Source of the DNA: a bacterium
GTDB taxonomy: Bacteria; SZUA-79; Acidulodesulfobacterales; Acidulodesulfobacteraceae
DNA: 61,809 nucleotides
Direction of reading: 5' to 3'
Assembly: GCA_021850985.1 (NCBI GenBank)
Contig: JAJZJX010000008.1
Span: forward strand, 1 to 61,809
Positions 1 to 61,809 of this stretch are shown here, in pieces. The first letter of the stretch is position 1, and every line of letters begins with the position of its first letter. The translations under genes were made by a program, and so were the position numbers. Under the pieces are notes generated by a model. The model was not told the DNA's origin and made no database searches. It saw nothing but the letters and a program-made list of their open reading frames with translations.

Positions 1-86
1 GGATCTTCAAGCCCTTTTAGGATTTCATCCGTTAAATCTATTTTTAAACCCGCTATTAATCTTTGATATTCTTTTTCGTCACGCAT
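1..86 (-). CDS. Partial hypothetical protein of the conjugation operon
   Basis: Only the first 28 codons are inside the window (N-terminus MRDEKEYQRLIAG). The ATG at 86-84 overlaps the stop of the upstream YdjM-like gene by 8 nt, as expected for translational coupling in the leftward transfer operon. The visible part is charged, with no signal peptide or membrane segment. The family cannot be recognised from this stub; from its position it is probably another transfer gene. Confidence 0.5.
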   Translation of the reverse strand, partial: MRDEKEYQRLIAGLKIDLTDEILKGLED

Positions 87-687
87 GAAAACCACCGCCC
101 CATGAAATAATGATATGCTTAACGTGAAAAACATAAATAGAAACGGCTATGTTGAAAATGGTTATTCCCCATGCGACAAAACCTACCTTTGCCGAATCGA
201 AATTGCCTATTTTAAAACTAAACGGTTTATATAACGCCTTTTCCATTTTCGTTTTATGCTCTTCTTTCGTTTTATGCTCTTCGTTTTGATTTATTACAAC
301 CTTATAAATAGGAACTCCTACAGTCGTTACAGAATCTTCCAGTATGTGAGCGAAGCACGCAAATATAAAGCAACTCACCGCAAAAAACCAGATAAAACCG
401 ATTCCGCCGTAAAGTATGCTCACGATAAATAACCCGCTAAGTATTAAAAGATAAAGAAATAAATAAGTTTTATAATAATGCATTATCCCTCTATGACCCC
501 AGATGTTTATAAAGCCGTCTGGAGAAGAACCTTGCCCGAATATTTTTAAATCCCAGTCTGGAAAAGTCGAACCGAACACTGTAATTAAAAGACCCGTAAA
601 AAATATTTTACTAATACTATTACTAACTATCAGCATAACCGAAAAATATGTCGAAACCGTCGTTATTTTATGCTCAATGTTCGTCAT
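79..687 (-). CDS. YdjM-like membrane-bound metal-dependent hydrolase family protein
   Basis: A 202-aa integral membrane protein with about four hydrophobic segments. It carries acidic and histidine motifs typical of the LexA-regulated YdjM/DUF457 family: FPDWDL (residues 42-47, Asp44 and Asp46), HRGIMH (65-70) and HILED (114-118), which would coordinate a metal at the membrane. A short tandem repeat of EEHKTK lies at residues 136-147. Homologues are common as cargo on plasmids and ICEs, and their substrate is generally unknown. It overlaps the TraF-type peptidase gene by a few bases and belongs to the same leftward operon. The family call is from motifs; the function in conjugation is unclear. 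Confidence 0.7.
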   Translation of the reverse strand: MTNIEHKITTVSTYFSVMLIVSNSISKIFFTGLLITVFGSTFPDWDLKIFGQGSSPDGFINIWGHRGIMHYYKTYLFLYLLILSGLFIVSILYGGIGFIWFFAVSCFIFACFAHILEDSVTTVGVPIYKVVINQNEEHKTKEEHKTKMEKALYKPFSFKIGNFDSAKVGFVAWGITIFNIAVSIYVFHVKHIIISWGGGFHA

Positions 688-1196
688 AATTTTGTACCGA
701 TATATAAAGCTTTATAAGCTATCGTTTTAACAGGTCCGAAATACCGCGAATCGTAACTCAGCTTATTATATGTCGAAATCAACCAATAACCGTTAATTTC
801 ATATTTCCCGTAAGGATAATGTTTAATGTGCTGTTCCGCCGGAGGCGGCGAATTTGAAATAACCCTATAAGCCGTAAATTTACTGGCAACAGTAATGCCG
901 TAAGATTTCAGCGTAACCGCTTCGTAAGGAAGCGCCGCGACTTTTTTAACAAGATACTTCGTGCCGCCGGGACAGTCCTTATTTTTAGCCAGACCGATAT
1001 AACCGCGTTTTATTCCAAGAATCGAATATTTATTTAAAGGCGCACATGCCAGGACGGTATCTCCTATTTTTATGTTTTTGGGGGGGAACAGAAGATACCA
1101 GCCTACCGGCATGGAGAGGGTGCTATTGTAAGCTAAACCTATCGGCATATCAAATAAAAACGGAAACAAATATATTAACAATATTAATTTTTTCAA
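684..1196 (-). CDS. traF: TraF-type conjugative transfer signal peptidase (S26 family)
   Basis: An approximately 170-aa inner-membrane serine peptidase with one N-terminal membrane anchor. The catalytic serine sits in TLSMPVGWY (Ser33 counted from the upstream ATG) and the general-base lysine in LVKKVAALP (about Lys89), the Ser/Lys pair of RP4 TraF, which processes and cyclises the pilin TrbC. I prefer the TTG at 1196: its TTGA overlaps the stop of the upstream transglycosylase gene, and a GGGAGG ribosome site lies 7 nt before it. The upstream ATG at 1211 would place that site inside the gene. It fits the VirB/Trb gene order of this operon. The pilin itself must lie outside the window. Confidence 0.85.
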   Translation of the reverse strand: MKKLILLIYLFPFLFDMPIGLAYNSTLSMPVGWYLLFPPKNIKIGDTVLACAPLNKYSILGIKRGYIGLAKNKDCPGGTKYLVKKVAALPYEAVTLKSYGITVASKFTAYRVISNSPPPAEQHIKHYPYGKYEINGYWLISTYNKLSYDSRYFGPVKTIAYKALYIGTKL

Positions 1197-1687
1197 TTTA
1201 GAGCCTCCCATACTTTTTCAGCGTAATTCCTATCTCCGAAAAACCGTCCGCTATTATAATATTCGAGCGATCTAAATAAGGCGACTTGAGGATTGCCGAA
1301 ACGGTTCAGCGCTATATCGTATCCCTGCAATAAAATATACGAGCCTACAAAAACGTTATAGCAGGGGTTAAAAACATCCCTTAAGCCTATCCTGAATTTT
1401 CTAATATTAACGATATTTATCTGCGCAAGGCCTAAATCGACGTTATGTCCTTTGCTAATGAGATAACGCGCAGCAGATATTGCTTTGTTTTTATTAGAAA
1501 AAAAATAACTTCTATGGACAGTATCGTCATCGATGGCGTAAGGGTTACCTTGCGACTCGATATAAACTATCTTTTCCATTGTAACGGGCGATGCATAAAC
1601 GGAACATTCGCTCCAAAATCCTGCAAACGCCTTATTAGGAGGCGACGCAAATACGAGCGAAATAAATAAAAACGCAAATATCCTCAT
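1193..1687 (-). CDS. VirB1/TrbN-like lytic transglycosylase
   Basis: A 164-aa exported SLT-domain protein with a signal peptide at residues 1-22. The catalytic glutamate is in the IES motif (Glu44, IESQGNPYAI), and the GLAQINI motif near residues 86-92 is the usual second SLT signature. Such enzymes open the peptidoglycan for assembly of the type IV secretion channel. The ATG overlaps the VirB10 stop (ATGA) and the 3' end couples to the TraF-type peptidase gene. The length is normal for plasmid VirB1-type proteins that consist of only the SLT domain. Confidence 0.88.
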   Translation of the reverse strand: MRIFAFLFISLVFASPPNKAFAGFWSECSVYASPVTMEKIVYIESQGNPYAIDDDTVHRSYFFSNKNKAISAARYLISKGHNVDLGLAQINIVNIRKFRIGLRDVFNPCYNVFVGSYILLQGYDIALNRFGNPQVALFRSLEYYNSGRFFGDRNYAEKVWEALN

Positions 1688-2886
1688 CTATACGCTCTCC
1701 TGAAAATTATGTTTTTTGTAACGACTATATCGAAAGTAAACCCTGGTTTAACTTTGAGGGTCGGAGCAAGACTTATCTGTTCGTTTACTATCTGCTGTGC
1801 AACGTTGCCGAGATTCTGGCTTAAACTAGTTGCAAACTGTTGCGCAGGCGTGGGATATACGTTGCCCGTCGTATTTCCTGCCGCTTCCTGAATGCCGAAA
1901 TCAAGCAATGTCAGCAAGCTCACGGATTTTGCCGTTGACCAGAAATGATAATCCACTACATCGTGAAGCCCCGCATAACCTCTGTGAGACGCTCCCTCAA
2001 AGCCTGGTAATTGCATTTCTGATCCGTCAGGAAAAATCACTAAACTAAACGCCAACAGAACCCGCGTCTGTGTTGCGCCGACCGACGTATCGTATTGTCC
2101 TATCAGTTCTGAACCCTTTGGGATTAATAAATAATCAAGATTATGTGAATACACGTCCTGATTGACGATTGCTACGACCTGTCCGGGAAGTTGCGAATTA
2201 ACTCCTGTTTCAAGCGTAGCCGGTATTATACTTCCCGGAGCAATAAAATACTGAGTACCGAGATTATATTTGGCGTAAGGCGAGAGCCACACGGCAGGCG
2301 TGACTGCTTTCTTTGCATTGTTTAAAAAAGATATATGTTTCTGATTTTCGCTTTTTTTGCCCTGAGGCATACGCGTTTGCAATTGCTTAAGTAATTCGGA
2401 CTGAAAAGCTAAATCGCTATTAGGCTGTCCCGTTATACTCTTTTTGATGTTAGATATGACGGACGGCGGACTTATAACTTCTATCTGCGAATTATTTGCA
2501 GAATTAGGGTTAAACGCTTTTTTAACCGGAATGCCCGGGACTTTACCTGATGCTTTGAAAGATTCCGCCACTAGCATTTTTTTCTTTTTATTAGACATTT
2601 TATTTATTTTAGGTTTAGGTTGTTTGACGAGCGATGAAATAATAGATTGAGTAGTTTCTTTGCTTTGCTTCGTATACATCCTGTTTACCTGATTTTTAAT
2701 AATTTTCGTTTTTTGAGATTGTATATTTTTTTTGCTTCCCCAGCGAATAGTGGAAACAAAATAAATTATTAAAAAAACTATTAATAAAAGTATTATTCCG
2801 ACGACCGCAACTTCTTTTCTGATACCGACGTATGGAATATTATCTTTCTCGTTTCCGTTTGGCGCGTCTTTGTCTTTTTTTGCCAT
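1684..2886 (-). CDS. virB10: VirB10/TrbI type IV secretion channel protein
   Basis: About 400 aa. A short cytoplasmic N-terminus is followed by one transmembrane helix (around residues 25-45), a periplasmic linker rich in Lys, Pro and Gln, and a conserved C-terminal VirB10/TrbI domain with the motifs LIPKGSELIGQY and a glycine-rich stretch ending in LLDFG. VirB10 spans both membranes and gates the secretion channel. I place the start at the ATG at 2886, which overlaps the VirB9 stop as TAATG; a GTG at 2901 and an ATG at 2895 are in frame upstream. Confidence 0.92.
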   Translation of the reverse strand: MAKKDKDAPNGNEKDNIPYVGIRKEVAVVGIILLLIVFLIIYFVSTIRWGSKKNIQSQKTKIIKNQVNRMYTKQSKETTQSIISSLVKQPKPKINKMSNKKKKMLVAESFKASGKVPGIPVKKAFNPNSANNSQIEVISPPSVISNIKKSITGQPNSDLAFQSELLKQLQTRMPQGKKSENQKHISFLNNAKKAVTPAVWLSPYAKYNLGTQYFIAPGSIIPATLETGVNSQLPGQVVAIVNQDVYSHNLDYLLIPKGSELIGQYDTSVGATQTRVLLAFSLVIFPDGSEMQLPGFEGASHRGYAGLHDVVDYHFWSTAKSVSLLTLLDFGIQEAAGNTTGNVYPTPAQQFATSLSQNLGNVAQQIVNEQISLAPTLKVKPGFTFDIVVTKNIIFRRAYR

Positions 2887-3776
2887 TACCACCATCCCCA
2901 CGGATTAGGTTTGCGGCCATAATGTATCGTGATTTCTTTTTTAGAGTTCTTAGTGCGCGATACTAAAATTATCGTTTTCGGGACACCTCTTAAAACATAA
3001 TACCCGCCTCTATAAACAAAATTCACGAGATATTTCTTTTTAGCGTGTTCTATAAGTAATGCAGGAAGAGGTCCGCCGGCAGCGATCTTTATAAATGTTT
3101 CCTTGCCGTCGTTAAAAACCCTCAATACTTTATATCCCTTTCCCGTTTCGTAATACCTGAAACTCAGTTTACTTATAGAAATAGGCTTATTTGAAACAAG
3201 ATTTTTATGTATTTTAAACGAAACAGCCTTGTAGTTTTTGACGTAGATACCCGGAAAATAAAAACCGACGATAGGCATATACCTGTGTTTGGTAGAAACA
3301 AGATTGAAATAATATAATTTATTTATCGTCGTTACTATCATCGTAGTTCTGAGTTCCGGCTGATTCGGTTTTAACGTGAGATAGTCACCCATGGAGTTAT
3401 GAATCTTTTTAAACATAAAGTTTGCTGAATTTCCGACTGTCACGTTTAAAATCTCGGTTCCTTTCTGAAATTTAATTAAGGTCAGCCGCCTTATTCGCAA
3501 AAATACCGTAGGGGTCGTAATACCGTATGGAAATAATAATTCCCCGTCGTTTAGTTTCACCAACGGATAACGCCCATGGAAATAATGTGTATTAATGTAT
3601 TTTAAGACTAAAATCAGGTTCTCGTTTTTAAGATAATTGTTGCGTTTCGTTCGAGCCGACATAGCAGGCAGGGGTTTAATACCTGTATACTTTACCGCCG
3701 GAATAGCGAAAGATTTTTGTGCTAATCCCGTAATTATCAACACGCTAAAAAATAAAAAGGCCTTAATTTTATTCAT
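2886..3776 (-). CDS. virB9: VirB9/TrbG outer-membrane-complex protein
   Basis: A 296-aa exported protein: hydrophobic signal peptide (residues 1-24), then a beta-rich VirB9/TrbG/CagX domain. A YETGKGYKVLRVFNDGKET stretch near residue 210 and a GGYYVLRGVPKTIILVSR stretch near the end match the conserved C-terminal beta-sandwich that packs on VirB10. It sits between VirB8 and VirB10, the canonical order. Together with VirB7 (not seen, usually a tiny lipoprotein) it forms the outer-membrane ring. Confidence 0.88.
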   Translation of the reverse strand: MNKIKAFLFFSVLIITGLAQKSFAIPAVKYTGIKPLPAMSARTKRNNYLKNENLILVLKYINTHYFHGRYPLVKLNDGELLFPYGITTPTVFLRIRRLTLIKFQKGTEILNVTVGNSANFMFKKIHNSMGDYLTLKPNQPELRTTMIVTTINKLYYFNLVSTKHRYMPIVGFYFPGIYVKNYKAVSFKIHKNLVSNKPISISKLSFRYYETGKGYKVLRVFNDGKETFIKIAAGGPLPALLIEHAKKKYLVNFVYRGGYYVLRGVPKTIILVSRTKNSKKEITIHYGRKPNPWGWW

Positions 3777-3781
3777 TTTTT

Positions 3782-4414
3782 TTATTCCTTTGTATATGAA
3801 AAATATTTAATGTATATTCCCAGCGGATTGGTTTCCGCTTCTTTAAGGGTTTTAGGAGGAATAACGACTACGCCCACGGTTGCTATATAATTCGTGGTAG
3901 TTATAGGCGTTCCGTTTTTATCGACCTCGTTAACAGTAAAACTTACACTGTAAGAGCCGTCGGGCTTTTGCAATATATAGTGAACTTTTACAAGCCTGAG
4001 ATGTTTTTCGAGAAAAGGATTATGTACGCTCAAATAGTGAACTATTACCGCTCTTGCGCCTGTCAGGGATTCTCCCGCTACTTTATTAACCCGCTGTTTT
4101 GTAACTATCTCGGAAGCTATATTACCGAACGTATATTCAATATACTGATTAATATAATATCTAATGACCATGGGTGAAAGTCCTGTATTCTGCGTGAGCG
4201 GTTTTAAAAGCTTTATATCGCGGATATTGTCTGATTTATTTATATATACGACATAAGGAACGACATGAGTTCGTACGGCTTGGGTATAAAAACCTATGCC
4301 CATTATTACGGCTATGGCAAGAGAAAGAACGGCCGCTAACCGCCAATTCTTAGCTTGGTTAATGTAAGTGCCGTATCTTTCGAGCCATTCTTTCCTGGCT
4401 TCTAAATATCCCAT
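3782..4414 (-). CDS. virB8: VirB8/TrbF inner-membrane assembly protein
   Basis: A 210-aa bitopic protein: short cytoplasmic N-terminus, one membrane helix (WRLAAVLSLAIAVIMGIGFY, residues 24-43) and a periplasmic NTF2-like VirB8 domain containing HVVPYVVYINKSDN and a terminal stretch ending LGIYIKYFSYTKE. VirB8 nucleates assembly of the secretion channel and contacts VirB9 and VirB10. It starts 13 nt inside the preceding HTH gene and ends 6 nt before VirB9, so the genes are one transcription unit. Confidence 0.9.
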   Translation of the reverse strand: MGYLEARKEWLERYGTYINQAKNWRLAAVLSLAIAVIMGIGFYTQAVRTHVVPYVVYINKSDNIRDIKLLKPLTQNTGLSPMVIRYYINQYIEYTFGNIASEIVTKQRVNKVAGESLTGARAVIVHYLSVHNPFLEKHLRLVKVHYILQKPDGSYSVSFTVNEVDKNGTPITTTNYIATVGVVVIPPKTLKEAETNPLGIYIKYFSYTKE

Positions 4415-4635
4415 TTATTTATCCCTCTATATTTAGATTTTGTTAATTCCGATGCTTTTATTTCGCCATTAGTAACTTCTTCAATTTTTAAAGCTAATTT
4501 ATCCGATGTTTTTGATTTACCCCATATAATATTAAATATATGGGTTTTTGATTTACCTACCAGTTTGGCAAATTCAGAAACGGATATTTGATGATTAAAG
4601 CAGTATGTTCTTATTATGTGATGGTTAAAGCCCAC
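4402..4635 (-). CDS. Small HTH protein leading the transfer operon
   Basis: A 77-aa protein with a Cro/YdaS-like helix-turn-helix (VSEFAKLVGKSKTHIFNIIWG, about residues 18-38). GTG start with a good AAAGGAG ribosome site 7-8 nt upstream. It is the first gene of the leftward VirB operon and is preceded by the promoter shared with the rightward operon (see 4668-4740). It is probably a DNA-binding regulator of transfer, opposed to or paired with the divergent Xre protein at 4770. Target and effect are inferred only. Confidence 0.6.
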   Translation of the reverse strand: MGFNHHIIRTYCFNHQISVSEFAKLVGKSKTHIFNIIWGKSKTSDKLALKIEEVTNGEIKASELTKSKYRGINKWDI

Positions 4636-4667
4636 TATTAACTCCTTTCATTTTTTTGTTAATTTTT

Positions 4668-4740
4668 AATGCTTATTATAAAAATACAACTTTAATAAAC
4701 ATAAGTCAAGTTATTTTTCAAATCTAATTTAATGAAATTA
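4668..4740 (-). promoter_or_regulatory. Promoter/operator of the VirB operon, duplicated at 8498-8572
   Basis: Reading leftward: -35 TTGACT (4709-4704), 17-bp spacer, -10 TATTTT (4686-4681), followed directly by TATAAT. About 70 bp are nearly identical to the region before the rightward operon at 8.5 kb, including the whole spacer motif TTATTAAAGTTG. Such long identity beyond the hexamers suggests a shared operator. Confidence 0.7.
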
Positions 4741-4750
4741 TTATCGTCTT

Positions 4751-4769
4751 GTATTAAAGTTTTATTAAT
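4751..4769 (+). promoter_or_regulatory. Candidate autoregulatory operator before the Xre gene
   Basis: GTATTAAAGTTTTATTA ends at the ATG at 4770 and repeats the ATTAAAGTT motif found in the spacers of the two shared promoters. No Shine-Dalgarno site is visible, so a bound repressor here would block initiation directly. Inference from motif repetition only. Confidence 0.35.
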
Positions 4770-5249
4770 ATGTCTAAAGAGAAAAAATCTAAAGAGAAAA
4801 AATTTGAAAATGCAGCCTTACTAAAGGCTATCGGGGAGAAAATACGGACAAAACGGGAAGAACTTAAACTGTCTCAGGGGGAAATTGCGGATATTTTAGA
4901 ATTAAGTTATACACAAATATATCATTATGAGACCGGTAGGTCTGAAATCCCTATAACAAATCTCTTAAGGCTTTGCGAGTTTTTTAATGTTGATATTCAT
5001 TATTTTATTAGTGAAATCAAAAATGAGAATCAAGAAAAACTTTCTATTGTAAAATATCCTGAAAATCCTGAACTTGAGAAAAGAATCGTTGCAGTTAAAG
5101 AAATATATAAATCTGAAAACGAAGATTTGATTATAGGAGTTAATAATTGTGTAGATTCTATGTCGATTATATTAAAAAAACGGCAGGAGCAACGAAGAGA
5201 TAACGGAACTGTTAAAAAAACTCGGCTGGGGCGGACTGGTAAAAAATAA
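4770..5249 (+). CDS. Xre-family transcriptional regulator
   Basis: 159 aa. Lysine-rich N-terminus, then a classic HTH_3 domain at about residues 20-75 with LSQGEIADILELSYTQIYHYE as the recognition unit, followed by a charged helical C-terminal region (to residue 159) without a peptidase motif. Divergent from the VirB operon, whose promoter lies in the 135-bp gap. The arrangement and the repeated ATTAAAGTT motif make it the best candidate for the master regulator of both conjugation operons. No ribosome site is visible, so the transcript could be leaderless. Confidence 0.75.
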   Translation: MSKEKKSKEKKFENAALLKAIGEKIRTKREELKLSQGEIADILELSYTQIYHYETGRSEIPITNLLRLCEFFNVDIHYFISEIKNENQEKLSIVKYPENPELEKRIVAVKEIYKSENEDLIIGVNNCVDSMSIILKKRQEQRRDNGTVKKTRLGRTGKK

Positions 5250-5256
5250 AGACTAG

Positions 5257-5766
5257 TTAGTATGGATAATGCCATTGAACAATTGGTTTGCTCCATTGCC
5301 ATTGTAAAACATATATATACCAATTTTTATTTGCAGTTTGTTGAAAAAAAGCCTGTGCCTCTCCCTTTTTGTGAATAATACAGTGATCTTTTAAAAGTTT
5401 ATTTTTAACTTTATAAAATGTCTTATTTGGAACAAAGCTAACGCTATACCAGCAAGCAGCGGAATGGGTCTCCGTATTGCTTTGACAAGATATAATTTTA
5501 TCGAATTTCATAGTGCCTATATTAAAATTATCTATAATTTTGTGTTTAACAAACACAGCAAAACCAACTCCAGAAAAAATAGATATTCTTTTTTTTGTAT
5601 TAACAACTTCAGGATATTTTTGTGATATTAAATAAGCGGCAGTATTTTTTGACCAATGCTTTAAGTTATGATGATTAGAGCAACCTGAAAATATAAGAAT
5701 AGGGACTAATAAAAATAATCCCAATATCATAATTTTAAATATTATATTAGCCTTAAGCACGTTCAT
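5257..5766 (-). CDS. Hypothetical lipoprotein
   Basis: A 169-aa protein with a hydrophobic N-terminal helix and a lipobox IFSGC (about residues 25-29), so it is predicted to be lipidated. The mature part has pairs of cysteines and a tryptophan-rich C-terminus (YVLQWQWSKP). No family is recognised. On conjugative elements, lone lipoproteins of this size often act in surface or entry exclusion, but nothing here proves that. The -10 box ends only 6 nt before the ATG. Confidence 0.6.
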   Translation of the reverse strand: MNVLKANIIFKIMILGLFLLVPILIFSGCSNHHNLKHWSKNTAAYLISQKYPEVVNTKKRISIFSGVGFAVFVKHKIIDNFNIGTMKFDKIISCQSNTETHSAACWYSVSFVPNKTFYKVKNKLLKDHCIIHKKGEAQAFFQQTANKNWYIYVLQWQWSKPIVQWHYPY

Positions 5767-5772
5767 ATTTAT

Positions 5773-5801
5773 TTTATATAATTATTTTTAATAATAGTCA
5801 A
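5773..5801 (-). promoter_or_regulatory. Promoter of the lipoprotein gene, probably leaderless
   Basis: -35 TTGACT (5801-5796), exactly 17 bp, -10 TATAAA (5778-5773), then ATAAAT and the ATG at 5766. The start point would fall at or next to the A of the ATG. The same TATAAAATAAATAT string recurs at 7591-7605 and 8431-8444. Confidence 0.6.
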
Positions 5802-5824
5802 TTTTATATGCATCGTTACAGGAG

Positions 5825-6286
5825 TTATATATCCAAAATTAAATTTTTAATATAAGGTTTTACTATAGGACTAAATTTCAAGGCGAACACAATTCTTTTC
5901 TTTAAATCTATAGGAATATCTCTTAATTTTATTTCAAAGTCCTCTTCCCAGTTAATAATTTTGTTATTTTCAAAAAACTCTTGTTTTCGGTTAAAAATGG
6001 GCTGGTTACAATCTATTACTGTATCATCTTTATATATAAATGAAAAATCCTTATAAGGTTGTATCGATATAATCGAATTAAGGGCTTTTTTATTTGTTCT
6101 GTCGTAATAATCTATTTTACTGTCCAATTTAGATGTAAGCAAAACAAATAAAAGATAATCATTTTCTTTTAGCGGGATTGATATATGATAGTGTAACGGT
6201 GCTTTTGGGTCGTGTTCAGCATCTTTAAAATGACAAACGCAAAATCCCGAAAGCGATGTAATTATAATACTTGGCGGTAGTTTCAT
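5825..6286 (-). CDS. Putative toxin partner of the Panacea antitoxin
   Basis: A 153-aa soluble protein of unrecognised fold, rich in beta-type stretches (LHYHISIPLKENDYLLFVLL at residues 31-50) and with one Cys pair near residues 17-19. Its ATG begins 2 nt after the stop of the Panacea-domain gene. Panacea proteins are known to act as antitoxins fused or adjacent to very diverse toxins, so the small unknown ORF downstream is the expected toxin. Function is inferred from context alone. Confidence 0.5.
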   Translation of the reverse strand: MKLPPSIIITSLSGFCVCHFKDAEHDPKAPLHYHISIPLKENDYLLFVLLTSKLDSKIDYYDRTNKKALNSIISIQPYKDFSFIYKDDTVIDCNQPIFNRKQEFFENNKIINWEEDFEIKLRDIPIDLKKRIVFALKFSPIVKPYIKNLILDI

Positions 6287-6288
6287 TT

Positions 6289-6867
6289 CTAAGCATAAGA
6301 TGTATTGGTTTTAAGTATCTTTCTTGATTCTTCTATGTGCTCGGCAGGCATTTTTAAGGGGTCGTCGTCCCCTAATACCGATAAAAATTCCTCGGTTCTT
6401 AAACGTATTCTTTTTGCAGTGCCTTTTTTAAGTAAATCTTCATATTGAGCCCATTCCGGATATTTATGTGTATATTCGCTTAATTCAAATGATTTTTTAT
6501 TTCCAAAAGTTTTGATAATGAAATCCAGCGCCTCGATATCGGTTTCAGAAAGCATATCTAAAGAAATATCGACGTCTTTGGCTATATAGTTGTGATGTCC
6601 GGTCTTTTCAATTAATTTATTAAGATATTCAAACTCGTTTTCGGAAACGTTAGTAGGATAGTCGAAGCTTAATATATCTTTTACAGTAGTGCCTACTGGA
6701 CCGTATTCCATAGCATAATAATCATCGTTTAAAATAGTTCTGCCGTAGCGGATTAGGTGATATTTATCAGCAAGATATAATAATTTGATAAGTTTTAACT
6801 TATCGCATGCCCCTGTATTTTTAAGAATATAAAATAAAGATTGCGTAATTGTCGCGCTAATAATCAT
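6289..6867 (-). CDS. Panacea/SocA-domain (DUF4065) antitoxin
   Basis: 192 aa. The N-terminal two thirds match the Panacea (SocA-like, DUF4065) domain: KLIKLLYLADKYHLIRYGR, then DDYYAMEYGPVG and LSETDIEALDFIIKTFG. Members neutralise a neighbouring toxin, and the founder SocA is an adaptor for ClpXP. The C-terminal extension from about residue 150 is probably the toxin-specific part. Ribosome site AGAAGG precedes the ATG. It forms a two-gene operon with the ORF at 5825-6286. Confidence 0.75.
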   Translation of the reverse strand: MIISATITQSLFYILKNTGACDKLKLIKLLYLADKYHLIRYGRTILNDDYYAMEYGPVGTTVKDILSFDYPTNVSENEFEYLNKLIEKTGHHNYIAKDVDISLDMLSETDIEALDFIIKTFGNKKSFELSEYTHKYPEWAQYEDLLKKGTAKRIRLRTEEFLSVLGDDDPLKMPAEHIEESRKILKTNTSYA

Positions 6868-6964
6868 ATTAGAACCTTCTGTATGTTTTTATTTATTATA
6901 TCATATAAAATATCGTAAAATAAATAACAATTCTTTAATTATTTATATTTTACAATTGAGCATT

Positions 6965-7096
6965 TTATGTTTTTAAATATCTCATAAAATCAAATAAAGC
7001 AGTATCTAATTCTTCTATTATTTTCTTTCCTTTATTTCTTCGTTTAAATAAATAAATAATACCCAGTATAGTAATTAATGCGAGCAGGGATGCGCT
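6965..7096 (-). pseudogene. Out-of-frame membrane tail after the ORF6N gene
   Basis: Directly after the ORF6N stop another frame is open and encodes a membrane helix (SVMSASLLALITILGIIYLF), a basic KRRNKGKK stretch and a short end (FDFMRYLKT) with its stop at 6967-6965. The two frames overlap over about 40 nt. Either a frameshift cut a longer membrane-anchored ORF6N protein, or this is a separate 44-aa peptide starting at an internal ATG. I cannot decide. Confidence 0.4.
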
Positions 7097-7593
7097 CATA
7101 ACAGAAAGAATAATAATTCGTATCGTAAACCATTTATTATCCCGGTCATAATAATATCGCCTATAACCCTAGCGGCTTTCTCGCCTATCCTCTTTTTCTC
7201 GGTTTCATTTGCGGTCGGAAGCTTCGATATGCTTCTGGAAAGGTCTTTTATTCTAGCGTATGTCTCGATTATATCAAGAGTCGTTTGGACTGCTTTAGAG
7301 CTTTTGATTATGGTAGCAAGCATATAAAGACCTTTTTCGGTAAAGGTCTTAGGCGGAACGCGGGTCATTGAAAATTTTGCGGTGGAAAATTTCCTCCGCA
7401 ATTCTTCTAATTCCTGTTTTGACAACTCAAAGATATATCCTTCAGGAAACTTATCCGGATTGTTTTTAACCGCTTTATTAATATCCTTTGTTTCTACTCC
7501 GTATAGCGCGGCCACGTCGCTATCGAGGATAACCTTTTCTCCACGGACGTCGATTATTTTACTCTCTACAGTTTCAAATTTTACGATATTCAT
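7096..7593 (-). CDS. ORF6N-domain DNA-binding protein, possibly shortened by frameshift
   Basis: 165 aa. The ORF6N domain covers residues 10-100 (VILDSDVAALYGVETKDINKAV, then TFTEKGLYMLATIIKSSKAV). These proteins occur in phages and mobile elements and are thought to bind DNA through a KilA-N-like fold. The last 11 residues (GLRYELLFFLL) look like out-of-frame translation; the alternative frame gives a membrane tail. A TATAAA box ends 6 nt before the ATG. It may be intact through residue 155. Confidence 0.65.
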   Translation of the reverse strand: MNIVKFETVESKIIDVRGEKVILDSDVAALYGVETKDINKAVKNNPDKFPEGYIFELSKQELEELRRKFSTAKFSMTRVPPKTFTEKGLYMLATIIKSSKAVQTTLDIIETYARIKDLSRSISKLPTANETEKKRIGEKAARVIGDIIMTGIINGLRYELLFFLL

Positions 7594-7600
7594 ATTTATT

Positions 7601-7705
7601 TTATATAACTATGGAGCCGAATAATATTATCCTTTTAATCTCATAACCGGCTTTTTCAACTTCTTCGGTAATTATATTTTTTGCTATCTCAATATTTAGG
7701 ACAAG
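7601..7705 (-). pseudogene. Nucleotidyltransferase (MNT) N-terminal fragment
   Basis: A stretch of 34 codons, reading ITEEVEKAGYEIKRIILFGS near its end, matches the start of minimal nucleotidyltransferases, whose active-site loop reads FGSRARG. Here it stops just after FGS at the repeated promoter string TTATATAAAATAAAT. It has no start codon and abuts the stop of the upstream lipoprotein gene, so it is a recombination leftover. Confidence 0.5.
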
Positions 7706-8386
7706 TTAATTAGTCTTATATAAATCAAAGTTTGCCGGCGGTGGCGGGGGAGATTTCCATTTTTCTTTTTGTGTACTTTGAACATTTTGCCTTAGTTTTC
7801 TATAAGATTTTCCATAAACTAAAACGGGATTTGCCGAATAATCGTTAACGGCATATACCTGGATATTATTTCCTGTAAAATTTGAGACGGCAAATGCCTC
7901 ATATCCGTTTCCGCAAGAAACATAAGGTTGCGATGGGAGTGCGGGGGGAGATGATAATTTTACAGGAAGCGTTTTACTTGCGGAAGGTAAGGCTTTAATA
8001 AAATAATAAAAATTAATCTTGACCATTGGTGAGAACCCAATAATTGGAAATCCCGACTTTATTTTGCCGGATTTATTTTTAAGTATATTATCTACGCATT
8101 TAAATGGTGGCCGTGCAGTAGAAGGAATTTTCTCAGTATATAATTTATGCGGAAATGTATTTACCGATAAATTTAGTCCTTTAGTTGAGTAATAACCTGC
8201 GCTTATATATGTATCGTTCATTGCGTTAAATGCCATTTCGTCTGTATATATGGCGCCTAAGTCTGTTTTAGCTTCGGAATCTATTTGATTATATATAGCT
8301 GCTTGGTGAGGAGATATATGATTAGAACAACCAGACATTAAAAAAACTGGTAATAGTGCGAATAAAATTAAAAATAATATCTTCAT
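7706..8386 (-). CDS. Lipoprotein with a pilin-like head domain
   Basis: 226 aa. Signal peptide with lipobox FLMSGC (residues 15-20). The following region (TDLGAIYTDEMAFNAMNDTY, about residues 42-61) reads like the segment after the N-terminal helix of type IV pilins, and the later VSCGNGYEAFAVSNFTGNNI block resembles the pilin C-terminal strand region. A proline run (PPPPP) lies near the end. Pilin-type helix and prepilin site are absent, so a lipid anchor may have replaced them. It has its own promoter and an AGGAGG ribosome site. The pilin similarity is by eye, not by search. Confidence 0.55.
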   Translation of the reverse strand: MKILFLILFALLPVFLMSGCSNHISPHQAAIYNQIDSEAKTDLGAIYTDEMAFNAMNDTYISAGYYSTKGLNLSVNTFPHKLYTEKIPSTARPPFKCVDNILKNKSGKIKSGFPIIGFSPMVKINFYYFIKALPSASKTLPVKLSSPPALPSQPYVSCGNGYEAFAVSNFTGNNIQVYAVNDYSANPVLVYGKSYRKLRQNVQSTQKEKWKSPPPPPANFDLYKTN

Positions 8387-8438
8387 ACTTCCTCCTAATT
8401 TACCCTTTAATTTAATTTTTTACGATATCTATATTTAT

Positions 8439-8467
8439 TTTATACAACTAATTTAAGTAATAGTCAA
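8439..8467 (-). promoter_or_regulatory. Promoter of the pilin-like lipoprotein gene
   Basis: -35 TTGACT (8467-8462), 17 bp, -10 TATAAA (8444-8439), followed by a 53-nt leader with AGGAGG before the ATG at 8386. The string from -10 onward is the same as before the genes at 5766 and 7593, but here the ATG has been moved downstream. Confidence 0.6.
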
Positions 8468-8497
8468 ATTTAACCTCATAAAAATACAGGCTAAAAA

Positions 8498-8572
8498 TAA
8501 TTTAATTAAATTAAAGTTGAAAAATAACTTGACATATATTTATTAAAGTTGTATTTTTATAAGTAAGTATTA
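8498..8572 (+). promoter_or_regulatory. Promoter/operator of the rightward operon, copy of 4668-4740
   Basis: -35 TTGACA (8529-8534), 17-bp spacer containing TTATTAAAGTTG, -10 TATTTT (8552-8557). It is nearly identical over 70 bp to the VirB operon promoter, so one regulator probably controls both. Confidence 0.7.
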
Positions 8573-8599
8573 TAAACGCTTAATCTTAAAGAAAAAATT

Positions 8600-8887
8600 A
8601 TGAAAAAAGAAATTAAATCACCTTTCCTGAACGCACACCAAGGGGCAGAGTATTTAAATTTATCCTACACTTATTTCTGCCAGCTGCTACGCGAGAAAAA
8701 AATAAAGCATTACAAAGCCGGTGGGAAAATACTTATCAAAATGAGCGATATTGAAGACTATCTCGAAAGCATCGTAATAAATCCCGAACCGAAAGCAAAT
8801 CCGGCCGGATATTATAAAAATAAATACAAACTAAGAGATAAATATAATGTCGATGATGTAAAAGCTTATTTAAACATTAAAGACTAA
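8600..8887 (+). CDS. Excisionase-like HTH_17 (MerR-type) DNA-binding protein
   Basis: 95 aa. The N-terminal half is a winged-helix excisionase fold: HQGAEYLNLSYTYFCQLLRE, then KKIKHYKAGGKILIKMSDIEDYL. Such proteins act as recombination directionality factors or as activators of element genes. It is the first gene of the rightward operon, directly downstream of the shared promoter. A paralogue of the same fold lies in element 2 at 37955-38215. The C-terminal 40 residues are basic and unrecognised. Confidence 0.75.
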   Translation: MKKEIKSPFLNAHQGAEYLNLSYTYFCQLLREKKIKHYKAGGKILIKMSDIEDYLESIVINPEPKANPAGYYKNKYKLRDKYNVDDVKAYLNIKD

Positions 8888-8897
8888 GGAAAAAATA

Positions 8898-9074
8898 ATG
8901 CCACAAAATAAAAACCGTAAATACCAAAAAGATTATTACTATTCGCATAAAATTAAATCACATAATCCCTCTCACAGGCCTGTTAATTCAGACGAGGATG
9001 GAGACCCTGCAACAAGAAATCAAAGAATAAAAGAATGGATAAATAAAATAAATGAAAAATATAAAAATAGATAG
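8898..9074 (+). CDS. Small basic hypothetical protein (58 aa)
   Basis: 58 codons from the ATG at 8898 to TAG at 9074, with an AAGGAAAAA ribosome site and 10-nt spacing from the preceding gene. Highly charged and Tyr/Lys-rich (KNRKYQKDYYYSHKIK at residues 5-20), helical at the end (IKEWINKINEKYK). No family recognised. Operon position suggests a small regulator or DNA-binding peptide. Confidence 0.5.
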   Translation: MPQNKNRKYQKDYYYSHKIKSHNPSHRPVNSDEDGDPATRNQRIKEWINKINEKYKNR

Positions 9075-9123
9075 ACATCTTTGGATGAAATAATCCAAAG
9101 AGCAACAAACAGAGGAGGTAGTT

Positions 9124-10107
9124 ATGGGACAAATAAAGTGGATTAAAATAACCACAGACATATTCGACGATGAAAAAATAAAATTAATCGACAGTATGCC
9201 GGAACGAGACACTATTTTAGTAATTTGGCTAAAGCTACTGACGCTCGCCGGTAAAAGCAACAGAAGCGGTTACCTGCTCTTTTCGGACAATATCCCTTAC
9301 GATGACGAAATGCTATCGACTTTATTTAATCGTCCGATTAATTCTATTCGCCTTGCTATCGGAACTTTTAAAAAATTTGGAATGATAGTCGTCGAACATT
9401 TTTCGGATTCGGAGAAAGAGATTTTATATATATCGAATTGGGAGAAACATCAGAATATCGACGGGATGGAGAAAATAAAAGAACAAAGTAGGTTAAGGGT
9501 AGAAAGATACAGACATAAACAAAAATTGTTAAATAATAAAAAACCTTGTAACGTTACAAGTAACGTTACAGTAACGCAAAGTAACGCAATAGATATAGAT
9601 ATAGATATAGATAAAGATATAATACCCCCCCTACCCCCCAAAAGTTTTGAAAATGAAAAATGCGAGGGGGATTTAATTTCAAACCAAAACTTAAAAGCAC
9701 TCGGTGAAAAGTATTCGGAAAAAGAAGTAAAAACCGCTTACAGTTTTTTAAAGCACTTAATAAAACAAGGTAAACAAATCAAAGACCCCCTCGCATTTTT
9801 ATTCACGCTTCTAAAAAACAAAACCTACGAAGATATAACGGAAATTGAAGCACAGCGGCAGAAAAAAGAAAATGAAGAACGTAAAAGTAAACTGCAGTTG
9901 CGTAAACAGCGGGAATTAGACAACTTTTTAGACAAAAAAACAGAAGAAATATTTGAAAATATGAGCCAGGAAGAAGTAACAGAAAAAGTAAGCGAAATTA
10001 AAAAAACACTGGAATGCGATGAAAAATTAAAAGACGGATTAGCTTTATTAACTCTAAAGGCACAGATTAGAAAGGATTTAGAGTTTCAAAGGGTTAATAC
10101 TTCTTAG
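9124..10107 (+). CDS. Phage-type replisome organizer / replication initiator
   Basis: 327 aa. The N-terminal domain (residues 3-115: IKWIKITTDIFDDEKIKLID, then ILYISNWEKHQN) matches the phage replisome organizer N-terminal family, a winged helix that binds origin repeats. The centre is a low-complexity linker with four GTAACG-encoded repeats and IDIDIDIDKDI, and the C-terminal half is a charged coiled coil expected to contact helicase loader or helicase. The coding sequence itself holds iteron-like repeats (9548-9586), as in lambda O. A good AGGAGG site precedes the ATG. It implies the element can replicate when excised. Confidence 0.78.
   Translation: MGQIKWIKITTDIFDDEKIKLIDSMPERDTILVIWLKLLTLAGKSNRSGYLLFSDNIPYDDEMLSTLFNRPINSIRLAIGTFKKFGMIVVEHFSDSEKEILYISNWEKHQNIDGMEKIKEQSRLRVERYRHKQKLLNNKKPCNVTSNVTVTQSNAIDIDIDIDKDIIPPLPPKSFENEKCEGDLISNQNLKALGEKYSEKEVKTAYSFLKHLIKQGKQIKDPLAFLFTLLKNKTYEDITEIEAQRQKKENEERKSKLQLRKQRELDNFLDKKTEEIFENMSQEEVTEKVSEIKKTLECDEKLKDGLALLTLKAQIRKDLEFQRVNTS
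9548..9640 (+). other. Candidate replication origin inside the initiator gene
   Basis: Four GTAACG repeats at 9548, 9560, 9571 and 9581 (10-12 bp apart, about one helical turn), the first two extended to the palindrome GTAACGTTAC. They are followed by an AT-rich ATAGAT tandem array (9589-9620) that could melt, and two C runs (9625-9639). The layout mirrors origins embedded in phage initiator genes. Confidence 0.5.
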
Positions 10108-10112
10108 GATTT

Positions 10113-10213
10113 TCCAACGGTGAAATATTTAGTTATGCGACAAAAGACGAACTCAAAAGCAAAGAAGAAGACTTTACAAAAGCTTTAACAGAAATAAATA
10201 AATTAAAAATATA
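10113..10213 (+). pseudogene. Orphan 3' end related to the gene at 11448-11813
   Basis: About 30 codons ending in a stop read EIFSYATKDELKSKEEDF and then TKALTEINKL. This is about 80 percent identical in DNA to the tail of the gene at 11448-11813 (positions 11724-11811). No start codon is present. It is one of four detached gene tails in this stretch, each lying before an intact small gene. Confidence 0.7.
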
Positions 10214-10230
10214 ATAATGGAGGTAAAACA

Positions 10231-10557
10231 ATGACAAAGAAAGAACTAATTAAGTCTATTTCTAAAAAATCAGGCATTTCTAATGTCGATGCCAAAAAGG
10301 CATTAAATGCCTTTACTGAAACAGTTATTGAGGAACTTAGAGAAGGAAGTCATGGGCAGACTAATTATGGACATCAAGTAACTATAACGGGTTTTGGCAC
10401 ATTCTGGATGCGTTGGAATTTGCCGAGAATGTATAGAAACCCACGGACAGGTAAAAAAATATATGTCAAATCGCGTTATACCCCAACATTTAAACCTGGA
10501 AAATGGTTAAAAGAGGCAGTTATTATATCGGAAAATGAGCCTGAATCAGAAAACTAA
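10231..10557 (+). CDS. HU/IHF-family DNA-bending protein
   Basis: 108 aa, slightly longer than HU. MTKKELIKSISKKSGISNVD at the N-terminus and ITGFGTFWMRWN followed by RNPRTGKKI are the HU signatures; the arm region RTGKKIYVKSRYTPTFKPG fits the DNA-inserting beta ribbon. The middle (REGSHGQTNYGHQ) carries an insertion relative to classic HU. It probably assists replication, recombination or relaxosome assembly. Ribosome site GGAGG 8 nt upstream. It follows the orphan tail at 10113-10213. Confidence 0.88.
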   Translation: MTKKELIKSISKKSGISNVDAKKALNAFTETVIEELREGSHGQTNYGHQVTITGFGTFWMRWNLPRMYRNPRTGKKIYVKSRYTPTFKPGKWLKEAVIISENEPESEN

Positions 10558-10583
10558 GTGGTGTGGAAAATATAAGTAAGGTA

Positions 10584-10613
10584 ATACTTTTAAATAACTT
10601 TTTAGGGGTATAA
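10584..10613 (+). pseudogene. Orphan 3' end related to the gene at 14905-15513
   Basis: About 30 nt (TTAAATAACTTTTTAGGGGT core, then ATA) are identical to the last codons of the kinase-like P-loop gene (15487-15513, encoding NNFLGV and stop). It precedes the 71-aa gene at 10626. Confidence 0.6.
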
Positions 10614-10625
10614 AGGTTAGAAAAT

Positions 10626-10841
10626 ATGAGATTAGAAAATGTAATTTTAGTTATAACTGCGTTATCGGCGTTATCGGATACGCTTGTTTTAGCAAACACA
10701 AAAATCGATAAAAAAGGCCGCGGTGTTATATTGCAAAAAAAAGAGGTAGGCGAACAATTTGCGAACGTTTTTAATAATAAAGAATTTAACGCTAACGGCA
10801 AGCGGTATCGAATAATTATAGAAGAAACCGATGCAAAATAA
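10626..10841 (+). CDS. Small hypothetical protein (71 aa)
   Basis: 71 aa with a mildly hydrophobic N-terminus (VILVITALSALSDTLVL, residues 6-22) and a basic rest (FNANGKRYRIIIEETDAK). Unknown family. It follows the detached tail of the P-loop gene, suggesting that this cassette moved together with the end of its former upstream neighbour. No strong ribosome site (AGGTTAG). Confidence 0.45.
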   Translation: MRLENVILVITALSALSDTLVLANTKIDKKGRGVILQKKEVGEQFANVFNNKEFNANGKRYRIIIEETDAK

Positions 10842-10857
10842 TCGGGATAATAACATA

Positions 10858-10901
10858 TGAAGAATTAAATAGAAACGATGTGGTTTGGTTAAGCTGGTAG
10901 G
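10858..10901 (+). pseudogene. Orphan 3' end related to the gene at 11226-11414
   Basis: Codons EELNRNDVVWLS then W and stop repeat the C-terminal EELNRNDVVWLSCSQ of the gene at 11226-11414 with very few base changes. No start codon. It lies just before the 84-aa gene at 10909. Confidence 0.7.
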
Positions 10902-10908
10902 TGTAAAA

Positions 10909-11139
10909 ATGTCATTAAATAACAAGAAAATTGAAGATAAGCTTTTAATAGATTTAGGTTTTGACCCAAAACTTTATGCTTTTAAAGAAGGTACTTTAAA
11001 AGCTATTAAAAACAACTTAGTAGTATTTGTAACGAATAGATATCAGGTTGAAATCTATTATGATAAACGAAAAAAAGAATTGGTAGATAAAAGAATATAT
11101 CTTTTCGTAATAAAAAAGTTAAAAAATGAATATGAATAG
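10909..11139 (+). CDS. Small hypothetical protein (about 76 aa)
   Basis: The likely ATG is at 10909 (MSLNNKKIEDKLLIDLGFD); a TTG at 10885 is in frame but falls inside the orphan tail. Basic alpha/beta protein with KNNLVVFVTNRYQVEIYYDK in the middle. No recognised family. GTAGGTGT is a weak ribosome site. Confidence 0.5.
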   Translation: MSLNNKKIEDKLLIDLGFDPKLYAFKEGTLKAIKNNLVVFVTNRYQVEIYYDKRKKELVDKRIYLFVIKKLKNEYE

Positions 11140-11147
11140 GAACATTT

Positions 11148-11207
11148 TTGCGGAACACAAGGTCTATATTTGATTTAAACAAAGAAAAGCAGTTAAATTT
11201 ATTTTAG
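11148..11207 (+). pseudogene. Orphan methyltransferase-like C-terminal tail with QLNLF
   Basis: An open stretch reading FDLNKEKQLNLF and stop is almost the same as the tail at 13660-13696 (NKEDQLNLF). QLNLF is a clamp-binding type motif often found at the end of methylases and repair proteins. No start codon. It precedes the gene at 11226. Confidence 0.55.
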
Positions 11208-11225
11208 CTAAACAAAGGAGGCATA

Positions 11226-11414
11226 ATGACAGTAAAAGAATTAAAAAAAGAATTAAATAAATTTGATGAAAATCTTGAAGTATTAATCGATTATTTTGAC
11301 ATTAAATCTTTTCCAATTGTAGTTGTTTTAAAAAGCAAACCTTGCAAAGAAGACGATGAAGAAGGCGAAGAGTTAAATAGAAACGATGTAGTTTGGTTAA
11401 GCTGTTCGCAATAA
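11226..11414 (+). CDS. Small acidic hypothetical protein (62 aa)
   Basis: 62 aa: MTVKELKKELNKFDENLEVL start, an alpha/beta pattern, then a strongly acidic patch (EDDEEGEE, residues 44-51) and NRNDVVWLSCSQ. Small phage-like proteins starting TVKELKKELNKF are common in mobile DNA but have no assigned role. Good AAAGGAGG ribosome site. Its 3' end is duplicated at 10858-10901. Confidence 0.55.
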   Translation: MTVKELKKELNKFDENLEVLIDYFDIKSFPIVVVLKSKPCKEDDEEGEELNRNDVVWLSCSQ

Positions 11415-11447
11415 TATAATCATAAAAAAATAAAGGAGGATAAAAAA

Positions 11448-11813
11448 ATGATAGCTCAATATTTAACAACAGATAAAGGTTTCGTTAAGAAAATCATTCT
11501 TAACGATGTTCTAAACAGCCATAACGATATGCTTACTTTTTATGTAACTTTTATGGAAAAAGCCTTTTTAATGGAGAACTACGAAGATATGCCAGAAATT
11601 ATGGACGATGCATATTTAATATCCGACGATAGACACACGCTTTTTGATATTAATCCGGATTTAAAAGAGCCGACCAAAGAAATTGCTAAAATTCTTAAAA
11701 TATACGAATTGAAATGTGAAAACAGCGAGATATTTACATATGCAACAAAAAATGAACTTGAAAACAAAGAAGAAGACTTCGCAAAAGCTTTGACGGAAAT
11801 AAATAAATTATAA
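11448..11813 (+). CDS. Hypothetical acidic protein (121 aa)
   Basis: 121 aa, mainly helical and acidic (MPEIMDDAYLISDDRH in the middle, KEEDFAKALTEINKL at the end). No membrane segment or recognised motif. AAGGAGG ribosome site 9 nt before the ATG. The 3' third is duplicated as an orphan tail at 10113-10213, which shows the gene has taken part in local reshuffling. Confidence 0.5.
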   Translation: MIAQYLTTDKGFVKKIILNDVLNSHNDMLTFYVTFMEKAFLMENYEDMPEIMDDAYLISDDRHTLFDINPDLKEPTKEIAKILKIYELKCENSEIFTYATKNELENKEEDFAKALTEINKL

Positions 11814-11839
11814 AAAATTTTTTAAAAGGATATCAAACA

Positions 11840-12556
11840 ATGGACGAAGTAATTTTAACGCATTCCATAACAACTAAAAATAACACAAACAATATTCTTG
11901 TAATCGGCGCATGCGAAACAAGCAAAACAGAATTTTTCGTTAAACCTAACTTACTTTCTATTTCCGATAATATCATAGCAATAAGCGGAGATAACGACGG
12001 ATTATTAGAAAAAACGGCGTCTTTCAGAAAAGAAAAACTAAAACAAAAAATATTTACACAAGAAACTTTTAAAGAAAATATAAAAGACTTAGATTATTTT
12101 GGAGATAAGTACACATTATATCTTACCGCTTCGCATTTAGACAAAAACGAAAGAATCAATTTATTACATTATACGTTCGGTTGGATTATGGATTGCATAT
12201 ATTATTCTGCGCCTAAAAAACCTATTACGATAATAATAGACGATTTATCTTTATTTCCGATATGCGGCGATATTATGACTCATAAGGTAGATAACGTTAG
12301 AATAATCGCTACGGTTCAAAGTATAGATGTTCTATATCAAACATACAAACATCCTGAAAAAATTCTTAATTCATTCGGTATAAAAATGTTTTTTCATACT
12401 AATGGTCTAAACGACGCCGAATATATGTCGTCATCGTTTATATCAAAAGAAATGGCAGCGAATTTAAAATCTGACGAAGCTCTTATCATAGGACTTTTAG
12501 ATAATCCTATAATAGCAAACGACAAGATTCTGCATTGGTGGAGTTATGGCAAATAA
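11840..12556 (+). CDS. Degenerate, shortened VirD4/TraG-like ATPase
   Basis: 238 aa, less than half of a coupling protein. NILVIGACETSKTEFFVKPN (residues 18-37) aligns by eye with the Walker A region of TraG/VirD4 proteins, but the glycine before Lys is Ser (GACETSKT, 23-30). A Walker B-like IIIDDLS follows at 131-137, and LYLTASHLDKNERINLLHY resembles the segment before it in full-length members. The N-terminal membrane helices and the all-alpha domain are missing. It may be a remnant or a repurposed accessory of conjugation. The real coupling protein is at 21440. The last 11 nt overlap the methylase gene. Confidence 0.55.
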   Translation: MDEVILTHSITTKNNTNNILVIGACETSKTEFFVKPNLLSISDNIIAISGDNDGLLEKTASFRKEKLKQKIFTQETFKENIKDLDYFGDKYTLYLTASHLDKNERINLLHYTFGWIMDCIYYSAPKKPITIIIDDLSLFPICGDIMTHKVDNVRIIATVQSIDVLYQTYKHPEKILNSFGIKMFFHTNGLNDAEYMSSSFISKEMAANLKSDEALIIGLLDNPIIANDKILHWWSYGK

Positions 12557-13382
12557 ACTAACCCCCTTCGGATACTTTGGAGGTAAATATTTTATGACGG
12601 ACAAAATAATCCCGTTATTTCCTAAACATAAAACTTATGTTGAAGTCTTTGGCGGGTCCGGCGTGATACTGATAAATAAAAAGCCGTCAAATATAGAAGT
12701 CTATAACGATATAGACGGAGAGCTTTATAATTTTTTTAAGGTTATAGCCGACGAAAAGCTGTTTAAGAAATTTCAGGAAAAAATAAGCTTATTGCCGTAT
12801 AGCCGCCAATGTTATTACGAATACAGGACAATGGATATAAGCAAATTAAATATTACAGAAAGAGCGGTTAGGTTTTGGTATTTAATTAAATCAACAAGAC
12901 ACAGCACTTATGAATATACAGGCTGGAAGTTTTCAGTTGAGGCCAATATGCCGAAAAGAATAAAGAATATAGATAAATTAAGTCTTATTCATAGCAGGCT
13001 TTCTAATGTTTATATCGATAATTTAAATTTTAGAAAATTAATTAAAAACTGGGACAGGCCCGACACTTTTTTCTATCTCGACCCGCCCTACGTGGCAAGC
13101 TCCCGCAAAAGCGGCGGTTATATGTTCGAGATGGCAGACGAAGACCACAACGACCTTATAGACATTCTTTTGAATATCAAAGGCAAATGGCTTTTAAGCG
13201 GTTACGACAACGAGATTTATAACGACAGGCTTTCAGATTTTTACAGGCAGGATTTTAACTGTTTCGCTAATAGCTTGAGATACAGGAATAAAGATAATTG
13301 TCCGGCACGGACGGAAACCGTCTGGGCAAATTACGATTTAAACAAGCAAGGGCAAAACCTTTTGCTATTTGAGGGAGCGTAA
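12546..13382 (+). CDS. D12-class (Dam-like) N6-adenine DNA methyltransferase
   Basis: 278 aa. Motif X/I FGYFGGK (residues 8-14) and VEVFGGSGV (32-40) bind AdoMet, and the catalytic motif IV is DPPY (179-182), which defines the alpha-type D12 class. Orphan methylases of this type protect mobile elements from host restriction. No matching endonuclease is adjacent. It overlaps the truncated VirD4-like gene by 11 nt. Confidence 0.88.
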   Translation: MANKLTPFGYFGGKYFMTDKIIPLFPKHKTYVEVFGGSGVILINKKPSNIEVYNDIDGELYNFFKVIADEKLFKKFQEKISLLPYSRQCYYEYRTMDISKLNITERAVRFWYLIKSTRHSTYEYTGWKFSVEANMPKRIKNIDKLSLIHSRLSNVYIDNLNFRKLIKNWDRPDTFFYLDPPYVASSRKSGGYMFEMADEDHNDLIDILLNIKGKWLLSGYDNEIYNDRLSDFYRQDFNCFANSLRYRNKDNCPARTETVWANYDLNKQGQNLLLFEGA

Positions 13383-13388
13383 ATTTTT

Positions 13389-13696
13389 ATGAGCATATTA
13401 TTTAATCAAGATGATTTTTATAGAGACTCTTCCGGATTAATGATCCCTAAAACTTGTTTACCGGAAAAACGCTTGATAGCGATGGATTTCTTTTCCGGTA
13501 TAGGCGGATTTAGTCTCGGATTAATACAATCCGGTATTAACGTAATAGCGGCCGTAGAGATGCGCTTAAAAAATCCCTTACTTTAACTGCCGGCGCAGGC
13601 GGAGCTTTTAAAAGCACACATAGTATTAAGAAAAATAAAAAGAAAACGGCTAAAAAAAGGCTAAAAAACAAAGAAGATCAGTTAAATTTATTTTAA
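13389..13696 (+). pseudogene. C5-cytosine methyltransferase with internal deletion and frameshift
   Basis: Codons 1-57 encode the N-terminus of a Dcm-type enzyme, including motif I MDFFSGIGGFSLGLIQSG, with an upstream MSILFNQDDF leader. Then the frame runs to a stop at 13584-13586. From about 13570 another frame (DALKKSLTLTAGAGGAFKST, later NKEDQLNLF) gives a methylase-like C-terminal tail with stop at 13694-13696. The central part with the catalytic PCQ loop and target-recognition domain is gone, so the gene is dead. Confidence 0.75.
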
Positions 13697-13710
13697 AGGA
13701 GGCAAGAAGA

Positions 13711-14142
13711 ATGTATTTAATTAATAGTATCAAAAAGTTTTTAAAAATCAAAGAAGTGCCGAGAATAGAATCTATTAAAACATACGAGGATGTAAATCTG
13801 TTTTTAAAAGGATATAAAAATTATTTTAAGCTTAATTGGACTGATTTTTTTGATAATCGTGTATGGGTTTTTGCTTTTATAAGTAATGGCCAAAAAATTA
13901 CAATTATAAAATCACCTTATAATACAACTTATCAGATATCTGATGGTGTATCGACGTATCGAGAACTATATATAAGGGCATTTATATATGACCATAAAGA
14001 TGAAATCAACGAACGGCTTTTAATTAAACAGCAAATTCAAATAATTAAACAGCAAATTCAAAGCGAAACAGAAAAAGAATTCTTGCGGAGAAAAACACTC
14101 GAAGAGCAAATTAAAAATACAGGAGGAAGTAAAAATGTTTAA
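13711..14142 (+). CDS. Hypothetical protein with short glutamine-rich repeats
   Basis: 143 aa. An N-terminal alpha/beta region with aromatic residues (WTDFFDNRVWVFAFISNG) and a C-terminal helical stretch with two IKQQIQ repeats (about residues 109-120), likely a coiled coil. Unknown family. AAAGGAGG ribosome site. Its last 8 nt overlap the next gene, so the two are probably co-translated and may work together at the membrane. Confidence 0.5.
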   Translation: MYLINSIKKFLKIKEVPRIESIKTYEDVNLFLKGYKNYFKLNWTDFFDNRVWVFAFISNGQKITIIKSPYNTTYQISDGVSTYRELYIRAFIYDHKDEINERLLIKQQIQIIKQQIQSETEKEFLRRKTLEEQIKNTGGSKNV

Positions 14143-14425
14143 ATTTTTAAATAATTATAAAAAATTGCCAGAAAATAAGCAGATTTTTGAATATCTTGGA
14201 CTGTCAGCTTGGTTTTTATTTCTCACAATTATACAAATAGGTTTATTTGAATATTTAAAAGACACTACGAAAAATCTTAAATCATTTATTATTTATGCCA
14301 ATAAGCCTTTAACCTATGCGTATATATCTACTATCGCAACATATGGACTTTCTATTGGTTTTTTTATTATAAGTTTTTTTATGTTTATAAGAAAGAAACG
14401 TTTATCTAAAAAAAATGAATTATAA
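14135..14425 (+). CDS. Hypothetical two-helix membrane protein
   Basis: 96 aa with two predicted membrane helices (about residues 25-45, LSAWFLFLTIIQIGLFEYL, and 65-88, TYGLSIGFFIISFFMFI) and a basic C-terminus RKKRLSKKN. No recognised family. Overlaps both neighbours by 8-11 nt. GGAGG ribosome site inside the preceding gene. Confidence 0.5.
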   Translation: MFKFLNNYKKLPENKQIFEYLGLSAWFLFLTIIQIGLFEYLKDTTKNLKSFIIYANKPLTYAYISTIATYGLSIGFFIISFFMFIRKKRLSKKNEL

Positions 14426-14858
14426 TTTTCGACCTATAAGCTTAAAAGTCGCAAATAACTTTGTTTTAGCAAATCACCGCCACAACAAGCCAGTTGCAGG
14501 TCATAAGTTTTCGATAGGACTTGTTGACAACAACGAAAAACTTGTAGGCGTCGCAATTTGCGGCCGTCCCGTCGCACGCATGCTTGACGATGGATTAACA
14601 TTAGAGGTTTTAAGGGTTTGCACGGACGGGACTAAAAACGCAAACTCAATGCTTTATAGTAGAGTTAAAAAAATCGCTCAGGTTATGGGCTATAAAAAAG
14701 TTCTTACTTATACATTGACAGAAGAAAGCGGTTCGTCTTTAAGAGCTGTAGGAGCTGTAAAAGACGGAATAGTAAAGGCGCGGGAATGGTCGAGAGAAAA
14801 AAGAAAAAGAAATAGTCAAGATGTATATAAAAAGGAGAAAGTAAGATGGATTTTATAG
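14415..14858 (+). CDS. XF1762-like (Mom/GNAT-related) phage protein
   Basis: 147 aa. FVLANHRHNKPVAGHKFSIG (residues 16-35), VAICGRPVARMLDDGLTLEV and LRVCTDGTKNANSMLY match, from memory, the XF1762 family found in phages and plasmids, a GNAT-like fold related to the Mom DNA-modification protein. Such proteins may modify bases to evade restriction. This would add to the methylase cluster here. The assignment rests on motif memory, not a search. Confidence 0.6.
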   Translation: MNYNFRPISLKVANNFVLANHRHNKPVAGHKFSIGLVDNNEKLVGVAICGRPVARMLDDGLTLEVLRVCTDGTKNANSMLYSRVKKIAQVMGYKKVLTYTLTEESGSSLRAVGAVKDGIVKAREWSREKRKRNSQDVYKKEKVRWIL

Positions 14859-14908
14859 AAAATTCAAAAGGCAATGAAAATTTAATGAATAAAGAGGTGT
14901 ATGTATGA
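14846..14908 (+). CDS. Possible 20-residue leader peptide
   Basis: ATG at 14846 with a strong AAAGGAG site 6-10 nt upstream, then MDFIENSKGNENLMNKEVYV and a TGA that overlaps the ATG of the P-loop gene (ATGA). It overlaps the end of the preceding gene by 13 nt. It may couple translation between the two genes, or be the tail of a lost gene. Confidence 0.35.
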   Translation: MDFIENSKGNENLMNKEVYV

Positions 14909-15513
14909 AAACTGGAGTTTCCGGAGCTGTCGGAATTGGAAAAACGGCGTTTATAGAAGGCTTAGACGGCTCTATTTTCTTGAAAGTTGACGAAGCGGCT
15001 CGTCAGGTGAATGCGATGTATCCAGATAAGAAAAATGAAGAATTAAGGGAGTTGATTTTCCATCACCAGTTCTCGGTTGAAGAAGTTGTAGGTAGAATTA
15101 ACGAAGACTTGATAGCTGTATTCGACAGGACCATAATCGACAATATCGTTTTTATGGAATTATTTGCCGGAAAGGAAATTGCGGAAAGCAAAAAGAATTT
15201 TATAAAAACGGCTTATTTAAGTGATTTCAAGAAGTACGATATAGTTTATTATTTCGATTACGGAACCCAAATTGATTTAGATTTGCTTAGAGAGACGTTA
15301 TCCGATCCTTTCAGGAAAAAGACTTTAGGGGAGTTTGCGGAAATTGATAAATTTATGAATTTCAATAAAAGATTTAAAGAAATTTTTTTAAGAACTGCGG
15401 AAGAACTTGGAACTAAAGTCGAAGTGGTTTATTCGGATTACGACGAATTCAACTTAAGAAAGAGAAATGAAATGTTATCGAGTAAGATTTTAAATAACTT
15501 TTTAGGGGTATAG
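14905..15513 (+). CDS. AAA_28-type P-loop NTPase/kinase-like protein
   Basis: 202 aa with Walker A GAVGIGKT at residues 7-14 and a FDRTIIDNIVFMELFAG stretch at about 72-88, typical of small nucleoside-kinase-like P-loop proteins of the AAA_28/NadR group found in phages. It probably phosphorylates a nucleotide-type substrate; which one is unknown. Translationally coupled to the 20-residue ORF. Its last codons are copied at 10584-10613. Confidence 0.65.
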   Translation: MKTGVSGAVGIGKTAFIEGLDGSIFLKVDEAARQVNAMYPDKKNEELRELIFHHQFSVEEVVGRINEDLIAVFDRTIIDNIVFMELFAGKEIAESKKNFIKTAYLSDFKKYDIVYYFDYGTQIDLDLLRETLSDPFRKKTLGEFAEIDKFMNFNKRFKEIFLRTAEELGTKVEVVYSDYDEFNLRKRNEMLSSKILNNFLGV

Positions 15514-15526
15514 GAGGTAGATTACT

Positions 15527-15763
15527 ATGAACTGCGTTATGAACGGCGGATACGCCGCAAAAAATTATGAAGTCGGAAAAAAAGAATCGATTTTATTACA
15601 ATTAGAATTTCAAGGGATATGCGAAAGGGGTGATTACGCCTTATTTCCGGTCGATGTCGGTGATTTTAAACTATATACTATTAAATTCCGCACGTCTCCA
15701 GTAAGTTCTATGTATGAAAGCGTGGATGCGGCGGTCGAAGAATTTATTAAATTAACTCATTAA
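15527..15763 (+). CDS. Small hypothetical protein (78 aa)
   Basis: 78 aa, alpha/beta, with MNCVMNGGYAAKNYEVGKKE at the start and a helical end (SVDAAVEEFIKL). GGAGG ribosome site 8 nt upstream. No recognised family; short phage/plasmid-type gene between the P-loop gene and parA. Confidence 0.5.
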   Translation: MNCVMNGGYAAKNYEVGKKESILLQLEFQGICERGDYALFPVDVGDFKLYTIKFRTSPVSSMYESVDAAVEEFIKLTH

Positions 15764-15784
15764 AAAATAATAATTGGAGGCATA

Positions 15785-16402
15785 ATGAAGATTATTTCAG
15801 TTCAAAATTCAAAAGGTGGGGTAGGAAAAACTACTCTAGCGATTAATATCGCAAAATATTTATCAATGGGTTGTAATAGCAAAACTATCCTTTATGACGC
15901 TGATCCGCAAAGGACGGCGTATGATTGGCATTGTATTAAAGAGGATAAATCCTTTGAAGTAATCCCTATCGATAATCCTAAACTACTTGAATCTTCAATA
16001 GAAAAAGGTGATTACAATTATGTAGTAATTGATAATCCGCCTGCAATGAGCCAGTTTTTTATAACTAGCATTAAACTAGCAAACTATCTCGTTGTACCTG
16101 TTTCAAGTTCGGCCTTTGATATTTGGGGACTATCGAGCTTAATAGATACGATAAATATGATTTCAAAAGATTTCAGTATAATTTTTGTTCATAACAAAAT
16201 TATTCGAAATGCAAAGATTGGTAACGAGATAAGGGAAGCCCTTGAAAAAATTGAAATTAATAAAAAAAATTCGGTACATGAAGTTTTATTCCGTCAAAGC
16301 TATCCTAAGTCATCCCTTTTAGGTGAAACCGTCTTTGATACCGACGACTCTCATGCGCAAGCTGAAATAGAATTTATCGTAGACGAAATTTTAAATAATT
16401 AA
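15785..16402 (+). CDS. parA: ParA-type partition ATPase
   Basis: 205 aa, a small ParA without an N-terminal HTH. Deviant Walker A KGGVGKTT (residues 10-17), Walker A' YDADPQRTAYDWH, and a DNPPA motif in place of the usual D-x-PP switch. It drives segregation of the excised element or helps maintain it. GGAGG ribosome site. It lies 11 nt before parB, the standard parAB order. Confidence 0.9.
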   Translation: MKIISVQNSKGGVGKTTLAINIAKYLSMGCNSKTILYDADPQRTAYDWHCIKEDKSFEVIPIDNPKLLESSIEKGDYNYVVIDNPPAMSQFFITSIKLANYLVVPVSSSAFDIWGLSSLIDTINMISKDFSIIFVHNKIIRNAKIGNEIREALEKIEINKKNSVHEVLFRQSYPKSSLLGETVFDTDDSHAQAEIEFIVDEILNN

Positions 16403-16413
16403 AAGGAGGGAAT

Positions 16414-17391
16414 ATGGACTTAAAAAGACCATCTGGACAGACAGTGTCAGATATACTAGGTAAAGATATGGCGACTATAGCCAGGGAGTTAAACGACCCA
16501 GGCATCACTAATGAGATTAAATTAAACGGCATAGAACTTAATGTCAATGAAATAATAATCAAAGACAGAAAACGTCAAGCCGATGATGAGAAAGTTGACG
16601 AGATTATTAAAAGTGTTAAAGAGATAGGTCTTTTAAATCCTATCTCGGTAAACAAGACGGATGAAGGCTATGTTTTAATTGCAGGACTGCATAGACTAAC
16701 GGCTTATAAACGTCTTGGATATAACAGAATCCAAGCGGTTATAGTGAATATGGATGATATTCACTCTGAACTTGCCGAAATAGACGAAAATCTTGTAAGA
16801 GCGGAACTTCATTATTTAGACAGAGCGGAAATGCTTAAACGTCGTCAAGAGATATACGAAAAATTATATCCGGATTTTGCTAAATCCGAAAAAGTAAAAA
16901 AGAATTTAAAACAGTTTAATTCCACCGAAAACGAAACCGTTTCGTTTTCGGACAAAGGCAGTAATAATGAGAGTTTGAATGGTGAAAAAAAAGACGAAAA
17001 TTTTGTTTCCGATACGGCCAAAAAAACAGGATTATCGGAAAGAACTGTTCAACAGGATTTACAACTTGCAAAAAATTTAGATAAAGGAGTTAAAGAAAAA
17101 ATTAAAAAAAACAAAATATCTAAAGGCGACGCGTTAAAAATAGCAAGAGAGAAAAAAGAAAAGCAGGCGGAACTTTTAAAAAATATAGCAGATACGCCGA
17201 AGGCTAAACCTGCCGATAATTCAACTATCGGACAAAACATACTAAGTCTTAAAATAGGCGATCTTATAGAGAAATTTAATTCTTTGACGCAAGTTGTTAG
17301 GATAAACAGCATTGATGAACATACGATAAATATCTGGACAGAAAATCCTGAAATACTCAAAGATATTATCGCAGGAATTAAAAAATATTAA
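16414..17391 (+). CDS. parB: ParB-family partition protein
   Basis: 325 aa. ParB/Srx N-terminal domain (residues 40-135) with GLLNPISVNKTDEGYVLIAG and LHRLTAYKRLG, then an HTH region (SDTAKKTGLSERTVQQDLQL, about 195-214) and a coiled C-terminus. The domain order is that of ParB, which binds parS and loads along DNA. The gene contains a 27-bp perfect palindrome at 16925-16951, a candidate parS. AAAGGAGG ribosome site. Confidence 0.9.
   Translation: MDLKRPSGQTVSDILGKDMATIARELNDPGITNEIKLNGIELNVNEIIIKDRKRQADDEKVDEIIKSVKEIGLLNPISVNKTDEGYVLIAGLHRLTAYKRLGYNRIQAVIVNMDDIHSELAEIDENLVRAELHYLDRAEMLKRRQEIYEKLYPDFAKSEKVKKNLKQFNSTENETVSFSDKGSNNESLNGEKKDENFVSDTAKKTGLSERTVQQDLQLAKNLDKGVKEKIKKNKISKGDALKIAREKKEKQAELLKNIADTPKAKPADNSTIGQNILSLKIGDLIEKFNSLTQVVRINSIDEHTINIWTENPEILKDIIAGIKKY
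16925..16951. repeat. 27-bp perfect palindrome in parB, candidate parS
   Basis: Two 13-bp arms, CCGAAAACGAAAC and GTTTCGTTTTCGG, around a single central C. Palindromes of this quality are rarely coding accidents. The core GAAAC/GTTTC recalls the half sites of parS. It lies in the weakly conserved linker region of ParB. Confidence 0.55.
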
Positions 17392-17403
17392 TAGGAGACA
17401 ACA

Positions 17404-20376
17404 ATGCTGACGATTGGCGGGATAGACGAAAAATTAACCCCTGAAATCTGCGAGGATTATTTTCAAAAGCAAAAAGAGCAATTCGAATTAGGCGAATACT
17501 ATGCGAACCAAAATTCAGAAACGTTTTATGGCGGACTTGCAAATAAATTCGTGGGAGAACAGATATTAGAACAATCTCAGTCTTCCGTGTCAGGCGAAAA
17601 GCATGTAGCGCTTAAATCAGGCAGAACGTTTAGAGAGTTTTTGAACGGCAAAGATTCTATCGATATGACCTATACAGCTCCAAAGTCGGTTTCTATAATG
17701 GCGGAACTTACTAAAAACGAAGAACTTAGAAAAAAGCTTATAGAAATTCATAATAACTCTGCCTGCGGAGTTATGCGATACGTCGAAGAGAATCTTGCAT
17801 ATACCCGCAAGTCGCACAGAGAAAACGGTAAAAAAATTTATGACCCCGTATATCCAGGAAAAATAGAATATGCGGCATTTTTACATCATGATACAAGGGA
17901 GGTTGATCCGAACTTGCATATTCACTGCATTATTCCTAAAAGATTATATGTTAGGGGGCAGGAATATGCTCTTGAGGTAGGGTACTCTAAAACTGCTGGT
18001 AAAAAAAATATACTTGATAATAAAATACGACTCGGCGAATATTACCGAGCGCTTGAAATCAACCAATTAAGACAGAGTGATATTGCTGTTAAAATTACAG
18101 ATTATAAGCATTTTTTCTTTGAATTAGAAGGGGTGGAAGAGAAAACATTAGAAACCTTTTCAAAACGCTCAGAGCAAATAAAAAGCGAATACGAGAAGAT
18201 TAAAGATGGTGTTGCAGTTGGCAGCGAAGCGGAGGTCAAAGCAAAGATAGCATTAGAAACCAGAAAGAAAAAAGATTCGAGCGTGCCGCTAAATGAGTTA
18301 AGGGCGAAATGGGAGGCAGAAAGCCCCCAAAAGGATATCGTTCCTGTTATAAAGTCTGTTAAGATGGCTAATGCGGACGATATCGCCGCAGCTTTAAAAT
18401 CTGCAACAGCAAAATTAACGGGAAATAAAGCTCCAATAACTGATTTAGATTTAAGAGTTGCGGCAATGAAACATTTAATCTATAACGACTTAAAGTTTAA
18501 CGAAGAAGATATAAATTTAAAAATTAAAGAAATGTTTAAGCGCAGAGAACTCGTTAAATTAGACGCCGACGGTTTTTTTTTAACTACAAAAGAAATAAGA
18601 ATGGCGGAAACAAAAATTCAGTCTTTCGCTAAAAATACTTTCGAAAAATACGAAAGTATCGTCGAAAAGGATTCCATAAAAAATGTAATAGAGGAATGGG
18701 AGAAGAATGAAACGGAAAAATTTAAAAAAGAGAAAGGCAAGGATTTTTCTTTAACTGGAGACCAAAATAAAGTACTTGAGGCTCTGCTTACAACTAAAAA
18801 CGGAGTAACGGTAATCCAAGGCGATGCAGGAACCGGTAAGACTACTCTTTTAAAAGCTTTTTACGAAATAACTAAAGCCAGAGGCGTGGAATTGGCGGGT
18901 TTATCCACGACCGGTAAAGCTGTTAAAGAAATCGTAGAGCAAAGTATGATTGATTCAAAAACTATCGACAGTCATATTTTGCAAGGGAAAAATATCAAAG
19001 AATTTACGGATTCCAACGGTAAAAAAGTATATATTGTCGACGAGTCGTCGATGAACGCGACTTTAAAAATTAAAGAAGTAATAGAACTTGCGGAAAAAGA
19101 AAACGCAAGGGTTATTTTAATCGGCGATATAAAACAGCTTGCTTCTATTCAAGCGGGCGGGATGTTTGAACGTTTGCAGAAATCTAAAAACGTTACGTTT
19201 GTCGAAATGCATGAATCAATTAGGCAAACCGATCCGTTTTTAAAAGAAGCGGTCAAAATTATAGCCAAAGGTAAGATTAAAGAGGGTATGAAAATGCTGG
19301 ACGAGAAAGGGAAAATTCATGTACATGAAAATAAAGAAGAATTGTACGATAAAATTACTGACGCTTTTGTTAATGAAGGCAATATGGATAATTTTATTTT
19401 ATCTGCGCAGAATAAAGACCGCTACGAACTCAATAAAATCACGCGTGAAAAATTAAAACTTGCAAAAGCGATAGACGAAGAAGATTTTGAAATTAAAATC
19501 AGAGAAGGAAAAAATATCGGAGACGAAGATAAGAAAAATTTTTGGAATTATGAAAAAGGGGATGTCGTCGTAAGAGGAAAACATAATTACAAAATTAATA
19601 ATGTGGATTTAGAAAATAAATCGGTTAGTGCAATAGATTTATTTTCAAGAAAAGAAATTTTAATGTCGGGCAATAAATTAAAATCGAATCAGGTTTATAT
19701 CGAAGCGGAAAGAAAATTTTCAAAAGGAGATAAAATTATTTTTTTGAAAAATGATTATCATATTGAAGTCATAAAAGATGGCGTAGATAAAAAAGAGCAT
19801 GGAGTACAAAATGGCCTTAGCGGAATAATTAAAAACATTGAAAGATTAGATAGCGAAAATTGTAAAATTTCGGTTGACATAGGAAAAGGGAAGACGGCTA
19901 TTTTTGAAACTAAAGATTATAATTATTTTACTCACGGTTATGCGATAACGAGCTATAAGTCGCAAGGGCAGACTGCGGAGAAAGTTTATATATTTTCCGA
20001 TAGAACGACTAAGAATGAATTCTATGTGAACGTTTCACGCGCAAAACAAAATATAGAAATATTCACAATGGATAAAACGTTATTATTTAAGACCGCGCTA
20101 AAAGATGATAAACAAGTTGATAGTATAACGTTTGAAAATAGAAACTATAGAAATTATTCGATTATCGAAAATATTTTGAATAAAATTCAAAAAATCGATA
20201 CGTCGATCCCGTCTATGGAAGAACTTAAAGAAAAATTTGAAAAGGAAAATTTAAGAAAAGAATTTCAAAAGCCAAAAACGGAGAAAAAGGAAAAAGAAAA
20301 TCAGGAAAAAAAGGAAAAAACTTTTTCTGGAGAAAAACCGGCGGAGAGCAAAAAAATTTCCCGAAAACTAATATAG
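17404..20376 (+). CDS. MobF-family (TrwC/TraI-like) conjugative relaxase-helicase
   Basis: 990 aa. N-terminal relaxase domain (1-310): candidate nicking tyrosines Tyr32 and Tyr33 (GEYYANQN) with Tyr19 nearby, and the 3H metal site HHDTREVDPNLHIH (161-174; His161, His172, His174). The helicase half starts at about 440 with Walker A GDAGTGKT (473-480), then a Walker B VDESS and helicase motifs including a final TSYKSQGQTAEKVY. MobF relaxases cut oriT and unwind the strand for transfer. The last 60 residues are a Lys/Glu-rich tail. It sits directly upstream of the oriT-like region and the coupling protein. Start ATG with AGGAGA ribosome site. Confidence 0.95.
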   Translation: MLTIGGIDEKLTPEICEDYFQKQKEQFELGEYYANQNSETFYGGLANKFVGEQILEQSQSSVSGEKHVALKSGRTFREFLNGKDSIDMTYTAPKSVSIMAELTKNEELRKKLIEIHNNSACGVMRYVEENLAYTRKSHRENGKKIYDPVYPGKIEYAAFLHHDTREVDPNLHIHCIIPKRLYVRGQEYALEVGYSKTAGKKNILDNKIRLGEYYRALEINQLRQSDIAVKITDYKHFFFELEGVEEKTLETFSKRSEQIKSEYEKIKDGVAVGSEAEVKAKIALETRKKKDSSVPLNELRAKWEAESPQKDIVPVIKSVKMANADDIAAALKSATAKLTGNKAPITDLDLRVAAMKHLIYNDLKFNEEDINLKIKEMFKRRELVKLDADGFFLTTKEIRMAETKIQSFAKNTFEKYESIVEKDSIKNVIEEWEKNETEKFKKEKGKDFSLTGDQNKVLEALLTTKNGVTVIQGDAGTGKTTLLKAFYEITKARGVELAGLSTTGKAVKEIVEQSMIDSKTIDSHILQGKNIKEFTDSNGKKVYIVDESSMNATLKIKEVIELAEKENARVILIGDIKQLASIQAGGMFERLQKSKNVTFVEMHESIRQTDPFLKEAVKIIAKGKIKEGMKMLDEKGKIHVHENKEELYDKITDAFVNEGNMDNFILSAQNKDRYELNKITREKLKLAKAIDEEDFEIKIREGKNIGDEDKKNFWNYEKGDVVVRGKHNYKINNVDLENKSVSAIDLFSRKEILMSGNKLKSNQVYIEAERKFSKGDKIIFLKNDYHIEVIKDGVDKKEHGVQNGLSGIIKNIERLDSENCKISVDIGKGKTAIFETKDYNYFTHGYAITSYKSQGQTAEKVYIFSDRTTKNEFYVNVSRAKQNIEIFTMDKTLLFKTALKDDKQVDSITFENRNYRNYSIIENILNKIQKIDTSIPSMEELKEKFEKENLRKEFQKPKTEKKEKENQEKKEKTFSGEKPAESKKISRKLI

Positions 20377-20647
20377 TGTTGCTTCGCAAATTTTAATTAG
20401 AAAAAGCAAAGGCAAATATAGTGAAAAACTATTTAATTAGAAAAAAGCAAAAGACTTTTTATTATAGTGTGCTTCGCACATTAATTAAAAAATACAAAAA
20501 CTTTATTATAGTGGCTTCGCATTTTATTAAATTCGTTTATGACAGTTTTTCGTTAATGTTCTATATAGAATTTATGACTATTTTTTATTATAGTGTGCTT
20601 CGCATTTTTATTAGAAAAAGCAAAGCTATTATAGTGTGCTTCGCACA
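20372..20647 (+). repeat. Array of TATAGTG-hairpin repeats (five to six copies)
   Basis: TATAGTGTGCTTCGCACA or slight variants occur at 20372, 20463, 20507, 20589 and 20630, and a copy lacking the hairpin (TATAGTG only) at 20417. Spacings are 45, 46, 44, 82 and 41, so about 4 helical turns per unit with one skipped. The core TGTGC-TTC-GCACA forms a hairpin. The first copy overlaps the relaxase stop codon. Likely protein-binding sites of the relaxosome. The open frame across this region is repeat-driven and probably not a gene. Confidence 0.65.
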
Positions 20648-20676
20648 TTATTACAAAAGGCAGATATACAGGTACA

Positions 20677-20720
20677 CCTGCGCACCAGCCAAGCTGGAAA
20701 CGCAGGTTTTAGGCGGGTGT
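20677..20720 (+). other. Candidate origin of transfer (oriT)
   Basis: A nested hairpin, CCTGCG (20677-20682) pairing with CGCAGG (20701-20706) and, inside it, CCAGC pairing with GCTGG. Eight nt further on lies GGGTGT (20715-20720), like the nic region of F-type MobF systems. The position between the relaxase gene and an RHH accessory gene is typical for oriT. The exact nic site is not proven. Confidence 0.5.
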
Positions 20721-20851
20721 AAATACGTGCAATATGCCGTTAAAATAACATAAAACTTAGTTAATATATAGTCTCAAATATGATGTATGATTGATGGCTA
20801 AAAATAACAGCATATAAAGCTACGAAAAAAAACACATAAAAAGGAGTATTT

Positions 20852-21229
20852 ATGACTAAAAAAAAGCAAACAATTTATATCGATGAAAGATTTATTCGTA
20901 AATTTGGAATGGGAAATAAAACGCAAATTGTAAACGAAGCTTTGAAAAAATACTACACGGAAGAAAGGGAAAATTATAAGAACGATTTGCAAATTATTAA
21001 AGATTTTACTGAGTCGATTAACAACTTAACTTCTGCAATAAATAAACAGCAAATCGAAATACAAAAATTACATATAAAAACTGATTTAGTTTTTAATATG
21101 GCAACATTTTCGTCATACTCGACAGACATATTAAAAGAAACAAATGAGAAAAAAATTATTACAGCAGAAATAGAAAAATTGAAAGAACAATATCAAAAAT
21201 TTAAAGAATTTAAGGAGGAATTACTATGA
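20852..21229 (+). CDS. Ribbon-helix-helix relaxosome accessory protein
   Basis: 125 aa. The N-terminal 40 residues (QTIYIDERFIRKFGMGNKTQ, then IVNEALKKYY) form a ribbon-helix-helix pattern, with the beta strand YIDERF and two helices. The rest is a long coiled coil (KQQIEIQKLHIKTDLV). This matches TrwA/TraY-like proteins that bind oriT and stimulate the relaxase. AAGGAG ribosome site. It lies just after the repeat array and oriT candidate. Confidence 0.65.
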   Translation: MTKKKQTIYIDERFIRKFGMGNKTQIVNEALKKYYTEERENYKNDLQIIKDFTESINNLTSAINKQQIEIQKLHIKTDLVFNMATFSSYSTDILKETNEKKIITAEIEKLKEQYQKFKEFKEELL

Positions 21230-21480
21230 AAGAAAGCAAAGATTTAAAAGTTATCAGAGAAAAAATTAAACATTTTAAGGCGATGGAAAACAAGATTTTA
21301 AAAGAGGATTTAAATAGGGATTTCGGAAAAATTACGCGGCGGTTTTTCGATAGCGGATTTGAAAATTATGAGCAGTTTAAAAATGAACTTTTGGATATAG
21401 CAAATAAGTATCAATATAACATTAATACGGAGAAAAAAGATGAAGTTCCAGGACATCAGGATAAAAATACAGCAGACTAA
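21226..21480 (+). CDS. Small helical hypothetical protein before the coupling gene
   Basis: 84 aa, strongly charged helices (IREKIKHFKAMENKILKEDL). ATGA overlap with the RHH gene and a 41-nt overlap with the coupling-protein gene, so the three are co-translated. AAGGAGG ribosome site. Possibly a third relaxosome component; no family recognised. Confidence 0.5.
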   Translation: MKESKDLKVIREKIKHFKAMENKILKEDLNRDFGKITRRFFDSGFENYEQFKNELLDIANKYQYNINTEKKDEVPGHQDKNTAD

Positions 21481-23227
21481 ATCTGCATTAAAATGGGTAA
21501 TCGAAGGTATTTTATTCGTGCAGTTTTTCTTTTATTTTTTTATGCTGTATAAAGTTAATTATAAAATCTATGCGGCTCTAAAAACATTAGTTAAAGAACA
21601 TTATCCTTTAAAAGAAATCAATTGGGGACTAGCATTAAAAGATTTAAATTTCATAACACCGTTGTTATATTCTCTACTTGTCGATTTATTGCTAATACCT
21701 GCTGTTTATTTAGTTCTAAAAAACAGTTCCGGCGATCCGGTTAATGAAAATAAAAACGAAAAAATCATAAGAGGCTCTACCATAGAGAGCGTTAAAAAGT
21801 ACAAAAAAACGGTTGATTATAACGATGTCTTTTGTACTATTGGAGGCGTGCCGCTGACTATGAAAATTATTTATAGAAATATTCTTGTGTTAGGAGCTAC
21901 CGGTGCAGGTAAGACGCAGATTATTTCAAAAATACTTTTCGACAGCTATAATAGGTTAGATTATAATGCTGTTATCTATGACAGCAAAAAAGACTTAGTA
22001 CCGGTCTTTTATAATCCTAAATACGATATAATCTTCAACCCAGCGGACGATAGATGTCCTGCATGGAATATTTTAGACGAAATTGAAAACAAAGCGGACG
22101 CGGCCACGCTTGCCGAAGTACTCGTTCCGGAACCCGATACGAGTAACCCAAACGGTTTTTTTATAACAAATGCAAGGCATATTCTTGAAGCAATGATTAT
22201 GTATCTGAAAATGAAAAATTTAGGTACTAATGAAAACTTGATCAGGCTTGCAAGTAAAACTCCTCAAGATTTATTAAAGCTATTCAAGTCTGATCCTGAA
22301 GTAGAAAAACAGTGCATTATGGCTATAACTCCGTTGCAGTCTGAAGAAGTGAAGTCGATGATGACCGAAATCTCACGCTATTTAAAAGCTTTTACTATTA
22401 TGCCCTCGAAACCTGACAAAGAAGGAATGAAAACTTTTAATATAACAAAGGATTTTTTGAAGAAAAGAAAAACTAGGATATTTTTCAATTTGGATAAAAA
22501 TTCAGAGATATTTGTTAAACCTATAATGAAAATTTTTATGGAGCTCTTAATTAAGAAATTCCTATCTGCTCCAGACTATGAAAATACACCGACTTTGTTT
22601 CTATTTGATGAACTTTCTAATTTTGATAAAACACCTGGCATAATGGATTTGCTTGATAAAGGACGTTCAAAAAACGCTTCTGTTATTGTTGGAATTCAGG
22701 ATAAAGCAAGAACTGAATTTATATATGGACATGATTTAACGATGAATATGATGAATAGTTGTAATAGCGCGATATATTTAAGAGTCAATAACAATGATGA
22801 GGCTGAATATGTAAGCCGCCAGATAGGCTCTCAAGAAGTGGAACGGACAAGCGCAAGCGATTCCGTTACCGACGATAAGTACACCCATTCTAAATCTTCG
22901 CAGATAATAGAGAAAAAATTGTTTTTGCCTTCCGAAATTCTTAAGTGGCCAGATTTAGAAGCAGTTATTAAATTGGTGAATATACCTTATTTTATGCATA
23001 TTTATATTGTTCACCAAACATATAACAAAATTAATGAAGGCTTAATTAGTTCTAACAGGCTCGCTATACCAAAATTAGAGAACAAAAATAATGAAAGTCA
23101 AAAAATATTTGATAATACTGAAGTAACAGATAAAGCCGAAGAAATAAAATCGGCGAATACAGAGAAAAAACAAGAACCGGCAGAACAGGCAGAACATATT
23201 GTTGAGAGAAAATTAAAAGGGATTTAA
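21440..23227 (+). CDS. TrwB/TraD-type type IV coupling protein
   Basis: 595 aa. Two N-terminal membrane helices (about 20-38 and 72-93), Walker A GATGAGKT (152-159), a VIYDSKKDLVPVFYN segment after it, Walker B LFLFDELSNF near residue 385, and a GRSKNASVIVGIQDKAR sensor region. This is the TraD/TrwB/VirD4 hexameric pump that connects the relaxosome to the secretion channel. The C-terminal 50 residues are a charged, low-complexity tail. It pairs with the MobF relaxase, as expected for TrwB-TrwC modules. Confidence 0.93.
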   Translation: MKFQDIRIKIQQTKSALKWVIEGILFVQFFFYFFMLYKVNYKIYAALKTLVKEHYPLKEINWGLALKDLNFITPLLYSLLVDLLLIPAVYLVLKNSSGDPVNENKNEKIIRGSTIESVKKYKKTVDYNDVFCTIGGVPLTMKIIYRNILVLGATGAGKTQIISKILFDSYNRLDYNAVIYDSKKDLVPVFYNPKYDIIFNPADDRCPAWNILDEIENKADAATLAEVLVPEPDTSNPNGFFITNARHILEAMIMYLKMKNLGTNENLIRLASKTPQDLLKLFKSDPEVEKQCIMAITPLQSEEVKSMMTEISRYLKAFTIMPSKPDKEGMKTFNITKDFLKKRKTRIFFNLDKNSEIFVKPIMKIFMELLIKKFLSAPDYENTPTLFLFDELSNFDKTPGIMDLLDKGRSKNASVIVGIQDKARTEFIYGHDLTMNMMNSCNSAIYLRVNNNDEAEYVSRQIGSQEVERTSASDSVTDDKYTHSKSSQIIEKKLFLPSEILKWPDLEAVIKLVNIPYFMHIYIVHQTYNKINEGLISSNRLAIPKLENKNNESQKIFDNTEVTDKAEEIKSANTEKKQEPAEQAEHIVERKLKGI

Positions 23228-23287
23228 ATTGATAAATATTATCTAATCTATTGTAGTTTAATTTATAAAAAATAAGGAGGTTTAATT

Positions 23288-23629
23288 ATGTTTAGTTATA
23301 GCGGCGGTGTAGTAACGAGAAAAAAGATAGATGAAGCGATTGATTTTTTTGTCGAAATTGAAACTGAATATAGGGAGGCGGTAAGGCAAGCAGAACTTAG
23401 CGGCAATAGACCCCCTTTCTTCAGCGAATGGGAAAAGAAGTATCCTGATTTAAATGCTGCATATGAAGCAATAAGAGAATTTGGAAGGCAGATTCAGCCC
23501 AACGATTTAAAGACTATGCAAAATGTATTTTATAGCATAGTAAATTCAACTGATGATTATTTTAGGCGGAACGTTATAAGCGATTATTTAACTATTGAGT
23601 GGGACGGAATCGGCGAGTGGAGAAAATAA
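23288..23629 (+). CDS. Hypothetical protein (113 aa)
   Basis: 113 aa, acidic alpha-helical protein with no membrane segment (AIDFFVEIETEYREAVRQAE, later DDYFRRNVISDYLTIEWDG). Strong AAGGAGG ribosome site 8 nt before the ATG. It is the last clear gene of the conjugative block. Family unknown. Confidence 0.55.
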   Translation: MFSYSGGVVTRKKIDEAIDFFVEIETEYREAVRQAELSGNRPPFFSEWEKKYPDLNAAYEAIREFGRQIQPNDLKTMQNVFYSIVNSTDDYFRRNVISDYLTIEWDGIGEWRK

Positions 23630-23709
23630 TTTATATAAATTGCATATTAGAAAGACTTAACAGTGAAGACTATGCAGAGGAATATATAAAAAAACAATTC
23701 ACCGAATAA
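23617..23709 (+). CDS. Possible 30-aa peptide at the end of the operon
   Basis: A GTG at 23617, overlapping the end of the preceding gene, opens a frame MEKIIYINCILERLNSEDYA followed by EEYIKKQFTE and a stop at 23709. Looks like a real protein end rather than random sequence, but it could also be the tail of a truncated gene. Confidence 0.3.
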   Translation: MEKIIYINCILERLNSEDYAEEYIKKQFTE

Positions 23710-23737
23710 TTTAAAATATTAAATTATTATATCCCTA

Positions 23738-23753
23738 TTTTCACCAGTGAAAA
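23738..23753. repeat. Perfect inverted repeat near the element end
   Basis: TTTTCAC-CA-GTGAAAA, 7-bp arms around CA. Together with the 11-bp tandem repeat at 23851 it lies within 160 bp of tRNA-Arg(CCT), where binding sites of an integrase or excisionase are expected. Confidence 0.4.
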
Positions 23754-23850
23754 CCACGTATATACACCAAAAATTTATAAACCTAAGCTAATAACAAAGA
23801 TAATAGCAGCATGGAATGCTTGGAAAAATTGCGGAAAATAATCTTACGCC

Positions 23851-23872
23851 TATTTGCTACTTATTTGCTACT
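23851..23872 (+). repeat. 11-bp tandem direct repeat, candidate integrase arm site
   Basis: TATTTGCTACT occurs twice without a gap, 25 bp from the 3' end of tRNA-Arg(CCT). Short direct repeats in this position are typical arm-type binding sites of tyrosine recombinases. The integrase of this element would lie outside the window. Confidence 0.45.
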
Positions 23873-23896
23873 GTTTAAATTATTTTTTGTTCTAAC

Positions 23897-23973
23897 TGGT
23901 GCCCCCGACCGGAATCGAACCGATGACCAAAGGTTTAGGAAACCTCTGCTCTATCCTACTGAGCTACGGGGGC
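23897..23973 (-). tRNA. tRNA-Arg(CCT), probable attachment site of element 1
   Basis: A 77-nt cloverleaf with acceptor GCCCCCG, D arm GCTC/GAGC, anticodon loop TTCCTAA (anticodon CCT), T arm with TTCGATT and encoded CCA. Its 3' end faces left into the conjugative element. Only 185 bp separate it from tRNA-Arg(ACG). Confidence 0.95.
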
Positions 23974-24158
23974 ATATTGTTCTGCAGGTTAATAACGCGG
24001 CATAAATTAATTTGCGTTACGGCTAAATATTATATATAATTAATACTATAAAATCAATTAGTATAATCGCTATTGGTATAATTGCCATAATTATTCGTGT
24101 AATTATCCTATGCAAAATTATAGATATAATTATAATTTGTCGTTATAAGTTATATAAT

Positions 24159-24235
24159 GCGCCCATAGCTCAGCTGGATAGAGCGTCAGACTACGAATCT
24201 GCAGGTCGGGGGTTCGACTCCCTCTGGGCGCACCA
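24159..24235 (+). tRNA. tRNA-Arg(ACG), attachment site of element 2
   Basis: A 77-nt cloverleaf with acceptor GCGCCCA/TGGGCGC, anticodon loop CTACGAA (anticodon ACG), T arm GGGGG/CCCTC with one G-U pair, and encoded CCA. Its anticodon stem-loop and 3' end recur at 40016-40065 in diverged form, so the island 24.2-40.0 kb is inserted here and has supplied this 3' half. Confidence 0.96.
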
Positions 24236-24341
24236 GTTAAAAACCCTGAAATATTAGGCATTTCCCGCCGAAAAATAGAAATAAATTTGACAAAAAAATT
24301 AATCTAAAATATACTAAAAATAGCCATAATTTACTAAAAAT

Positions 24342-24360
24342 AATCACAGTTTAGCGCACA
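24342..24360 (+). repeat. Element-end direct repeat, left copy
   Basis: AATCACAGTTTAGCGCACA, matched with one difference at 39941-39959 near the other end. It lies 107 bp inside the tRNA end, before the integrase gene; likely an integrase arm site. Confidence 0.55.
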
Positions 24361-24427
24361 CATGACTACGGTAAATTAAGGGTTTGCAGATGCATCTTAA
24401 CTTAAATTGAACACATAATTTTAGTAT

Positions 24428-25468
24428 ATGGCAAGTCTATATAAAAGAACAAATTCAGACCACTGGTGGTACCAATTCAGGCTTGACGGAAAGCAATACA
24501 GAGGCTCTACGAAGACTACCGATAAAAAACTTGCAGAGAAAATTGCGGCTGCCGTTGAAGCCGATTATATTAGAAAAAGATTCTATATACCGGGATTGAT
24601 TAAAAATAATCACAGTTTAATCACAGTTTGGAATGAATATATTAAAAGCTTAAATAATTCTAAAAGAACAATCGATTACAAAAATTTAGCTTTTAACCAC
24701 ATAATAAATGTTTTTCAATCAAAAAACATTGAAGAAATATCGGCTAACGATATTTCAAATTATCAGCTATCCAGAAAGTTAGAGGTAATTAATAATCCTA
24801 AAAATATCGGTAAGCGGGAGCATGATATAAATTTTAGATGGATTAATCTCGAAATTACCACATTATCGCATTTTTTTAATTTCTGTATTAAATGCGGCTA
24901 TCTCGATAAAAACCCCTGCGCCGGCATTAAAAAGCTAAATGAACTATCCCGCCTGAAAACCCTATCCGACGGCGACATCCAAAAACTTATCGCCGGAGCT
25001 ACCAATAAGCTTACGAAAGATTTAATAACGTTTCTAATTTATACCGGCTGCCGCAAAGGCGAAGCGTTAAATCTTAAATGGGACGACGTAGACTTACAGA
25101 ATAACATAATAGCTATTAAGGGGACTAAAACCAAGTATGACAGGTATATACCTATAAGCAAGCCGTTAAAAGAGCTTTTAACCTGCATTGAAAAGAAAAA
25201 CGATTGCCTATATCTATTTAACGATAACGGACGTAAGTTAGGCGATTTTCGGCGTTCTTTTATGACCGCCTGTAGAAATGCGGGGCTAAAAGATTTAAGG
25301 ATACACGATTTAAGGCACGTCTTCGCTTCTAAAATGGTAATGAATGGAACGAGTCTTTATATTACGGGGGAACTGTTAGGACACCGGACGACGCAGATGA
25401 CAAAACGGTATAGCCATTTAGTGCCAGATACTTTGAGGAAGGCTGTTGATGACGTATGGAATAAATAA
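24428..25468 (+). CDS. int: Tyrosine recombinase integrase of element 2
   Basis: 346 aa. N-terminal arm-binding region (MASLYKRTNSDHWWYQFRLD), SAM-like core-binding domain (about 60-165) and catalytic domain. Active-site residues: Arg209 in TGCRKGEAL, His293 and Arg296 in HDLRH, His319 in LGHRTT, and Tyr328 in KRYSHL. It sits 192 bp downstream of tRNA-Arg(ACG), pointing inward, the standard layout for islands integrated in tRNA genes. No clear ribosome site, so low basal translation is likely. Full length and intact. Confidence 0.95.
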   Translation: MASLYKRTNSDHWWYQFRLDGKQYRGSTKTTDKKLAEKIAAAVEADYIRKRFYIPGLIKNNHSLITVWNEYIKSLNNSKRTIDYKNLAFNHIINVFQSKNIEEISANDISNYQLSRKLEVINNPKNIGKREHDINFRWINLEITTLSHFFNFCIKCGYLDKNPCAGIKKLNELSRLKTLSDGDIQKLIAGATNKLTKDLITFLIYTGCRKGEALNLKWDDVDLQNNIIAIKGTKTKYDRYIPISKPLKELLTCIEKKNDCLYLFNDNGRKLGDFRRSFMTACRNAGLKDLRIHDLRHVFASKMVMNGTSLYITGELLGHRTTQMTKRYSHLVPDTLRKAVDDVWNK

Positions 25469-25571
25469 TTTAACAATTTTAATATTTTGCAATAATAATA
25501 TAATATAATGTATAATTTATTGTAATAATATGAGAACAGTTGTGAGTATTTTATAGAAAAGGTCGATTATA

Positions 25572-26441
25572 ATGAAATTTTCGGAAAGAATAGAGGTAAC
25601 GCCAGTTAAAGTAGAAATACAAATAGAATCAATGGATGATGATTTGAGAAATTCTTTATGGAATGCTTTTCAAATGCACTGTTTAGATGTGATAAAGCCG
25701 CGCACGAATAATAGCATATATTACTCGTCAATATCATTGAGTTTCTTTAAATCGTTATGGGTAGATTATTTAAAATTACCCTTAGACTCTTTAGATGATA
25801 GTTATTCTTATACATGTAAAGTCCTGCAAGAGCAGTTTCTTCTTAAATGGGAATGGTACAAGGTATATGATTTCATAGAATTTGTGTCTTATATTATGGT
25901 TCCATATGGTGATAATTTTAAAAATGATTTTATATTATATTGCAATAGTGTATTAGAAAGGGAATTATCCGCATATAGATTTGTCGATGGGTTAATTACC
26001 CAAATTACTGATGAGAGTGAAATTAGAGAAATCGAAGAAGCAATTCAAAATGCTGGAGTTACAAAATTATCCGGCGTTCAGACGCATTTGAAATCAGCTT
26101 TAGCAAAAATGTCGGATAAAAAAGAGCCTGACTATCGCAATTCTATTAAAGAATCAATTTCTGCGGTAGAAGCAATTACTAGAATTCTTATTGGTGATCC
26201 TAATGCAACATTAGGCAACGCATTAAAAAAAATAGAAACAGAAGGGAACATTGTTATTCATGAAGCTCTAAAGACAGCATTCTCTAAGTTATATGGCTGG
26301 ACAAACGACACAGGCATCAGACATGCTTTAAATGAAGAATTAGATTTGCAATTGGAGGATGCTAAATATATGCTAGTTTCCTGCTCTGCTTTTATTAATT
26401 ACCTAATTGTGAAAGCAGATAAGGCTGGGATTAAATTATAG
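25572..26441 (+). CDS. AbiJ-like abortive-infection protein (HEPN)
   Basis: 289 aa. The N-terminal 120 residues begin MKFSERIEVTP and contain DDLRNSLWNAFQMH, matching by memory the AbiJ N-terminal domain 4. The C-terminal part (about 180-289) is helical with a DTGIRHALNEELDLQLEDAK block typical of the HEPN-like end of AbiJ proteins, which is thought to cleave RNA. It would act as an abortive-infection toxin against phage. It opens the defence block directly after the integrase. Confidence 0.7.
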   Translation: MKFSERIEVTPVKVEIQIESMDDDLRNSLWNAFQMHCLDVIKPRTNNSIYYSSISLSFFKSLWVDYLKLPLDSLDDSYSYTCKVLQEQFLLKWEWYKVYDFIEFVSYIMVPYGDNFKNDFILYCNSVLERELSAYRFVDGLITQITDESEIREIEEAIQNAGVTKLSGVQTHLKSALAKMSDKKEPDYRNSIKESISAVEAITRILIGDPNATLGNALKKIETEGNIVIHEALKTAFSKLYGWTNDTGIRHALNEELDLQLEDAKYMLVSCSAFINYLIVKADKAGIKL

Positions 26442-26654
26442 TATTAGTAATTTTATCAAAAACAAAAACAGGGTTATAATACTTAATAAAAGGATATGAT
26501 AAAAGGCTAAATCAAATTCTAAATTTAATATATAATAAAAATTATAATCAAGAATAAAATAAAATATCTAAAATTAAAAATTAAATTATAAAAAATGATA
26601 TAATCTAAAAACATAATATAATAAACATAAATTTTGCAATCCTATAAACATTTT

Positions 26655-27740
26655 ATGATTAAATCGCTTGAAATTAAAAATTTTAGATTGTTTAAAGAAC
26701 TTAACATAACAGGTTTTAAACCTATTAATGTTATAGTTGGTGATAATGCTGCCGGAAAAACAGCATTTTTGGAAGCTATATTGGTAGCTTCTATGGCAAC
26801 ACCGAGCGTTTTAAATATTAATTTAATTAGAGGTATTCGTTACTTTGCTTTACCATATGATGAAGAACAATTTCAAAAGCAATTTAGTTCATTATTTTTT
26901 AATTTTGATGTTGAAAAAACTATTTCATTTAAAATTATCCAGCAAGGGAATAAAGAAGCTTCTTTGGAAATATATTTTGATAGAAGTCAAAATAAAATAA
27001 TAGAAATGCCAGTTGATCAACCTTTGATTCCGCAACCCCAAGGATTTTCACGTCCTTTTATACCGTCTGTAACACCACTTGCTTTTCATAGAAAATCCTT
27101 TGAAGGTGAAGAAAATACTCTTTATATATCAATGACTCAAAATGGATTTTCTATTGATGGAGGAAAAAATTTTCTTGAAGCAGAAATGTTTTCCGCACCG
27201 CCTCTTGAATCTTATTTTCAAAAAGTTACAAGTTGGTATTCTAAGTTAAGTGAGGATGGCAAAGAACAAACAATAGATAATATAATGAAAAAATTGTATC
27301 CTGATATAGTAAAATTATCAATAATAATCCCATCATTATATGCTCCTGCGACGTTATATGCATCTGTTGTTAATCATGACAAGAAAATTCCTCTTTCAAT
27401 TGTATCTTCAGGAATTTATAAAGTTCTTTCTTTAATTCTAACAGTAAAAACTCTTAAATCAAGTATAATACTTATAGATGAAATTGATAACGGCATCTAT
27501 TATGAAAAATTTTCATTATTATGGAAATTATTGCATGATCTGTCCATTGAAAATAATAATCAAATTTTTTTATCTACACATAGTAGAGAATTTTTAAAAT
27601 CAAATACTTTATTAAAAGATAATTTTAAAAAAGATTTTTCATTAATACAACTTTCTCATAAAAATGGAATAGGTAAGGCTTATATATCTGAAAGCCGTGA
27701 CATATTCAAGGCTATAGAAAGCGGTATAGAAGTTAGATAA
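26655..27740 (+). CDS. ABC-type AAA ATPase of a predicted defence pair
   Basis: About 361 aa. I choose the ATG at 26655 (MIKSLEIKNFRLF) over the upstream TTG, since ATPases of this family start just before the IKNFR strand. Walker A GDNAAGKT is at residues 29-36, Walker B IILIDEIDNG near 270, and an H-loop LSTHSREFL near 305. This is the AAA_15/OLD-like SMC-type ATPase. It lies 19 nt before a TOPRIM-like gene, the layout of two-gene OLD/PARIS-like systems. No ribosome site is visible. Confidence 0.8.
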   Translation: MIKSLEIKNFRLFKELNITGFKPINVIVGDNAAGKTAFLEAILVASMATPSVLNINLIRGIRYFALPYDEEQFQKQFSSLFFNFDVEKTISFKIIQQGNKEASLEIYFDRSQNKIIEMPVDQPLIPQPQGFSRPFIPSVTPLAFHRKSFEGEENTLYISMTQNGFSIDGGKNFLEAEMFSAPPLESYFQKVTSWYSKLSEDGKEQTIDNIMKKLYPDIVKLSIIIPSLYAPATLYASVVNHDKKIPLSIVSSGIYKVLSLILTVKTLKSSIILIDEIDNGIYYEKFSLLWKLLHDLSIENNNQIFLSTHSREFLKSNTLLKDNFKKDFSLIQLSHKNGIGKAYISESRDIFKAIESGIEVR

Positions 27741-27759
27741 TATAAAAATTAATTGGCAA

Positions 27760-28500
27760 ATGGCTGAAGAAATTTGTAATGAGAGCTATAAAATATCTAC
27801 ACCTATTATAATACTATGTGAAGGAGCTGCTGATAAATCTTTTTTAAATTTAATAATAAAAGAAGGTAAATTCGAGCGCTTTTTTAGTGTTCCATTTCCC
27901 ATGGAAAAAAGCCCATTAAACACTGGAAATACTAGTGTGAGTAATTTTCCTGAAATGATAGACTATTTAGCTGCAGACAAAAAGGGTTTTGATGAAATTT
28001 TACAAGGTATCATAATAATTGCAGATAAAGGTTTTGGCGAGAAAAAAACATACAACAAAATATGCAAATCTTTTAGAAACACTAAATATGCCGATAAAAT
28101 CCCTAAGAATATTAACGAAATCTCAAAGGGTCATCCCTTCATCTTAATCTATTTAATTCCTGAAATGGATACAGGTGGGGGGTTAGAAAAGTTATTTATT
28201 GATGCTATTTTTGAAGAATGTGAGGGATTGAAAGAATGTATAAATAGTTATATATCGTGTTGTAGCAAGAGTAAGATTAAAATAGATGATTTAGGACCTG
28301 AAAAACAGGCTAAGTCTTATCTTCAATGTATTATTGCGGTTCTTAATAAAGAAGACCCAAATAAAAGTTTAAATTATTTGTTACGTAATAAAAAATGGCC
28401 TTCATTTTTTCCTGATAAAAAAATTTTTCTTAAACCTTTCATTGAAAAATTTACGAAATGGATAAGCGATTTCGGCTCAGAGAATAATAGGGTCTGTTAA
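27760..28500 (+). CDS. TOPRIM-like (DUF3226-type) effector of the ATPase pair
   Basis: 246 aa. PIIILCEGAADKSFLNLIIKE (about 17-37) carries the TOPRIM-like glutamate, GIIIIADKGFGEKK (about 86-99) the first acidic metal ligand, and YLIPEMDTGGGLEKLF near residue 128 the glutamate-rich C-terminal motif seen in DUF3226 proteins. Such domains are nuclease-like or nucleotide-handling effectors released or fired by the partner ATPase. The gene follows the ATPase after 19 nt. Closest analogy is AriB of PARIS, but the effector domain is not identical. Confidence 0.65.
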   Translation: MAEEICNESYKISTPIIILCEGAADKSFLNLIIKEGKFERFFSVPFPMEKSPLNTGNTSVSNFPEMIDYLAADKKGFDEILQGIIIIADKGFGEKKTYNKICKSFRNTKYADKIPKNINEISKGHPFILIYLIPEMDTGGGLEKLFIDAIFEECEGLKECINSYISCCSKSKIKIDDLGPEKQAKSYLQCIIAVLNKEDPNKSLNYLLRNKKWPSFFPDKKIFLKPFIEKFTKWISDFGSENNRVC

Positions 28501-28565
28501 GTTTTCTGTATAAATATAATGTGGTACACCTATTCTATTTTACAGAATATAAGATATTTACACTA

Positions 28566-28590
28566 CTTATCTAACAAAATGTTAAATAAG
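28566..28590. promoter_or_regulatory. Inverted repeat before the HNH gene
   Basis: CTTAT-C-TAACA-AAA-TGTTA-A-ATAAG: two 11-bp arms with one mismatch, about 36 bp upstream of the HNH start. Possible operator or hairpin controlling the endonuclease. Confidence 0.35.
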
Positions 28591-28625
28591 AAAATAGAGG
28601 GTAAAAAGGAAGAAGTTTAAGAAAA

Positions 28626-29603
28626 ATGACAAGAAGAAAGACTAAGAATATAACAGGTCTTGCAAGAATAAAAGGTATTCCTCTTCACGAGGCATGGGTA
28701 GGTTTTATTTGTCTTTCATGCGGTTCGCTTAATAACATTCGAGTTGGGCTTGATCTTTTAAATCCTAAAACAACATATGAAACTGCAGAATGGAAATGTA
28801 ATAAATGCGGCTATCTGCATTCTAAAAAATCTGATTTACCTTTTAAAAATTGGAGTAAAGATTTCACTATTGCAAAATCAATAAGGGCTCAGAGATTTTG
28901 GGAGGCATTTTTTAGAATAGCAACGGAGAATCCTGAATCATACTGGAAACAATGCTGTACCTGCGGTAGAATTCTTCCCTTTAATGCTTTTAGTAAACAC
29001 TCAAAATGGGGGCCGCTTGAACGACAGATGGAGTGCAGAAGCTGTAAAGGTGCAATCAATGCAACATTGAATCCAAAACGAACTAAAGAGCAACTGCATG
29101 AATCATCGTTGAGGAGAAGGGTCGCAGATTTATTACTAGAGGGGGAAAATGTAGCTACTGACATAGTTGATTTATTCAAAAGATTTGACAATAAATGTTT
29201 TAAGACAAAGCAACCGCTTGATATTAACAAGAGGGATACTTGGGCGGTTGACCATATTTTACCTTCAAAATGGTTATATCCCCTGATGAAAGAAAATGCA
29301 GCATTATTATCAAAAGAAGCAAATAATAATAAACGAGATAAGTGGCCTAGCGAGTTTTATACCAATAACGAATTGATTGAGCTTGCAAAAATAACTGGCG
29401 CGGATTTAGGACTATTAGCCAGCAAAACTCCTATTATCAATACCAATATCAATGTTGATAAGTGCGTAGAAAGGTATTTACAGGTCAGGGAAAGTTCTGA
29501 TTTGCCAAAAAGAATAAAAGAACTTAAAAAGATTATTAAAGATTATAATCTTATTGATAAACTCTCCGATGAAAATAAAAAACTGTTAGGTTTTAGAAGG
29601 TAA
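28626..29603 (+). CDS. HNH endonuclease, probable restriction enzyme
   Basis: 325 aa. Two zinc-ribbon-like sites: Cys29/Cys32 with Cys58/Cys61, and Cys111/Cys113 with Cys137/Cys140. The nuclease core is AVDHILPSKWLYPL (His210) followed by NNNKRDKWPS (233-242), the beta-beta-alpha-metal fold. It ends 4 nt before the convergent two-domain methyltransferase, which makes it the likely endonuclease of a type II restriction-modification system. Weak ribosome site. A truncated second copy of the N-terminal zinc domain lies at 33193-33435. Confidence 0.75.
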   Translation: MTRRKTKNITGLARIKGIPLHEAWVGFICLSCGSLNNIRVGLDLLNPKTTYETAEWKCNKCGYLHSKKSDLPFKNWSKDFTIAKSIRAQRFWEAFFRIATENPESYWKQCCTCGRILPFNAFSKHSKWGPLERQMECRSCKGAINATLNPKRTKEQLHESSLRRRVADLLLEGENVATDIVDLFKRFDNKCFKTKQPLDINKRDTWAVDHILPSKWLYPLMKENAALLSKEANNNKRDKWPSEFYTNNELIELAKITGADLGLLASKTPIINTNINVDKCVERYLQVRESSDLPKRIKELKKIIKDYNLIDKLSDENKKLLGFRR

Positions 29604-29607
29604 ATAT

Positions 29608-32268
29608 TTATTGCAAAATAAGATACTGGTGAGAGGTAACAGTTCCTTTATCCTTTATCCCGTGTGATTCGCAATGCTCTACACTTTCAACGAATAAATC
29701 AACCGTATTAAACCAGCGTTTGCTTATCTTTTTTAATTCTTCCGCCATATCACATTTTACGCTTTTACCTAGATGAAAAACGCAGACACCAGTATGTTTG
29801 AGTCTTTCTCTTGCCTGTCTGAATATGTTTTCATAAATGCTAAAGTCCTTTTTTTGCTTTTCCTCAATGTATGAGTTTATTCGACATTTAAAATCATTTT
29901 CTGACCATCCGCAAAACCAGATGCGTACCCAGTTAGCAAGATAAAACCTTGTGCTATCAAAAAATGGCGGAGAGGTTACAACAGCGTCAAGATTATTTAT
30001 TTCATATGGCCATATAGATGTAGAGTCTTGATAGTAGATTCTTCCTGTAACAAAAGTCGTGGGCAATTCCACACGTAATGCCCTTTCAACTTTATCAGTA
30101 AGATTTTTAATCAGGCTTTTATAAATAAACTCTCCTTGAGGAGCATACGGAACAATCGGATGTGAACGCCTACTCAATGCATAAGGCCTATTGCCATGCA
30201 AGATATGTAACAATGAGGATAAAACAAGCATTTGGTCCGGATTTTTTGGATGGTTAAACTTTAAAAATCTCCTTGCAAGTAGAATCTCTCCGAGCGTCTT
30301 ATTTTCATAATATTCTGCAAGTGTTTTGTTAAAGCCGAAATGCTTTGCTTCATAAAATTCTTCCTCTGCGCAGTCATTTTGCTTTATAAATTCTGCTATT
30401 TGATGAATGTAATTCATACATTCATTTCTTTTATGTGTGTTGACCTTAGCCGATGAAATATAATAAGCAGGCAGACTTATATCAAATCCAAAGGATTTCC
30501 TTCCATTTAATGCCGCCTCAAAAGGAATTGTACCTACGCCTGAAAACGGATCAAGGACCCTTCCGCCGTCCGGAATAAATGTTTTAATTAAATTATAAGC
30601 AATGGATGGCTTCAATTTTCCTTGATAAGAGCAAAGAGAATGAAGTGGATGCCCCCAATTTCTCTTTGAGTATGGTAGTTTTTGGTGGGGCAGATTATTT
30701 TTAAAATGCTCCCAATTTTCAAGGTTAAAGTTCTGTATCTTCTGTTTTTTCTGTGATTTATATTTTGATTTATCAAATTCTAACACTAATAATGTCTGAC
30801 TTAATATCTCTTTATTTCTTGACCGTCGCTTTCGTAAAAGCTTTTTTTCATTTAATTTATATCCAAGTGTGTTCAATATCTCAACCAGAACATCATCAGT
30901 TCTTACATGCACATTAGCAAATATAGAATCGCCAATATCAATCAAGACCATTGCCTGGTTTGCAAGATGTTTTCTCATATTTGAAAAAACAACATACATT
31001 TCTTCAAAGTAACTTTTTATCATAAGTGGGATACGCGAGTCGTATGATTTTTTTTCCAATTTTATAAGGATATCTTTTAATAGTTCACTTTTATACAATA
31101 TATCTGTTTCGATGTTACCTGAAATACCCTTTTTCACATCGTTAATCCCGCTTGTAAGAGCCTGGTCGCGGAGAAATCGTAGATCGTTTTCGAACTGAAT
31201 ATATCGTAAAAACCACAACTCTAATTTAGTATTCCTGAAATAGTTTGTTCCGTTAAGATAGGGTGGACTTGTAATAATAGCGTCAATCTCTAAATTATTT
31301 ATCAATTCAATGTTTTTGGCATTGGCAAGAATCATCTCTGGCACAGTCTTTAAAGTAAAATCAAAATTAGAGATATCATTTGCTATATCTTTTAATTTGG
31401 AAGGAAGAAAAGTTTCTAATGCAACTCTTTCTTTTTCCAGTTCATATTTGGTCTTAAATCTGACATCGCCCGCTTTTTTCAGAAGGGATATAGGAATTAA
31501 TGCAGATAAAATAGCTATAGTAACAACATCAGCAAGTAGTTCATTTTCTAACCTTAAAATATCAATAAAAGAACGCATGCGAAGCAATTTGCTAAAGACA
31601 ATATCATCAAAATATTTACTACTGTTAAAAATAAGATTATAATTTTCCTTTAGATGGCTGTCTTCATCAAAATTATCTACAGTTCTTATCACTTGTTCGG
31701 CGACTCGGTTTATGTTGTCAGTTAATTGTTTACGTGTCGATTGGCTTGATTTTAAAATCCTTATCTTTGTCTGTATTAAAAATTGCAGAAGAGGGTTAAT
31801 TTCAGAATACACTGTATTTATATTTAATTGGTCAGCAGCAAAAATGGTAGTTCCAGTTCCAATGAAAGGGTCGTAAATACAAGACGTATTTTTGCAATAG
31901 TTATTGATAAGCGATTTTACAAACTCAGGAGAATATCCTTCAATAAAAGGATACCACCTCTGGAAAGGGATTGACTTACTGTTAATAAATGTCACATCTT
32001 TTGGATTTATAACGGAATGGCCGCTAAGATTTTTTTTTATCAAAACTTTAACAGCTTGATTAATAGATCTTTCTTCTTTTTCAGCAAATAATGCCAGTTG
32101 TTTATAACTTTTAATACCAATTAGTTCTCTCAACTCCTCGCTGCTTAAATCTTTAACCTTTGCGTAATAAGGTGCTTCGGATTTGCCGAAAGCTAAGGTA
32201 ATTGATTTTTTTTTGGGGTCTTCAGAAGGATAATCATAAAAATAAGTGGATTTGAAATATTGGTTCAT
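29608..32268 (-). CDS. Two-domain DNA methyltransferase of the R-M system
   Basis: 886 aa with two complete methylase modules. Module 1: DPFIGTGT (residues 133-140) and TSPPYLNG (333-340). Module 2: DPFSGVGT (573-580) and TSPPFFDS (765-772). The DPF-type AdoMet motif before TSPP[YF] defines a beta-class N4-cytosine or N6-adenine enzyme. Two modules in one chain usually methylate the two strands of an asymmetric site. Convergent with the HNH endonuclease, with 4 nt between stops. Confidence 0.9.
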   Translation of the reverse strand: MNQYFKSTYFYDYPSEDPKKKSITLAFGKSEAPYYAKVKDLSSEELRELIGIKSYKQLALFAEKEERSINQAVKVLIKKNLSGHSVINPKDVTFINSKSIPFQRWYPFIEGYSPEFVKSLINNYCKNTSCIYDPFIGTGTTIFAADQLNINTVYSEINPLLQFLIQTKIRILKSSQSTRKQLTDNINRVAEQVIRTVDNFDEDSHLKENYNLIFNSSKYFDDIVFSKLLRMRSFIDILRLENELLADVVTIAILSALIPISLLKKAGDVRFKTKYELEKERVALETFLPSKLKDIANDISNFDFTLKTVPEMILANAKNIELINNLEIDAIITSPPYLNGTNYFRNTKLELWFLRYIQFENDLRFLRDQALTSGINDVKKGISGNIETDILYKSELLKDILIKLEKKSYDSRIPLMIKSYFEEMYVVFSNMRKHLANQAMVLIDIGDSIFANVHVRTDDVLVEILNTLGYKLNEKKLLRKRRSRNKEILSQTLLVLEFDKSKYKSQKKQKIQNFNLENWEHFKNNLPHQKLPYSKRNWGHPLHSLCSYQGKLKPSIAYNLIKTFIPDGGRVLDPFSGVGTIPFEAALNGRKSFGFDISLPAYYISSAKVNTHKRNECMNYIHQIAEFIKQNDCAEEEFYEAKHFGFNKTLAEYYENKTLGEILLARRFLKFNHPKNPDQMLVLSSLLHILHGNRPYALSRRSHPIVPYAPQGEFIYKSLIKNLTDKVERALRVELPTTFVTGRIYYQDSTSIWPYEINNLDAVVTSPPFFDSTRFYLANWVRIWFCGWSENDFKCRINSYIEEKQKKDFSIYENIFRQARERLKHTGVCVFHLGKSVKCDMAEELKKISKRWFNTVDLFVESVEHCESHGIKDKGTVTSHQYLILQ

Positions 32269-32918
32269 AATTGGATTTTCCTTAGAGAATAAACTAATAT
32301 ATTATGATAGTTATTTCATAAAATGTCAATAGGTTAATTATCTAAAATTGTTTTGTCTTTATTTATATTATGAAAATGGTTTGCGGCAATTTTAATTTTA
32401 TTTGTTTACTAAAACATAACCAATCCTTTTTTAATAAAAATTTAATAAAAATTAGCAGAATATTAAACTTCTGTGAATATGCGAAAAATTCATCTCAACA
32501 TGATATAAATACTAACATTATAGTTAGAATAAATTTATGATTTATTTGTGAAATATTTATTTATAATCATTTAGGCATTGATATTTCAAAGGTTTGCAGA
32601 TAAAATTTTTTGTGAATAATTTATAAATAATTGATTGCATAAAGATTCACGGCAATATATCAAAATTTATATTCAATTTACAATGGTTACCCCAAAAAAA
32701 ATATTTCGTGAAATATTCATCAAATAAAACATATTTTTAGACAGCCAAGAAAAAAGACTTTTCTTTTGGCCGTCCTTCTTTTAAATAATTCATAATAATT
32801 AGCAATAATTAGCAAATGTTTGCGAATTATTTAATAGCCGTTAAATATAGATATATACTATATTTATTAATAAATATTTTAATAATTCACATATTCACAA
32901 CTACGTAAAAGCCGGATT
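32269..32918. other. AT-rich gene-free stretch with degenerate TGTGAATAT repeats
   Basis: About 650 bp without a gene. TGTGAATATG (32472), TGTGAAATATT (32546), TGTGAATAATT (32611), CGTGAAATATTC (32707) and inverted TTCACATATTCACA (32886) recur. It borders a replication-protein-like fragment (32919), so it could be a former origin or an operator cluster. No strong hairpin terminator seen. Confidence 0.35.
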
Positions 32919-33202
32919 TTAATTTCCGATTTTTTTATAATAAACGGCGGATTTCGTTTTAGTCTTTTCTATGCGGACTGCGATGGGCTGTCTTTCAATT
33001 AGCGTATCGATAAAATTATCGAAGTCCCTTTTTAGCATATGGGTATAACGGAGCAGTTTGCTCCTTTCTACTATCCTGCCGTTATCTGAGATTAAGTTTA
33101 GCATTTTGTCCATTATCTCTTTGTTTCTGTCTTTGATTAATTTATCGTAAACGGCGTAAAGGTTTATTTTTGGTTCGGCGTTTAATTTAATTTTAAATCG
33201 GT
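32919..33202 (-). pseudogene. C-terminal fragment of a larger protein with a winged-helix end
   Basis: From the ATG at 33113 there is a 64-aa winged-helix-like end (VERSKLLRYTHMLKRDFDNF), but the frame stays open upstream to about 33202 with protein-like sequence (NLYAVYDKLIKDRNKEIMDK). The upstream part is cut by the truncated zinc-ribbon gene. The composition recalls the C-terminus of plasmid primase/helicase-type proteins; identity not certain. Confidence 0.5.
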
Positions 33203-33435
33203 GTTAACACAAATGGCAATGGAGAATTTTTGCTATGCAGATATTTGCATTTTTTACACCCCCATTTAGCTGTGGAATAAGTATCGTTTGATTCTAAAAG
33301 GACATCGCCAATAGGGAATAGATTTAAGGCGTCACAATTAATACAAATATATCCTACCCATGCATAATTTACTTTTTTACCAATGCCTTTCTTTCGGGGT
33401 AATCCTGTTTTATGCTTTGTTTTACGTCTTACCAT
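33193..33435 (-). pseudogene. Truncated copy of the HNH enzyme N-terminal zinc domain
   Basis: 80 aa. MVRRKTKHKTGLPRKKGI and later TAKWGCKKCKYLHSKNSPLP match residues 1-73 of the HNH endonuclease at 28626, with both Cys pairs kept (Cys31/Cys34 and Cys60/Cys63). After the shared LPF the protein ends within 5 residues. The HNH core is missing, so it is a fragment or a free zinc domain. Its end overlaps the fragment at 32919-33202. Confidence 0.65.
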
Positions 33436-33770
33436 TATTTGATGAAACTCCTGTATTAACTGAAAAATACAACATATTGTTATCTTTGATGTATATAAAT
33501 TTATTTTTTATCGCAAGCTATCTAAGTTTTGTGTAATCGTCAGTTGCTTAAAAGTAAACAAATTCTGCGTTGCTATCTGGAACCCCTGATTTTAAATGAA
33601 TATATGGAAATCTTTTACTTAAATCCATTCCTATGTTAAATACAGAAATTCTATTGTAAACTAAATATCGTTATTCCGCATTGTTGTTGATGTAAAATAG
33701 GATATAGAACCTATCCCTTGAACGTTGATTTAGTAATTTATATTCGTATCAAACATAAACTGTTTTTAGC
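33436..33770. other. Gene-free stretch, no recognisable feature
   Basis: 335 bp of AT-rich DNA between the truncated zinc-domain gene and a hypothetical gene. No long open frame, repeat or hairpin noticed; likely decayed DNA plus the promoter of the gene at 33435. Confidence 0.4.
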
Positions 33771-34160
33771 TTAAATCCCCTTGTAATAACTCCTGTAAAA
33801 ACCACAATACCTAAAATATTTCCATGTTCGTTTATATATGTAAGTCCAATTCAAATTTGGCATGTTTTGTTTTTGAAGTTTCGATGCCATATAGTCCAAA
33901 CATAAATGCCCATAAGCAATTCTAATATAATCAGTTGCTGTTCGTTGCTTTATAGTTCCTAAATTATTTATCCAGGTTGTAATGCGCTTTCGAATCTCTT
34001 TAACTGAATGATTCTTATCAAGTGATCTGTGATTGCTACCGTATATATATAATCCTTCATCCATTATATTATGAACAGTGTTCCCGTCCGTGTTTCTTGA
34101 TATTACTTCCTTACTCCGTAAAATATCATCAAATTCTAAATGATATAGTCTTTCTGGCAT
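33771..34160 (-). CDS. Hypothetical protein next to the GIY-YIG gene
   Basis: 129 aa, basic and aromatic-rich (LNWTYIYKRTWKYFRYCGFY at residues 104-123). No membrane helix or known motif. Starts 45 nt after the GIY-YIG stop, so the two may form an operon. Could be a DNA-binding partner of the nuclease; no evidence beyond position. Confidence 0.5.
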   Translation of the reverse strand: MPERLYHLEFDDILRSKEVISRNTDGNTVHNIMDEGLYIYGSNHRSLDKNHSVKEIRKRITTWINNLGTIKQRTATDYIRIAYGHLCLDYMASKLQKQNMPNLNWTYIYKRTWKYFRYCGFYRSYYKGI

Positions 34161-34205
34161 TGTATTATTCTCATATAAATTAATATTAACAAGCCGATAT
34201 TAAAA

Positions 34206-34529
34206 TTACTTTCCCCATTCGCAACCAGACACAGGACACCTCCAAATTGTCCCATTAGGAACCCTTGGATGTATTTCATTATCAGGTGGTTCATATTTAT
34301 GATACCACTTACATTCTAAGTGATATGCTCGCATAGGTGAACTTTCGTATTTGAAATAAAAATATTTATAACCACGACCTTCTTTTGCCGACTTTTTTAT
34401 CCTACCATTGAGATCTTCGTCTGAACGTCCAACATAATATACTTCTTCATTTTGCGAAAGAAATATATATGCTCCTATTGAATTTTTTTCTACATAATTG
34501 TCAACTTCCTCCATTAAATGCAATGTCAT
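34206..34529 (-). CDS. GIY-YIG-like nuclease domain protein
   Basis: 107 aa. GAYIFLSQNEEVYYVGRSDE (residues 18-37) is the GIY-YIG strand pair (GAY...YVG), followed by the catalytic arginine region LNGRIKKSA and a glutamate in YHLECKWY. A CPVSGC pair near the C-terminus suggests a zinc or disulfide. Short stand-alone nucleases of this type occur as homing, repair or restriction enzymes. It lies in the defence island; substrate unknown. Confidence 0.7.
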   Translation of the reverse strand: MTLHLMEEVDNYVEKNSIGAYIFLSQNEEVYYVGRSDEDLNGRIKKSAKEGRGYKYFYFKYESSPMRAYHLECKWYHKYEPPDNEIHPRVPNGTIWRCPVSGCEWGK

Positions 34530-35181
34530 ATAATGTCTCCAATTTATATCTATTTTCTTAATTACTATAATTATTATAGGTTTTGGTATGCCAATTAATC
34601 GTTGCAGAATGTGATTTTATATAGGTTTATCATCGCAATAAATTTATTTCTTTTAAAATTTTCCATTCTTAAAAGCTCATCATCGCTTCTAACTTAATCC
34701 ACGTTCAAAACATATACATAAACAACATTATTATTATAAACCTGCGCCTTTCCTATCACTCTGTATTCGTAATAATTGGCACTTGTTTTGCCGTATTGCC
34801 TTGTTGTAAATTTTCATGAAAATTGACACTTGTTTCGACAATAACATTATTTATAACAATTTTAGCATCATTTAACAAGAATAATCTTACGATAACCCTG
34901 CTTAACCACCTCCGCCATAATCTTTTTGCTGTATTTAATATAAATTATGGTATTTTACATTTGAAATATTAGCAAACCCAAAAATTCTATGCCAATATTT
35001 CTGAATATCTGTATTCTTATTTTTGGTTTCGGATTTAATCTTCATAATTTTACTTTTTAAAACACTATTATAGTAAGTTTTTAGCATAAATAAATAAAAA
35101 AAACGAGATTATTTTATAAATTTTTTATCTAAAATGGTGGGGCTTACTTCCTATGTATTTTGCTATCAGCTATTATAGTTT
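34530..35181 (-). pseudogene. Gene-poor stretch with a decayed coding remnant
   Basis: No intact gene in 650 bp. Leftward frames between about 34930 and 34697 read protein-like pieces in different frames (FLLNDAKIVINNVIVETSVN, then GKTSANYYEYRVIGKAQVYN and VVYVYVLNVD with stop), so a small gene has been broken by at least one frameshift. The rest is AT-rich with no feature seen. Confidence 0.35.
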
Positions 35182-35625
35182 TTAATCTGCACCTCTTACC
35201 TTTTTCCTTATAATCCTTTTATTTTTGTTCGGATTAGGTTTATATGGACAAAAGGGGTACTTTTCTTTTTTAGCACTAACAGCAGTGACATCGGATATAG
35301 CTTTAATATTTGATTTAGGAATAGCAGGTGCTGCAACAATAGTAAGTCTGGTAGATTTAATTAGTCTCTGTTCCTCTTTGATTTCTTCTATAATTGTACT
35401 TTTAATTTCCGCAATTATGTTGGCCTGACTCTCTTTAAGCTCAGAAACCTTAGCTAACGTGATTTCTACCTTGTTATGTTCAACCGATGTTTTTAATATG
35501 TGATATAGGGCTATAATAGCCATTATAATCATGCCGAAACCGAATATAGACAAAAGATGGACGATACTAAAAAGATGCGTAATATATGAATGTATTTGAT
35601 TGAATACATGGATTATTTTAAACAT
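35182..35625 (-). CDS. Hypothetical membrane-anchored coiled-coil protein
   Basis: 147 aa. One membrane helix (LLSIFGFGMIIMAIIALYHI, about residues 24-43), a coiled coil (residues 55-95, ELKESQANIIAEIKSTIIEE) and a basic Lys/Pro-rich tail (PYKPNPNKNKRIIRKKV). Unknown function; first in line after two basic-protein genes of the same strand. Confidence 0.45.
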   Translation of the reverse strand: MFKIIHVFNQIHSYITHLFSIVHLLSIFGFGMIIMAIIALYHILKTSVEHNKVEITLAKVSELKESQANIIAEIKSTIIEEIKEEQRLIKSTRLTIVAAPAIPKSNIKAISDVTAVSAKKEKYPFCPYKPNPNKNKRIIRKKVRGAD

Positions 35626-35654
35626 ATTTTAACTGAGCCCCCTTTTTACAGTTT

Positions 35655-36041
35655 TTAAATATCCCCGCTTTCGCTTCCTTTGGCGTCAAAGGAAGTGGGG
35701 TTCGGGGCGAAGCCCCGATATATTGTTTTTAAAAGTTTTTTTCTTTTCCTTTTTGCTTTTCTCTTTAATCTCTGCCGTTCTCTTTTAAGCAGGTCGTTTT
35801 GCACATATTCAAATTCTTCCCATTCGTCAATTTTCCTTAGCTTGAATTCTATCTTTTCTTTGCATATCTTTGAGATTTCCCTAATATTTTCAGGCGGCGG
35901 CATTATATCTACTTCCACAAGCGAAATATGACCTGGATTGCGTTTTAAAACTTTAGCATGAAAATATTTGTCAATAAGCACTTCTCTTATCCGCTTTTCA
36001 ATAAACTTTTTTGTAGCTTCAGTTTTTAGAATCGCTCTCAT
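35655..36041 (-). CDS. Hypothetical very basic protein with hairpin-coded end
   Basis: 128 aa with a strongly basic stretch (RERQRLKRKAKRKRKKLL, about 86-103). The last 20 codons (GFAPNPTSFDAKGSESGD) are encoded by two perfect DNA hairpins (35674-35695 and 35702-35718), which suggests the gene end overlaps a repeat or terminator. Family unknown. It follows the second recombinase gene by 36 nt. Confidence 0.45.
   Translation of the reverse strand: MRAILKTEATKKFIEKRIREVLIDKYFHAKVLKRNPGHISLVEVDIMPPPENIREISKICKEKIEFKLRKIDEWEEFEYVQNDLLKRERQRLKRKAKRKRKKLLKTIYRGFAPNPTSFDAKGSESGDI
35674..35718. repeat. Two adjacent perfect hairpins
   Basis: CTTCCTTTG-GCGT-CAAAGGAAG (9-bp stem, 35674-35695) and TCGGGGC-GAA-GCCCCGA (7-bp stem, 35702-35718). 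GC-rich against the local AT background. They overlap the end of the gene at 35655-36041 and could end transcription or be a mobile palindrome. Confidence 0.6.
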
Positions 36042-36077
36042 ATTTATTTCCTACCTTTAATAAATTTTTCAATTTCT

Positions 36078-37073
36078 TTACCCCAAATATCTCTCTGTAA
36101 TTTCAATCCTTTCGTGTCCTAATCCCCTGCTTATTTTCAACCGGATTTCCTTGTCCATTTTTTGAAATTCTACTTTAGATAGCCCTGTCGTTACTAATAT
36201 CCTGATAACCCATTCCGATTTAGTTTCCCCGGTTCTTGCCCTGCACTCGATGTCGTATCCTTTAGCCTGCCAAGCTTCTTTGTATGCCTCGTGAGTCGTC
36301 CGGTGCCGTTCCCCGTGGTAATGGAATGCAATGTTTGTTTCCTCTCTGAACGCTTTTAGAGTATTGTTTGCAAAATCCCGCCCCTGTCTGATTGTGCCGA
36401 TATTAAGATTCTTCAGTCCATTATCTTTCAAAAAATGTCTTGCTTCTAAAAGAGTTGCCTTTTGCTCCGGATTTATAAGTATTTCCCTTGCCCTGCTGTT
36501 TTTTGAACCGTCGCCTTTTGCCGATACTTTTAATGTATTTTTAGACAAGTCTTTATTTTGCAGTTTAATAAGCAAGCTTTCTCTTAACCTTAAATTAACC
36601 GATTGAATGCCGACTGCTTGTTTTAATGCCGCATATCTTAAGTCATTAGTTTCTTGAAACTTTTTATCAAGCCATTCTTTATAAGCCGCTACCGCTTCCC
36701 TGCTATTTTCTTTATTTATTCCGTCTTTTTCGGAAATATTACGGCTTAATCCGTAATCCGACGCCTTAATAGCATGTAAATCATCCCTGACGACATACCT
36801 AATAACATTGTTAAGACTTGAAATATAAGAACCCGCCGCACTTGTTGACATAGTTCCGGCAGAAACTTTTTCTTTTAATGCCGAGACTATTTTATGGATA
36901 TGCGATTCTTCAAGGTTTTTTAAAGTCTTTATTTTTATTTCGTTTCTTAATAAATGCAATGTTGCCGATATTTTCTCATTAGTCGCGCTTCCACGATGTA
37001 AGAATTCAGATATTTCTTTTGCGAGATAACTTATTTTAGAGTCGTTTTTAATGCTCAGCGCTTTTCCGTTCAT
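36078..37073 (-). CDS. Atypical tyrosine recombinase (Integrase_1-like)
   Basis: 331 aa. A SAM-like N-terminal half (1-135) and a catalytic half with Arg164 (LRLRESLLI), HYHGERHR (251-258), His320 in GLGHERIEI and Tyr329 in RYLG at the very C-terminus. The family resembles the Integrase_1/DUF group seen in mobile elements, distinct from the main integrase at 24428. The Tyr lies two residues from the end, with no extension. It probably acts on another site, for example the hairpin cluster at 37.4-37.7 kb. GTG/ATG overlap couples it to the gene at 37070. Confidence 0.75.
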   Translation of the reverse strand: MNGKALSIKNDSKISYLAKEISEFLHRGSATNEKISATLHLLRNEIKIKTLKNLEESHIHKIVSALKEKVSAGTMSTSAAGSYISSLNNVIRYVVRDDLHAIKASDYGLSRNISEKDGINKENSREAVAAYKEWLDKKFQETNDLRYAALKQAVGIQSVNLRLRESLLIKLQNKDLSKNTLKVSAKGDGSKNSRAREILINPEQKATLLEARHFLKDNGLKNLNIGTIRQGRDFANNTLKAFREETNIAFHYHGERHRTTHEAYKEAWQAKGYDIECRARTGETKSEWVIRILVTTGLSKVEFQKMDKEIRLKISRGLGHERIEITERYLG

Positions 37074-37375
37074 TTTAAAATCCCCTCTTTTATTAATTTA
37101 ATTTTGAAATACCTTTTACAAAACTCCGATATTATTAAAAAATACTTCCGGCGGGTTTCATGTGATTTATTGAGCATTTCAGGTGTGTTAAAAAAATCTA
37201 TTATTATTTGCTTCTTGTATATGCCGTTTGTGTGAAAGATGCCTTTAGATTCACAGTATTCCAAAAATTTAAGCATAACTGCATCTTTAAACTTTTCCGT
37301 TTGACGAGTATTTTGATGTTTTTGCACTATAAATAGTCGCCTATGTTGTTTATAAAATTCCGTTAATTTCCCCAT
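37070..37375 (-). CDS. Hypothetical helical protein, possible recombinase partner
   Basis: 101 aa, basic and helical, with SAM-like repeats (FYKQHRRLFIVQKHQNTRQT, later KSHETRRKYFLIISEFCKRY). It overlaps the atypical recombinase by 4 nt and lies upstream in the same operon, so it may be the DNA-binding part of a split recombinase. No family recognised. Confidence 0.5.
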   Translation of the reverse strand: MGKLTEFYKQHRRLFIVQKHQNTRQTEKFKDAVMLKFLEYCESKGIFHTNGIYKKQIIIDFFNTPEMLNKSHETRRKYFLIISEFCKRYFKIKLIKEGILK

Positions 37376-37954
37376 ATATATATGCCTCTATATTTATTTA
37401 TTTTCGTCCCGATACATCGCCGAAGCGATTGTTAAATACTAAACCTGTTTTCCTTTCGGACGGAAGGCAACTCCAAATTTCGGAACTTATATATATTGTG
37501 TTCGTGTTCGTTAATATCGCCTTTTGGCGCAATTAACGAAATTATTCACGACGAGCCTTTTTCTATGTGATAACATAGAGAAAGGCGAGTAATCAGGCAT
37601 CAAAACCTTATATATCTTAACGGACTTGGTTTTTGATGTAACGGACTACCCATAAACTAACATAAAAAACCGTTTTTAAAAACGGCGTTAATTTTTCGCA
37701 AAGTTTGAATAAAAACTGCTTTGGAATAGTCTCAAATTAATGTAGATAAAATTAATATCAAGTGCGGATACTAATTTAATTAACTGAAAACTACCAAGTG
37801 GTATGTTTTTATTTTCTTAACGTTCATATCCGGATACCCTTTTTTATTTGCCTGCATAGCGCAAAAGGTATCAATATTAATCAAAATTAATATTATCGTT
37901 TTTGAAAAATAGCGATTTTCGCTATAAAACAATCGGGTTATCTGCAGTAAAAAT
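37376..37954. other. Gene-free stretch with a cluster of strong hairpins
   Basis: About 580 bp with no gene but with at least four inverted repeats: ATCGC-CGAA-GCGAT (37412-37425), TTCGTTAAT...ATTAACGAA enclosing CGCC-TTTT-GGCG (37507-37540), a 14-bp stem with one wobble (GCCTTTTTCTATGT, 37555-37586) with a GATA loop, and the 16-bp palindrome CCGTTTTTAAAAACGG (37670-37685). It lies beside the atypical recombinase operon and could be its folded substrate, an origin or a regulatory RNA. Confidence 0.55.
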
Positions 37955-38215
37955 TTATATATTAATCATTCCTTTATTATTTTTAATATTTATTTTTTTT
38001 ATTGCGCTATAAAATCCTTCTACTTTATTGTTCTCCAGATATTGTTCAATATCCGACGTCTTAATTAAAATTTTAGATTTAACCCGATAAAATGTTATTT
38101 CTCTACCGTTCACAAGCCGCCTTATAGTCATCTTATTTACATTTAGATATTGTGCGGCTTGGCTGACGTCTAATAACTCATTCCGAACTTCCGGTTTTAT
38201 ATTTTTATTTCCCAT
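37955..38215 (-). CDS. Excisionase-like HTH_17 protein of element 2
   Basis: 86 aa. The HTH_17 excisionase fold: LLDVSQAAQYLNVNKMTIRR (14-33), then ITFYRVKSKILIKTSDIEQY. It is the same type as the protein at 8600-8887 and is the likely recombination directionality factor of this island. A good promoter (TTGACT, 16 bp, TATAAT) lies in the divergent gap before the LexA-like gene, so the two are probably cross-regulated, as in phages. Confidence 0.75.
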   Translation of the reverse strand: MGNKNIKPEVRNELLDVSQAAQYLNVNKMTIRRLVNGREITFYRVKSKILIKTSDIEQYLENNKVEGFYSAIKKINIKNNKGMINI

Positions 38216-38239
38216 ATTATTTTATTTTGTAAATAAATG

Positions 38240-38275
38240 TTGTATAATTATATTATATAACTTATTTCTATAAAG
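38240..38275 (-). promoter_or_regulatory. Promoter of the excisionase-like gene
   Basis: Reading leftward: -35 TTGACT, 16-bp spacer, -10 TATAAT, about 30 nt before the ATG at 38215. It lies in the 174-bp gap shared with the divergent repressor gene. Confidence 0.55.
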
Positions 38276-38389
38276 TCAAATTATATTTTTATCATTGTAA
38301 ATTTATGTAGGATATATTTAGATATATTTAAAGATGCCACATTTTTTTTAAAATGATACAATTTAAAAATTCAAAAAGGAGAATCTTAA

Positions 38390-39310
38390 TTGCGTAAGAA
38401 AAAACCCAGGTTAAATGTTTTTGAAGTCAAGTTAATCGAAAAACTAAAAAATTTAAGGATCGAACAAAACCTGACTCAGGAAGAACTTGCCAAAAGAGCC
38501 GGACTATCCAGAGTATCGATTACGGAACTCGAAACATTCAGGAAAAAACCAACCTCCAAGATTATAGAAAAAATATCTAAAACATTGGATTTCCCCGATT
38601 ATGTTAAAGAATTAAAAAAAATAGTTGAAAAACAAAATGAAGAATTTGAAGAAAAAACTTCTAATTTAATCGAAAATCGGTTTAATCCCGTACCTTTATC
38701 GGATAAATTAATTACCGATAAGGAAGAACTATTGAAATTAAACGAAAATACCAAAGGGCCGTTTGTTTTCGTTCCGGGTAGAATGGCTGTAGTGATAAGC
38801 AAAATTAATGGAATATATGCTTATAAAATGCCTGATCCCTCGATGGAACCCACTATTAAAGAGGGTGATTTTCTGATTATTAAATATCTTAAACAAACCT
38901 TAATGCCGGATGATTTGCTGGCAAGTATGTATTTTGGCGATTCCAGTATTGTAGTTATATCTAACGGCAAGCAAAACTTCATAAGAAGAATGAAAAAAAT
39001 TCGCTATTATACAAGGTTTAATGCGAAAAATAAGGGCAATAATAAAACAGATAAAAATTATCCAAAGGACATCGTGTTTTTTATTGCGGATAATCCTTTT
39101 GATAACGGTTTTTATTTTGAACCTGAATGGGATACTAATAACAGAGCCGTTACTGATGAAACATACAATGAGATAGATACCAGAACATTTTCCATAGACG
39201 ATAACTCCGATTTTAAAATTATCGGGGTTGTTATTATGATTGTCAAGGGAAATCCAATAAACGACATAGATATAGAAGCGCTTTTAACAACCAAGTGGCT
39301 GAATGAGTAG
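38390..39310 (+). CDS. LexA/CI-like regulator with HTH and S24 peptidase domain
   Basis: 306 aa. Xre-type HTH at residues 15-70 (TQEELAKRAGLSRVSITELE), then a linker and an S24/LexA-like domain with the serine motif PDPSMEPTIKEGDFLII at about 143-159. In the usual Lys position the protein reads NFIRRMKK, with Arg-Arg in place of the expected Lys-Arg, so self-cleavage may be altered. TTG start with AAAAGGAG site 9 nt upstream; no better start. It is expected to keep excision and defence genes quiet until SOS. Divergent from the excisionase gene. Confidence 0.78.
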   Translation: MRKKKPRLNVFEVKLIEKLKNLRIEQNLTQEELAKRAGLSRVSITELETFRKKPTSKIIEKISKTLDFPDYVKELKKIVEKQNEEFEEKTSNLIENRFNPVPLSDKLITDKEELLKLNENTKGPFVFVPGRMAVVISKINGIYAYKMPDPSMEPTIKEGDFLIIKYLKQTLMPDDLLASMYFGDSSIVVISNGKQNFIRRMKKIRYYTRFNAKNKGNNKTDKNYPKDIVFFIADNPFDNGFYFEPEWDTNNRAVTDETYNEIDTRTFSIDDNSDFKIIGVVIMIVKGNPINDIDIEALLTTKWLNE

Positions 39311-39467
39311 ATTTAATATTTTAATATATAGCAGGTTTATAAAAAAGTTTAAAATTATAAAGAGAAATTCATAAAAAATAAAAATGTTAAAATTATTTTA
39401 GTGTAAATTATGATATAATAATAGGAAAATATCGACATTTGATAAAATTAAATAATATCGAGGAATT

Positions 39468-39686
39468 ATGAAACAGTTTAAAATTATCGTAGAAAAGCAT
39501 CCCGACGGTTATGTAGCATATCCTATAGGAATTAACGGGGTAGTGGTCGGCGAAGGCGACACTTACGAAGAAGCCCTAGAAGACGTAAAATCTGCCATAA
39601 AGTTTCATATAGAAACTTTCGGCAGCGATATTTTAGAAAACGATTTACCAGTTCTTGAAGCGTTTGTCGCAGAAGCAGGGGTATAA
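39468..39686 (+). CDS. hicB: HicB-like antitoxin
   Basis: 72 aa, a partial RNase-H fold typical of HicB (FKIIVEKHPDGYVAYPIG, then EGDTYEEALEDVKSAIKFHI). It lacks the usual C-terminal HTH or RHH extension, which makes it a short version. It lies 7 nt before hicA. The pair would stabilise the island by addiction. Confidence 0.8.
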   Translation: MKQFKIIVEKHPDGYVAYPIGINGVVVGEGDTYEEALEDVKSAIKFHIETFGSDILENDLPVLEAFVAEAGV

Positions 39687-39693
39687 TAACATA

Positions 39694-39933
39694 ATGTCCA
39701 AGTTTCCCATAGACGCGCCAAAACAAAGGGTAATAAAAACGCTTGAAATATTAGGTTTTAAGACTGTCAGGGAAAAAGAACATATATCTATGGAACGGAT
39801 AAACAAAGACGGTTCTAAAACAACCTTAACATTACCTAACCATTCAAAAATAAAAAGTTCGACTCTCAGGACTATTTGTACGCAATCGGATATTTCAAGA
39901 GAAGATTTTATTAACGCTTATGACAAGACTTAA
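39694..39933 (+). CDS. hicA: HicA-like mRNA interferase toxin
   Basis: 79 aa counted from the ATG at 39694 (MSKFPIDAPKQRVIKTLEIL); an upstream in-frame start would overlap hicB and is less likely. The double-stranded-RNA-binding fold of HicA with the key histidine in HISMERINK (about residue 29) and LPNHSKIKSSTLRTI is intact. It is the last gene before the element end, a common place for addiction modules. Confidence 0.82.
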   Translation: MSKFPIDAPKQRVIKTLEILGFKTVREKEHISMERINKDGSKTTLTLPNHSKIKSSTLRTICTQSDISREDFINAYDKT

Positions 39934-39940
39934 TTTTTTT

Positions 39941-39959
39941 AATCACACTTTAGCGCACA
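39941..39959 (+). repeat. Element-end direct repeat, right copy
   Basis: AATCACACTTTAGCGCACA; 18 of 19 positions match the copy at 24342-24360. It lies 57 bp inside the right attachment site. Confidence 0.55.
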
Positions 39960-40015
39960 TAAAAAATATATATGCTTAATTAATTAGTAATTTTAATAAG
40001 TTATAAACCATACTT

Positions 40016-40065
40016 TCAGACTACGAATCTGCAGGCCGGAAGTTCGAATCTTCCTGGGCGCACCA
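40016..40065 (+). other. Right attachment site: displaced 3' half of tRNA-Arg
   Basis: TCAGACTACGAATCTGCAGG is identical to the anticodon stem-loop of tRNA-Arg(ACG) at 24.2 kb; the following T arm (GGAAG/CTTCC) and TGGGCGCACCA form a proper 3' end but differ from the current tRNA. This is the original chromosomal 3' half, pushed here when the island inserted. Confidence 0.85.
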
Positions 40066-40184
40066 TGTTTGTTTTATATTTTCTGTAAACGAGTTTATTT
40101 TTTTCTGTCCTAAACCGGTTTCAATATCATTATTTATCAACTATTAGTGTTTATCAATTAGTGTTTATTAATTCATATATTAAT

Positions 40185-40889
40185 ATGTCGGAAAAAATAA
40201 ATAACATTTTTACCTCTATAGCAGAAGTATATGATTTCTGGGGGCACGTATTCAGTTTTGGAATCGACGGGCTTTGGCGGCTCGAAGTAGCAAAGGAAGC
40301 GGTTTCCTCGTATACCGATAATTTAGGCGGTTACAGAATTTTAGACGTCGCTACGGGAACGGGTTCTATAGCCATAGATATATCCAGAAAAGCAAAGGCC
40401 GCTAATAAAAATGTCGAAATAGTCGGCGTAGATTTTAATGCCTATATGGTCAATATCGCCGAAAATAAGATAAAAAAGAAAAAGATAAACAATATTTGCT
40501 TTAAAGTAGAGGACGCAATGGACCTTATTGAACCCGGATGCGCCTATGACGTAGTTACCGCAGGTTTTTTGCTTAGGAACGTAGACGACGTAGAAACTTT
40601 TTCCGACGAGCTGAGAAGAGTTTTAAAAAAAGGAGGCAAGTTCATTATACTGGAAATGGGCAGGCCGGAGAATAATTTCTTCAATATTTTCTTTAAAATA
40701 TATTTTATTTTTATAAGATTAATAGGTTCGCTTATCGATAAAAAAGCATATGAATGGCTTACATACAGCATACTGGCATTTGACAGGAAAAAAATGCTTA
40801 AAATACTCGGCGAAAAAGGTTTTAAAGACTTAAAAATTAAAAATCTTCCTTTCCATATCGGCTTTATAATTACCGGAATAAAAAGCTAA
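40185..40889 (+). CDS. UbiE/MenG-like quinone C-methyltransferase
   Basis: About 234 aa. Class I AdoMet fold with motif I ILDVATGTGSIAIDI (about residues 52-66), a VGVDFNAYMVNIAE motif II and GGKFIILEMGRPE; the start INNIFTSIAEVYDFWGHVFS is typical of UbiE. It methylates demethylmenaquinone or ubiquinone precursors. I use the ATG at 40185; a GTG at 40161 is in frame but has no ribosome site. First chromosomal gene beyond the island. Confidence 0.75.
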   Translation: MSEKINNIFTSIAEVYDFWGHVFSFGIDGLWRLEVAKEAVSSYTDNLGGYRILDVATGTGSIAIDISRKAKAANKNVEIVGVDFNAYMVNIAENKIKKKKINNICFKVEDAMDLIEPGCAYDVVTAGFLLRNVDDVETFSDELRRVLKKGGKFIILEMGRPENNFFNIFFKIYFIFIRLIGSLIDKKAYEWLTYSILAFDRKKMLKILGEKGFKDLKIKNLPFHIGFIITGIKS

Positions 40890-41003
40890 ATAATTTTATA
40901 TAATTATCTTTAGAAATATTAATCATAATTTTTTTAATAAGCCGCTGCAATTATGCATTATAAATAAAAATAAAAAAATAAAATAATATAGGATATAAAA
41001 ATA

Positions 41004-41032
41004 TTGACTTATGACTATTAAGTCATTATAAT
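41004..41032 (+). promoter_or_regulatory. Strong promoter with operator palindrome before the TolC operon
   Basis: TTGACT (41004-41009), 17 bp, TATAAT (41027-41032). The spacer holds the inverted repeat ATGACT-ATTA-AGTCAT (41011-41026), ideally placed for a dimeric repressor that blocks polymerase. Confidence 0.7.
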
Positions 41033-41131
41033 AAAAATATACGATGAAAAATAGCGAAAAATAAAGACTGGATAAAAATAAAAATTAATTACGCATTATA
41101 AATTAAACAAGCAAATAGATAAAATAAAATC

Positions 41132-42568
41132 ATGAAAATTAAAAGCTGCGTTAAAGATACCGATAGGAATAAATATTCGATTAAAACTATACTTATAGTC
41201 GTATTTGCCTTTGCCGCCGCTTATTTTGCGGCTTCGTTTTTATCTACTTTTGCCCCCAAAGACGCATATGCCTTTTATATTAAGCCTGTAAAGCATTCCG
41301 GCAGGCTTATTACTTTAAATCAGGCTTATATGCTTGCAGTCAATCGTAACGACACTATAAAAGCCGCAAAAGAAAGCTATTATCAGTCGTCTCTTTTAAA
41401 ATGGTCTGCCGTAGGCATGGTTTTGCCCGATATTTCGCTTAAATACACCGACCAGAGAATGCACCAAAATTCGGCTCCGGTTCCTGCCGAGTTTACCCCG
41501 CTTATGGGAAATATATTTTTGTTCTTTTTTCCCAACTACCAGTATAGTTTTACGCTGAACGAACCTTTGTTTAACGTCGGCGCTATTCCGGCTTATATGT
41601 CCGCCGAAAATACGGAAAAATCGTCCAAAATGTCCCTTAATAACGTTTCAGCAGGCACCCTTTACAACGTAGCGGCTGACTATTATACCGTTTTAAACGA
41701 TATAAGCTTAATAAAAGCAGACGGTAAAACATTTAAAGAAGCAAAGGCGCATCTTGAACTTACTACCGCAAAACTAAACGCCGGGCTTGCTATTATAACA
41801 GACCTTCTTCAGGCAAAATCTCAGTTCTACGCCGCTAAGCAGGAGCTTATAAGCGCTAAAAATAAGTTAAAATCGGATAAGGCGGCGCTTGCTTCCCTGC
41901 TTGGAGTAAGCCGCAATTTTGCAGTAACTAAACCGAAACAGCCTTTGTTTAAAAAAACCGGACTGCGCAAACTAATCGTTCTTGCATATAATAACAACCC
42001 TGCCTTAAAGTCCCTGAAATTTGCCCAAAAATCGGCGTCGGACCAGACGGCGTATTACGAATCCCAGTATATTCCCAAAATATCTTTTTCGGCTTCCTAC
42101 AACGCTTTGTCGAATGACCACTTTATTCCGCAGGGTTCTACTAATTTTTGGACGGCGGGCGCTACCTTGACTATGCCAATATTTCAAGGTGCGAACAGGA
42201 TTATTTCTATTGAAAAAACGCGTTCCGAAGCAAACCAGGCTATGTACGATAAGCTTCAGGCAAAGAGAAATCTTAAGGCTCAGGTAATATCTATGTTCTA
42301 TAACGTAAAAAGTTTAAAATCGCAGGTCGGGACTCTTCGGCACGAAGAAAAATTTGCTTCTAAAAATTTTACTCTCGTAGAAGAAGAATTTAAAGCCGGA
42401 GTCGCTACAAGCGTGGACGTAGTTACGGCGCTTGCGGAGCTTACGAGGGCGAGGCATAATCTTCTCTCGGCGAAACTCGATTATTACGAATCGGTTCTGG
42501 ATTTAAAAAGACTTATCGGTTCTTTTAAAAGAAAACTTATAGATATGAAAATCGATAAATTTAACTAA
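41132..42568 (+). CDS. TolC-family outer-membrane efflux protein
   Basis: 478 aa. Signal peptide (about residues 20-47), then two OEP repeats rich in long amphipathic helices (LITLNQAYMLAVNRNDTIKA, KAHLELTTAKLNAGLAIITD, and VVTALAELTRARHNLLSAKL). Forms a trimeric channel for export. It is followed by an HlyD-like adaptor but no pump gene. A strong operator-containing promoter lies 100 bp upstream, so expression is probably regulated by a drug, acid or metal signal. Confidence 0.88.
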   Translation: MKIKSCVKDTDRNKYSIKTILIVVFAFAAAYFAASFLSTFAPKDAYAFYIKPVKHSGRLITLNQAYMLAVNRNDTIKAAKESYYQSSLLKWSAVGMVLPDISLKYTDQRMHQNSAPVPAEFTPLMGNIFLFFFPNYQYSFTLNEPLFNVGAIPAYMSAENTEKSSKMSLNNVSAGTLYNVAADYYTVLNDISLIKADGKTFKEAKAHLELTTAKLNAGLAIITDLLQAKSQFYAAKQELISAKNKLKSDKAALASLLGVSRNFAVTKPKQPLFKKTGLRKLIVLAYNNNPALKSLKFAQKSASDQTAYYESQYIPKISFSASYNALSNDHFIPQGSTNFWTAGATLTMPIFQGANRIISIEKTRSEANQAMYDKLQAKRNLKAQVISMFYNVKSLKSQVGTLRHEEKFASKNFTLVEEEFKAGVATSVDVVTALAELTRARHNLLSAKLDYYESVLDLKRLIGSFKRKLIDMKIDKFN

Positions 42569-42627
42569 GCTTAAGATATTTTATAATTAAATAAATAACG
42601 AATAAATAATTAATCGGGTGGTTTGTA

Positions 42628-43797
42628 ATGAACGGAGAAAACGAAAAAACAGAAACGGCGCAAAACGCCGATTTAAAAGAAGCTGACAGCAAATTTACCA
42701 AAAAAAATATTATTACCGCTTCCATTATACTTTTAATAGCAATTATAGGCGGTATTTTTGTACTCAGATGGTATATTTTCGGGCTTACCCACGTATATAC
42801 CGAAGACGCGGAAGTGGACGGGCATATAATATCGATAAGCACTATGGTTCCCGGAAATATAAAAGCCGTTTACGTACATAAAAACGAAATAGTCAAAAAA
42901 GGCGAGCTGATAGCGCGCATCAACGATTCGACGTACTATCCGGAAATGCTTCAGGCTAAAGAAAATTATAAACTCGCAAAGGCAAAATTATTCAGCGCCG
43001 GCGGAGCGGTAGGGCAATTTATAGGAAACTCCTATAACTCTTACTATATTGACAGACTGTCTTATACGACCGCTTTGGCAAATCTCCATAAAGCCAAATT
43101 GTCGTATATACTTGCCAAGAAAAATTACCTTAGGGGACTTGCCCTTCTAAATAAACAGTTTATAACAAAAGAACAGTTCGATACCCTTAACACCCAGTAT
43201 CTAATTTCAAGGCAGGCGCTTATATCCGCCGAATCCGCACTCGGAACCGCAAGAAGAAATTACGTAGAATCAAGATATATAAAGAGCGTGTCATACGCAA
43301 ACAAATTGACGACGCTTATTCCTTTAAGAAAGGCGGTTAAGGTAGCCGAAGCGGCTTATAAAGTAGCTCTCGCCAATTACAAAAATACTTTTATCTATTC
43401 TCCTATAAACGGCTTAGTTACGGAAAAAATGTCTTATGCCGGCGAATATGTTACGCCCGGTACGCCGATAGTTATGGAAAATAATTTGAGGCGCGTATGG
43501 GTTACCGCAAACGTAAAAGAAACAGTTATAGGAAACGTTAAAAAAGGCGATCCTGTTTCGATTACCGTAGATTCCTTTCCGGGGAAAGTTTTTAAAGGCG
43601 CGGTTAAATTCGTAGGTTCGGTTACTACTTCTAAATTTGCTTTAATTCCTACGAATAATCCTTCGGGAACTTTTACAAAAGTAACGCATAGGCTTCCCGT
43701 AAGAATTCAGATATTAAACGATAAAAATCATCTTTTAAAGCCTGGCATGATGGTAGAAGTAACTATAAATACGGCTAAAAAAACCGGGACAAAATAA
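42628..43797 (+). CDS. HlyD/EmrA-type membrane fusion protein
   Basis: 389 aa. One membrane helix at about 28-48 (IITASIILLIAIIGGIFVLR), a lipoyl/barrel-sandwich half (VDGHIISISTMVPGNIKAVY), a long helical hairpin (AKLSYILAKKNYLRGLALLN), the second half lipoyl domain near residue 245 and a beta barrel. Links an inner-membrane pump to TolC. Ribosome site GGGTGG. The usual MFS or ABC partner is absent here, so it must be encoded elsewhere. Confidence 0.88.
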   Translation: MNGENEKTETAQNADLKEADSKFTKKNIITASIILLIAIIGGIFVLRWYIFGLTHVYTEDAEVDGHIISISTMVPGNIKAVYVHKNEIVKKGELIARINDSTYYPEMLQAKENYKLAKAKLFSAGGAVGQFIGNSYNSYYIDRLSYTTALANLHKAKLSYILAKKNYLRGLALLNKQFITKEQFDTLNTQYLISRQALISAESALGTARRNYVESRYIKSVSYANKLTTLIPLRKAVKVAEAAYKVALANYKNTFIYSPINGLVTEKMSYAGEYVTPGTPIVMENNLRRVWVTANVKETVIGNVKKGDPVSITVDSFPGKVFKGAVKFVGSVTTSKFALIPTNNPSGTFTKVTHRLPVRIQILNDKNHLLKPGMMVEVTINTAKKTGTK

Positions 43798-43832
43798 AGG
43801 AAGAAAATAAATACTTTTAGGAGATGCCCTAT

Positions 43833-44255
43833 ATGAAAATTAAAACTGCAGGAACTGTTAAAAAAAATAAATCAATATTTAATTTTGCTCCTTATATATT
43901 TATAGCTTTTGCGTGCTTGTTTTTTTTAAGCCCGAATTTATTTATGCCCAAAACAGCATACTCATATAATAATTCGCAGGGCAAATATCTTTTTCATTAT
44001 TATAACTGCGACGATTGCCATTCCGTTAACGGTGTCGGCGGCAGCCTTGGACCGTCGCTTTCTAATTACGGAAATATGGTACCGGATTTTAACTGGACGG
44101 TACAGCAGATTAAACATCCGAATTCTCACTTTAAGAGAGGCGATAAAATAAGTATTCAAGGTAAAACTTATTACGTTATTATGCCGTCTTATAACTATAT
44201 ACCTCAATATGAAGTAAACGAATTGGCTTCTTATCTGGAATCGTTAAAGAAATAA
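43833..44255 (+). CDS. Exported mono-heme cytochrome c
   Basis: About 140 aa. Membrane or signal segment (about 17-40), then a class I cytochrome c domain with heme motif CDDCH (in YYNCDDCHSVNG) and a distal methionine in YYVIMPSYNYIP. I take the ATG at 43833, because AGGAG lies 9 nt before it; the ATG at 43824 would be directly after that site. Probably a periplasmic electron carrier. Confidence 0.85.
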   Translation: MKIKTAGTVKKNKSIFNFAPYIFIAFACLFFLSPNLFMPKTAYSYNNSQGKYLFHYYNCDDCHSVNGVGGSLGPSLSNYGNMVPDFNWTVQQIKHPNSHFKRGDKISIQGKTYYVIMPSYNYIPQYEVNELASYLESLKK

Positions 44256-44261
44256 TGAAAA

Positions 44262-45197
44262 TTAATTTTTCGGCGGCTGAGCCGTGCTATTAATATTAAT
44301 ATTTTTATTGTTGCCGCCTGAGCCGTTATTGCCGTTAATCATGTTAATCATATCTGTATTCTCAATCTGCAGGCCGTTTTTAAATACGAGGTTAGTCCAC
44401 GGATAAGTTAAATCTATATCATATTCCGCAAATTTTTTCGCAATTTCAAAATTTATGTCGCTTATGACGTAATGCCTTCTTATAGGGGACTGTATCCAGA
44501 CTATAAGTTCAAGGTCGAACGAAGACGAGCCGAATCCCACAAACCATACGGAAGGCTTGGGTTCTCTCAAAACTTCAACATTTTCATCGGCTATTTCAAG
44601 CAAAACTTTTTTTGCGAGGTCTAATTTAGATGCGGTTTCTTCTATTCCCAGAGGTATATGCAGCCTTATTTTAGGGTCTTTGTGCGACCAGTTTATAACG
44701 TTGGACGTTATAAAATTAGAATTGGGAACTATTATAGATATATTATCCCTTGTCGTTATAGTCGTGCTTCTTGCCCTTATATCGCTTACTATGCCGTCGT
44801 ATCCCGCAACTTCGACGTATTCGCCTTCTTTTATAGGTTTTTCAAACAAAATAATTATGCCGGAAATGAAGTTGCTTATAATATTCTGCATTCCGAAACC
44901 TATGCCGAGTCCGATGACGCCGGCAAGAAAAGCCAGCGAACTTAAGTTTATGCCTAAAACTTGAAATGCAATAAAAAAGCCGATTATTAAAATTATATAT
45001 TTGATAAACCTTGTTACGGTTTTTACGAAGGATTTGTTTATCGTCCTGTTTTTTCTAAATTCTTTTTTGACGATATATGCGAATAAAAAAGCTATTAAAT
45101 ACGACGCCAGTATTATTATTAAGGATAGAATTATAGACAAAAGCCTTATTTTATTGCCGTCTATCGTATAAACTTTGTCCCTTAAAAATTCAAACAT
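44262..45197 (-). CDS. MscS-family mechanosensitive channel
   Basis: 311 aa. Three N-terminal membrane helices (about 20-110) with the pore helix LGIGFGMQNIISNFISGIII, the beta domain VEVAGYDGIVSDIRARSTTI and a C-terminal alpha/beta cage. Releases solutes on hypoosmotic shock. The last 25 residues are a Gly/Asn-rich tail (NGNNGSGGNNKNINI). The 3' end faces the cytochrome gene, convergent. Confidence 0.88.
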   Translation of the reverse strand: MFEFLRDKVYTIDGNKIRLLSIILSLIIILASYLIAFLFAYIVKKEFRKNRTINKSFVKTVTRFIKYIILIIGFFIAFQVLGINLSSLAFLAGVIGLGIGFGMQNIISNFISGIIILFEKPIKEGEYVEVAGYDGIVSDIRARSTTITTRDNISIIVPNSNFITSNVINWSHKDPKIRLHIPLGIEETASKLDLAKKVLLEIADENVEVLREPKPSVWFVGFGSSSFDLELIVWIQSPIRRHYVISDINFEIAKKFAEYDIDLTYPWTNLVFKNGLQIENTDMINMINGNNGSGGNNKNININSTAQPPKN

Positions 45198-45359
45198 AAT
45201 ATAAATATTTATCCTGCTTATTATAAATTATAGTTATTTTTTTCTACACGATATATTATAATATATAAATCAAAATTTAAAAACGGTAAAATTAAACGGT
45301 AATCCTGCAATAATTTTGTGACGGGACAGAATAATTCAATATAAAAATTATTAACGATA

Positions 45360-46448
45360 ATGATAAAAAGAAGAAAAACGCGGACGATAAAAATAGGCGG
45401 AGTCGCCGTAGGCTCCGAAGCTCCGGTCAGCGTGCAGTCTATGACCAATACGCTTACCGAGGATTCCGCCGCTACCGTAAAGCAGATAAAAAATTTAGAA
45501 AGCTATAACTGCGAAATAGTGAGGGTATCGGTAAATACGGCTTTTGCAGCGGAATCTTTAAAAGAAATCATAAAAAACGTAAAAGTCCCTATAGTAGCGG
45601 ATATTCATTTTGACCACAGGCTTGCGCTTGCCTCGCTGGAAGCCGGAGCCGCCGGTTTAAGAATTAATCCGGGAAATATAGGCGGAAGGCAAAAAGTAAA
45701 AGAGGTCGTAAGCGCCTGCAAAGACAAAAACGTGCCGATAAGAATAGGCGTTAATTCAGGGTCTTTAGAAAAAGGCGTGCTGGATAAAAACGGAGGAGAT
45801 TTTGCCGCCGCAATGGTCGAAAGCGGCTTGAAACACATTAAAATATTGGAAGACGAATCGTTTTACGATATCAAAATTTCTTTAAAATCAACGGACGTTT
45901 TGACTACTGTAAAAGGGTATAAGCTTTTAGCCGAAAAAACGGATTATCCTTTTCATATAGGCATAACCGAAGCGGGAACGGTATTTTCCGGAGCCATAAA
46001 ATCGGGAGTAGGACTCGGCATACTGCTTTACGAAGGTTTAGGGGACACTATAAGGGTTTCGCTCAGCGACGACCCCGTTATGGAGGTCATCGCCGGTTAT
46101 AATATACTCAGGGATTTAGGTTTAAGGCATGGCGGAGTTCAGCTTATGTCCTGTCCTACGTGCGCTAGAACGGAAATAGACATCGTAAACATAGCTAAAA
46201 AATTCGAAAAGATTTCTGCTAAAATAAAATCAGACATAAAGGTAGCGATAATGGGCTGCGTAGTAAACGGACCCGGAGAATCCAAGCATGCCGACGTCGG
46301 CATCGCCGGAGGCAGGGAAAAATCCGTTTTGTTTTCAAAAGGAAAAGTTATAGGAAAATTCGATAATGAAGATATATTAAATGCGTTAATAAGCCAGATA
46401 GAAAGCATAACGGGCGAAAAAATAGATTATAACGACGACGAAGATTAG
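45360..46448 (+). CDS. ispG: 4-hydroxy-3-methylbut-2-enyl-diphosphate synthase (IspG)
   Basis: 362 aa, the standard bacterial length. TIM-barrel start with VQSMTNTLTEDSAATVKQIK, SCPTCARTEIDIVNIAK carrying two Fe-S cysteines and GCVVNGPGESKHADVGIAGG carrying the third. Makes HMBPP in the MEP isoprenoid pathway with a [4Fe-4S] cluster. Upstream start has only a weak ribosome site. It is followed after 87 bp by proS. Confidence 0.96.
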   Translation: MIKRRKTRTIKIGGVAVGSEAPVSVQSMTNTLTEDSAATVKQIKNLESYNCEIVRVSVNTAFAAESLKEIIKNVKVPIVADIHFDHRLALASLEAGAAGLRINPGNIGGRQKVKEVVSACKDKNVPIRIGVNSGSLEKGVLDKNGGDFAAAMVESGLKHIKILEDESFYDIKISLKSTDVLTTVKGYKLLAEKTDYPFHIGITEAGTVFSGAIKSGVGLGILLYEGLGDTIRVSLSDDPVMEVIAGYNILRDLGLRHGGVQLMSCPTCARTEIDIVNIAKKFEKISAKIKSDIKVAIMGCVVNGPGESKHADVGIAGGREKSVLFSKGKVIGKFDNEDILNALISQIESITGEKIDYNDDED

Positions 46449-46535
46449 TAGTTTAAATTAAGAAACTAAATAAATTACAAAGAAAACGTTAATAATTTAT
46501 AAAATCAAATAATTTTAAATATAAAGGAGTCTATA

Positions 46536-48302
46536 GTGCGGTATTCAAATTTTTTTATTCCTTCTTTAAAAGAAGACCCGAAAGAAGCAGTTCTTAAAAG
46601 CCACAAACTGCTGTTAAGGGCGGGTTACGTAAGGCAGTTGTCGGGCGGAATATATACATACCTTCCTCTCGGCTTAAAGAGCCTCCGCAAACTGGAAGAT
46701 ATAATAAGACGGGAGATGAATTCGGCGGGCGCCGTGGAACTTTCAATGCCTTTCGTTCAGCCGCTGGAAATTTGGAAAGAGTCTGGAAGGGACGAAGATT
46801 ACGGCAAAGAACTTCTTCGTTTTAAAGACAGGCAGGACAGAGACTTTTGCTTAGCTCCTACCTACGAAGAGGTTATTACGGATTTGGTTAAAAAAAACGT
46901 AAAGTCGTATAAGGAACTCCCCCTGACTCTTTATCAGATACATCTTAAATTCAGGGACGAGATGCGTCCGAGATTCGGACTTATGCGCGCAAAAGAGTTT
47001 ATTATGAAAGACGCTTACAGTTTCGACGCCGACGAAAAAGGATTAGACGAAAGCTATAAAAAAATGAAGCATGCTTATGAAAATATATTTAAAAGATTAG
47101 GGTTCGATTTTAAATTTATTAAAGCCGAGGCCGGTGAAATCGGAGGAAATTATTCGGAAGAGCTTATGGTTTTTTCGGAATACGGCGAAGACAAAATAGT
47201 AATATGCGACAACTGCGGCTATGCGGCTTCAATCGACGAAGCCGAATCCGTTTCCGATTATAACGGTCCGCTTGATTCGTGCAGACAGCCGAGAATGACC
47301 AAACTTTCCACTCCCGATAAAAAATCGGTGGAAGAGGTAGCCGAATACCTTAAAGTTGACAAAACCTGTTTTGCCAAGACTATAATATATGAATCAGAAA
47401 TAGGTTTTATTGCGGCGTTAGTAAGGGGCGACAGGGAAATAAACGAACGCAAACTAAAAAAAGCGGTAAAAATTAAAAATCTGTTTCTTGCAAAAGAGCG
47501 GGACGTAGAAAAAATAACCGGAGCGCCTTGCGGTTTTGCCGGACCTTTCGGTTTAAAAAAGCAAAACGGCAATATAGGCGATACCGGCGGAGATATAAAA
47601 GCCGATGCCGCCGGCAATATATTGATAGTAATAGACGAAGAGATTAACAATTCGGAATACTGGATTACCGGCGCCAACGAAAAAGACTGGCATATGGCAA
47701 ACGTTAAACCCGGACGCGATTTTAATTTCGATATTGCTGCAGACATAAGAAGCGTGCAGTCCGGCGATAAATGCGTAAAATGCCAGGGGATATTAAACGT
47801 AAAAAATGCAATTGAACTCGGTCATATATTTAAACTCGGAGAAAAATATTCAAAAGCTTTAAGCGCAAAATTTCTCGACGAGAAAGGAGAATATAAATAT
47901 TTCGTCATGGGCTGTTACGGAATAGGCGTCGGCAGAACTATGCAGACGCTCGTCGAAGTATTCTCCGACGAAAACGGCATCAACCTTCCCGTTTCCGTAA
48001 GTCCTTTTGCGTTAGCCGTAGTCAATCTTAACGTAAACGACGAAAAGATTACCGAAATTTCCGAAAAAATTTACGAGGATTTAACCTCTATTGGAGCTGA
48101 CGTCCTTTACGACGACAGAAAGCTGTCCGCCGGCATTAAACTTAAAGATATCGATCTTATCGGAATTCCTTTTAAAATAGTCATAGGAAACAGAACCGTT
48201 AAAGAAAACAAATATGAACTCGAAATAAAAAAAGACTCATCAAAAGAAATATTCGAGAGTCTCGACGCTTTATACTCAAGAATTAAGGAACTGGTTTTTT
48301 AA
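46536..48302 (+). CDS. proS: Prolyl-tRNA synthetase
   Basis: 588 aa, bacterial-type with the INS editing domain. Class II motifs are visible: LRKLEDIIRREMNSAGAVEL (motif 1), FRDEMRPRFGLMRAKEFIMK (motif 2) and GCYGIGVGRTMQTLVEV (motif 3), and the anticodon-binding domain at the C-terminus. The INS domain covers about residues 225-390. GTG start with AAAGGAG site. A strong hairpin follows its stop. Confidence 0.97.
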   Translation: MRYSNFFIPSLKEDPKEAVLKSHKLLLRAGYVRQLSGGIYTYLPLGLKSLRKLEDIIRREMNSAGAVELSMPFVQPLEIWKESGRDEDYGKELLRFKDRQDRDFCLAPTYEEVITDLVKKNVKSYKELPLTLYQIHLKFRDEMRPRFGLMRAKEFIMKDAYSFDADEKGLDESYKKMKHAYENIFKRLGFDFKFIKAEAGEIGGNYSEELMVFSEYGEDKIVICDNCGYAASIDEAESVSDYNGPLDSCRQPRMTKLSTPDKKSVEEVAEYLKVDKTCFAKTIIYESEIGFIAALVRGDREINERKLKKAVKIKNLFLAKERDVEKITGAPCGFAGPFGLKKQNGNIGDTGGDIKADAAGNILIVIDEEINNSEYWITGANEKDWHMANVKPGRDFNFDIAADIRSVQSGDKCVKCQGILNVKNAIELGHIFKLGEKYSKALSAKFLDEKGEYKYFVMGCYGIGVGRTMQTLVEVFSDENGINLPVSVSPFALAVVNLNVNDEKITEISEKIYEDLTSIGADVLYDDRKLSAGIKLKDIDLIGIPFKIVIGNRTVKENKYELEIKKDSSKEIFESLDALYSRIKELVF

Positions 48303-48306
48303 AAAA

Positions 48307-48346
48307 AAGCCTAAAAAGACTTGAAAAATTTTATCTTTTTAGGCTT
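48307..48346 (+). terminator. Terminator after proS
   Basis: AAGCCTAAAAAGA (48307-48319) pairs with TCTTTTTAGGCTT (48334-48346) around a 14-nt loop, with flanking A and T runs on both strands, so it can serve proS and the convergent zinc-ribbon gene. Confidence 0.8.
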
Positions 48347-48398
48347 TAATATATTATATTAACTTTTTTCAATTCGGACGAACCGCCCGTTTTTATGC

Positions 48399-48620
48399 TC
48401 AGCCGAAACCGCTGCTGTATCCGCCGCCCCCGCACGAACCGCCGGACGATCCGTAGCCGGAATCGTATCCGCTTCCGCAGCTGCTGAATGAGCTGACTCT
48501 TTTTACCGGCTTTTCCGCGCCGCATATCGGACATTTTATATCTTCCGGTTTATCGCTGAGTCTTTGATAAACTTCAAATATTTTTCCGCATTTTTTACAT
48601 TCGTATTCGTATATAGGCAT
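48399..48620 (-). CDS. FmdB-type zinc ribbon protein
   Basis: 73 aa. N-terminal MPIYEYECKKCGKIFEVYQR with two CxxC pairs (Cys8/Cys11 and Cys30/Cys33: IKCPICGAEKP), then a Gly/Ser/Tyr-rich tail (SGYGSSGGSCGGGGYSSG). This is the FmdB/CxxC_CxxC_SSSS family of putative regulators. AAAGGAGGG ribosome site. Confidence 0.85.
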   Translation of the reverse strand: MPIYEYECKKCGKIFEVYQRLSDKPEDIKCPICGAEKPVKRVSSFSSCGSGYDSGYGSSGGSCGGGGYSSGFG

Positions 48621-48731
48621 ATTAACAATTTCCCTCCTTTTATAACTTTTTAATGCGCCGTAATTTTTATTTTAATTTATCGTATTTATATTATACCATA
48701 TTTATAGGTTTATTGCGAGTATCTCTTTAAA

Positions 48732-50141
48732 TTAAAGCGTCCCCGTAACGAGTTTTATATAATATTTATCGGTATTGAGCTTGAATAACGTGTTTAGATA
48801 ATTTAATTTAGCTGCCTTATATTCGTCGAGAGTTCTGTCTAAATTAATTAAAGTCGTCATACCGGCTTTGTACCTGTTAGTCGTAATTCTAAGAGTCTGC
48901 TTGGCATTTAATGCGGCAAGCTTGGCGACGCCGGTGTTAATCAAGTCTGTTTTATACTGCAGATATGCTTTTCTGACCTGCATTTTAATTTTATCCCTTA
49001 AAAGCCCCTGATATTCAAGCATCGTGTTGTATGAACTTTTAGATTTCTGCAGATTATTATAGTCGTATAGCCCGGAAAAAATATTGAAATGCAGCATAAC
49101 CGTGAATGCATAGCTGTAAGAATCGTCGGGATGTATAGCCGGTCCGTTGCTGAAATAGTCGTATCCGGCGACTAATTTCGGGAAAAATTTACCGTAAGCT
49201 GATTTAACTCCCAATTCCATATTTTTTTTGTTAAGCAGAAGCGCTTTATAATCCGGTCTTTTTCTAAATGCCGTTTTTTGCATAGACGCTATACTTAGAT
49301 TTTTTCTTATCGGACTATTTTTCAGTTTGCTTGTAATTACGTAGTTAGAATTTATAGGAAGCCCTATCGTTATATTTAAAAAATATTTTGCCAGCCTGTA
49401 ATTTTTTTCGGCTGACGCCAGCTTTTCTTTCATTTTTGCAACTTCCACTTTTGCCCTTAATACGTCGGAAGATACCACCTGTCCGGCTTTAAATAAATTT
49501 TCGGATAGAGTTTTATAATTTTCTGCCGTTTTCAGCATGCTTTTCATTAAACCGACGTATTTTTTAGACAGTATAACCGAATAATAAGCTTTTGCTACGC
49601 CGTATAAAACTTTCTGTTTAGCTTCGCTTAATCCTTTTTTTACGGACTGCATATGAAGCAGAGCCCTTTTGTATCCGAAATATATTTCTCCGCCCATAAA
49701 TATAGGCTGTTCTATTGAAAACTCCGATTCGTAATTATGTATCATCCCCGGATTATTTAAAAAACTTGGACTGAAATACGATTGAACGTTCTGATTTGTC
49801 AATATTCTCTGATTCAGAACGTTTCCGAAAGCATATAAAGGATTGTCGGTGTTCATATAAATTTCGTCGAAATTAATTTTTGGAAAAAAACCGCTCATAG
49901 CTTCATTTTTCTCATATCCGGCGCCGTTAAGTTTAATTTTTTCCAATCTTAGCATTTTGTTGTATTTTAACGCATATATAAACGCCTGATTTATCGATAT
50001 ATCAGGTTCGATAGCCGCTTTAAATGCAAACGCGTTTTTTGAAAATTTCGACGGCATTAAAGGCATAAACAGAAAAACCGACAAAAAAACCGTAAAAATA
50101 ATCTTTTTGTTTTTATATATTTTAATTTTATTCATATTCAT
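48732..50141 (-). CDS. TolC-family outer-membrane efflux protein (second)
   Basis: 469 aa with signal peptide (about 14-40) and two OEP repeats (QAFIYALKYNKMLRLEKIKL, KLAALNAKQTLRITTNRYKA). Distinct from the TolC protein at 41132. It follows an ArsR-type regulator on the same strand, so the pair probably forms a metal- or sulfur-regulated operon. No pump gene is nearby. Convergent with the zinc-ribbon gene region. Confidence 0.85.
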   Translation of the reverse strand: MNMNKIKIYKNKKIIFTVFLSVFLFMPLMPSKFSKNAFAFKAAIEPDISINQAFIYALKYNKMLRLEKIKLNGAGYEKNEAMSGFFPKINFDEIYMNTDNPLYAFGNVLNQRILTNQNVQSYFSPSFLNNPGMIHNYESEFSIEQPIFMGGEIYFGYKRALLHMQSVKKGLSEAKQKVLYGVAKAYYSVILSKKYVGLMKSMLKTAENYKTLSENLFKAGQVVSSDVLRAKVEVAKMKEKLASAEKNYRLAKYFLNITIGLPINSNYVITSKLKNSPIRKNLSIASMQKTAFRKRPDYKALLLNKKNMELGVKSAYGKFFPKLVAGYDYFSNGPAIHPDDSYSYAFTVMLHFNIFSGLYDYNNLQKSKSSYNTMLEYQGLLRDKIKMQVRKAYLQYKTDLINTGVAKLAALNAKQTLRITTNRYKAGMTTLINLDRTLDEYKAAKLNYLNTLFKLNTDKYYIKLVTGTL

Positions 50142-50202
50142 ATATATTAATAATTATATATTTAACGTATTAAATATTTGTAAATTATATTAATTTTATT
50201 TT

Positions 50203-50547
50203 TTATTTAGGTAAATTTAATAATATAGATTTTTCTTTTTTTGGAATGTTTTTGTCGTGATTTCCGAATTCTTTCAGATCTTTAAAAATTTTTTCGATTC
50301 TTTTGTCGTTAAGTTCGTAGCACATCATAACCCCGTCCCTTTTGCAGCTAACTATGCCTTTATTTTTAAGGGATATAAGGTGCTGAGAAACCGTAGCCTG
50401 AGAAATTCCCAAAGATTCCCAGATATTTTTAACGCAGGATTTATTGCTTACCAGAACCTCTATTATTTTAAGCCTTATAGGGTGTCCGAGTGTTTTTAGA
50501 AGTTCGGCTTCGGTTTTATATTCTTCCCCGATATTAATTTCATTCAT
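50203..50547 (-). CDS. ArsR/SmtB-family transcriptional repressor
   Basis: 114 aa winged helix: LLKTLGHPIRLKIIEVLVSN (17-36), SLGISQATVSQHLISLKNKG (45-64) and YELNDKRIEKIFKDL. The canonical metal site CxC is reduced to a single Cys in NKSCVKNI, but further cysteines occur at VSCKRDGVMMCYE, so it could sense metals, oxidants or persulfide. It lies upstream of and probably regulates the TolC gene at 48732. Confidence 0.85.
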   Translation of the reverse strand: MNEINIGEEYKTEAELLKTLGHPIRLKIIEVLVSNKSCVKNIWESLGISQATVSQHLISLKNKGIVSCKRDGVMMCYELNDKRIEKIFKDLKEFGNHDKNIPKKEKSILLNLPK

Positions 50548-50670
50548 AATAGTTTTGCGCTGATGCCCTTAAAATTAATTGCATAGAAATATTTATATAT
50601 ACATATATATAATATACTTGTTATATTATAAAAAATTTATCTGATTTTGTCAATAAAAAATGACAAATAG

Positions 50671-50696
50671 AGGCTCCCGCGTAATTTCGGGAGCCT
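50671..50696. terminator. Hairpin terminator between DsrE-like and ArsR genes
   Basis: AGGCTCCCG (50671-50679) pairs perfectly with CGGGAGCCT (50688-50696), 8-nt loop. On the minus strand it is followed by a T-rich stretch, fitting a terminator for the DsrE-like gene. Confidence 0.7.
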
Positions 50697-50751
50697 TAGA
50701 ATTTGGCGGTTTGCCCTTAGGCTTTTGATTATATTTTTGGCTGTTTAAAAA

Positions 50752-51222
50752 TTAGAACGCAAGATGGATTTGAGAGTTAGCCGCATATTCCATAAAAGTA
50801 GCCGCGCCGGCATATTCTAATCCATCTATCATATCTTCCTTTTTGAAACCGAAAAGATCCATGGTCATCTGGCATGCGATAAGCCTTACCCCTGTTTCCT
50901 GGCATAAAGATATAAGTTCGGGAACCGACGCTACTCCGTTTTTCTTAATCATTGATTTCATCATAGAAGTAGCCATTGCGGTCATTCCTGGCAGAGTGCC
51001 GATAATATTCGGAACAGGCATAGGCATGGCGGGGTTTGCAATAGGAGCGACTTTTAAAGAATCTCCTGCATCTTTTTTGAGTATCTGCAATCCGTAAAAC
51101 GTAAAAAATATTGCAGATTCGATATCAAGCGTCGCCGCGGTTGACGCGAGAATCAGCGGAGGATATGCCATATCCAGCGTTCCGTGAATAGAAATGATAG
51201 CCATTTTTGTTTGATCAGCCAT
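50752..51222 (-). CDS. DsrE/DsrF-like sulfur-relay family protein
   Basis: 156 aa. Rossmann-like DsrE fold: MAIISIHGTLDMAYPPLILA (7-26), then AIFFTFYGLQILKK and LISLCQETGVRLIACQMTMD with two cysteines 11 residues apart, in the region of the sulfur-carrying Cys of the family. Has a predicted soluble cytoplasmic form. Probably handles sulfur or persulfide; the partner is unknown. AGGAG ribosome site. Confidence 0.75.
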   Translation of the reverse strand: MADQTKMAIISIHGTLDMAYPPLILASTAATLDIESAIFFTFYGLQILKKDAGDSLKVAPIANPAMPMPVPNIIGTLPGMTAMATSMMKSMIKKNGVASVPELISLCQETGVRLIACQMTMDLFGFKKEDMIDGLEYAGAATFMEYAANSQIHLAF

Positions 51223-51580
51223 TTTTTTTTCTCCTTAAATTAAACGTTAAAATTGATTTTAAGTTCTAAACATAATTAAATACTAACGACAAGCTTTCAT
51301 AAATATATAAAATAAAAAGGCCGATAATTTTAAATTTAACATTTTTTTAAATAAATGGCAAGAAAAAATCTTTTTTACGTTAACATAAAAAAGATTTAAT
51401 TTTTTACGGTTTATTTTAATAAAAACGAGGGTTTTAGAGTTAGAAAAGAGGAAAAAATAGCGAAATTTGACTTTTATATTTCATTTATGGTATATTTTTA
51501 ATATAAAATAGTTTAAAACTATTTATTTATGTATAAAATATGTATTTTTTAGATGAATTTTATTGATTTTGGAGTAAATT
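51223..51580. other. Intergenic stretch with a terminator-like hairpin
   Basis: About 360 bp with no gene. AAATCTTTTTTA (51366-51377) pairs perfectly with TAAAAAAGATTT (51386-51397) and is followed by ATTTTTT, a candidate terminator or transcript end. A promoter for the lytic transglycosylase must also lie here; I see no clear hexamers. Confidence 0.45.
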
Positions 51581-52402
51581 TTGAAAAAAATTATAAAATT
51601 ATTTTTGAAATTAAAAAACAGCTTAAGAAATTTAATAGCCGAAATAAAATTTAAATATTTTTTGCCCTATTTTTTGCTTCTTTCGGTTCTTATTTCCGCC
51701 GCTTTTTTGTCGTATTTTTACGTTTTGCCTATGTATTACGGCTACATAAAAGAACGGCAGGACGTGAAGTTTCTTAAACAAAAAATACGCATCGATTACG
51801 AAAAAATAAGGGTTTTTAAGATTATTAAATCGTTTAATTCCGGACTGCCGGTATCCGAAGAAAAGAAGGTTTCAAACCTCATTTTTAACTTAGGCGAAAA
51901 ATATAAAATAAATCCGGCTCTTATTTTGGCGGTTATAAGAGTCGAAAGTTCTTTTAATAATTTTTCCTATTCTGACGTCGGCGCCGTCGGACTAATGCAG
52001 ATTAAGCCGATAACCGGACTTTATTTAATCAAGAAATACGGTATAAAATCTAAAAAGTATAATTATAATACTAAATATATAGAATATCTTCCTGTAAATT
52101 ATTTATACAACCCCTCTTTAAATATTAAAATAGGCGCAAGATATTTATTGAGTTTGTTATATGAGTTTAAAAATTTAAAGCTTGCCCTTTTTGCTTATAA
52201 CGTCGGTCCTACTTTAGCTTACCGGACGTTAAGTTTCACGAAAACAGAAAACGGAAAAGTTAAATTTAAACTTAATGCAAATGAAAGCACCAACCGCCTG
52301 TTTTCAGATTTCTATTACGGGTATTATAAAAGAGTTAAGAAGTATTTTGCTATTTATAATAAAGATATTTTTGAAAGCAAAAAAATAAATATAAAAAATT
52401 AA
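51581..52402 (+). CDS. Membrane-anchored SLT-type lytic transglycosylase
   Basis: 273 aa. One N-terminal membrane helix (about 25-50, LPYFLLLSVLISAAFLSYFY), then an SLT domain with VIRVESSFNNFSYSDVGAVG (catalytic Glu in VES) and LMQIKPITG, and a C-terminal region with ALFAYNVGPTLAYR. TTG start with GGAG site 7 nt upstream. Cuts peptidoglycan for growth or envelope machines. Unlike the SLT gene of the conjugation operon, this one is chromosomal. Confidence 0.85.
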   Translation: MKKIIKLFLKLKNSLRNLIAEIKFKYFLPYFLLLSVLISAAFLSYFYVLPMYYGYIKERQDVKFLKQKIRIDYEKIRVFKIIKSFNSGLPVSEEKKVSNLIFNLGEKYKINPALILAVIRVESSFNNFSYSDVGAVGLMQIKPITGLYLIKKYGIKSKKYNYNTKYIEYLPVNYLYNPSLNIKIGARYLLSLLYEFKNLKLALFAYNVGPTLAYRTLSFTKTENGKVKFKLNANESTNRLFSDFYYGYYKRVKKYFAIYNKDIFESKKINIKN

Positions 52403-52410
52403 TTATTTAA

Positions 52411-53325
52411 TTAATTGATAAATTGAGAGCCGTTATTTTTTACGTATTTCAACGATTTAACGAAAGATACCGTAAGTATAAATAAAATTATAAAAATAAC
52501 CAAAAAGAATCCTACTCCGAGATTATGAAGATTGTGAACCTTTATCGGAGTTATAAAACCCCACTGTATAAGTTTCGGAAAAGCTAATTCCATTATAGCC
52601 GCAATAACGAATGCCAATCCGCCCCAGAAAAGAGTCATGCCGGACGTTCTTCTCGCGATGTACTGAATGCCTTTTTTGGGGATTTTAAGTTTTTCCATAA
52701 ATCTTCCCGCAAACATGCCTATTACTATCTGCGTAGCCATAGTTCCGAGTCCGAACAGAAGCCCCGGCATAAAACCTATATATTCGTTTGGCATTTTAGG
52801 AGCTAGAACGGTATAAACTATTATAGCAAATGCGCCGGTTCCCCATCCGGCGATAAATCCGTGCAAAAGAACCATATATATAGGGATGGGTTTTGATTTC
52901 CCGTCAGGGTTATCGGAATGTTCTTCTTTTAATGTTTTAATTTTTAAAAACCGTATTAATATTTTTTCCAATTTCTCGAACAGCTCGAAATTTTCTCCGA
53001 GTCCTATTACGTATGCGCCGGCAAACGACATAACTATTCCTACGAATATATATACGACCGGAATTACGTCCGGTTTGGTTAAAATTTTTCCAAGCGCAAA
53101 ATATGCAAGTTCGGACGCGACTGCTCTCTGAAAGGTGAAGGCAAGCGAAAAAAGAAGTCCGGTTTTGAATCCGCCTTTAGTGCTGTAACTGCCAATCGAA
53201 TAACTGAAAGTAATCGGCCATGTATGCTCGTCCGGGGTAAATCCGTGTACTATCCCAAGAAGAAAAGCGGTGAGTAAAATAGAGAATAAAGACGTAAAAT
53301 TTTGCGGATTATAAAGATTTATCAT
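52411..53325 (-). CDS. NicO/UreH-like membrane transporter
   Basis: 304 aa with about 6-7 membrane helices. GIVHGFTPDEHTWPITFSYS (24-43) has the His/Asp/Glu/His pattern of NicO/UreH-like metal transporters (H-x4-DEH). MTLFWGGLAFVIAAIMELAF is a late helix. Substrate may be nickel or cobalt, or another divalent metal. Convergent with the transglycosylase. Confidence 0.6.
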   Translation of the reverse strand: MINLYNPQNFTSLFSILLTAFLLGIVHGFTPDEHTWPITFSYSIGSYSTKGGFKTGLLFSLAFTFQRAVASELAYFALGKILTKPDVIPVVYIFVGIVMSFAGAYVIGLGENFELFEKLEKILIRFLKIKTLKEEHSDNPDGKSKPIPIYMVLLHGFIAGWGTGAFAIIVYTVLAPKMPNEYIGFMPGLLFGLGTMATQIVIGMFAGRFMEKLKIPKKGIQYIARRTSGMTLFWGGLAFVIAAIMELAFPKLIQWGFITPIKVHNLHNLGVGFFLVIFIILFILTVSFVKSLKYVKNNGSQFIN

Positions 53326-53534
53326 ACTAAATATTTTATATTGTTATATTGTTTTTGTAAAGATACGGCCAAGTTTTTTTTCAAGGAAAAGATGTCGGAT
53401 TATACTTCAATAATTTGCGGTACGTTCTTTTATTTGATATAATCATTGCGGGCAATGCTAAACTTAACTAAATAAATTAATTAAAGCGTAAAATTAATCC
53501 GGTACCTTTTCCGAAGGATAATTAAAAAATTAAG

Positions 53535-55055
53535 ATGATAAATATATACGATAAAAAAGTTAAAATTGTGGCTACGTTAGGGCCTGCCAGCGACGAAAAG
53601 AAGATGATAGAAAAGATTATCAAAAACGGAGCGGACGTAATAAGGCTTAATTTTTCGCATGGAAACGAAAATTACTTTGCGGAGGCGATTAAAAATATAA
53701 GGTCGGTATCAAAAAATACGGCAATTTTAGTCGATTTGCCCGGACCGAAAATAAGAACCGGAAAATTAAATAAAGATGCAATTAATCTGCAAAAAGGCAG
53801 TACTATAATTTTAACGAAAAAATATACGGTTTCCGACGAACAAAAAATTTATATTGATTATCCTTATCTCTGCGACGATATAAAACCTAAAAATTTGGTG
53901 TATATAGACGACGGCAAAATAAAGCTGAAAATTATAAAAAAGATAAACGGTAACGAACTTGAAGCCGAAATCCTTACTAAAGGCGTTCTAAAAGCGGAAA
54001 AAGGAATAAATTTTCCAGATTCAAGTCTTAGCATTCCTTCCGTTACGGAAAACGATAAAAAATTTTTAAAATTCGGAGCCGAACACGGCGCAGATATGTT
54101 TGCCGTCTCTTTCGTAAGAACCTCCGAAGATATAATCTCCGTAAAAAATATGCTTAAAGCCGAATATCCGTCTAAAAAATTTTTAATAGTAGCAAAGATA
54201 GAAAAAATAGAAGCCGTTAAAAATATCGAGAAAATAGCCGCCGCCGCAGATGCTTTAATGGTGGCGAGGGGAGACCTTGGAGTTGAAGCTCCGGTAGAAA
54301 ATATACCCATAGAACAAAAGAGAATTATATATGTCGCAAATCGCTATAAAAAACCTGTTATAACGGCTACGCAGATGCTTTTGTCGATGGTTGAAAACGA
54401 ATCGCCGACGAGAGCCGAGGTTACCGATATTTCAAATGCTATTTTTGACGGAACCGACGCCGTAATGCTTTCCGAAGAAACGGCTATAGGAAAATATCCG
54501 GACGAAGCGGTTGCTTATATGTCGAAGATTATAAAGGCTACAGAGAAAAGTCCGATGTTTTCTGGAGGCGGTTATAAATCGCGGAAGGCTTACGGAAATT
54601 ACGGCGGCATCGGCATCGGATATTTAGAATACCGCAGTATAGAGTCCGACGATAAGATTAAAATTAAAAGAAACGTAAGCGATATTTCCGATATAATCGC
54701 TGAAACGGCATCGACGGCATCAAAGTTAATAAATAATTGCATTATAGCGGCAATAACCAGGTCGGGTTACACCGCCAATTTAATATCGTCGTTTAAACCT
54801 CCGGTTCCCGTTGTGGCAGTAGTGCCGGATGACTCAGCAAAAAGAAGGCTGTCGTTGAACTACGGAGTTTCCTGCATAACTATGAAAAATATAACCGATA
54901 AAAATATAGACTTGCAGGATGTAATAGATTTAATTAAAGATGAAATTAAAAAATCCGGACATAAAAGCCCCGATTATGCCGTAATCACCGGCGGCATTCC
55001 TATAGGCGAGCCGGGTTCTACCGATTTTGTCAAAATAGTTAAGCTGAGCTGTTAA
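53535..55055 (+). CDS. pyk: Pyruvate kinase
   Basis: 506 aa. KIVATLGPASDEKKMIEKII at the start, DVIRLNFSHGN, the catalytic VAKIEKIEAVKNIEKIA block, MVARGDLGVEAPVENIPIEQ and the C-terminal allosteric domain with AITRSGYTANLISSFKPPVP. Converts PEP and ADP to pyruvate and ATP. An insertion of about 30 residues lies between the barrel and the C-terminal domain (about 345-385). Complete; weak ribosome site. Confidence 0.96.
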   Translation: MINIYDKKVKIVATLGPASDEKKMIEKIIKNGADVIRLNFSHGNENYFAEAIKNIRSVSKNTAILVDLPGPKIRTGKLNKDAINLQKGSTIILTKKYTVSDEQKIYIDYPYLCDDIKPKNLVYIDDGKIKLKIIKKINGNELEAEILTKGVLKAEKGINFPDSSLSIPSVTENDKKFLKFGAEHGADMFAVSFVRTSEDIISVKNMLKAEYPSKKFLIVAKIEKIEAVKNIEKIAAAADALMVARGDLGVEAPVENIPIEQKRIIYVANRYKKPVITATQMLLSMVENESPTRAEVTDISNAIFDGTDAVMLSEETAIGKYPDEAVAYMSKIIKATEKSPMFSGGGYKSRKAYGNYGGIGIGYLEYRSIESDDKIKIKRNVSDISDIIAETASTASKLINNCIIAAITRSGYTANLISSFKPPVPVVAVVPDDSAKRRLSLNYGVSCITMKNITDKNIDLQDVIDLIKDEIKKSGHKSPDYAVITGGIPIGEPGSTDFVKIVKLSC

Positions 55056-55152
55056 TTTTTATCAAATCTTATATAGCCGTATTATACTACTTGAATAAAA
55101 AACTCTATATTGTTATATTGTTATATTATTTATTATTCTGATTAATTTTCAA

Positions 55153-55267
55153 GGAGAGATGGCCGAGTAGGTCGAAGGCGTTCGCCTGCTAAGCGAATGT
55201 ATGTCCTAAAAGATGTACCGAGGGTTCGAAACGAAGTACAGCGCAGCTCATCCCTCTCTCTCCGCCC
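55153..55267 (+). pseudogene. tRNA-Ser(GCT) pseudogene with 20-nt insertion in the T loop
   Basis: Identical to the intact tRNA-Ser at 55378 except for an insertion of exactly 20 nt (ACGAAGTACAGCGCAGCTCA) after GGGTTCGAA, between T-loop positions 59 and 60, and a CCC end in place of CCA. The flanking DNA is also duplicated (offset 225 bp). It cannot form a normal T arm, so unless the insert is removed it is dead. Confidence 0.85.
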
Positions 55268-55377
55268 TCAACGCTTTTAAGTTTTTATCAAATCTTATTT
55301 AGTTTTGTATAACGCTTGAATAAAAAACTCTATAATGTTATATTATAATATTATTTATTATTCTGATTAATTTTCAA

Positions 55378-55472
55378 GGAGAGATGGCCGAGTAGGTCGA
55401 AGGCGTTCGCCTGCTAAGCGAATGTATGTCCTAAAAGATGTACCGAGGGTTCGAATCCCTCTCTCTCCGCCA
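55378..55472 (+). tRNA. tRNA-Ser(GCT)
   Basis: 95 nt with acceptor GGAGAGA/TCTCTCC, anticodon loop containing GCT, a long serine-type variable arm and encoded CCA. Intact second copy of a tandem duplication with the pseudogene at 55153-55267. Confidence 0.95.
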
Positions 55473-55489
55473 TTTACCGACGATATTAC

Positions 55490-58195
55490 TTAAACACCCT
55501 TAAACTCTTCTATTATTCTTTCTTTCAAGCCCGAATTCCTAACTTCTTCTTTAGAATTCATTGCTATGCCGAAAGCCTTATAGGTTCCAAAAATAACTAC
55601 GTTTTTCTTTCCTCTTGTAATTGCGGTATATAACAGATTTTTTTTCAGCATCATAAAGTGCGATTGATGAAACAGAACTATGACGTTATTGAATTCGCTG
55701 CCTTGCGCTTTATGTATAGAAAGAGCGTACGCCGGCATTATATTTTCGTAAACGTCTAAAAAATCGTATTTTACTATTCTGTTTTTATCTTTATCTTCTA
55801 TATTAATATCTATATTTTTCTTTCTTTCTTTCTCTTTATCGGCATCATTTAAAATTATATTTTTTCTTTTTTCGGCTGAATAATCGGAAAAATCAACCGA
55901 AACGGTTTTTTCTTCATGATTTATATTTATTATATAGCCGGTATCTCCGTTAAATACTTCAAGGTCGTAATTATTCTTTTTTTGTATAACCTTATCGTAT
56001 ATTTTAAACTGAATTCCGTTGCATATGAAAGAACCGTTTTCGCTTCCGGCATCCGAATTTGAATAAGGCGGCAATGCCGGTAACGCATTCGACGCCGATG
56101 CCGATGTCGATGCCGCTAACGGATTATGGTTAAACGTTTCCTGAATAATCCTGTTTAAATTGTTGTATCCTAATATCCCTTTTCTCATAGGGGTTAAAAC
56201 CTGAATGTCGTCGAAATCGAAAGAGTTTATTTTATTTCCCGCCGACAGCCTTTTAAACGCTATTTTTTTTATAAATTCTTCAAAGTCTTTTAACAGTTCG
56301 TCTTTGCCGGATTGAGCGGCATCGTATTCCTTTCTGTACTTTATGATAAATTCTTTTTTCCCATCCTCCCGTTTTCCGGTTATAAATTTTTTGTTATTCA
56401 GCAGATTATGCGCATTTAAATTTATCAAGCCGCCTTCGTTCTGTCTGAAAACTTTGTTTAAAAAAGTGACCGGAAAAAATTTTTCGGTTTTGATTATATC
56501 CCTTAGTACGTCGCCCGGGCTGACCGAAGGTATCTGATTAACGTCTCCGACTAAAACAAGAACTGCGTCGTCTTTTACGGCTTTCAAAAGCTTGTAAAAA
56601 ATCATTATATCGACCATGCTCATTTCGTCAATAACTATTAAATCGTGAGGAAGTTTGTTGTTTTCGTTATATAGGAATACCGATTCGTTAGTATTTCTGT
56701 CGAATTGAGCTTTAAGAAGCCTGTGTATGGTGGAAATAGCTATATTTTCCCTGCTTAAATTACCGGCTTCCATAATATCGGAAAGCCTTTGCGCCGCTTT
56801 TCCCGACAATGAAATTAAAGCAATCTTTTTATCTGCGTACAAACCGGCTATGGTTTTTATAACTGTAGATTTTCCGGTACCGGGTCCGCCTGATATTACG
56901 GAAATTTTATAATTTAATGCATTCTGCACGGCGTTTTTCTGTTCGTCGGTCAAAGAGACAGAATCTTTTTCCGAAAGTTTATCTACCGTATCTTTGTTAA
57001 ATTTTAGCGCAGACGAGCCGGATATTCTTTTAAGTTCTTTAGCGGCGCCTATTTCGCTGTAATAATAAACCGGCAGATATATTTTTGCTTTATTAATATT
57101 ATAATTATATTGATTAAATTGATTATATCGGAAATTATAATCATTGCCGCTATTAATACCGATATTATTTCTTTTATTATTATCGTCTTCAGCCGATAAG
57201 TCGATAATTAATTTTTTTTCTTTAACCAAATCGTTTATATAAGTTTTGAGTATCTCGTCGCCAAGATGGATAATCGGGCTATTCGTTACTGCATTATCAG
57301 CGCCGTTAAGATTATCCTGTTTATCCGAATTAGTACCGTCGTTTTCTATTATTATTTCGTTTATCCCCTTTTTAATATCTTTATAATAAACGAAACAGTT
57401 TCCAGACTGTTCGCATAATTGTCCTATAACATATTTCACGGCCTCTTTTATTCTATTCGGGTCGTCTTTTTTAATGCCTAATTTTTCCGCCATAATATCG
57501 GCTTTTTTAAAACCTATGCCTTTTATTTCGGTAAATAAATAAGGATTTTCTTTTGCTACCGCGATAGATTTTTCCTGAAACTGATTGTAAATGGATTTAA
57601 TTTGATAATCGCTGAACTGGTACGGCTTAAAAAACATTATTGCTTTTCTAAGTCCGTAGCTTTCTTTCAAGCCTTCAATTATGATTGAAAGTTTTACTTT
57701 GCCTATCCCGCCGACTTCCCTTAATCTTTCAGGCTCGTTGTCTATTATCTCTAATGTTTTTTCCTTAAACCTTTCATAAATTTGATTTGCCAAAACCCTG
57801 CCTATGCCTTTAAATATATTTGAGGAAAGATAATCTATGATTGCCGTTTTGCTGTTTGCGAGGGATATTTCGTATTCGCTGAAGCTGAATTGGTATCCGT
57901 ATTTTTTATGATGTACGAATTCGCCTTTAAGCTTTATTTTTGAGTCGGGTATCGGTTTATCGAATATATTTCCTGAAGCGGTTATAAATCTGCCGGACGA
58001 AAAAATATTTAAGATAGTAAAACCGTTTTCCTGGTTTTGAAATATAATTTTTTTTATTATTCCGTTTATGACGTCGGTATTGGCTGTATTTTTAGCGTTG
58101 ACGAAATTATTGCCGCCGGTAATGTTTTTGTCATTATCCGGGTTGCCGGAACCGGTATTTTTTTTATCTGTCATAATCGAATCAGTCGTATTCAT
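55490..58195 (-). CDS. recD2: RecD2/TraA-family DNA helicase
   Basis: 901 aa. N-terminal OB-like and helix-hairpin-helix region (about 40-250; FKGIGRVLANQIYERFKEKT), then Walker A SGGPGTGKSTVIKTI (about 430-445), Walker B LIVIDEMSMVDI and the C-terminal YALSIHKAQGSEFNNVIVLF motif VI area. A superfamily 1B 5'-3' helicase with long RecD2-type N-terminus, acting in DNA repair. A low-complexity Asn-rich insert occurs at about 345-370. No RecB/RecC nearby. ATG start. Convergent with tRNA-Ser. Confidence 0.93.
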   Translation of the reverse strand: MNTTDSIMTDKKNTGSGNPDNDKNITGGNNFVNAKNTANTDVINGIIKKIIFQNQENGFTILNIFSSGRFITASGNIFDKPIPDSKIKLKGEFVHHKKYGYQFSFSEYEISLANSKTAIIDYLSSNIFKGIGRVLANQIYERFKEKTLEIIDNEPERLREVGGIGKVKLSIIIEGLKESYGLRKAIMFFKPYQFSDYQIKSIYNQFQEKSIAVAKENPYLFTEIKGIGFKKADIMAEKLGIKKDDPNRIKEAVKYVIGQLCEQSGNCFVYYKDIKKGINEIIIENDGTNSDKQDNLNGADNAVTNSPIIHLGDEILKTYINDLVKEKKLIIDLSAEDDNNKRNNIGINSGNDYNFRYNQFNQYNYNINKAKIYLPVYYYSEIGAAKELKRISGSSALKFNKDTVDKLSEKDSVSLTDEQKNAVQNALNYKISVISGGPGTGKSTVIKTIAGLYADKKIALISLSGKAAQRLSDIMEAGNLSRENIAISTIHRLLKAQFDRNTNESVFLYNENNKLPHDLIVIDEMSMVDIMIFYKLLKAVKDDAVLVLVGDVNQIPSVSPGDVLRDIIKTEKFFPVTFLNKVFRQNEGGLINLNAHNLLNNKKFITGKREDGKKEFIIKYRKEYDAAQSGKDELLKDFEEFIKKIAFKRLSAGNKINSFDFDDIQVLTPMRKGILGYNNLNRIIQETFNHNPLAASTSASASNALPALPPYSNSDAGSENGSFICNGIQFKIYDKVIQKKNNYDLEVFNGDTGYIININHEEKTVSVDFSDYSAEKRKNIILNDADKEKERKKNIDINIEDKDKNRIVKYDFLDVYENIMPAYALSIHKAQGSEFNNVIVLFHQSHFMMLKKNLLYTAITRGKKNVVIFGTYKAFGIAMNSKEEVRNSGLKERIIEEFKGV

Positions 58196-58258
58196 TATTA
58201 AATATAAATTATAAAATAATAGATAACTTTAAACGGACGGTATAAATTAACGAAAAAA

Positions 58259-59566
58259 TCAGAATAAAAATAATCTAATATATAATCCGAGCAGAGTTGC
58301 AAACAGTACCGGCAGGGTAATAATAAAACCTACCTTCATATAATAGCCCCATGTAATTTTAATGCCTTTTCTTTCCAATACGTTAAGCCACAACAGCGTA
58401 GCCAGCGAACCTATCGGCGTCAGCTTAGGACCTAAATCGCATCCAATTACGTTTGCATATACTGAAGGTTTAAGCATTACAGCCTTTAAATTCGCCGAAT
58501 GAATAGCGAGGGAATTTATCATTACCGTCGGCATATTGTTCATTACCGACGATATAAAAGCCGCAAGATATCCGGTATAAATCGTAAGGGCGAATCCGCC
58601 GAAACCGGCAATATATGAAATAGATTTACCTAAAAGAAAAGTAAGCCCGGCGTTTTTAAGCCCGAAAACCACAAGATACATTCCGAGAGAAAATACGACT
58701 ATATTCCACGGTGCGTTTTTGAATACGGTTTTTAAATTAACTGCGGGGCTTTTAAATCCCAGCAGAACGAACAAAAGAGCAAACGTTATAGCAAAAGCCG
58801 AAACAGGCAGATTTAAAAATTCGCTTAAAAAATATCCTCCCAGAAGCAGCGCTAAAATTAAAAATGAAAATTTAAACATAAAACGGTCTTTAATAGCTTC
58901 CTTTGGATTTTTCAACAGCTTTACGTCGTAACTTTTAGGAATATCTTTCCTGAAATATAAAAACAAAACGATTACCGATATAGCAATCGAAAATATATCC
59001 GGCAGATACATATCTATAAAATACGTAAAAAAACCTAAATTAAAATAGTCCGCCGAAACAATGTTTACCAAATTTGAAATCTTAAAGGGAATACTTGCCG
59101 CGTCCGCAATAAATCCTCCCGCCATAATAAACGGCAGCATATTTTTTCTCTCGAATTTAAGAGCTTTCATCTTTTCGTAAATTATAGGAGTTATAATAAG
59201 CGCCGCCCCGTCGTTTGCAAAAAGAGCCGAAACTAAAGCCCCGAGCAGAATAACGTAAACAAACATTTTTCTTCCGCTGCCGCCGGCAAGCCTCGCAATA
59301 TGAAGCGCCGCCCATTCAAAAAACCCTATTTCGTCCAAAATTATAGAAATTATAATTATGGCGACAAAAGTGAAAGTCGCGTCCCAGACTATATCGAATA
59401 CTTTTATTATGTCTTTTAAAACTATTACGTTAAAAATCAGCGCCAGAAGCGCTCCTATGACAGCGCTCCATCCAATGCCGATATTGTAAGGCTTTTTTAT
59501 TATCAGGAAAAGCGTAAATAAAAATATTATGACCGACGTAACTATTAAATAACCGTAAAAGTGCAT
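58259..59566 (-). CDS. arsB: ArsB-type arsenite efflux transporter
   Basis: 435 aa with about 12 hydrophobic helices. Signatures LFANDGAALIITPIIYEKMK, NLVNIVSADYF and CDLGPKLTPIGSLATLLWLN match the ArsB family of ion-transporter superfamily. Exports arsenite or antimonite. No ArsA, ArsR or ArsC gene directly beside it; the ArsR-like gene at 50203 is 8 kb away. ATG start; the ribosome site is weak. Confidence 0.92.
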   Translation of the reverse strand: MHFYGYLIVTSVIIFLFTLFLIIKKPYNIGIGWSAVIGALLALIFNVIVLKDIIKVFDIVWDATFTFVAIIIISIILDEIGFFEWAALHIARLAGGSGRKMFVYVILLGALVSALFANDGAALIITPIIYEKMKALKFERKNMLPFIMAGGFIADAASIPFKISNLVNIVSADYFNLGFFTYFIDMYLPDIFSIAISVIVLFLYFRKDIPKSYDVKLLKNPKEAIKDRFMFKFSFLILALLLGGYFLSEFLNLPVSAFAITFALLFVLLGFKSPAVNLKTVFKNAPWNIVVFSLGMYLVVFGLKNAGLTFLLGKSISYIAGFGGFALTIYTGYLAAFISSVMNNMPTVMINSLAIHSANLKAVMLKPSVYANVIGCDLGPKLTPIGSLATLLWLNVLERKGIKITWGYYMKVGFIITLPVLFATLLGLYIRLFLF

Positions 59567-59809
59567 AAACTCAGAAACTCCTTATATTTATTTTAACGAA
59601 ATTAAGTATATTTAACATAGATAATCTTAATAATTATACAATATTTTGCAATATTATGATTATTTATATCTATAAATTATAGTACAATTATAGTACAATT
59701 TTAAAAATTTAAGAATAAAAATAAAACAAGTTTTATTGACTTTTTTTAAGTAAAGAGAGTATAATTAAAAAAATAAACCAATCTGTTTACGCAGCATCAT
59801 TTTTATTTT

Positions 59810-59886
59810 CGGGACGTGGCGCAGCTCGGTAGCGCACCTGCATGGGGTGCAGGGGGTCGCTGGTTCAAATCCAGTCGTCCCGACCA
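59810..59886 (+). tRNA. tRNA-Pro(GGG)
   Basis: 77 nt with acceptor CGGGACG/CGTCCCG, D arm GCGC/GCGC, anticodon stem CCTGC/GCAGG with loop ATGGGGT (anticodon GGG), T arm with TTCAAAT, encoded CCA. Confidence 0.94.
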
Positions 59887-60160
59887 TTCAAAACCGCAGT
59901 AAATAAGCCTTAAAAGTACATTTAAAAAAATCAATTTAGCCGCCATAAATCATGTTAGATAATAAAAAAATTTCTAACACTGAATTAAGACAGATATAAT
60001 TTTTATAAAATTATAATAAAATAACTTTATTATTTTAAATATATGTTGTAAAATTTAATTTAAATACTATCGGTATTGATTATGGAGGCAAAGTAAAAAT
60101 ATAGCATAATTATTCTATTTTATCGCAATGTAATAAAAGTAAAAACGCGGGGGTAAATTT

Positions 60161-61809
60161 ATGGGCAGTTCGTTTAAGTCCGGTGAAAAAAAGGCCGATA
60201 TTATTAAATCAAACGGTTTGAATAATATTACCGTGATAACTTCAATATTGTACGCTATAGTTGCAATATTTTTTATAGTATTTTCGCTAATCCGACACGA
60301 CAAATTATTAATTGTTTCTGCATTAATTCTTTCAGCCGTATTTTATTTTTCCATTTTTCTAATCAATAGGTCTATTAAGAAAAAAGCCGAAATAATCAAT
60401 AATTTCATAGACGATTTTCTTTATAAAGATAAAGATTTGCGCAAAAACATGCCGCAAATTAATTTTTTCGGTTTAGACGACAAGGTAAGCGAACTTTTTA
60501 AAAATCTTTATAATATTTTTATAAAATCCGTAGATTCTACAAATAATGTCGTCGTGGACGCAAGAATAGAAAGCGCGGAAATGGAAAAAATTTATAAAGA
60601 AAACGAATCCTTAGTCGGTCAAATTTCTTCTATTTCAAGCGCAATAGACGAAATTATCATGTCTCATAAAGAAATGACCAAAGGCGCTAAGTTTGCCCAA
60701 AATTCTTCCAGCGATTCTTTTAAAAAAGCCGGAGAAGGAAACTTAATGATTGAAGAGATAATATCCGATATTAAAAAAGTTTCCGATTCCATAGAAAATC
60801 TTCAGACTACTATGCAGACTTTAGACGAAAGATCTAAAGAAATAGGCGACGTTATTTCGCTTATCAGCGATATAGCCGACCAGACAAATCTGTTGTCTTT
60901 AAACGCGGCGATCGAAGCGGCAAGAGCCGGTGAGCAGGGAAGAGGTTTTGCTGTAGTTGCCGATGAAGTTAAAAAACTTGCCGAAAGAACCAGCAAATCA
61001 ACTTCCGACACAAGGCAGATAATAGAAGGACTTATGGAAGAAACGTCAAGGACTGCGGAAGCTATAAAAAATTCCGTCGAAGAAGTAAAAGCTATAACTG
61101 AAAAAACTAAAACGGCAGAAGAAATATTTAGAAATATAATGAATGCAGTAAAGGAAGAAAAAAGCAATATAGATATGATATCTTCATCGGCGGAACAGCT
61201 CCAAATAGCGGTCGAAGACGTGGAGAAAAATTTACTTGTGGTGCAGAAAGTTTCCGGAGAAACCGTAAAAACGGCAAAAAAATCAACCAAAATAAGCACG
61301 TCGCTTTCTAATTCGGCATACGAACTTCAAAAAGAGTTGAATAACATTAGATTATATTTATTCGGCATAGCTCCTTTAGAAGCGGCATCGGTAATGAAAA
61401 CGAAATTTGAACCTCTGACAAAATATTTAAGCGATTCTTTAGGGATAAAACTTGGTTCGTTGGTAGCCTCAAGCTATGAAGATTCGGTTGAAGATATAGG
61501 CAAGGGCGTTGCAATGATAGGCTATATGACCCCTTCGACATATTTAAGCGCCGGCAAAAAATATGGAGTTAAACCTCTAGTTTTTGCGGTAAAAAACGGT
61601 TCGCCCACATATAAGAGCGTAATAATAGCCGCAAAAAATTCTCCGATAAATACTATAAACGATTTAAAAGGCAAGAAAGTCGCATTCGGCGCAAAAATGT
61701 CCACGGGTTCTACTTTAGTGCCGAAAGCGATGATTAAATCGGCAGGCATAAAATTGGAAGACCTTGCTTTTTACGATTATCTCGGCGGACACGACGTCGT
61801 CTTAAAGGC
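60161..61809 (+). CDS. Chemoreceptor with C-terminal PhnD-like domain (partial)
   Basis: At least 549 residues, cut by the window end. Two N-terminal membrane helices (about 23-44 and 49-67) with only a 4-residue loop, so no periplasmic sensor. A methyl-accepting signalling domain follows (about 100-390), with the hairpin tip [20 protein letters not shown] and [20 protein letters not shown]. From about residue 396 there is a PhnD-type phosphonate/phosphite-binding domain ([20 protein letters not shown], later [12 protein letters not shown]). The binding domain would be cytoplasmic. GGGGGT ribosome site. Not in the list of complete genes because it runs off the end. Confidence 0.8.

Follow-up and report, generated by a model that had tools for sequence, protein, structure and literature searches.

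Orphan gene ends in the cargo region of a MobF/T4SS conjugative element of the Acidulodesulfobacteraceae

Phage mosaicism is currently explained by two standing models, illegitimate recombination with selection for function or recombination at short boundary homologies, and the modules are bounded at gene boundaries (PMC3233612). In the mycobacteriophage Island3, a 60-bp 3' end is repeated in genes 67/68, beside a small gene that was gained or lost (PMC3029335). In orphan CDI/Rhs toxin-immunity modules, a displaced 3' end is kept together with the next gene, and the tail is the toxin domain (PMC4927057).

The locus compared here with these systems lies in a window of 61,809 nucleotides, which is one whole contig (C69) of a 1.9 Mb genome in 84 contigs. 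As in mosaic phages (PMC3233612), unrelated genes are joined near gene boundaries, breaks inside genes give rise to chimeras, and no boundary sequence is common to the junctions: the orphan tails listed below (T1-T4) match well only their own parents. Unlike in mosaic phages, the exchanges affect a conjugative element's (MobF/T4SS) cargo, and most genes still have the 3' remnant of a former neighbour before them, in some cases nested. As in Island3, a gene's 3' end recurs close by, next to the gain or loss of a small gene; in Island3 the shared end lies within the next gene's own 3' end, whereas the tails described here are detached, non-coding, derived from several source genes and placed before the next gene. 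The resemblance to the CDI/Rhs orphan modules is that a displaced 3' end and the next gene form a unit, a fossil record of past exchanges. The CDI/Rhs tails are coding toxin tails selected with the immunity gene, whereas those of this locus are 30-100 bp of ordinary cargo genes. No toxin/immunity pairing was found: the tails come from DUF1828-like, kinase-like, HTH, methylase and 62-aa genes, and the genes behind them encode an HU-like protein and unknowns.

Integron gene cassettes also carry one small gene per exchanged unit, but each ends in a common attC site, and the system has an IntI-type integrase. Here, each tail derives from a different gene, the junctions have no sequence in common, and sequence comparison of the tails found no shared site of the attC type (T1-T4 against each other, blastn in the window: no match between any two). 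The case works like phage mosaicism and Island3 and was filed there; it is not a CDI/Rhs module and, as far as tested, not an integron cassette.

The host element and its cargo region

The left part of the window is a MobF/T4SS conjugative element, in which a TrwC-type relaxase, a coupling protein and T4SS genes were found, as follows:

1684-4414: VirB8/9/10-like ORFs (by inspection only)
15785-17391: ParA and ParB (Pfam profile search)
17404-20376: TrwC-type relaxase (PF08751, E 8e-44)
21440-23227: coupling protein (PF10412, E 1.3e-67)

Other parts of the window were recorded separately. The non-coding stretch between the relaxase gene and the next gene (20377-20851) contains repeated TATTATAGTGTGCTTCGCA units, was also matched in the related loci L042 and L055 (87% and 65%), and is possibly the transfer origin region. 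A short non-coding sequence (8366-8625), which recurs in either orientation in related loci (L014, L042, L045, L060), is a candidate dispersed repeat. A second island, with a provisional extent of 24428-40000, apparently starts right after tRNA-Arg (24159-24235) and has its own integrase (24428-25468), a phage-type tyrosine recombinase according to Pfam and the only integrase examined.

DNA methylases, a Mom-like gene, a kinase gene and small genes lie between the replisome-organiser gene (9124-10107), the left border of the cargo, and parA. The right border is a 78-aa gene, which adjoins parA in every examined relative possessing it (L042, L050, L052, L055, L060). In L060, a minimal form, the homologue of the replisome-organiser gene is directly followed by the 78-aa-gene homologue and ParA. 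Because L060 carries no cargo between the same borders, positions 10108-15526 may all count as cargo. The stretch from the replisome-organiser gene to parA is probably where an integrative or conjugative element keeps its accessory (cargo) genes, a view held jointly with the explanation given in the last section. The Mom-like match at 14415-14858, beside the Dam and C5 methylase genes, is weak (PF25680, E 0.0034, below cut-off). Taken together, the cargo genes resemble a set for DNA modification or anti-restriction.

Relatives were taken from 30 genomes for the entire phylum (family included), and the related loci are metagenome assemblies. Among plasmids, the whole region matched just two, both Gram-positive, and these only along the N-terminal part of the replisome organiser; viral contigs queried with the Dam and DUF1828-like proteins yielded a single distant locus (L072) and no informative match.

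The cargo features and tails are listed below; all are on the + strand.

9077..9121, +: T0, orphan tail from an excisionase-like HTH gene (HTH_17), standing before the replisome-organiser gene
9124..10107, +: replisome-organiser/DnaD-like helicase-loader gene (PF09681, E 1.3e-48; phrog_4880, phrog_186)
10116..10208, +: T1, orphan 3' end of a DUF1828-like gene, before the HU-like gene
10231..10557, +: HU-like DNA-binding protein, 108 aa (PF00216, E 2.4e-25)
10581..10613, +: T2, orphan 3' end of a kinase-like (AAA_28) gene, before the 71-aa gene
10626..10841, +: 71-aa gene, with relatives in L050 (78% aa) and L042 (61% aa)
10859..10899, +: T3, orphan 3' end of a 62-aa gene, before the 76-aa gene
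10909..11139, +: 76-aa gene, without relatives
11145..11174, +: T4a, putative 3' end of a further cargo gene (family x7), nested upstream of T4b
11177..11207, +: T4b, orphan 3' end of a C5-cytosine methylase gene, reading NKEKQLNLF and stop, before the 62-aa gene
11226..11414, +: 62-aa gene, T3 parent type, with relatives in L061 (64% aa) and L042 (66% aa)
11448..11813, +: DUF1828-like gene, T1 parent type (PF08861, E 5.6e-6), with relatives in genomes G016, G023 and G003
12594..13382, +: Dam-type (D12) adenine methylase (PF02086, E 1.8e-25)
13389..13697, +: broken C5 methylase, T4b parent type, a 65-aa open frame (5' part) joined to its own 3' tail
14905..15513, +: kinase-like gene, T2 parent type (AAA_28, PF13521, E 3.7e-5, below cut-off; phrog_2107 thymidylate kinase, E 2.6e-7), adjoining the 78-aa gene
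15527..15763, +: 78-aa gene

Orphan tails and the genes around them

The preliminary description had reported four orphan tails matching the ends of genes further downstream. Tails were searched by blastn against the 61.8-kb window, and the matches were confirmed with E-values of 7.6e-22 (T1), 9.3e-7 (T2), 9.1e-10 (T3) and 3.6e-6 (T4b). All are sense matches that reach the parent's stop codon or nearly, and all four parents lie downstream of their tails in the window. The inventory of four was incomplete, since T0 and the nested T4a were found in addition.

T0 matches the last 46 bases of L055_6 (80% over 46 columns, E 5e-6 to 9e-6), with 6/8 differences at third codon positions; in L055 the parent is intact, and the full HTH gene directly precedes the corresponding replication gene. 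For T1, positions 10116-10230 match 11721-11839 (78% over 119 columns), and the translation of the tail ends in GEIFSYATKDELKSKEEDFTKALTEINKLKI and stop, that of the parent in SEIFTYATKNELENKEEDFAKALTEINKL and stop. T1 retains the parent's frame without an in-frame ATG, differs from its own-element parent at third codon positions in 9 of 16 cases, and is closer to L042_16 (84%, E 1e-20) than to the window's own copy at 11448-11813 (78%). The T2 match, which ends in LNNFLGV and stop, joins 10581-10621 to 15482-15521 (85% over 41 columns); against the end of the kinase-like gene (14905-15513) T2 is 93.75% identical over 32 columns. Of its differences counted by codon position, 1/1 is at a third position. 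T3 (10859-10896 against 11367-11404, translation EELNRNDVVWLS) shares 36/38 bases (95%), and both differences from the local 62-aa gene are at third codon positions.

Two tails, T4a and then T4b, stand nested before the 62-aa gene. The fourth tail (11148-11207) had been assigned to the methylase as a whole, an assignment that stands for 11177-11207 but not for the upstream half (11145-11174), the tail of an L043_6-type gene. T4a is the weakest tail (86.7% over 30 bases with the end of L043_6, E 0.001-0.002) and, judged by these 30 bases, could alone still be chance similarity. T4b (11177-11206) matches 13666-13695 with 28/30 bases (93%), ending in QLNLF and stop, and has 25/30 bases in common with the intact methylase L041_11, with 3/5 differences at third codon positions. 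The methylase tail at 13696, previously named as the parent, thus matches, but this parent is itself broken: 13389-13558 corresponds to one end of L041_11 (276 aa) and 13561-13697 to the other, and the ~0.52 kb between them are missing compared with L041. Its 3' tail directly precedes a 143-aa gene at 13711. The methylase C-terminus QLNLF, kept in T4b, looks like a possible sliding-clamp binding motif.

Because the differences from the parents are mostly at third codon positions, the tails appear to have diverged mainly while still coding. They also seem to differ in age and source, since T1 is nearer to the L042 gene (84% against 78%) and T3 is 95% identical to the local gene. A divergence of 5-22% between tail and parent excludes a simple assembly duplication. 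The earlier view that the tails are gene ends, neither independent small genes nor chance matches, is borne out by the E-values, sense bias, stop alignment and third-position differences.

Each tail was said to precede an intact small gene. Judged from sequence comparison, the HU-like gene (Pfam match) and the 71-aa and 62-aa genes (relatives with third-position bias) look real: 29/48 differences between the 71-aa gene and its L050 relative are at third codon positions, and the differences of the 62-aa gene from its relatives are biased in the same way. For the 76-aa gene, no relative was found among the 30 genomes (family and phylum) or in phage records, and thus no donor. Searches for the HU source outside the window gave only other HU genes with at most 48% identity and no source for the HU unit.

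Junctions and rearrangements in related elements

For the assessment of tail frequency, 208 co-directional gaps in related mobile-element loci were scanned, along with 208 gaps from chromosomal stretches within this bacterial family. Sense tails were present in 20/208 mobile-element gaps and 4/208 chromosomal gaps (Fisher p 0.0011), a contrast inflated to an unknown degree, as the control stretches were chosen arbitrarily and the number of related copies differs between the sets. The 20 gaps include at least two hits to a repeated non-coding stretch; under a strict cut without these hits, 11 and 1 gaps remained (p 0.006). Antisense tails occurred in 3 mobile-element and 2 chromosomal gaps (of 208 each). 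Hits at 20377-20851 and at L055 12610-13046 were set aside as repeated non-coding stretch. Dam fragments in L048 and L041 were excluded for another reason: there the tail is part of the neighbouring gene, which has a frameshift or an early stop.

Within the window cargo, 5 of the 10 gaps carry a tail and a sixth (13587-13710) holds the broken methylase tail. The first tail in a gap starts 2-23 bp after the previous stop codon, and the next start codon lies 45-50 bp beyond the start of T0, T2, T3 and T4b, 81 bp beyond that of T4a and 115 bp beyond that of T1. The right side of a junction is therefore roughly a translation initiation region in size, and the left side almost nothing.

This tail geometry and the scan place junctions at or near gene boundaries. 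The proposal that breakpoints fall in gene ends holds for this cluster, but some breaks lie inside genes. In L050 (9562-10473), a kinase tail (last ~49 residues) is fused in frame to Dam, giving a 303-aa chimera whose join shares only a few bases; replication genes with swapped or shared C- or N-halves among the relatives provide further breakpoints of this kind. Truncated 5' ends (heads) are also present, at 13389-13586 in the window and at L055 7174-7536, and the surviving heads are short open frames. Between otherwise unrelated coding genes, C-end and N-end sharing was equally common (10 vs 10), so a one-directional effect inside genes was rejected, and nothing points to a mechanism that targets 3' ends.

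Related elements of the same family carry the same kind of scars, including one (L042) in the genome G016 (5 contigs, 99% complete). Three routes to an orphan tail were seen: relocation with the downstream gene, in-place replacement of the upstream gene, and tandem duplication. The first is documented by the 71-aa gene. In L050, ~150 bp of kinase tail lead into the 71-aa gene, which has the 78-aa gene as its next neighbour, before parA; in the window, a 33-bp kinase tail and the 71-aa gene stand at the left end of the cargo, nearly 5 kb from the 78-aa gene. T2, the leader and the 71-aa gene are all collinear with L050, and this is a real case of one tail-plus-gene unit at two positions in two elements.

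The second route is seen in L055, where a 48-bp tail, adjoining a truncated methylase head, precedes the homologue of the 78-aa gene; in L052 a full 120-aa gene occupies the same place. Here the downstream gene stayed and its upstream neighbour was replaced in place. The third route is represented by L055 15434-17388, which contains a full W_36 gene, x42, x43, a 47-bp W_36 tail (96%) and a second x42 and x43. The repeated unit (W_36 gene tail, MNT-like gene and HEPN-like gene, family names assigned by inspection) stands directly behind the full W_36-gene unit and arose by tandem duplication. The MNT-like/HEPN-like pairs have near-identical ends and divergent cores. The near-identical ends were observed to consist of the upstream-gene tail with the start of the first gene, and of a common C-terminal tail of the second gene.

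In L042, the homologue of the 62-aa gene follows 129 bp of the 3' end of a different C5 methylase, and two genes with a DUF1828-type C-terminus are present. A TnpB-like gene (L042 8732-10261, sequence inspection only) is inserted in the cargo directly before this methylase tail and the 62-aa-gene homologue. In L060, a 24-41 bp sequence occurs in three intergenic gaps (8142-8181, 2832-2865, 9109-9146) and also inside parB, and these repeats are possible partition sites.

It had been anticipated that each cassette would recur elsewhere behind its upstream gene. This was found for the kinase tail with the 71-aa gene, which has a longer tail in L050, and for the L055/L052 pair of tail and full gene, but it is not supported as a general rule. 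Likewise, exchange as units of tail and gene is seen in the one relocated unit; set against it are the in-place replacement in L055/L052, the L055 tandem duplication, the intragenic breaks, the heads and the two small genes (HU-like and 76-aa) for which no donor was found.

Origin and meaning of the tails

Illegitimate or short-homology recombination combined with selection probably explains the set of tails better than a dedicated cassette system (rough probability 0.8). Under this explanation, cargo genes would be gained, lost, duplicated and replaced via recombination that needs little or no homology; the breaks would occur with little regard to sequence and surplus DNA would be lost over time. 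The junctions that survive would be those with a complete upstream gene and a downstream gene that keeps its ribosome-binding site and leader, and the junction geometry (2-23 bp on the left, mostly 45-50 bp on the right) fits the survival of breaks that spare the previous gene and the next translation start. Long untranslated stretches inside an operon may also be disfavoured through transcriptional polarity. With genes packed 10-25 bp apart, a gene's leader would contain the last 30-100 bp of its former upstream neighbour. When the neighbour is removed, or the gene is copied elsewhere, the tail would remain attached as a non-coding fossil; repeated rounds would give nested tails, and a break before the stop codon and in frame would give a chimeric protein. 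The leader would thus be mostly the old neighbour's end, and tails may be retained as leader or simply not yet lost. The recombination pathway itself is presumably illegitimate or dependent on short homology. The order of tails and parents, together with their ancestry, argues against any single simple mechanism.

Local tandem duplication followed by 5' erosion, in which full-length second copies were once present and only their tails are left, is an unlikely explanation of the set. A duplication of this form does exist in L055, T3 is 95% identical to the window's own gene, and L042 has its two DUF1828-type C-termini; the affinity of T1 to another element's gene, by contrast, means that T1 is no simple local copy. 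A full-length parent upstream of the tail with adjacent copies was found in L055 15434-17388 and not in the window, where the order of parent and orphan is reversed compared with a fresh duplication.

Somewhat less likely still is a dedicated or homology-driven (Campbell-type) exchange of cassettes, in which the old neighbour's tail and the gene are mobile together; recombination between the tail, used as a homology handle, and the 3' end of any full-length copy would insert the gene behind that copy. The kinase tail and 71-aa gene at two positions in two elements agree with such an exchange, the L055 array has exactly the make-up expected from one such crossover or from a tandem duplication, and the 60-bp shared 3' ends of Island3 genes 67/68 are a precedent (PMC3029335). 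Yet a full-length parent is then expected upstream of each tail, and the four parents in the window are all downstream; moreover, the downstream gene stayed where it was when the L055/L052 tail formed, the two partners share just a few bases at the Dam-kinase junction, and the tails have no sequence in common. That tails serve as homology handles is compatible with the L055 array and the relocated 71-aa gene, but these do not prove it. That the detached tails are reusable recombination handles, making up a site-free cassette system with gene 3' ends as attachment sites, is more doubtful again.

It is very unlikely that the tails are functional (leader peptides, regulatory RNA or independent small genes) and selected for their own sake. 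Their place is indeed within the next gene's translation initiation region, and the spacing to its start codon clusters at 45-50 bp. T1, however, is without an in-frame ATG in the parent's frame, the tails originate from unrelated genes, and their differences are patterned as in the parent coding sequence and not as in a separately conserved element. Chance similarity in low-complexity AT-rich sequence or an assembly artefact, suggested by the ~30% GC of the region and the ~30 bp of the shortest tails, is negligible in view of E-values down to 7.6e-22, the sense/antisense asymmetry, the stop-codon alignment, the divergence from the parents and the scars in other assemblies, and is refuted for T1-T3.

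The principle behind recombination with little or no homology followed by selection is already known from phages (PMC3233612, PMC3029335); new is its extension to a conjugative element of a sparsely sequenced bacterial group, with nested tails. The tails supply short direct repeats across the cargo, which could feed further rearrangement. They show what a gene in a packed operon has to take along when it moves, namely its leader and hence the tail of its old neighbour. Because the remnant before each gene names a former neighbour, one genome is enough to read earlier gene orders, and the cargo of this element keeps an unusually legible record of its turnover.

What the first reader, a model, noticed from the sequence alone, without database searches (positions are those of the whole stretch)
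36078..37690. Second atypical recombinase operon next to a cluster of DNA hairpins
A tyrosine recombinase whose catalytic Tyr is two residues from its end, with a small coupled helical partner, sits beside four or more strong inverted repeats in a 280-bp stretch. Folded single-stranded substrates are used by integron integrases, so this could be a hairpin-recombining system, or the repeats could be an origin.
Basis: partly seen in the sequence, partly recalled or inferred. Interest (0 to 1): 0.6.

Follow-up and report, generated by a model that had tools for sequence, protein, structure and literature searches.

The report
Structured RNA leading a recombinase operon
The hairpins beside this recombinase gene are part of a conserved, previously uncatalogued RNA structure that always sits just in front of the recombinase operon of a mobile DNA element, so they look more like an RNA control switch than DNA targets for the enzyme.

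Summary
P0001 (36078-37073, -) is a divergent tyrosine recombinase with the full R-K-H-R-H-Y set and Tyr329 of 331. P0002 (37070-37375, -) overlaps its start and is predicted to be a free-standing recombinase N-terminal (SAM-like) domain. The hairpins (37376-37690) are conserved beside homologues: a covariance model finds them in 12 of 30 genomes of this small phylum, at 19 loci, each 6-81 nt upstream of a P0002 gene. Base pairs covary strongly (16 pairs with two-sided changes; 5.7 in shuffles, 1-5 when slid). In three distant loci stems changed sequence but kept the fold. One stem swaps UUCG, GNRA and CUUG tetraloops, an RNA signature on the operon-sense strand. A second structured stretch (37665-37948) lies upstream and ends in a conserved terminator. 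No Rfam family matches. The module lies in a 15.8-kb element in tRNA-Arg that has its own ordinary integrase. Best reading: a structured leader/immunity-type RNA controlling an early operon, as in P4-like satellites (mechanism inferred). A hairpin-recombining DNA site is disfavoured, not excluded. New variant of a known kind, with a new candidate RNA family.

The parts
24186..24235 (+). attL: 3' half of tRNA-Arg(acg) (tRNA 24159-24235)
   Evidence: 43 of 50 identical to 40016-40065, first 20 bp exact; empty sites in G013:C47 and G005:C18 (L100 read)
40016..40065 (+). attR: right end of the 15.8-kb element
24428..25468 (+). P0005, the element's ordinary tyrosine integrase beside tRNA-Arg
   Evidence: PF00589 E 6e-27, phrog_1 E 1e-65
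37955..38215 (-). P0004, AlpA/excisionase-like HTH protein
   Evidence: HTH_17 E 5.7e-13; TIGR01764 excise 50.8 bits, cut-off 28.8
37665..37948 (-). RNA-A: conserved structured non-coding stretch ending in a terminator (stem 37686-37669 then U-run)
   Evidence: 16 pairs tested on 13 loci: 94.2% paired, covariation score 0.494, shuffles 0.260, slid at most 0.135; terminator
37621..37647 (-). two AGTCCG direct repeats 21 bp apart (37642-37647 and 37621-37626), one inside the hairpin 37638-37598
   Evidence: near-invariant in A1; role unknown
37555..37586 (-). RNA-B hairpin H1: near-invariant inner arms TTTCTCTATGT/ACATAGAAAAA, covarying outer pairs
   Evidence: unique to the module
37502..37551 (-). 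RNA-B hairpin H2: long stem with a 6-nt 5' bulge
   Evidence: 97.3% and 97.9% of cells paired in its two segments; sense-strand G.U bias
37406..37486 (-). RNA-B branched domain closed by P1 (GTTCCGA/TCGGGAC), with the H6 stem and its UUCG loop
37070..37375 (-). P0002, free-standing SAM-like core-binding domain, start codon 31 nt after RNA-B
   Evidence: AlphaFold2 pLDDT 82; all 22 top structural matches are tyrosine recombinases or their N-terminal domain, Z 7.1-9.6, next unrelated row 4.3
36078..37073 (-). P0001, divergent tyrosine recombinase with complete active site, ends YLG
35655..36041 (-). P0003, conserved basic protein downstream of P0001, function unknown
   Evidence: homologue in 12 of 19 loci; no convincing family match

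Best explanation
The hairpin cluster is a conserved structured RNA at the head of an early operon of a tRNA-integrated, satellite-like mobile element. SHOWN by comparison: the roughly 580-nt gap between the AlpA-like gene P0004 and P0002 folds into two conserved structured stretches. RNA-A ends in an intrinsic terminator. RNA-B (H1, H2 and a branched domain) ends 6-81 nt before P0002. The wobble pattern of H2 says that the folded strand is the operon-sense strand. The unit P0002-P0001-P0003, followed in several relatives by a CHC2/Toprim primase and a DUF3987 protein, stays together. INFERRED: transcription from the P0004 side makes RNA-A and mostly stops at the terminator. Read-through, after induction or by RNA pairing or processing, gives an mRNA whose structured leader RNA-B sets expression or stability of the recombinase/replication genes, in the manner of P4 immunity RNA and attenuation. 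P0005 integrates the element at tRNA-Arg. P0001 with P0002 as an accessory DNA-binding domain does a second site-specific job on dsDNA, for example resolving multimers of the excised element; the site of that reaction is unknown.
For: Covariation of RNA-B and RNA-A, both beyond shuffled and slid controls. The model recovers held-out loci whose recombinases are only 42-46% identical, or lost, at E 1.1e-17, 3.3e-11 and 2.1e-9 with re-made stems. Sense-strand G.U bias in H2. H6 loops: UUCG 3 (C-G closed), CUUG 1 (G-C closed), GNRA 10, other 4, of 18 loci (in L025 the script chose another stem and the loop was read by eye). Terminator conserved. Every sense-strand match counted lies just upstream of P0002: 19 of 19. 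The ~33% homologues L039/L040 carry a strong intrinsic terminator directly before P0002, that is an attenuator-like leader. Gene layout int, AlpA-like, RNA, operon with primase in relatives matches the GN-PICI/P4 order described in PMC10111431 (passages read); P4 CI RNA termination control as described in PMC4825925 (passages).
Against: No transcript data. G.T wobbles also occur in folded ssDNA, so strand does not prove RNA. H1 shows the opposite wobble bias (A.C 13, G.U 0). RNA-B has no terminator of its own in the main family and the ribosome site is not clearly buried. No Rfam C4/isrK match. The window's own element shows no primase or DUF3987 gene. No P4-like antisense pairing between RNA-A and RNA-B was found by eye.
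Confidence: 0.6

Rival explanations
1. Folded single-stranded DNA hairpins are the recombination substrate of P0001, as attC sites are for integron integrases.
For: Hairpins conserved beside the recombinase. Best fold match is integron integrase 2a3v, Z 14.1, next 12.9. H1 arms are near-invariant inverted repeats with a variable loop, as a folded site could be.
Against: P0001 has no match to the integron-integrase model TIGR02249, nor is it among that model's 21 matches in the own genome. One hairpin set per module, no array, no second genomic copy of H1. RNA-type tetraloops and a terminator. The set always sits at the operon head, in the same order and orientation, in 19 loci.
Confidence: 0.1
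2. Replication control: an origin or ssDNA priming site, or a primer/copy-number RNA, for the excised element.
For: Primase (CHC2/Toprim), DUF3987 or RepB-primase genes sit in or beside the operon in relatives. AGTCCG repeats 21 bp apart.
Against: The window's own element keeps the RNA without recognised primase genes. No plasmid replication evidence.
Confidence: 0.15
3. H1 is a double-stranded binding site (operator or crossover site) for P0001/P0002/P0004, while the rest is leader RNA.
For: H1 inner arms are nearly sequence-invariant and its mismatches show no sense-strand wobble.
Against: Spacer varies 3-6 nt, unlike a fixed crossover site. Outer pairs covary. L083 replaces the inner arms with a different perfect stem.
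Confidence: 0.12

Closest known systems
P4-like satellites and gram-negative PICIs (int, alpA, immunity RNA with termination, primase); PMC10111431 and PMC4825925, passages read
   Same: tRNA-integrated element with integrase, AlpA-like HTH, structured RNA with terminator ahead of an early operon; relatives add a primase
   Different: RNA unrelated to C4/isrK in Rfam; operon begins with a second tyrosine recombinase and a detached SAM-like domain; no helper phage or packaging shown
Integrase_1-type recombinases (PF12835, 'integrase domain-containing protein')
   Same: tblastn similarity over up to 92% of P0001 (best E 8e-10), same catalytic set, YLG end
   Different: P0001 does not match PF12835; no P0002 relative in the plasmid collection; P0001 comes with an extra SAM-like protein and a structured leader
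Integron integrase with attC hairpins
   Same: Tyrosine recombinase near hairpins; nearest solved fold
   Different: No match to the integron-integrase model, no array of hairpin sites

Membership tests
Tyrosine recombinase | R-K-H-R-H/W-Y catalytic residues | tested here: met
   R162 K191 H253 R256 H320 Y329 invariant in 20 rows
Tyrosine recombinase | Core-binding plus catalytic fold | tested here: met
   AlphaFold2 pLDDT 90; IntI, Tn1549 Int, lambda Int, XerH and Cre lead the list, Z 14.1 to 11
Tyrosine recombinase | PF00589 above cut-off for P0001 itself | tested here: not met
   Not listed; homologue L032 passes
Integrase_1 (PF12835) | Profile match | tested here: not met
   P0001 has no PF12835 hit at E<=1, although five plasmid relatives do
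Integron | Integron-integrase profile TIGR02249 | tested here: not met
   No hit for P0001
Integron | attC-like array | tested here: not met
   One H1 per module
P4-like satellite/GN-PICI | Integrase at a tRNA with att repeats | tested here: met
P4-like satellite/GN-PICI | AlpA-like regulator | tested here: met
   P0004: HTH_17, TIGR01764
P4-like satellite/GN-PICI | Primase in the element | tested here: not met
   None recognised among the ORFs scanned in the window element; present beside the module in relatives
P4-like satellite/GN-PICI | C4/isrK immunity RNA | tested here: not met
   Only tRNAs above gathering score in the window
P4-like satellite/GN-PICI | Mobilised by a helper phage | not testable with these tools
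   needs induction experiments
Known Rfam RNA | Match to any of 4227 families | tested here: not met
   Nothing but tRNA at gathering score; best match in 37000-38300 at E 3; in six relatives only sub-threshold matches

The most novel reading that the evidence does not exclude
RNA-B is a working partner of the recombinase: P0002, a detached DNA-binding domain, binds the leader RNA and the RNP assembles with or targets P0001, giving an RNA-dependent tyrosine recombinase (compare bridge RNAs of IS110, recalled, not tested).
Probability: 0.06. Interest if true: 0.9.

Novelty: new variant of a known kind. Interest (0 to 1): 0.5.

Why it matters
It is a candidate structured RNA family, outside Rfam 15, fixed to a tyrosine recombinase operon in a poorly studied bacterial lineage. 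It gives a testable case of RNA control over recombination and replication genes in a satellite-like element, and the detached SAM-like domain suggests an unusual recombinase make-up. Tight cis linkage with an independently conserved fold makes an RNP role worth one cheap test.

Tried and rejected
H1 as a genomic recombination site: the pattern search in 30 genomes gave 18 places, 14 in modules and 4 within one conserved protein-coding stretch (dnaE by recall of the peptide); rejected.

RNA-A/RNA-B antisense pairing (CCGGAAG with CTTCCG): looked for by eye, broken in the window, L022 and L030; dropped.

Viral sources: no relatives of P0001, A8 or A6 in IMG/VR. Phages: one unannotated 3.1-kb record. 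P0002 not in plasmids. Solved-structure sequence searches: nothing useful for P0001 and nothing for P0002.

Generality of hairpins at PF12835 relatives: upstream folds z -1.07 (L074), -5.84 (L075), -2.76 (L076); L077 has no leader, as its recombinase overlaps the preceding gene. So hairpins are not universal there; R1 has no match in L073-L077.

Literature: no description of such an RNA found in searches (listings and abstract starts only; PF12835) showed no functional study in its listing; two searches were background.

Rows left out: A3 used 14 of 19 RNA loci; A4 15 (adds L082, leaves out L035, whose match equals L034's, and L083, L038, L092); A7 13 of 19 (leaves out L032, L033, L035, L038, L083, L092). 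MAFFT misaligned part of P1 and H6 in A3 (helix 7 67.9% paired; still 70% in A4). A4 is fitted to the model's structure, so its counts lean towards it; on A3, which is not, two-sided changes were 9 pairs against 5.2 shuffled. In A7 the structure tested was the one predicted from A7 itself.

Full report
WHAT IS THERE. On the minus strand the order is P0004 (AlpA/excisionase-like HTH, 37955-38215), a gap of about 580 nt, P0002 (101 aa), P0001 (331 aa, overlapping by 4 nt) and P0003 (128 aa). P0001 is a tyrosine recombinase: all six catalytic residues are invariant among 20 relatives and the predicted fold (pLDDT 90) matches integron, Tn1549, lambda, XerH and Cre recombinases. It falls below the Pfam PF00589 cut-off itself, but its 67%-identical homologue L032 passes. 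Distant relatives on small plasmids are PF12835 proteins; P0001 itself does not match PF12835. P0002 is predicted to be a detached recombinase N-terminal domain: Foldseek alone gave no hit below E 0.001, yet in the second alignment the 22 best entries are all tyrosine recombinases (one of them the N-terminal domain alone) at Z 7.1-9.6, and the next, unrelated row is 4.3.

SETTING. A 20-bp exact repeat inside a 43-of-50 match links the 3' half of tRNA-Arg (24186-24235) with 40016-40065. In G013:C47 and G005:C18 the tRNA flank runs straight into the right flank (G013 read), so 24186-40065 is an inserted element of about 15.8 kb. It has an ordinary integrase, P0005, next to the tRNA, defence-like genes and the P0001 module. 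In several relatives the operon continues with a CHC2/Toprim primase and a DUF3987 protein. The phylum is represented by only 30 held genomes, all one family. Named contigs of the same elements are metagenome-assembled bacteria; an acid-mine origin and the phylum Acidulodesulfobacterota are my inference from isolate names and recall.

THE HAIRPINS ARE A CONSERVED FOLD. P0001 homologues occur in 16 of 30 genomes. A covariance model built from 14 loci matches 12 of 30 genomes. At its 19 sense-strand loci a P0002 homologue starts 6-81 nt downstream in 19 of 19, a P0001 homologue follows in 17 of 19, an AlpA-like gene lies upstream in 12 of 19 and P0003 follows in 12 of 19 (some contigs end first). 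The two loci without P0001 are L082, where P0002 breaks off after 35 residues and another reading frame, transposase-like to my eye, begins, and L092, where P0001 is a stub. L092 lies in G021, which gave no P0001 hit. Five genomes with P0001-like hits (weak, partial, or about 33% identical) show no RNA. Weak antisense matches also occur; they centre on the H1 palindrome. On the refitted alignment A4, 93.5% of cells pair, 16 pairs have two-sided changes (shuffles 5.7 +/- 1.4; slid 1-5) and the covariation score is 0.168 (0.094). The fit favours the structure, but the unfitted A3 also exceeds its controls on these measures: 9 pairs (5.2), score 0.139 (0.090); its count of pair types does not (25 against 23.7). 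The strongest test is held-out loci: L083 (recombinase 45-46% identical), L092 and L038 are found at E 1.1e-17, 3.3e-11 and 2.1e-9, with P1 changed from GTTCCGAA/TTCGGAAC to a different paired sequence in L038 and L092, and H1 and H2 re-made in L083.

RNA OR DNA. H2 varies by sense-strand G.U (28 cells at 9 pairs) and hardly by A.C (3 at 2), so the folded strand is the operon strand. The H6 stem carries UUCG on C-G in 3 loci, CUUG on G-C in 1, GNRA in 10 and other loops in 4, of 18 (L025 by eye): the trio typical of structured RNA (recalled). The 18 are related, so they are not independent. G.T wobbles and some of these loops are also possible in ssDNA, so this is strong but not proof. H1 goes the other way (A.C 13, G.U 0), resting mainly on one position.

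RNA-A. Upstream, 37948 to 37665 (-), a second stretch is conserved in 13 aligned loci. Its 16 tested pairs are 94.2% formed with covariation 0.494 (shuffled 0.260, slid at most 0.135), and it ends in a terminator: 2 terminator-like sites, one per strand of the same stem, found in the region against 0.6 expected. In the window alone RNA-A folds only moderately better than shuffles (z -2.76, 4 of 200 as good). In the distant pair L039/L040 a strong terminator stem stands immediately before P0002, suggesting attenuation there too.

HOW IT MOST LIKELY WORKS. The layout, and RNA followed by termination before an early operon, resemble P4 and gram-negative PICI immunity (PMC10111431, passages; PMC4825925, passages). 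I infer that RNA-A and the terminator keep the operon low and that RNA-B shapes the read-through mRNA. P0001 with P0002 then performs a second recombination job; no target site was found. Control by RNA is inferred, not shown.

NOVELTY. No Rfam 15 family matches and no paper found describes it (listings and abstract starts). The parts are of known kinds; their combination and the RNA family appear new.

Noticed in passing
window 25572-32268: Defence-like cargo in the same element: PDC-S32/AbiJ_NTD4 protein, AbiLi/PDC-M38A ATPase with a DUF3226 Toprim-like partner, a protein weakly like an HNH/Cas9 region, and an 886-aa DNA methyltransferase.
   Followed up: partly
window 8600-23227: Left of the tRNA pair lies a separate mobile region with a TrwC relaxase-helicase, a TrwB coupling protein, a ParB-like protein and a phage replisome organiser.
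   Followed up: no
window 55090-55490: tRNA-Ser has a 78-bp exact partial copy 225 bp upstream, with shared flanks, like a remnant of an integration or a duplication.
   Followed up: no
L039 7611-8128 and L040 4399-4881: Distant P0002-P0001 pairs, with a RepB-type primase gene upstream in L039, have a long intrinsic terminator directly before P0002 and another long hairpin further upstream.
   Followed up: partly
L075 5950-6365: A PF12835 recombinase in a Salmonella record has its own cluster of strong hairpins upstream (z -5.84). The same DNA is 100% identical in two short phage records from different hosts, so it may be a contaminant.
   Followed up: partly
L034 and L035: The module matches equally in G014 and G019, genomes of different genera (same identities and scores): recent transfer or a binning error.
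   Followed up: no
window 37621-37647: AGTCCG direct repeats 21 bp apart are conserved in nearly all loci and may be protein-binding sites.
   Followed up: no
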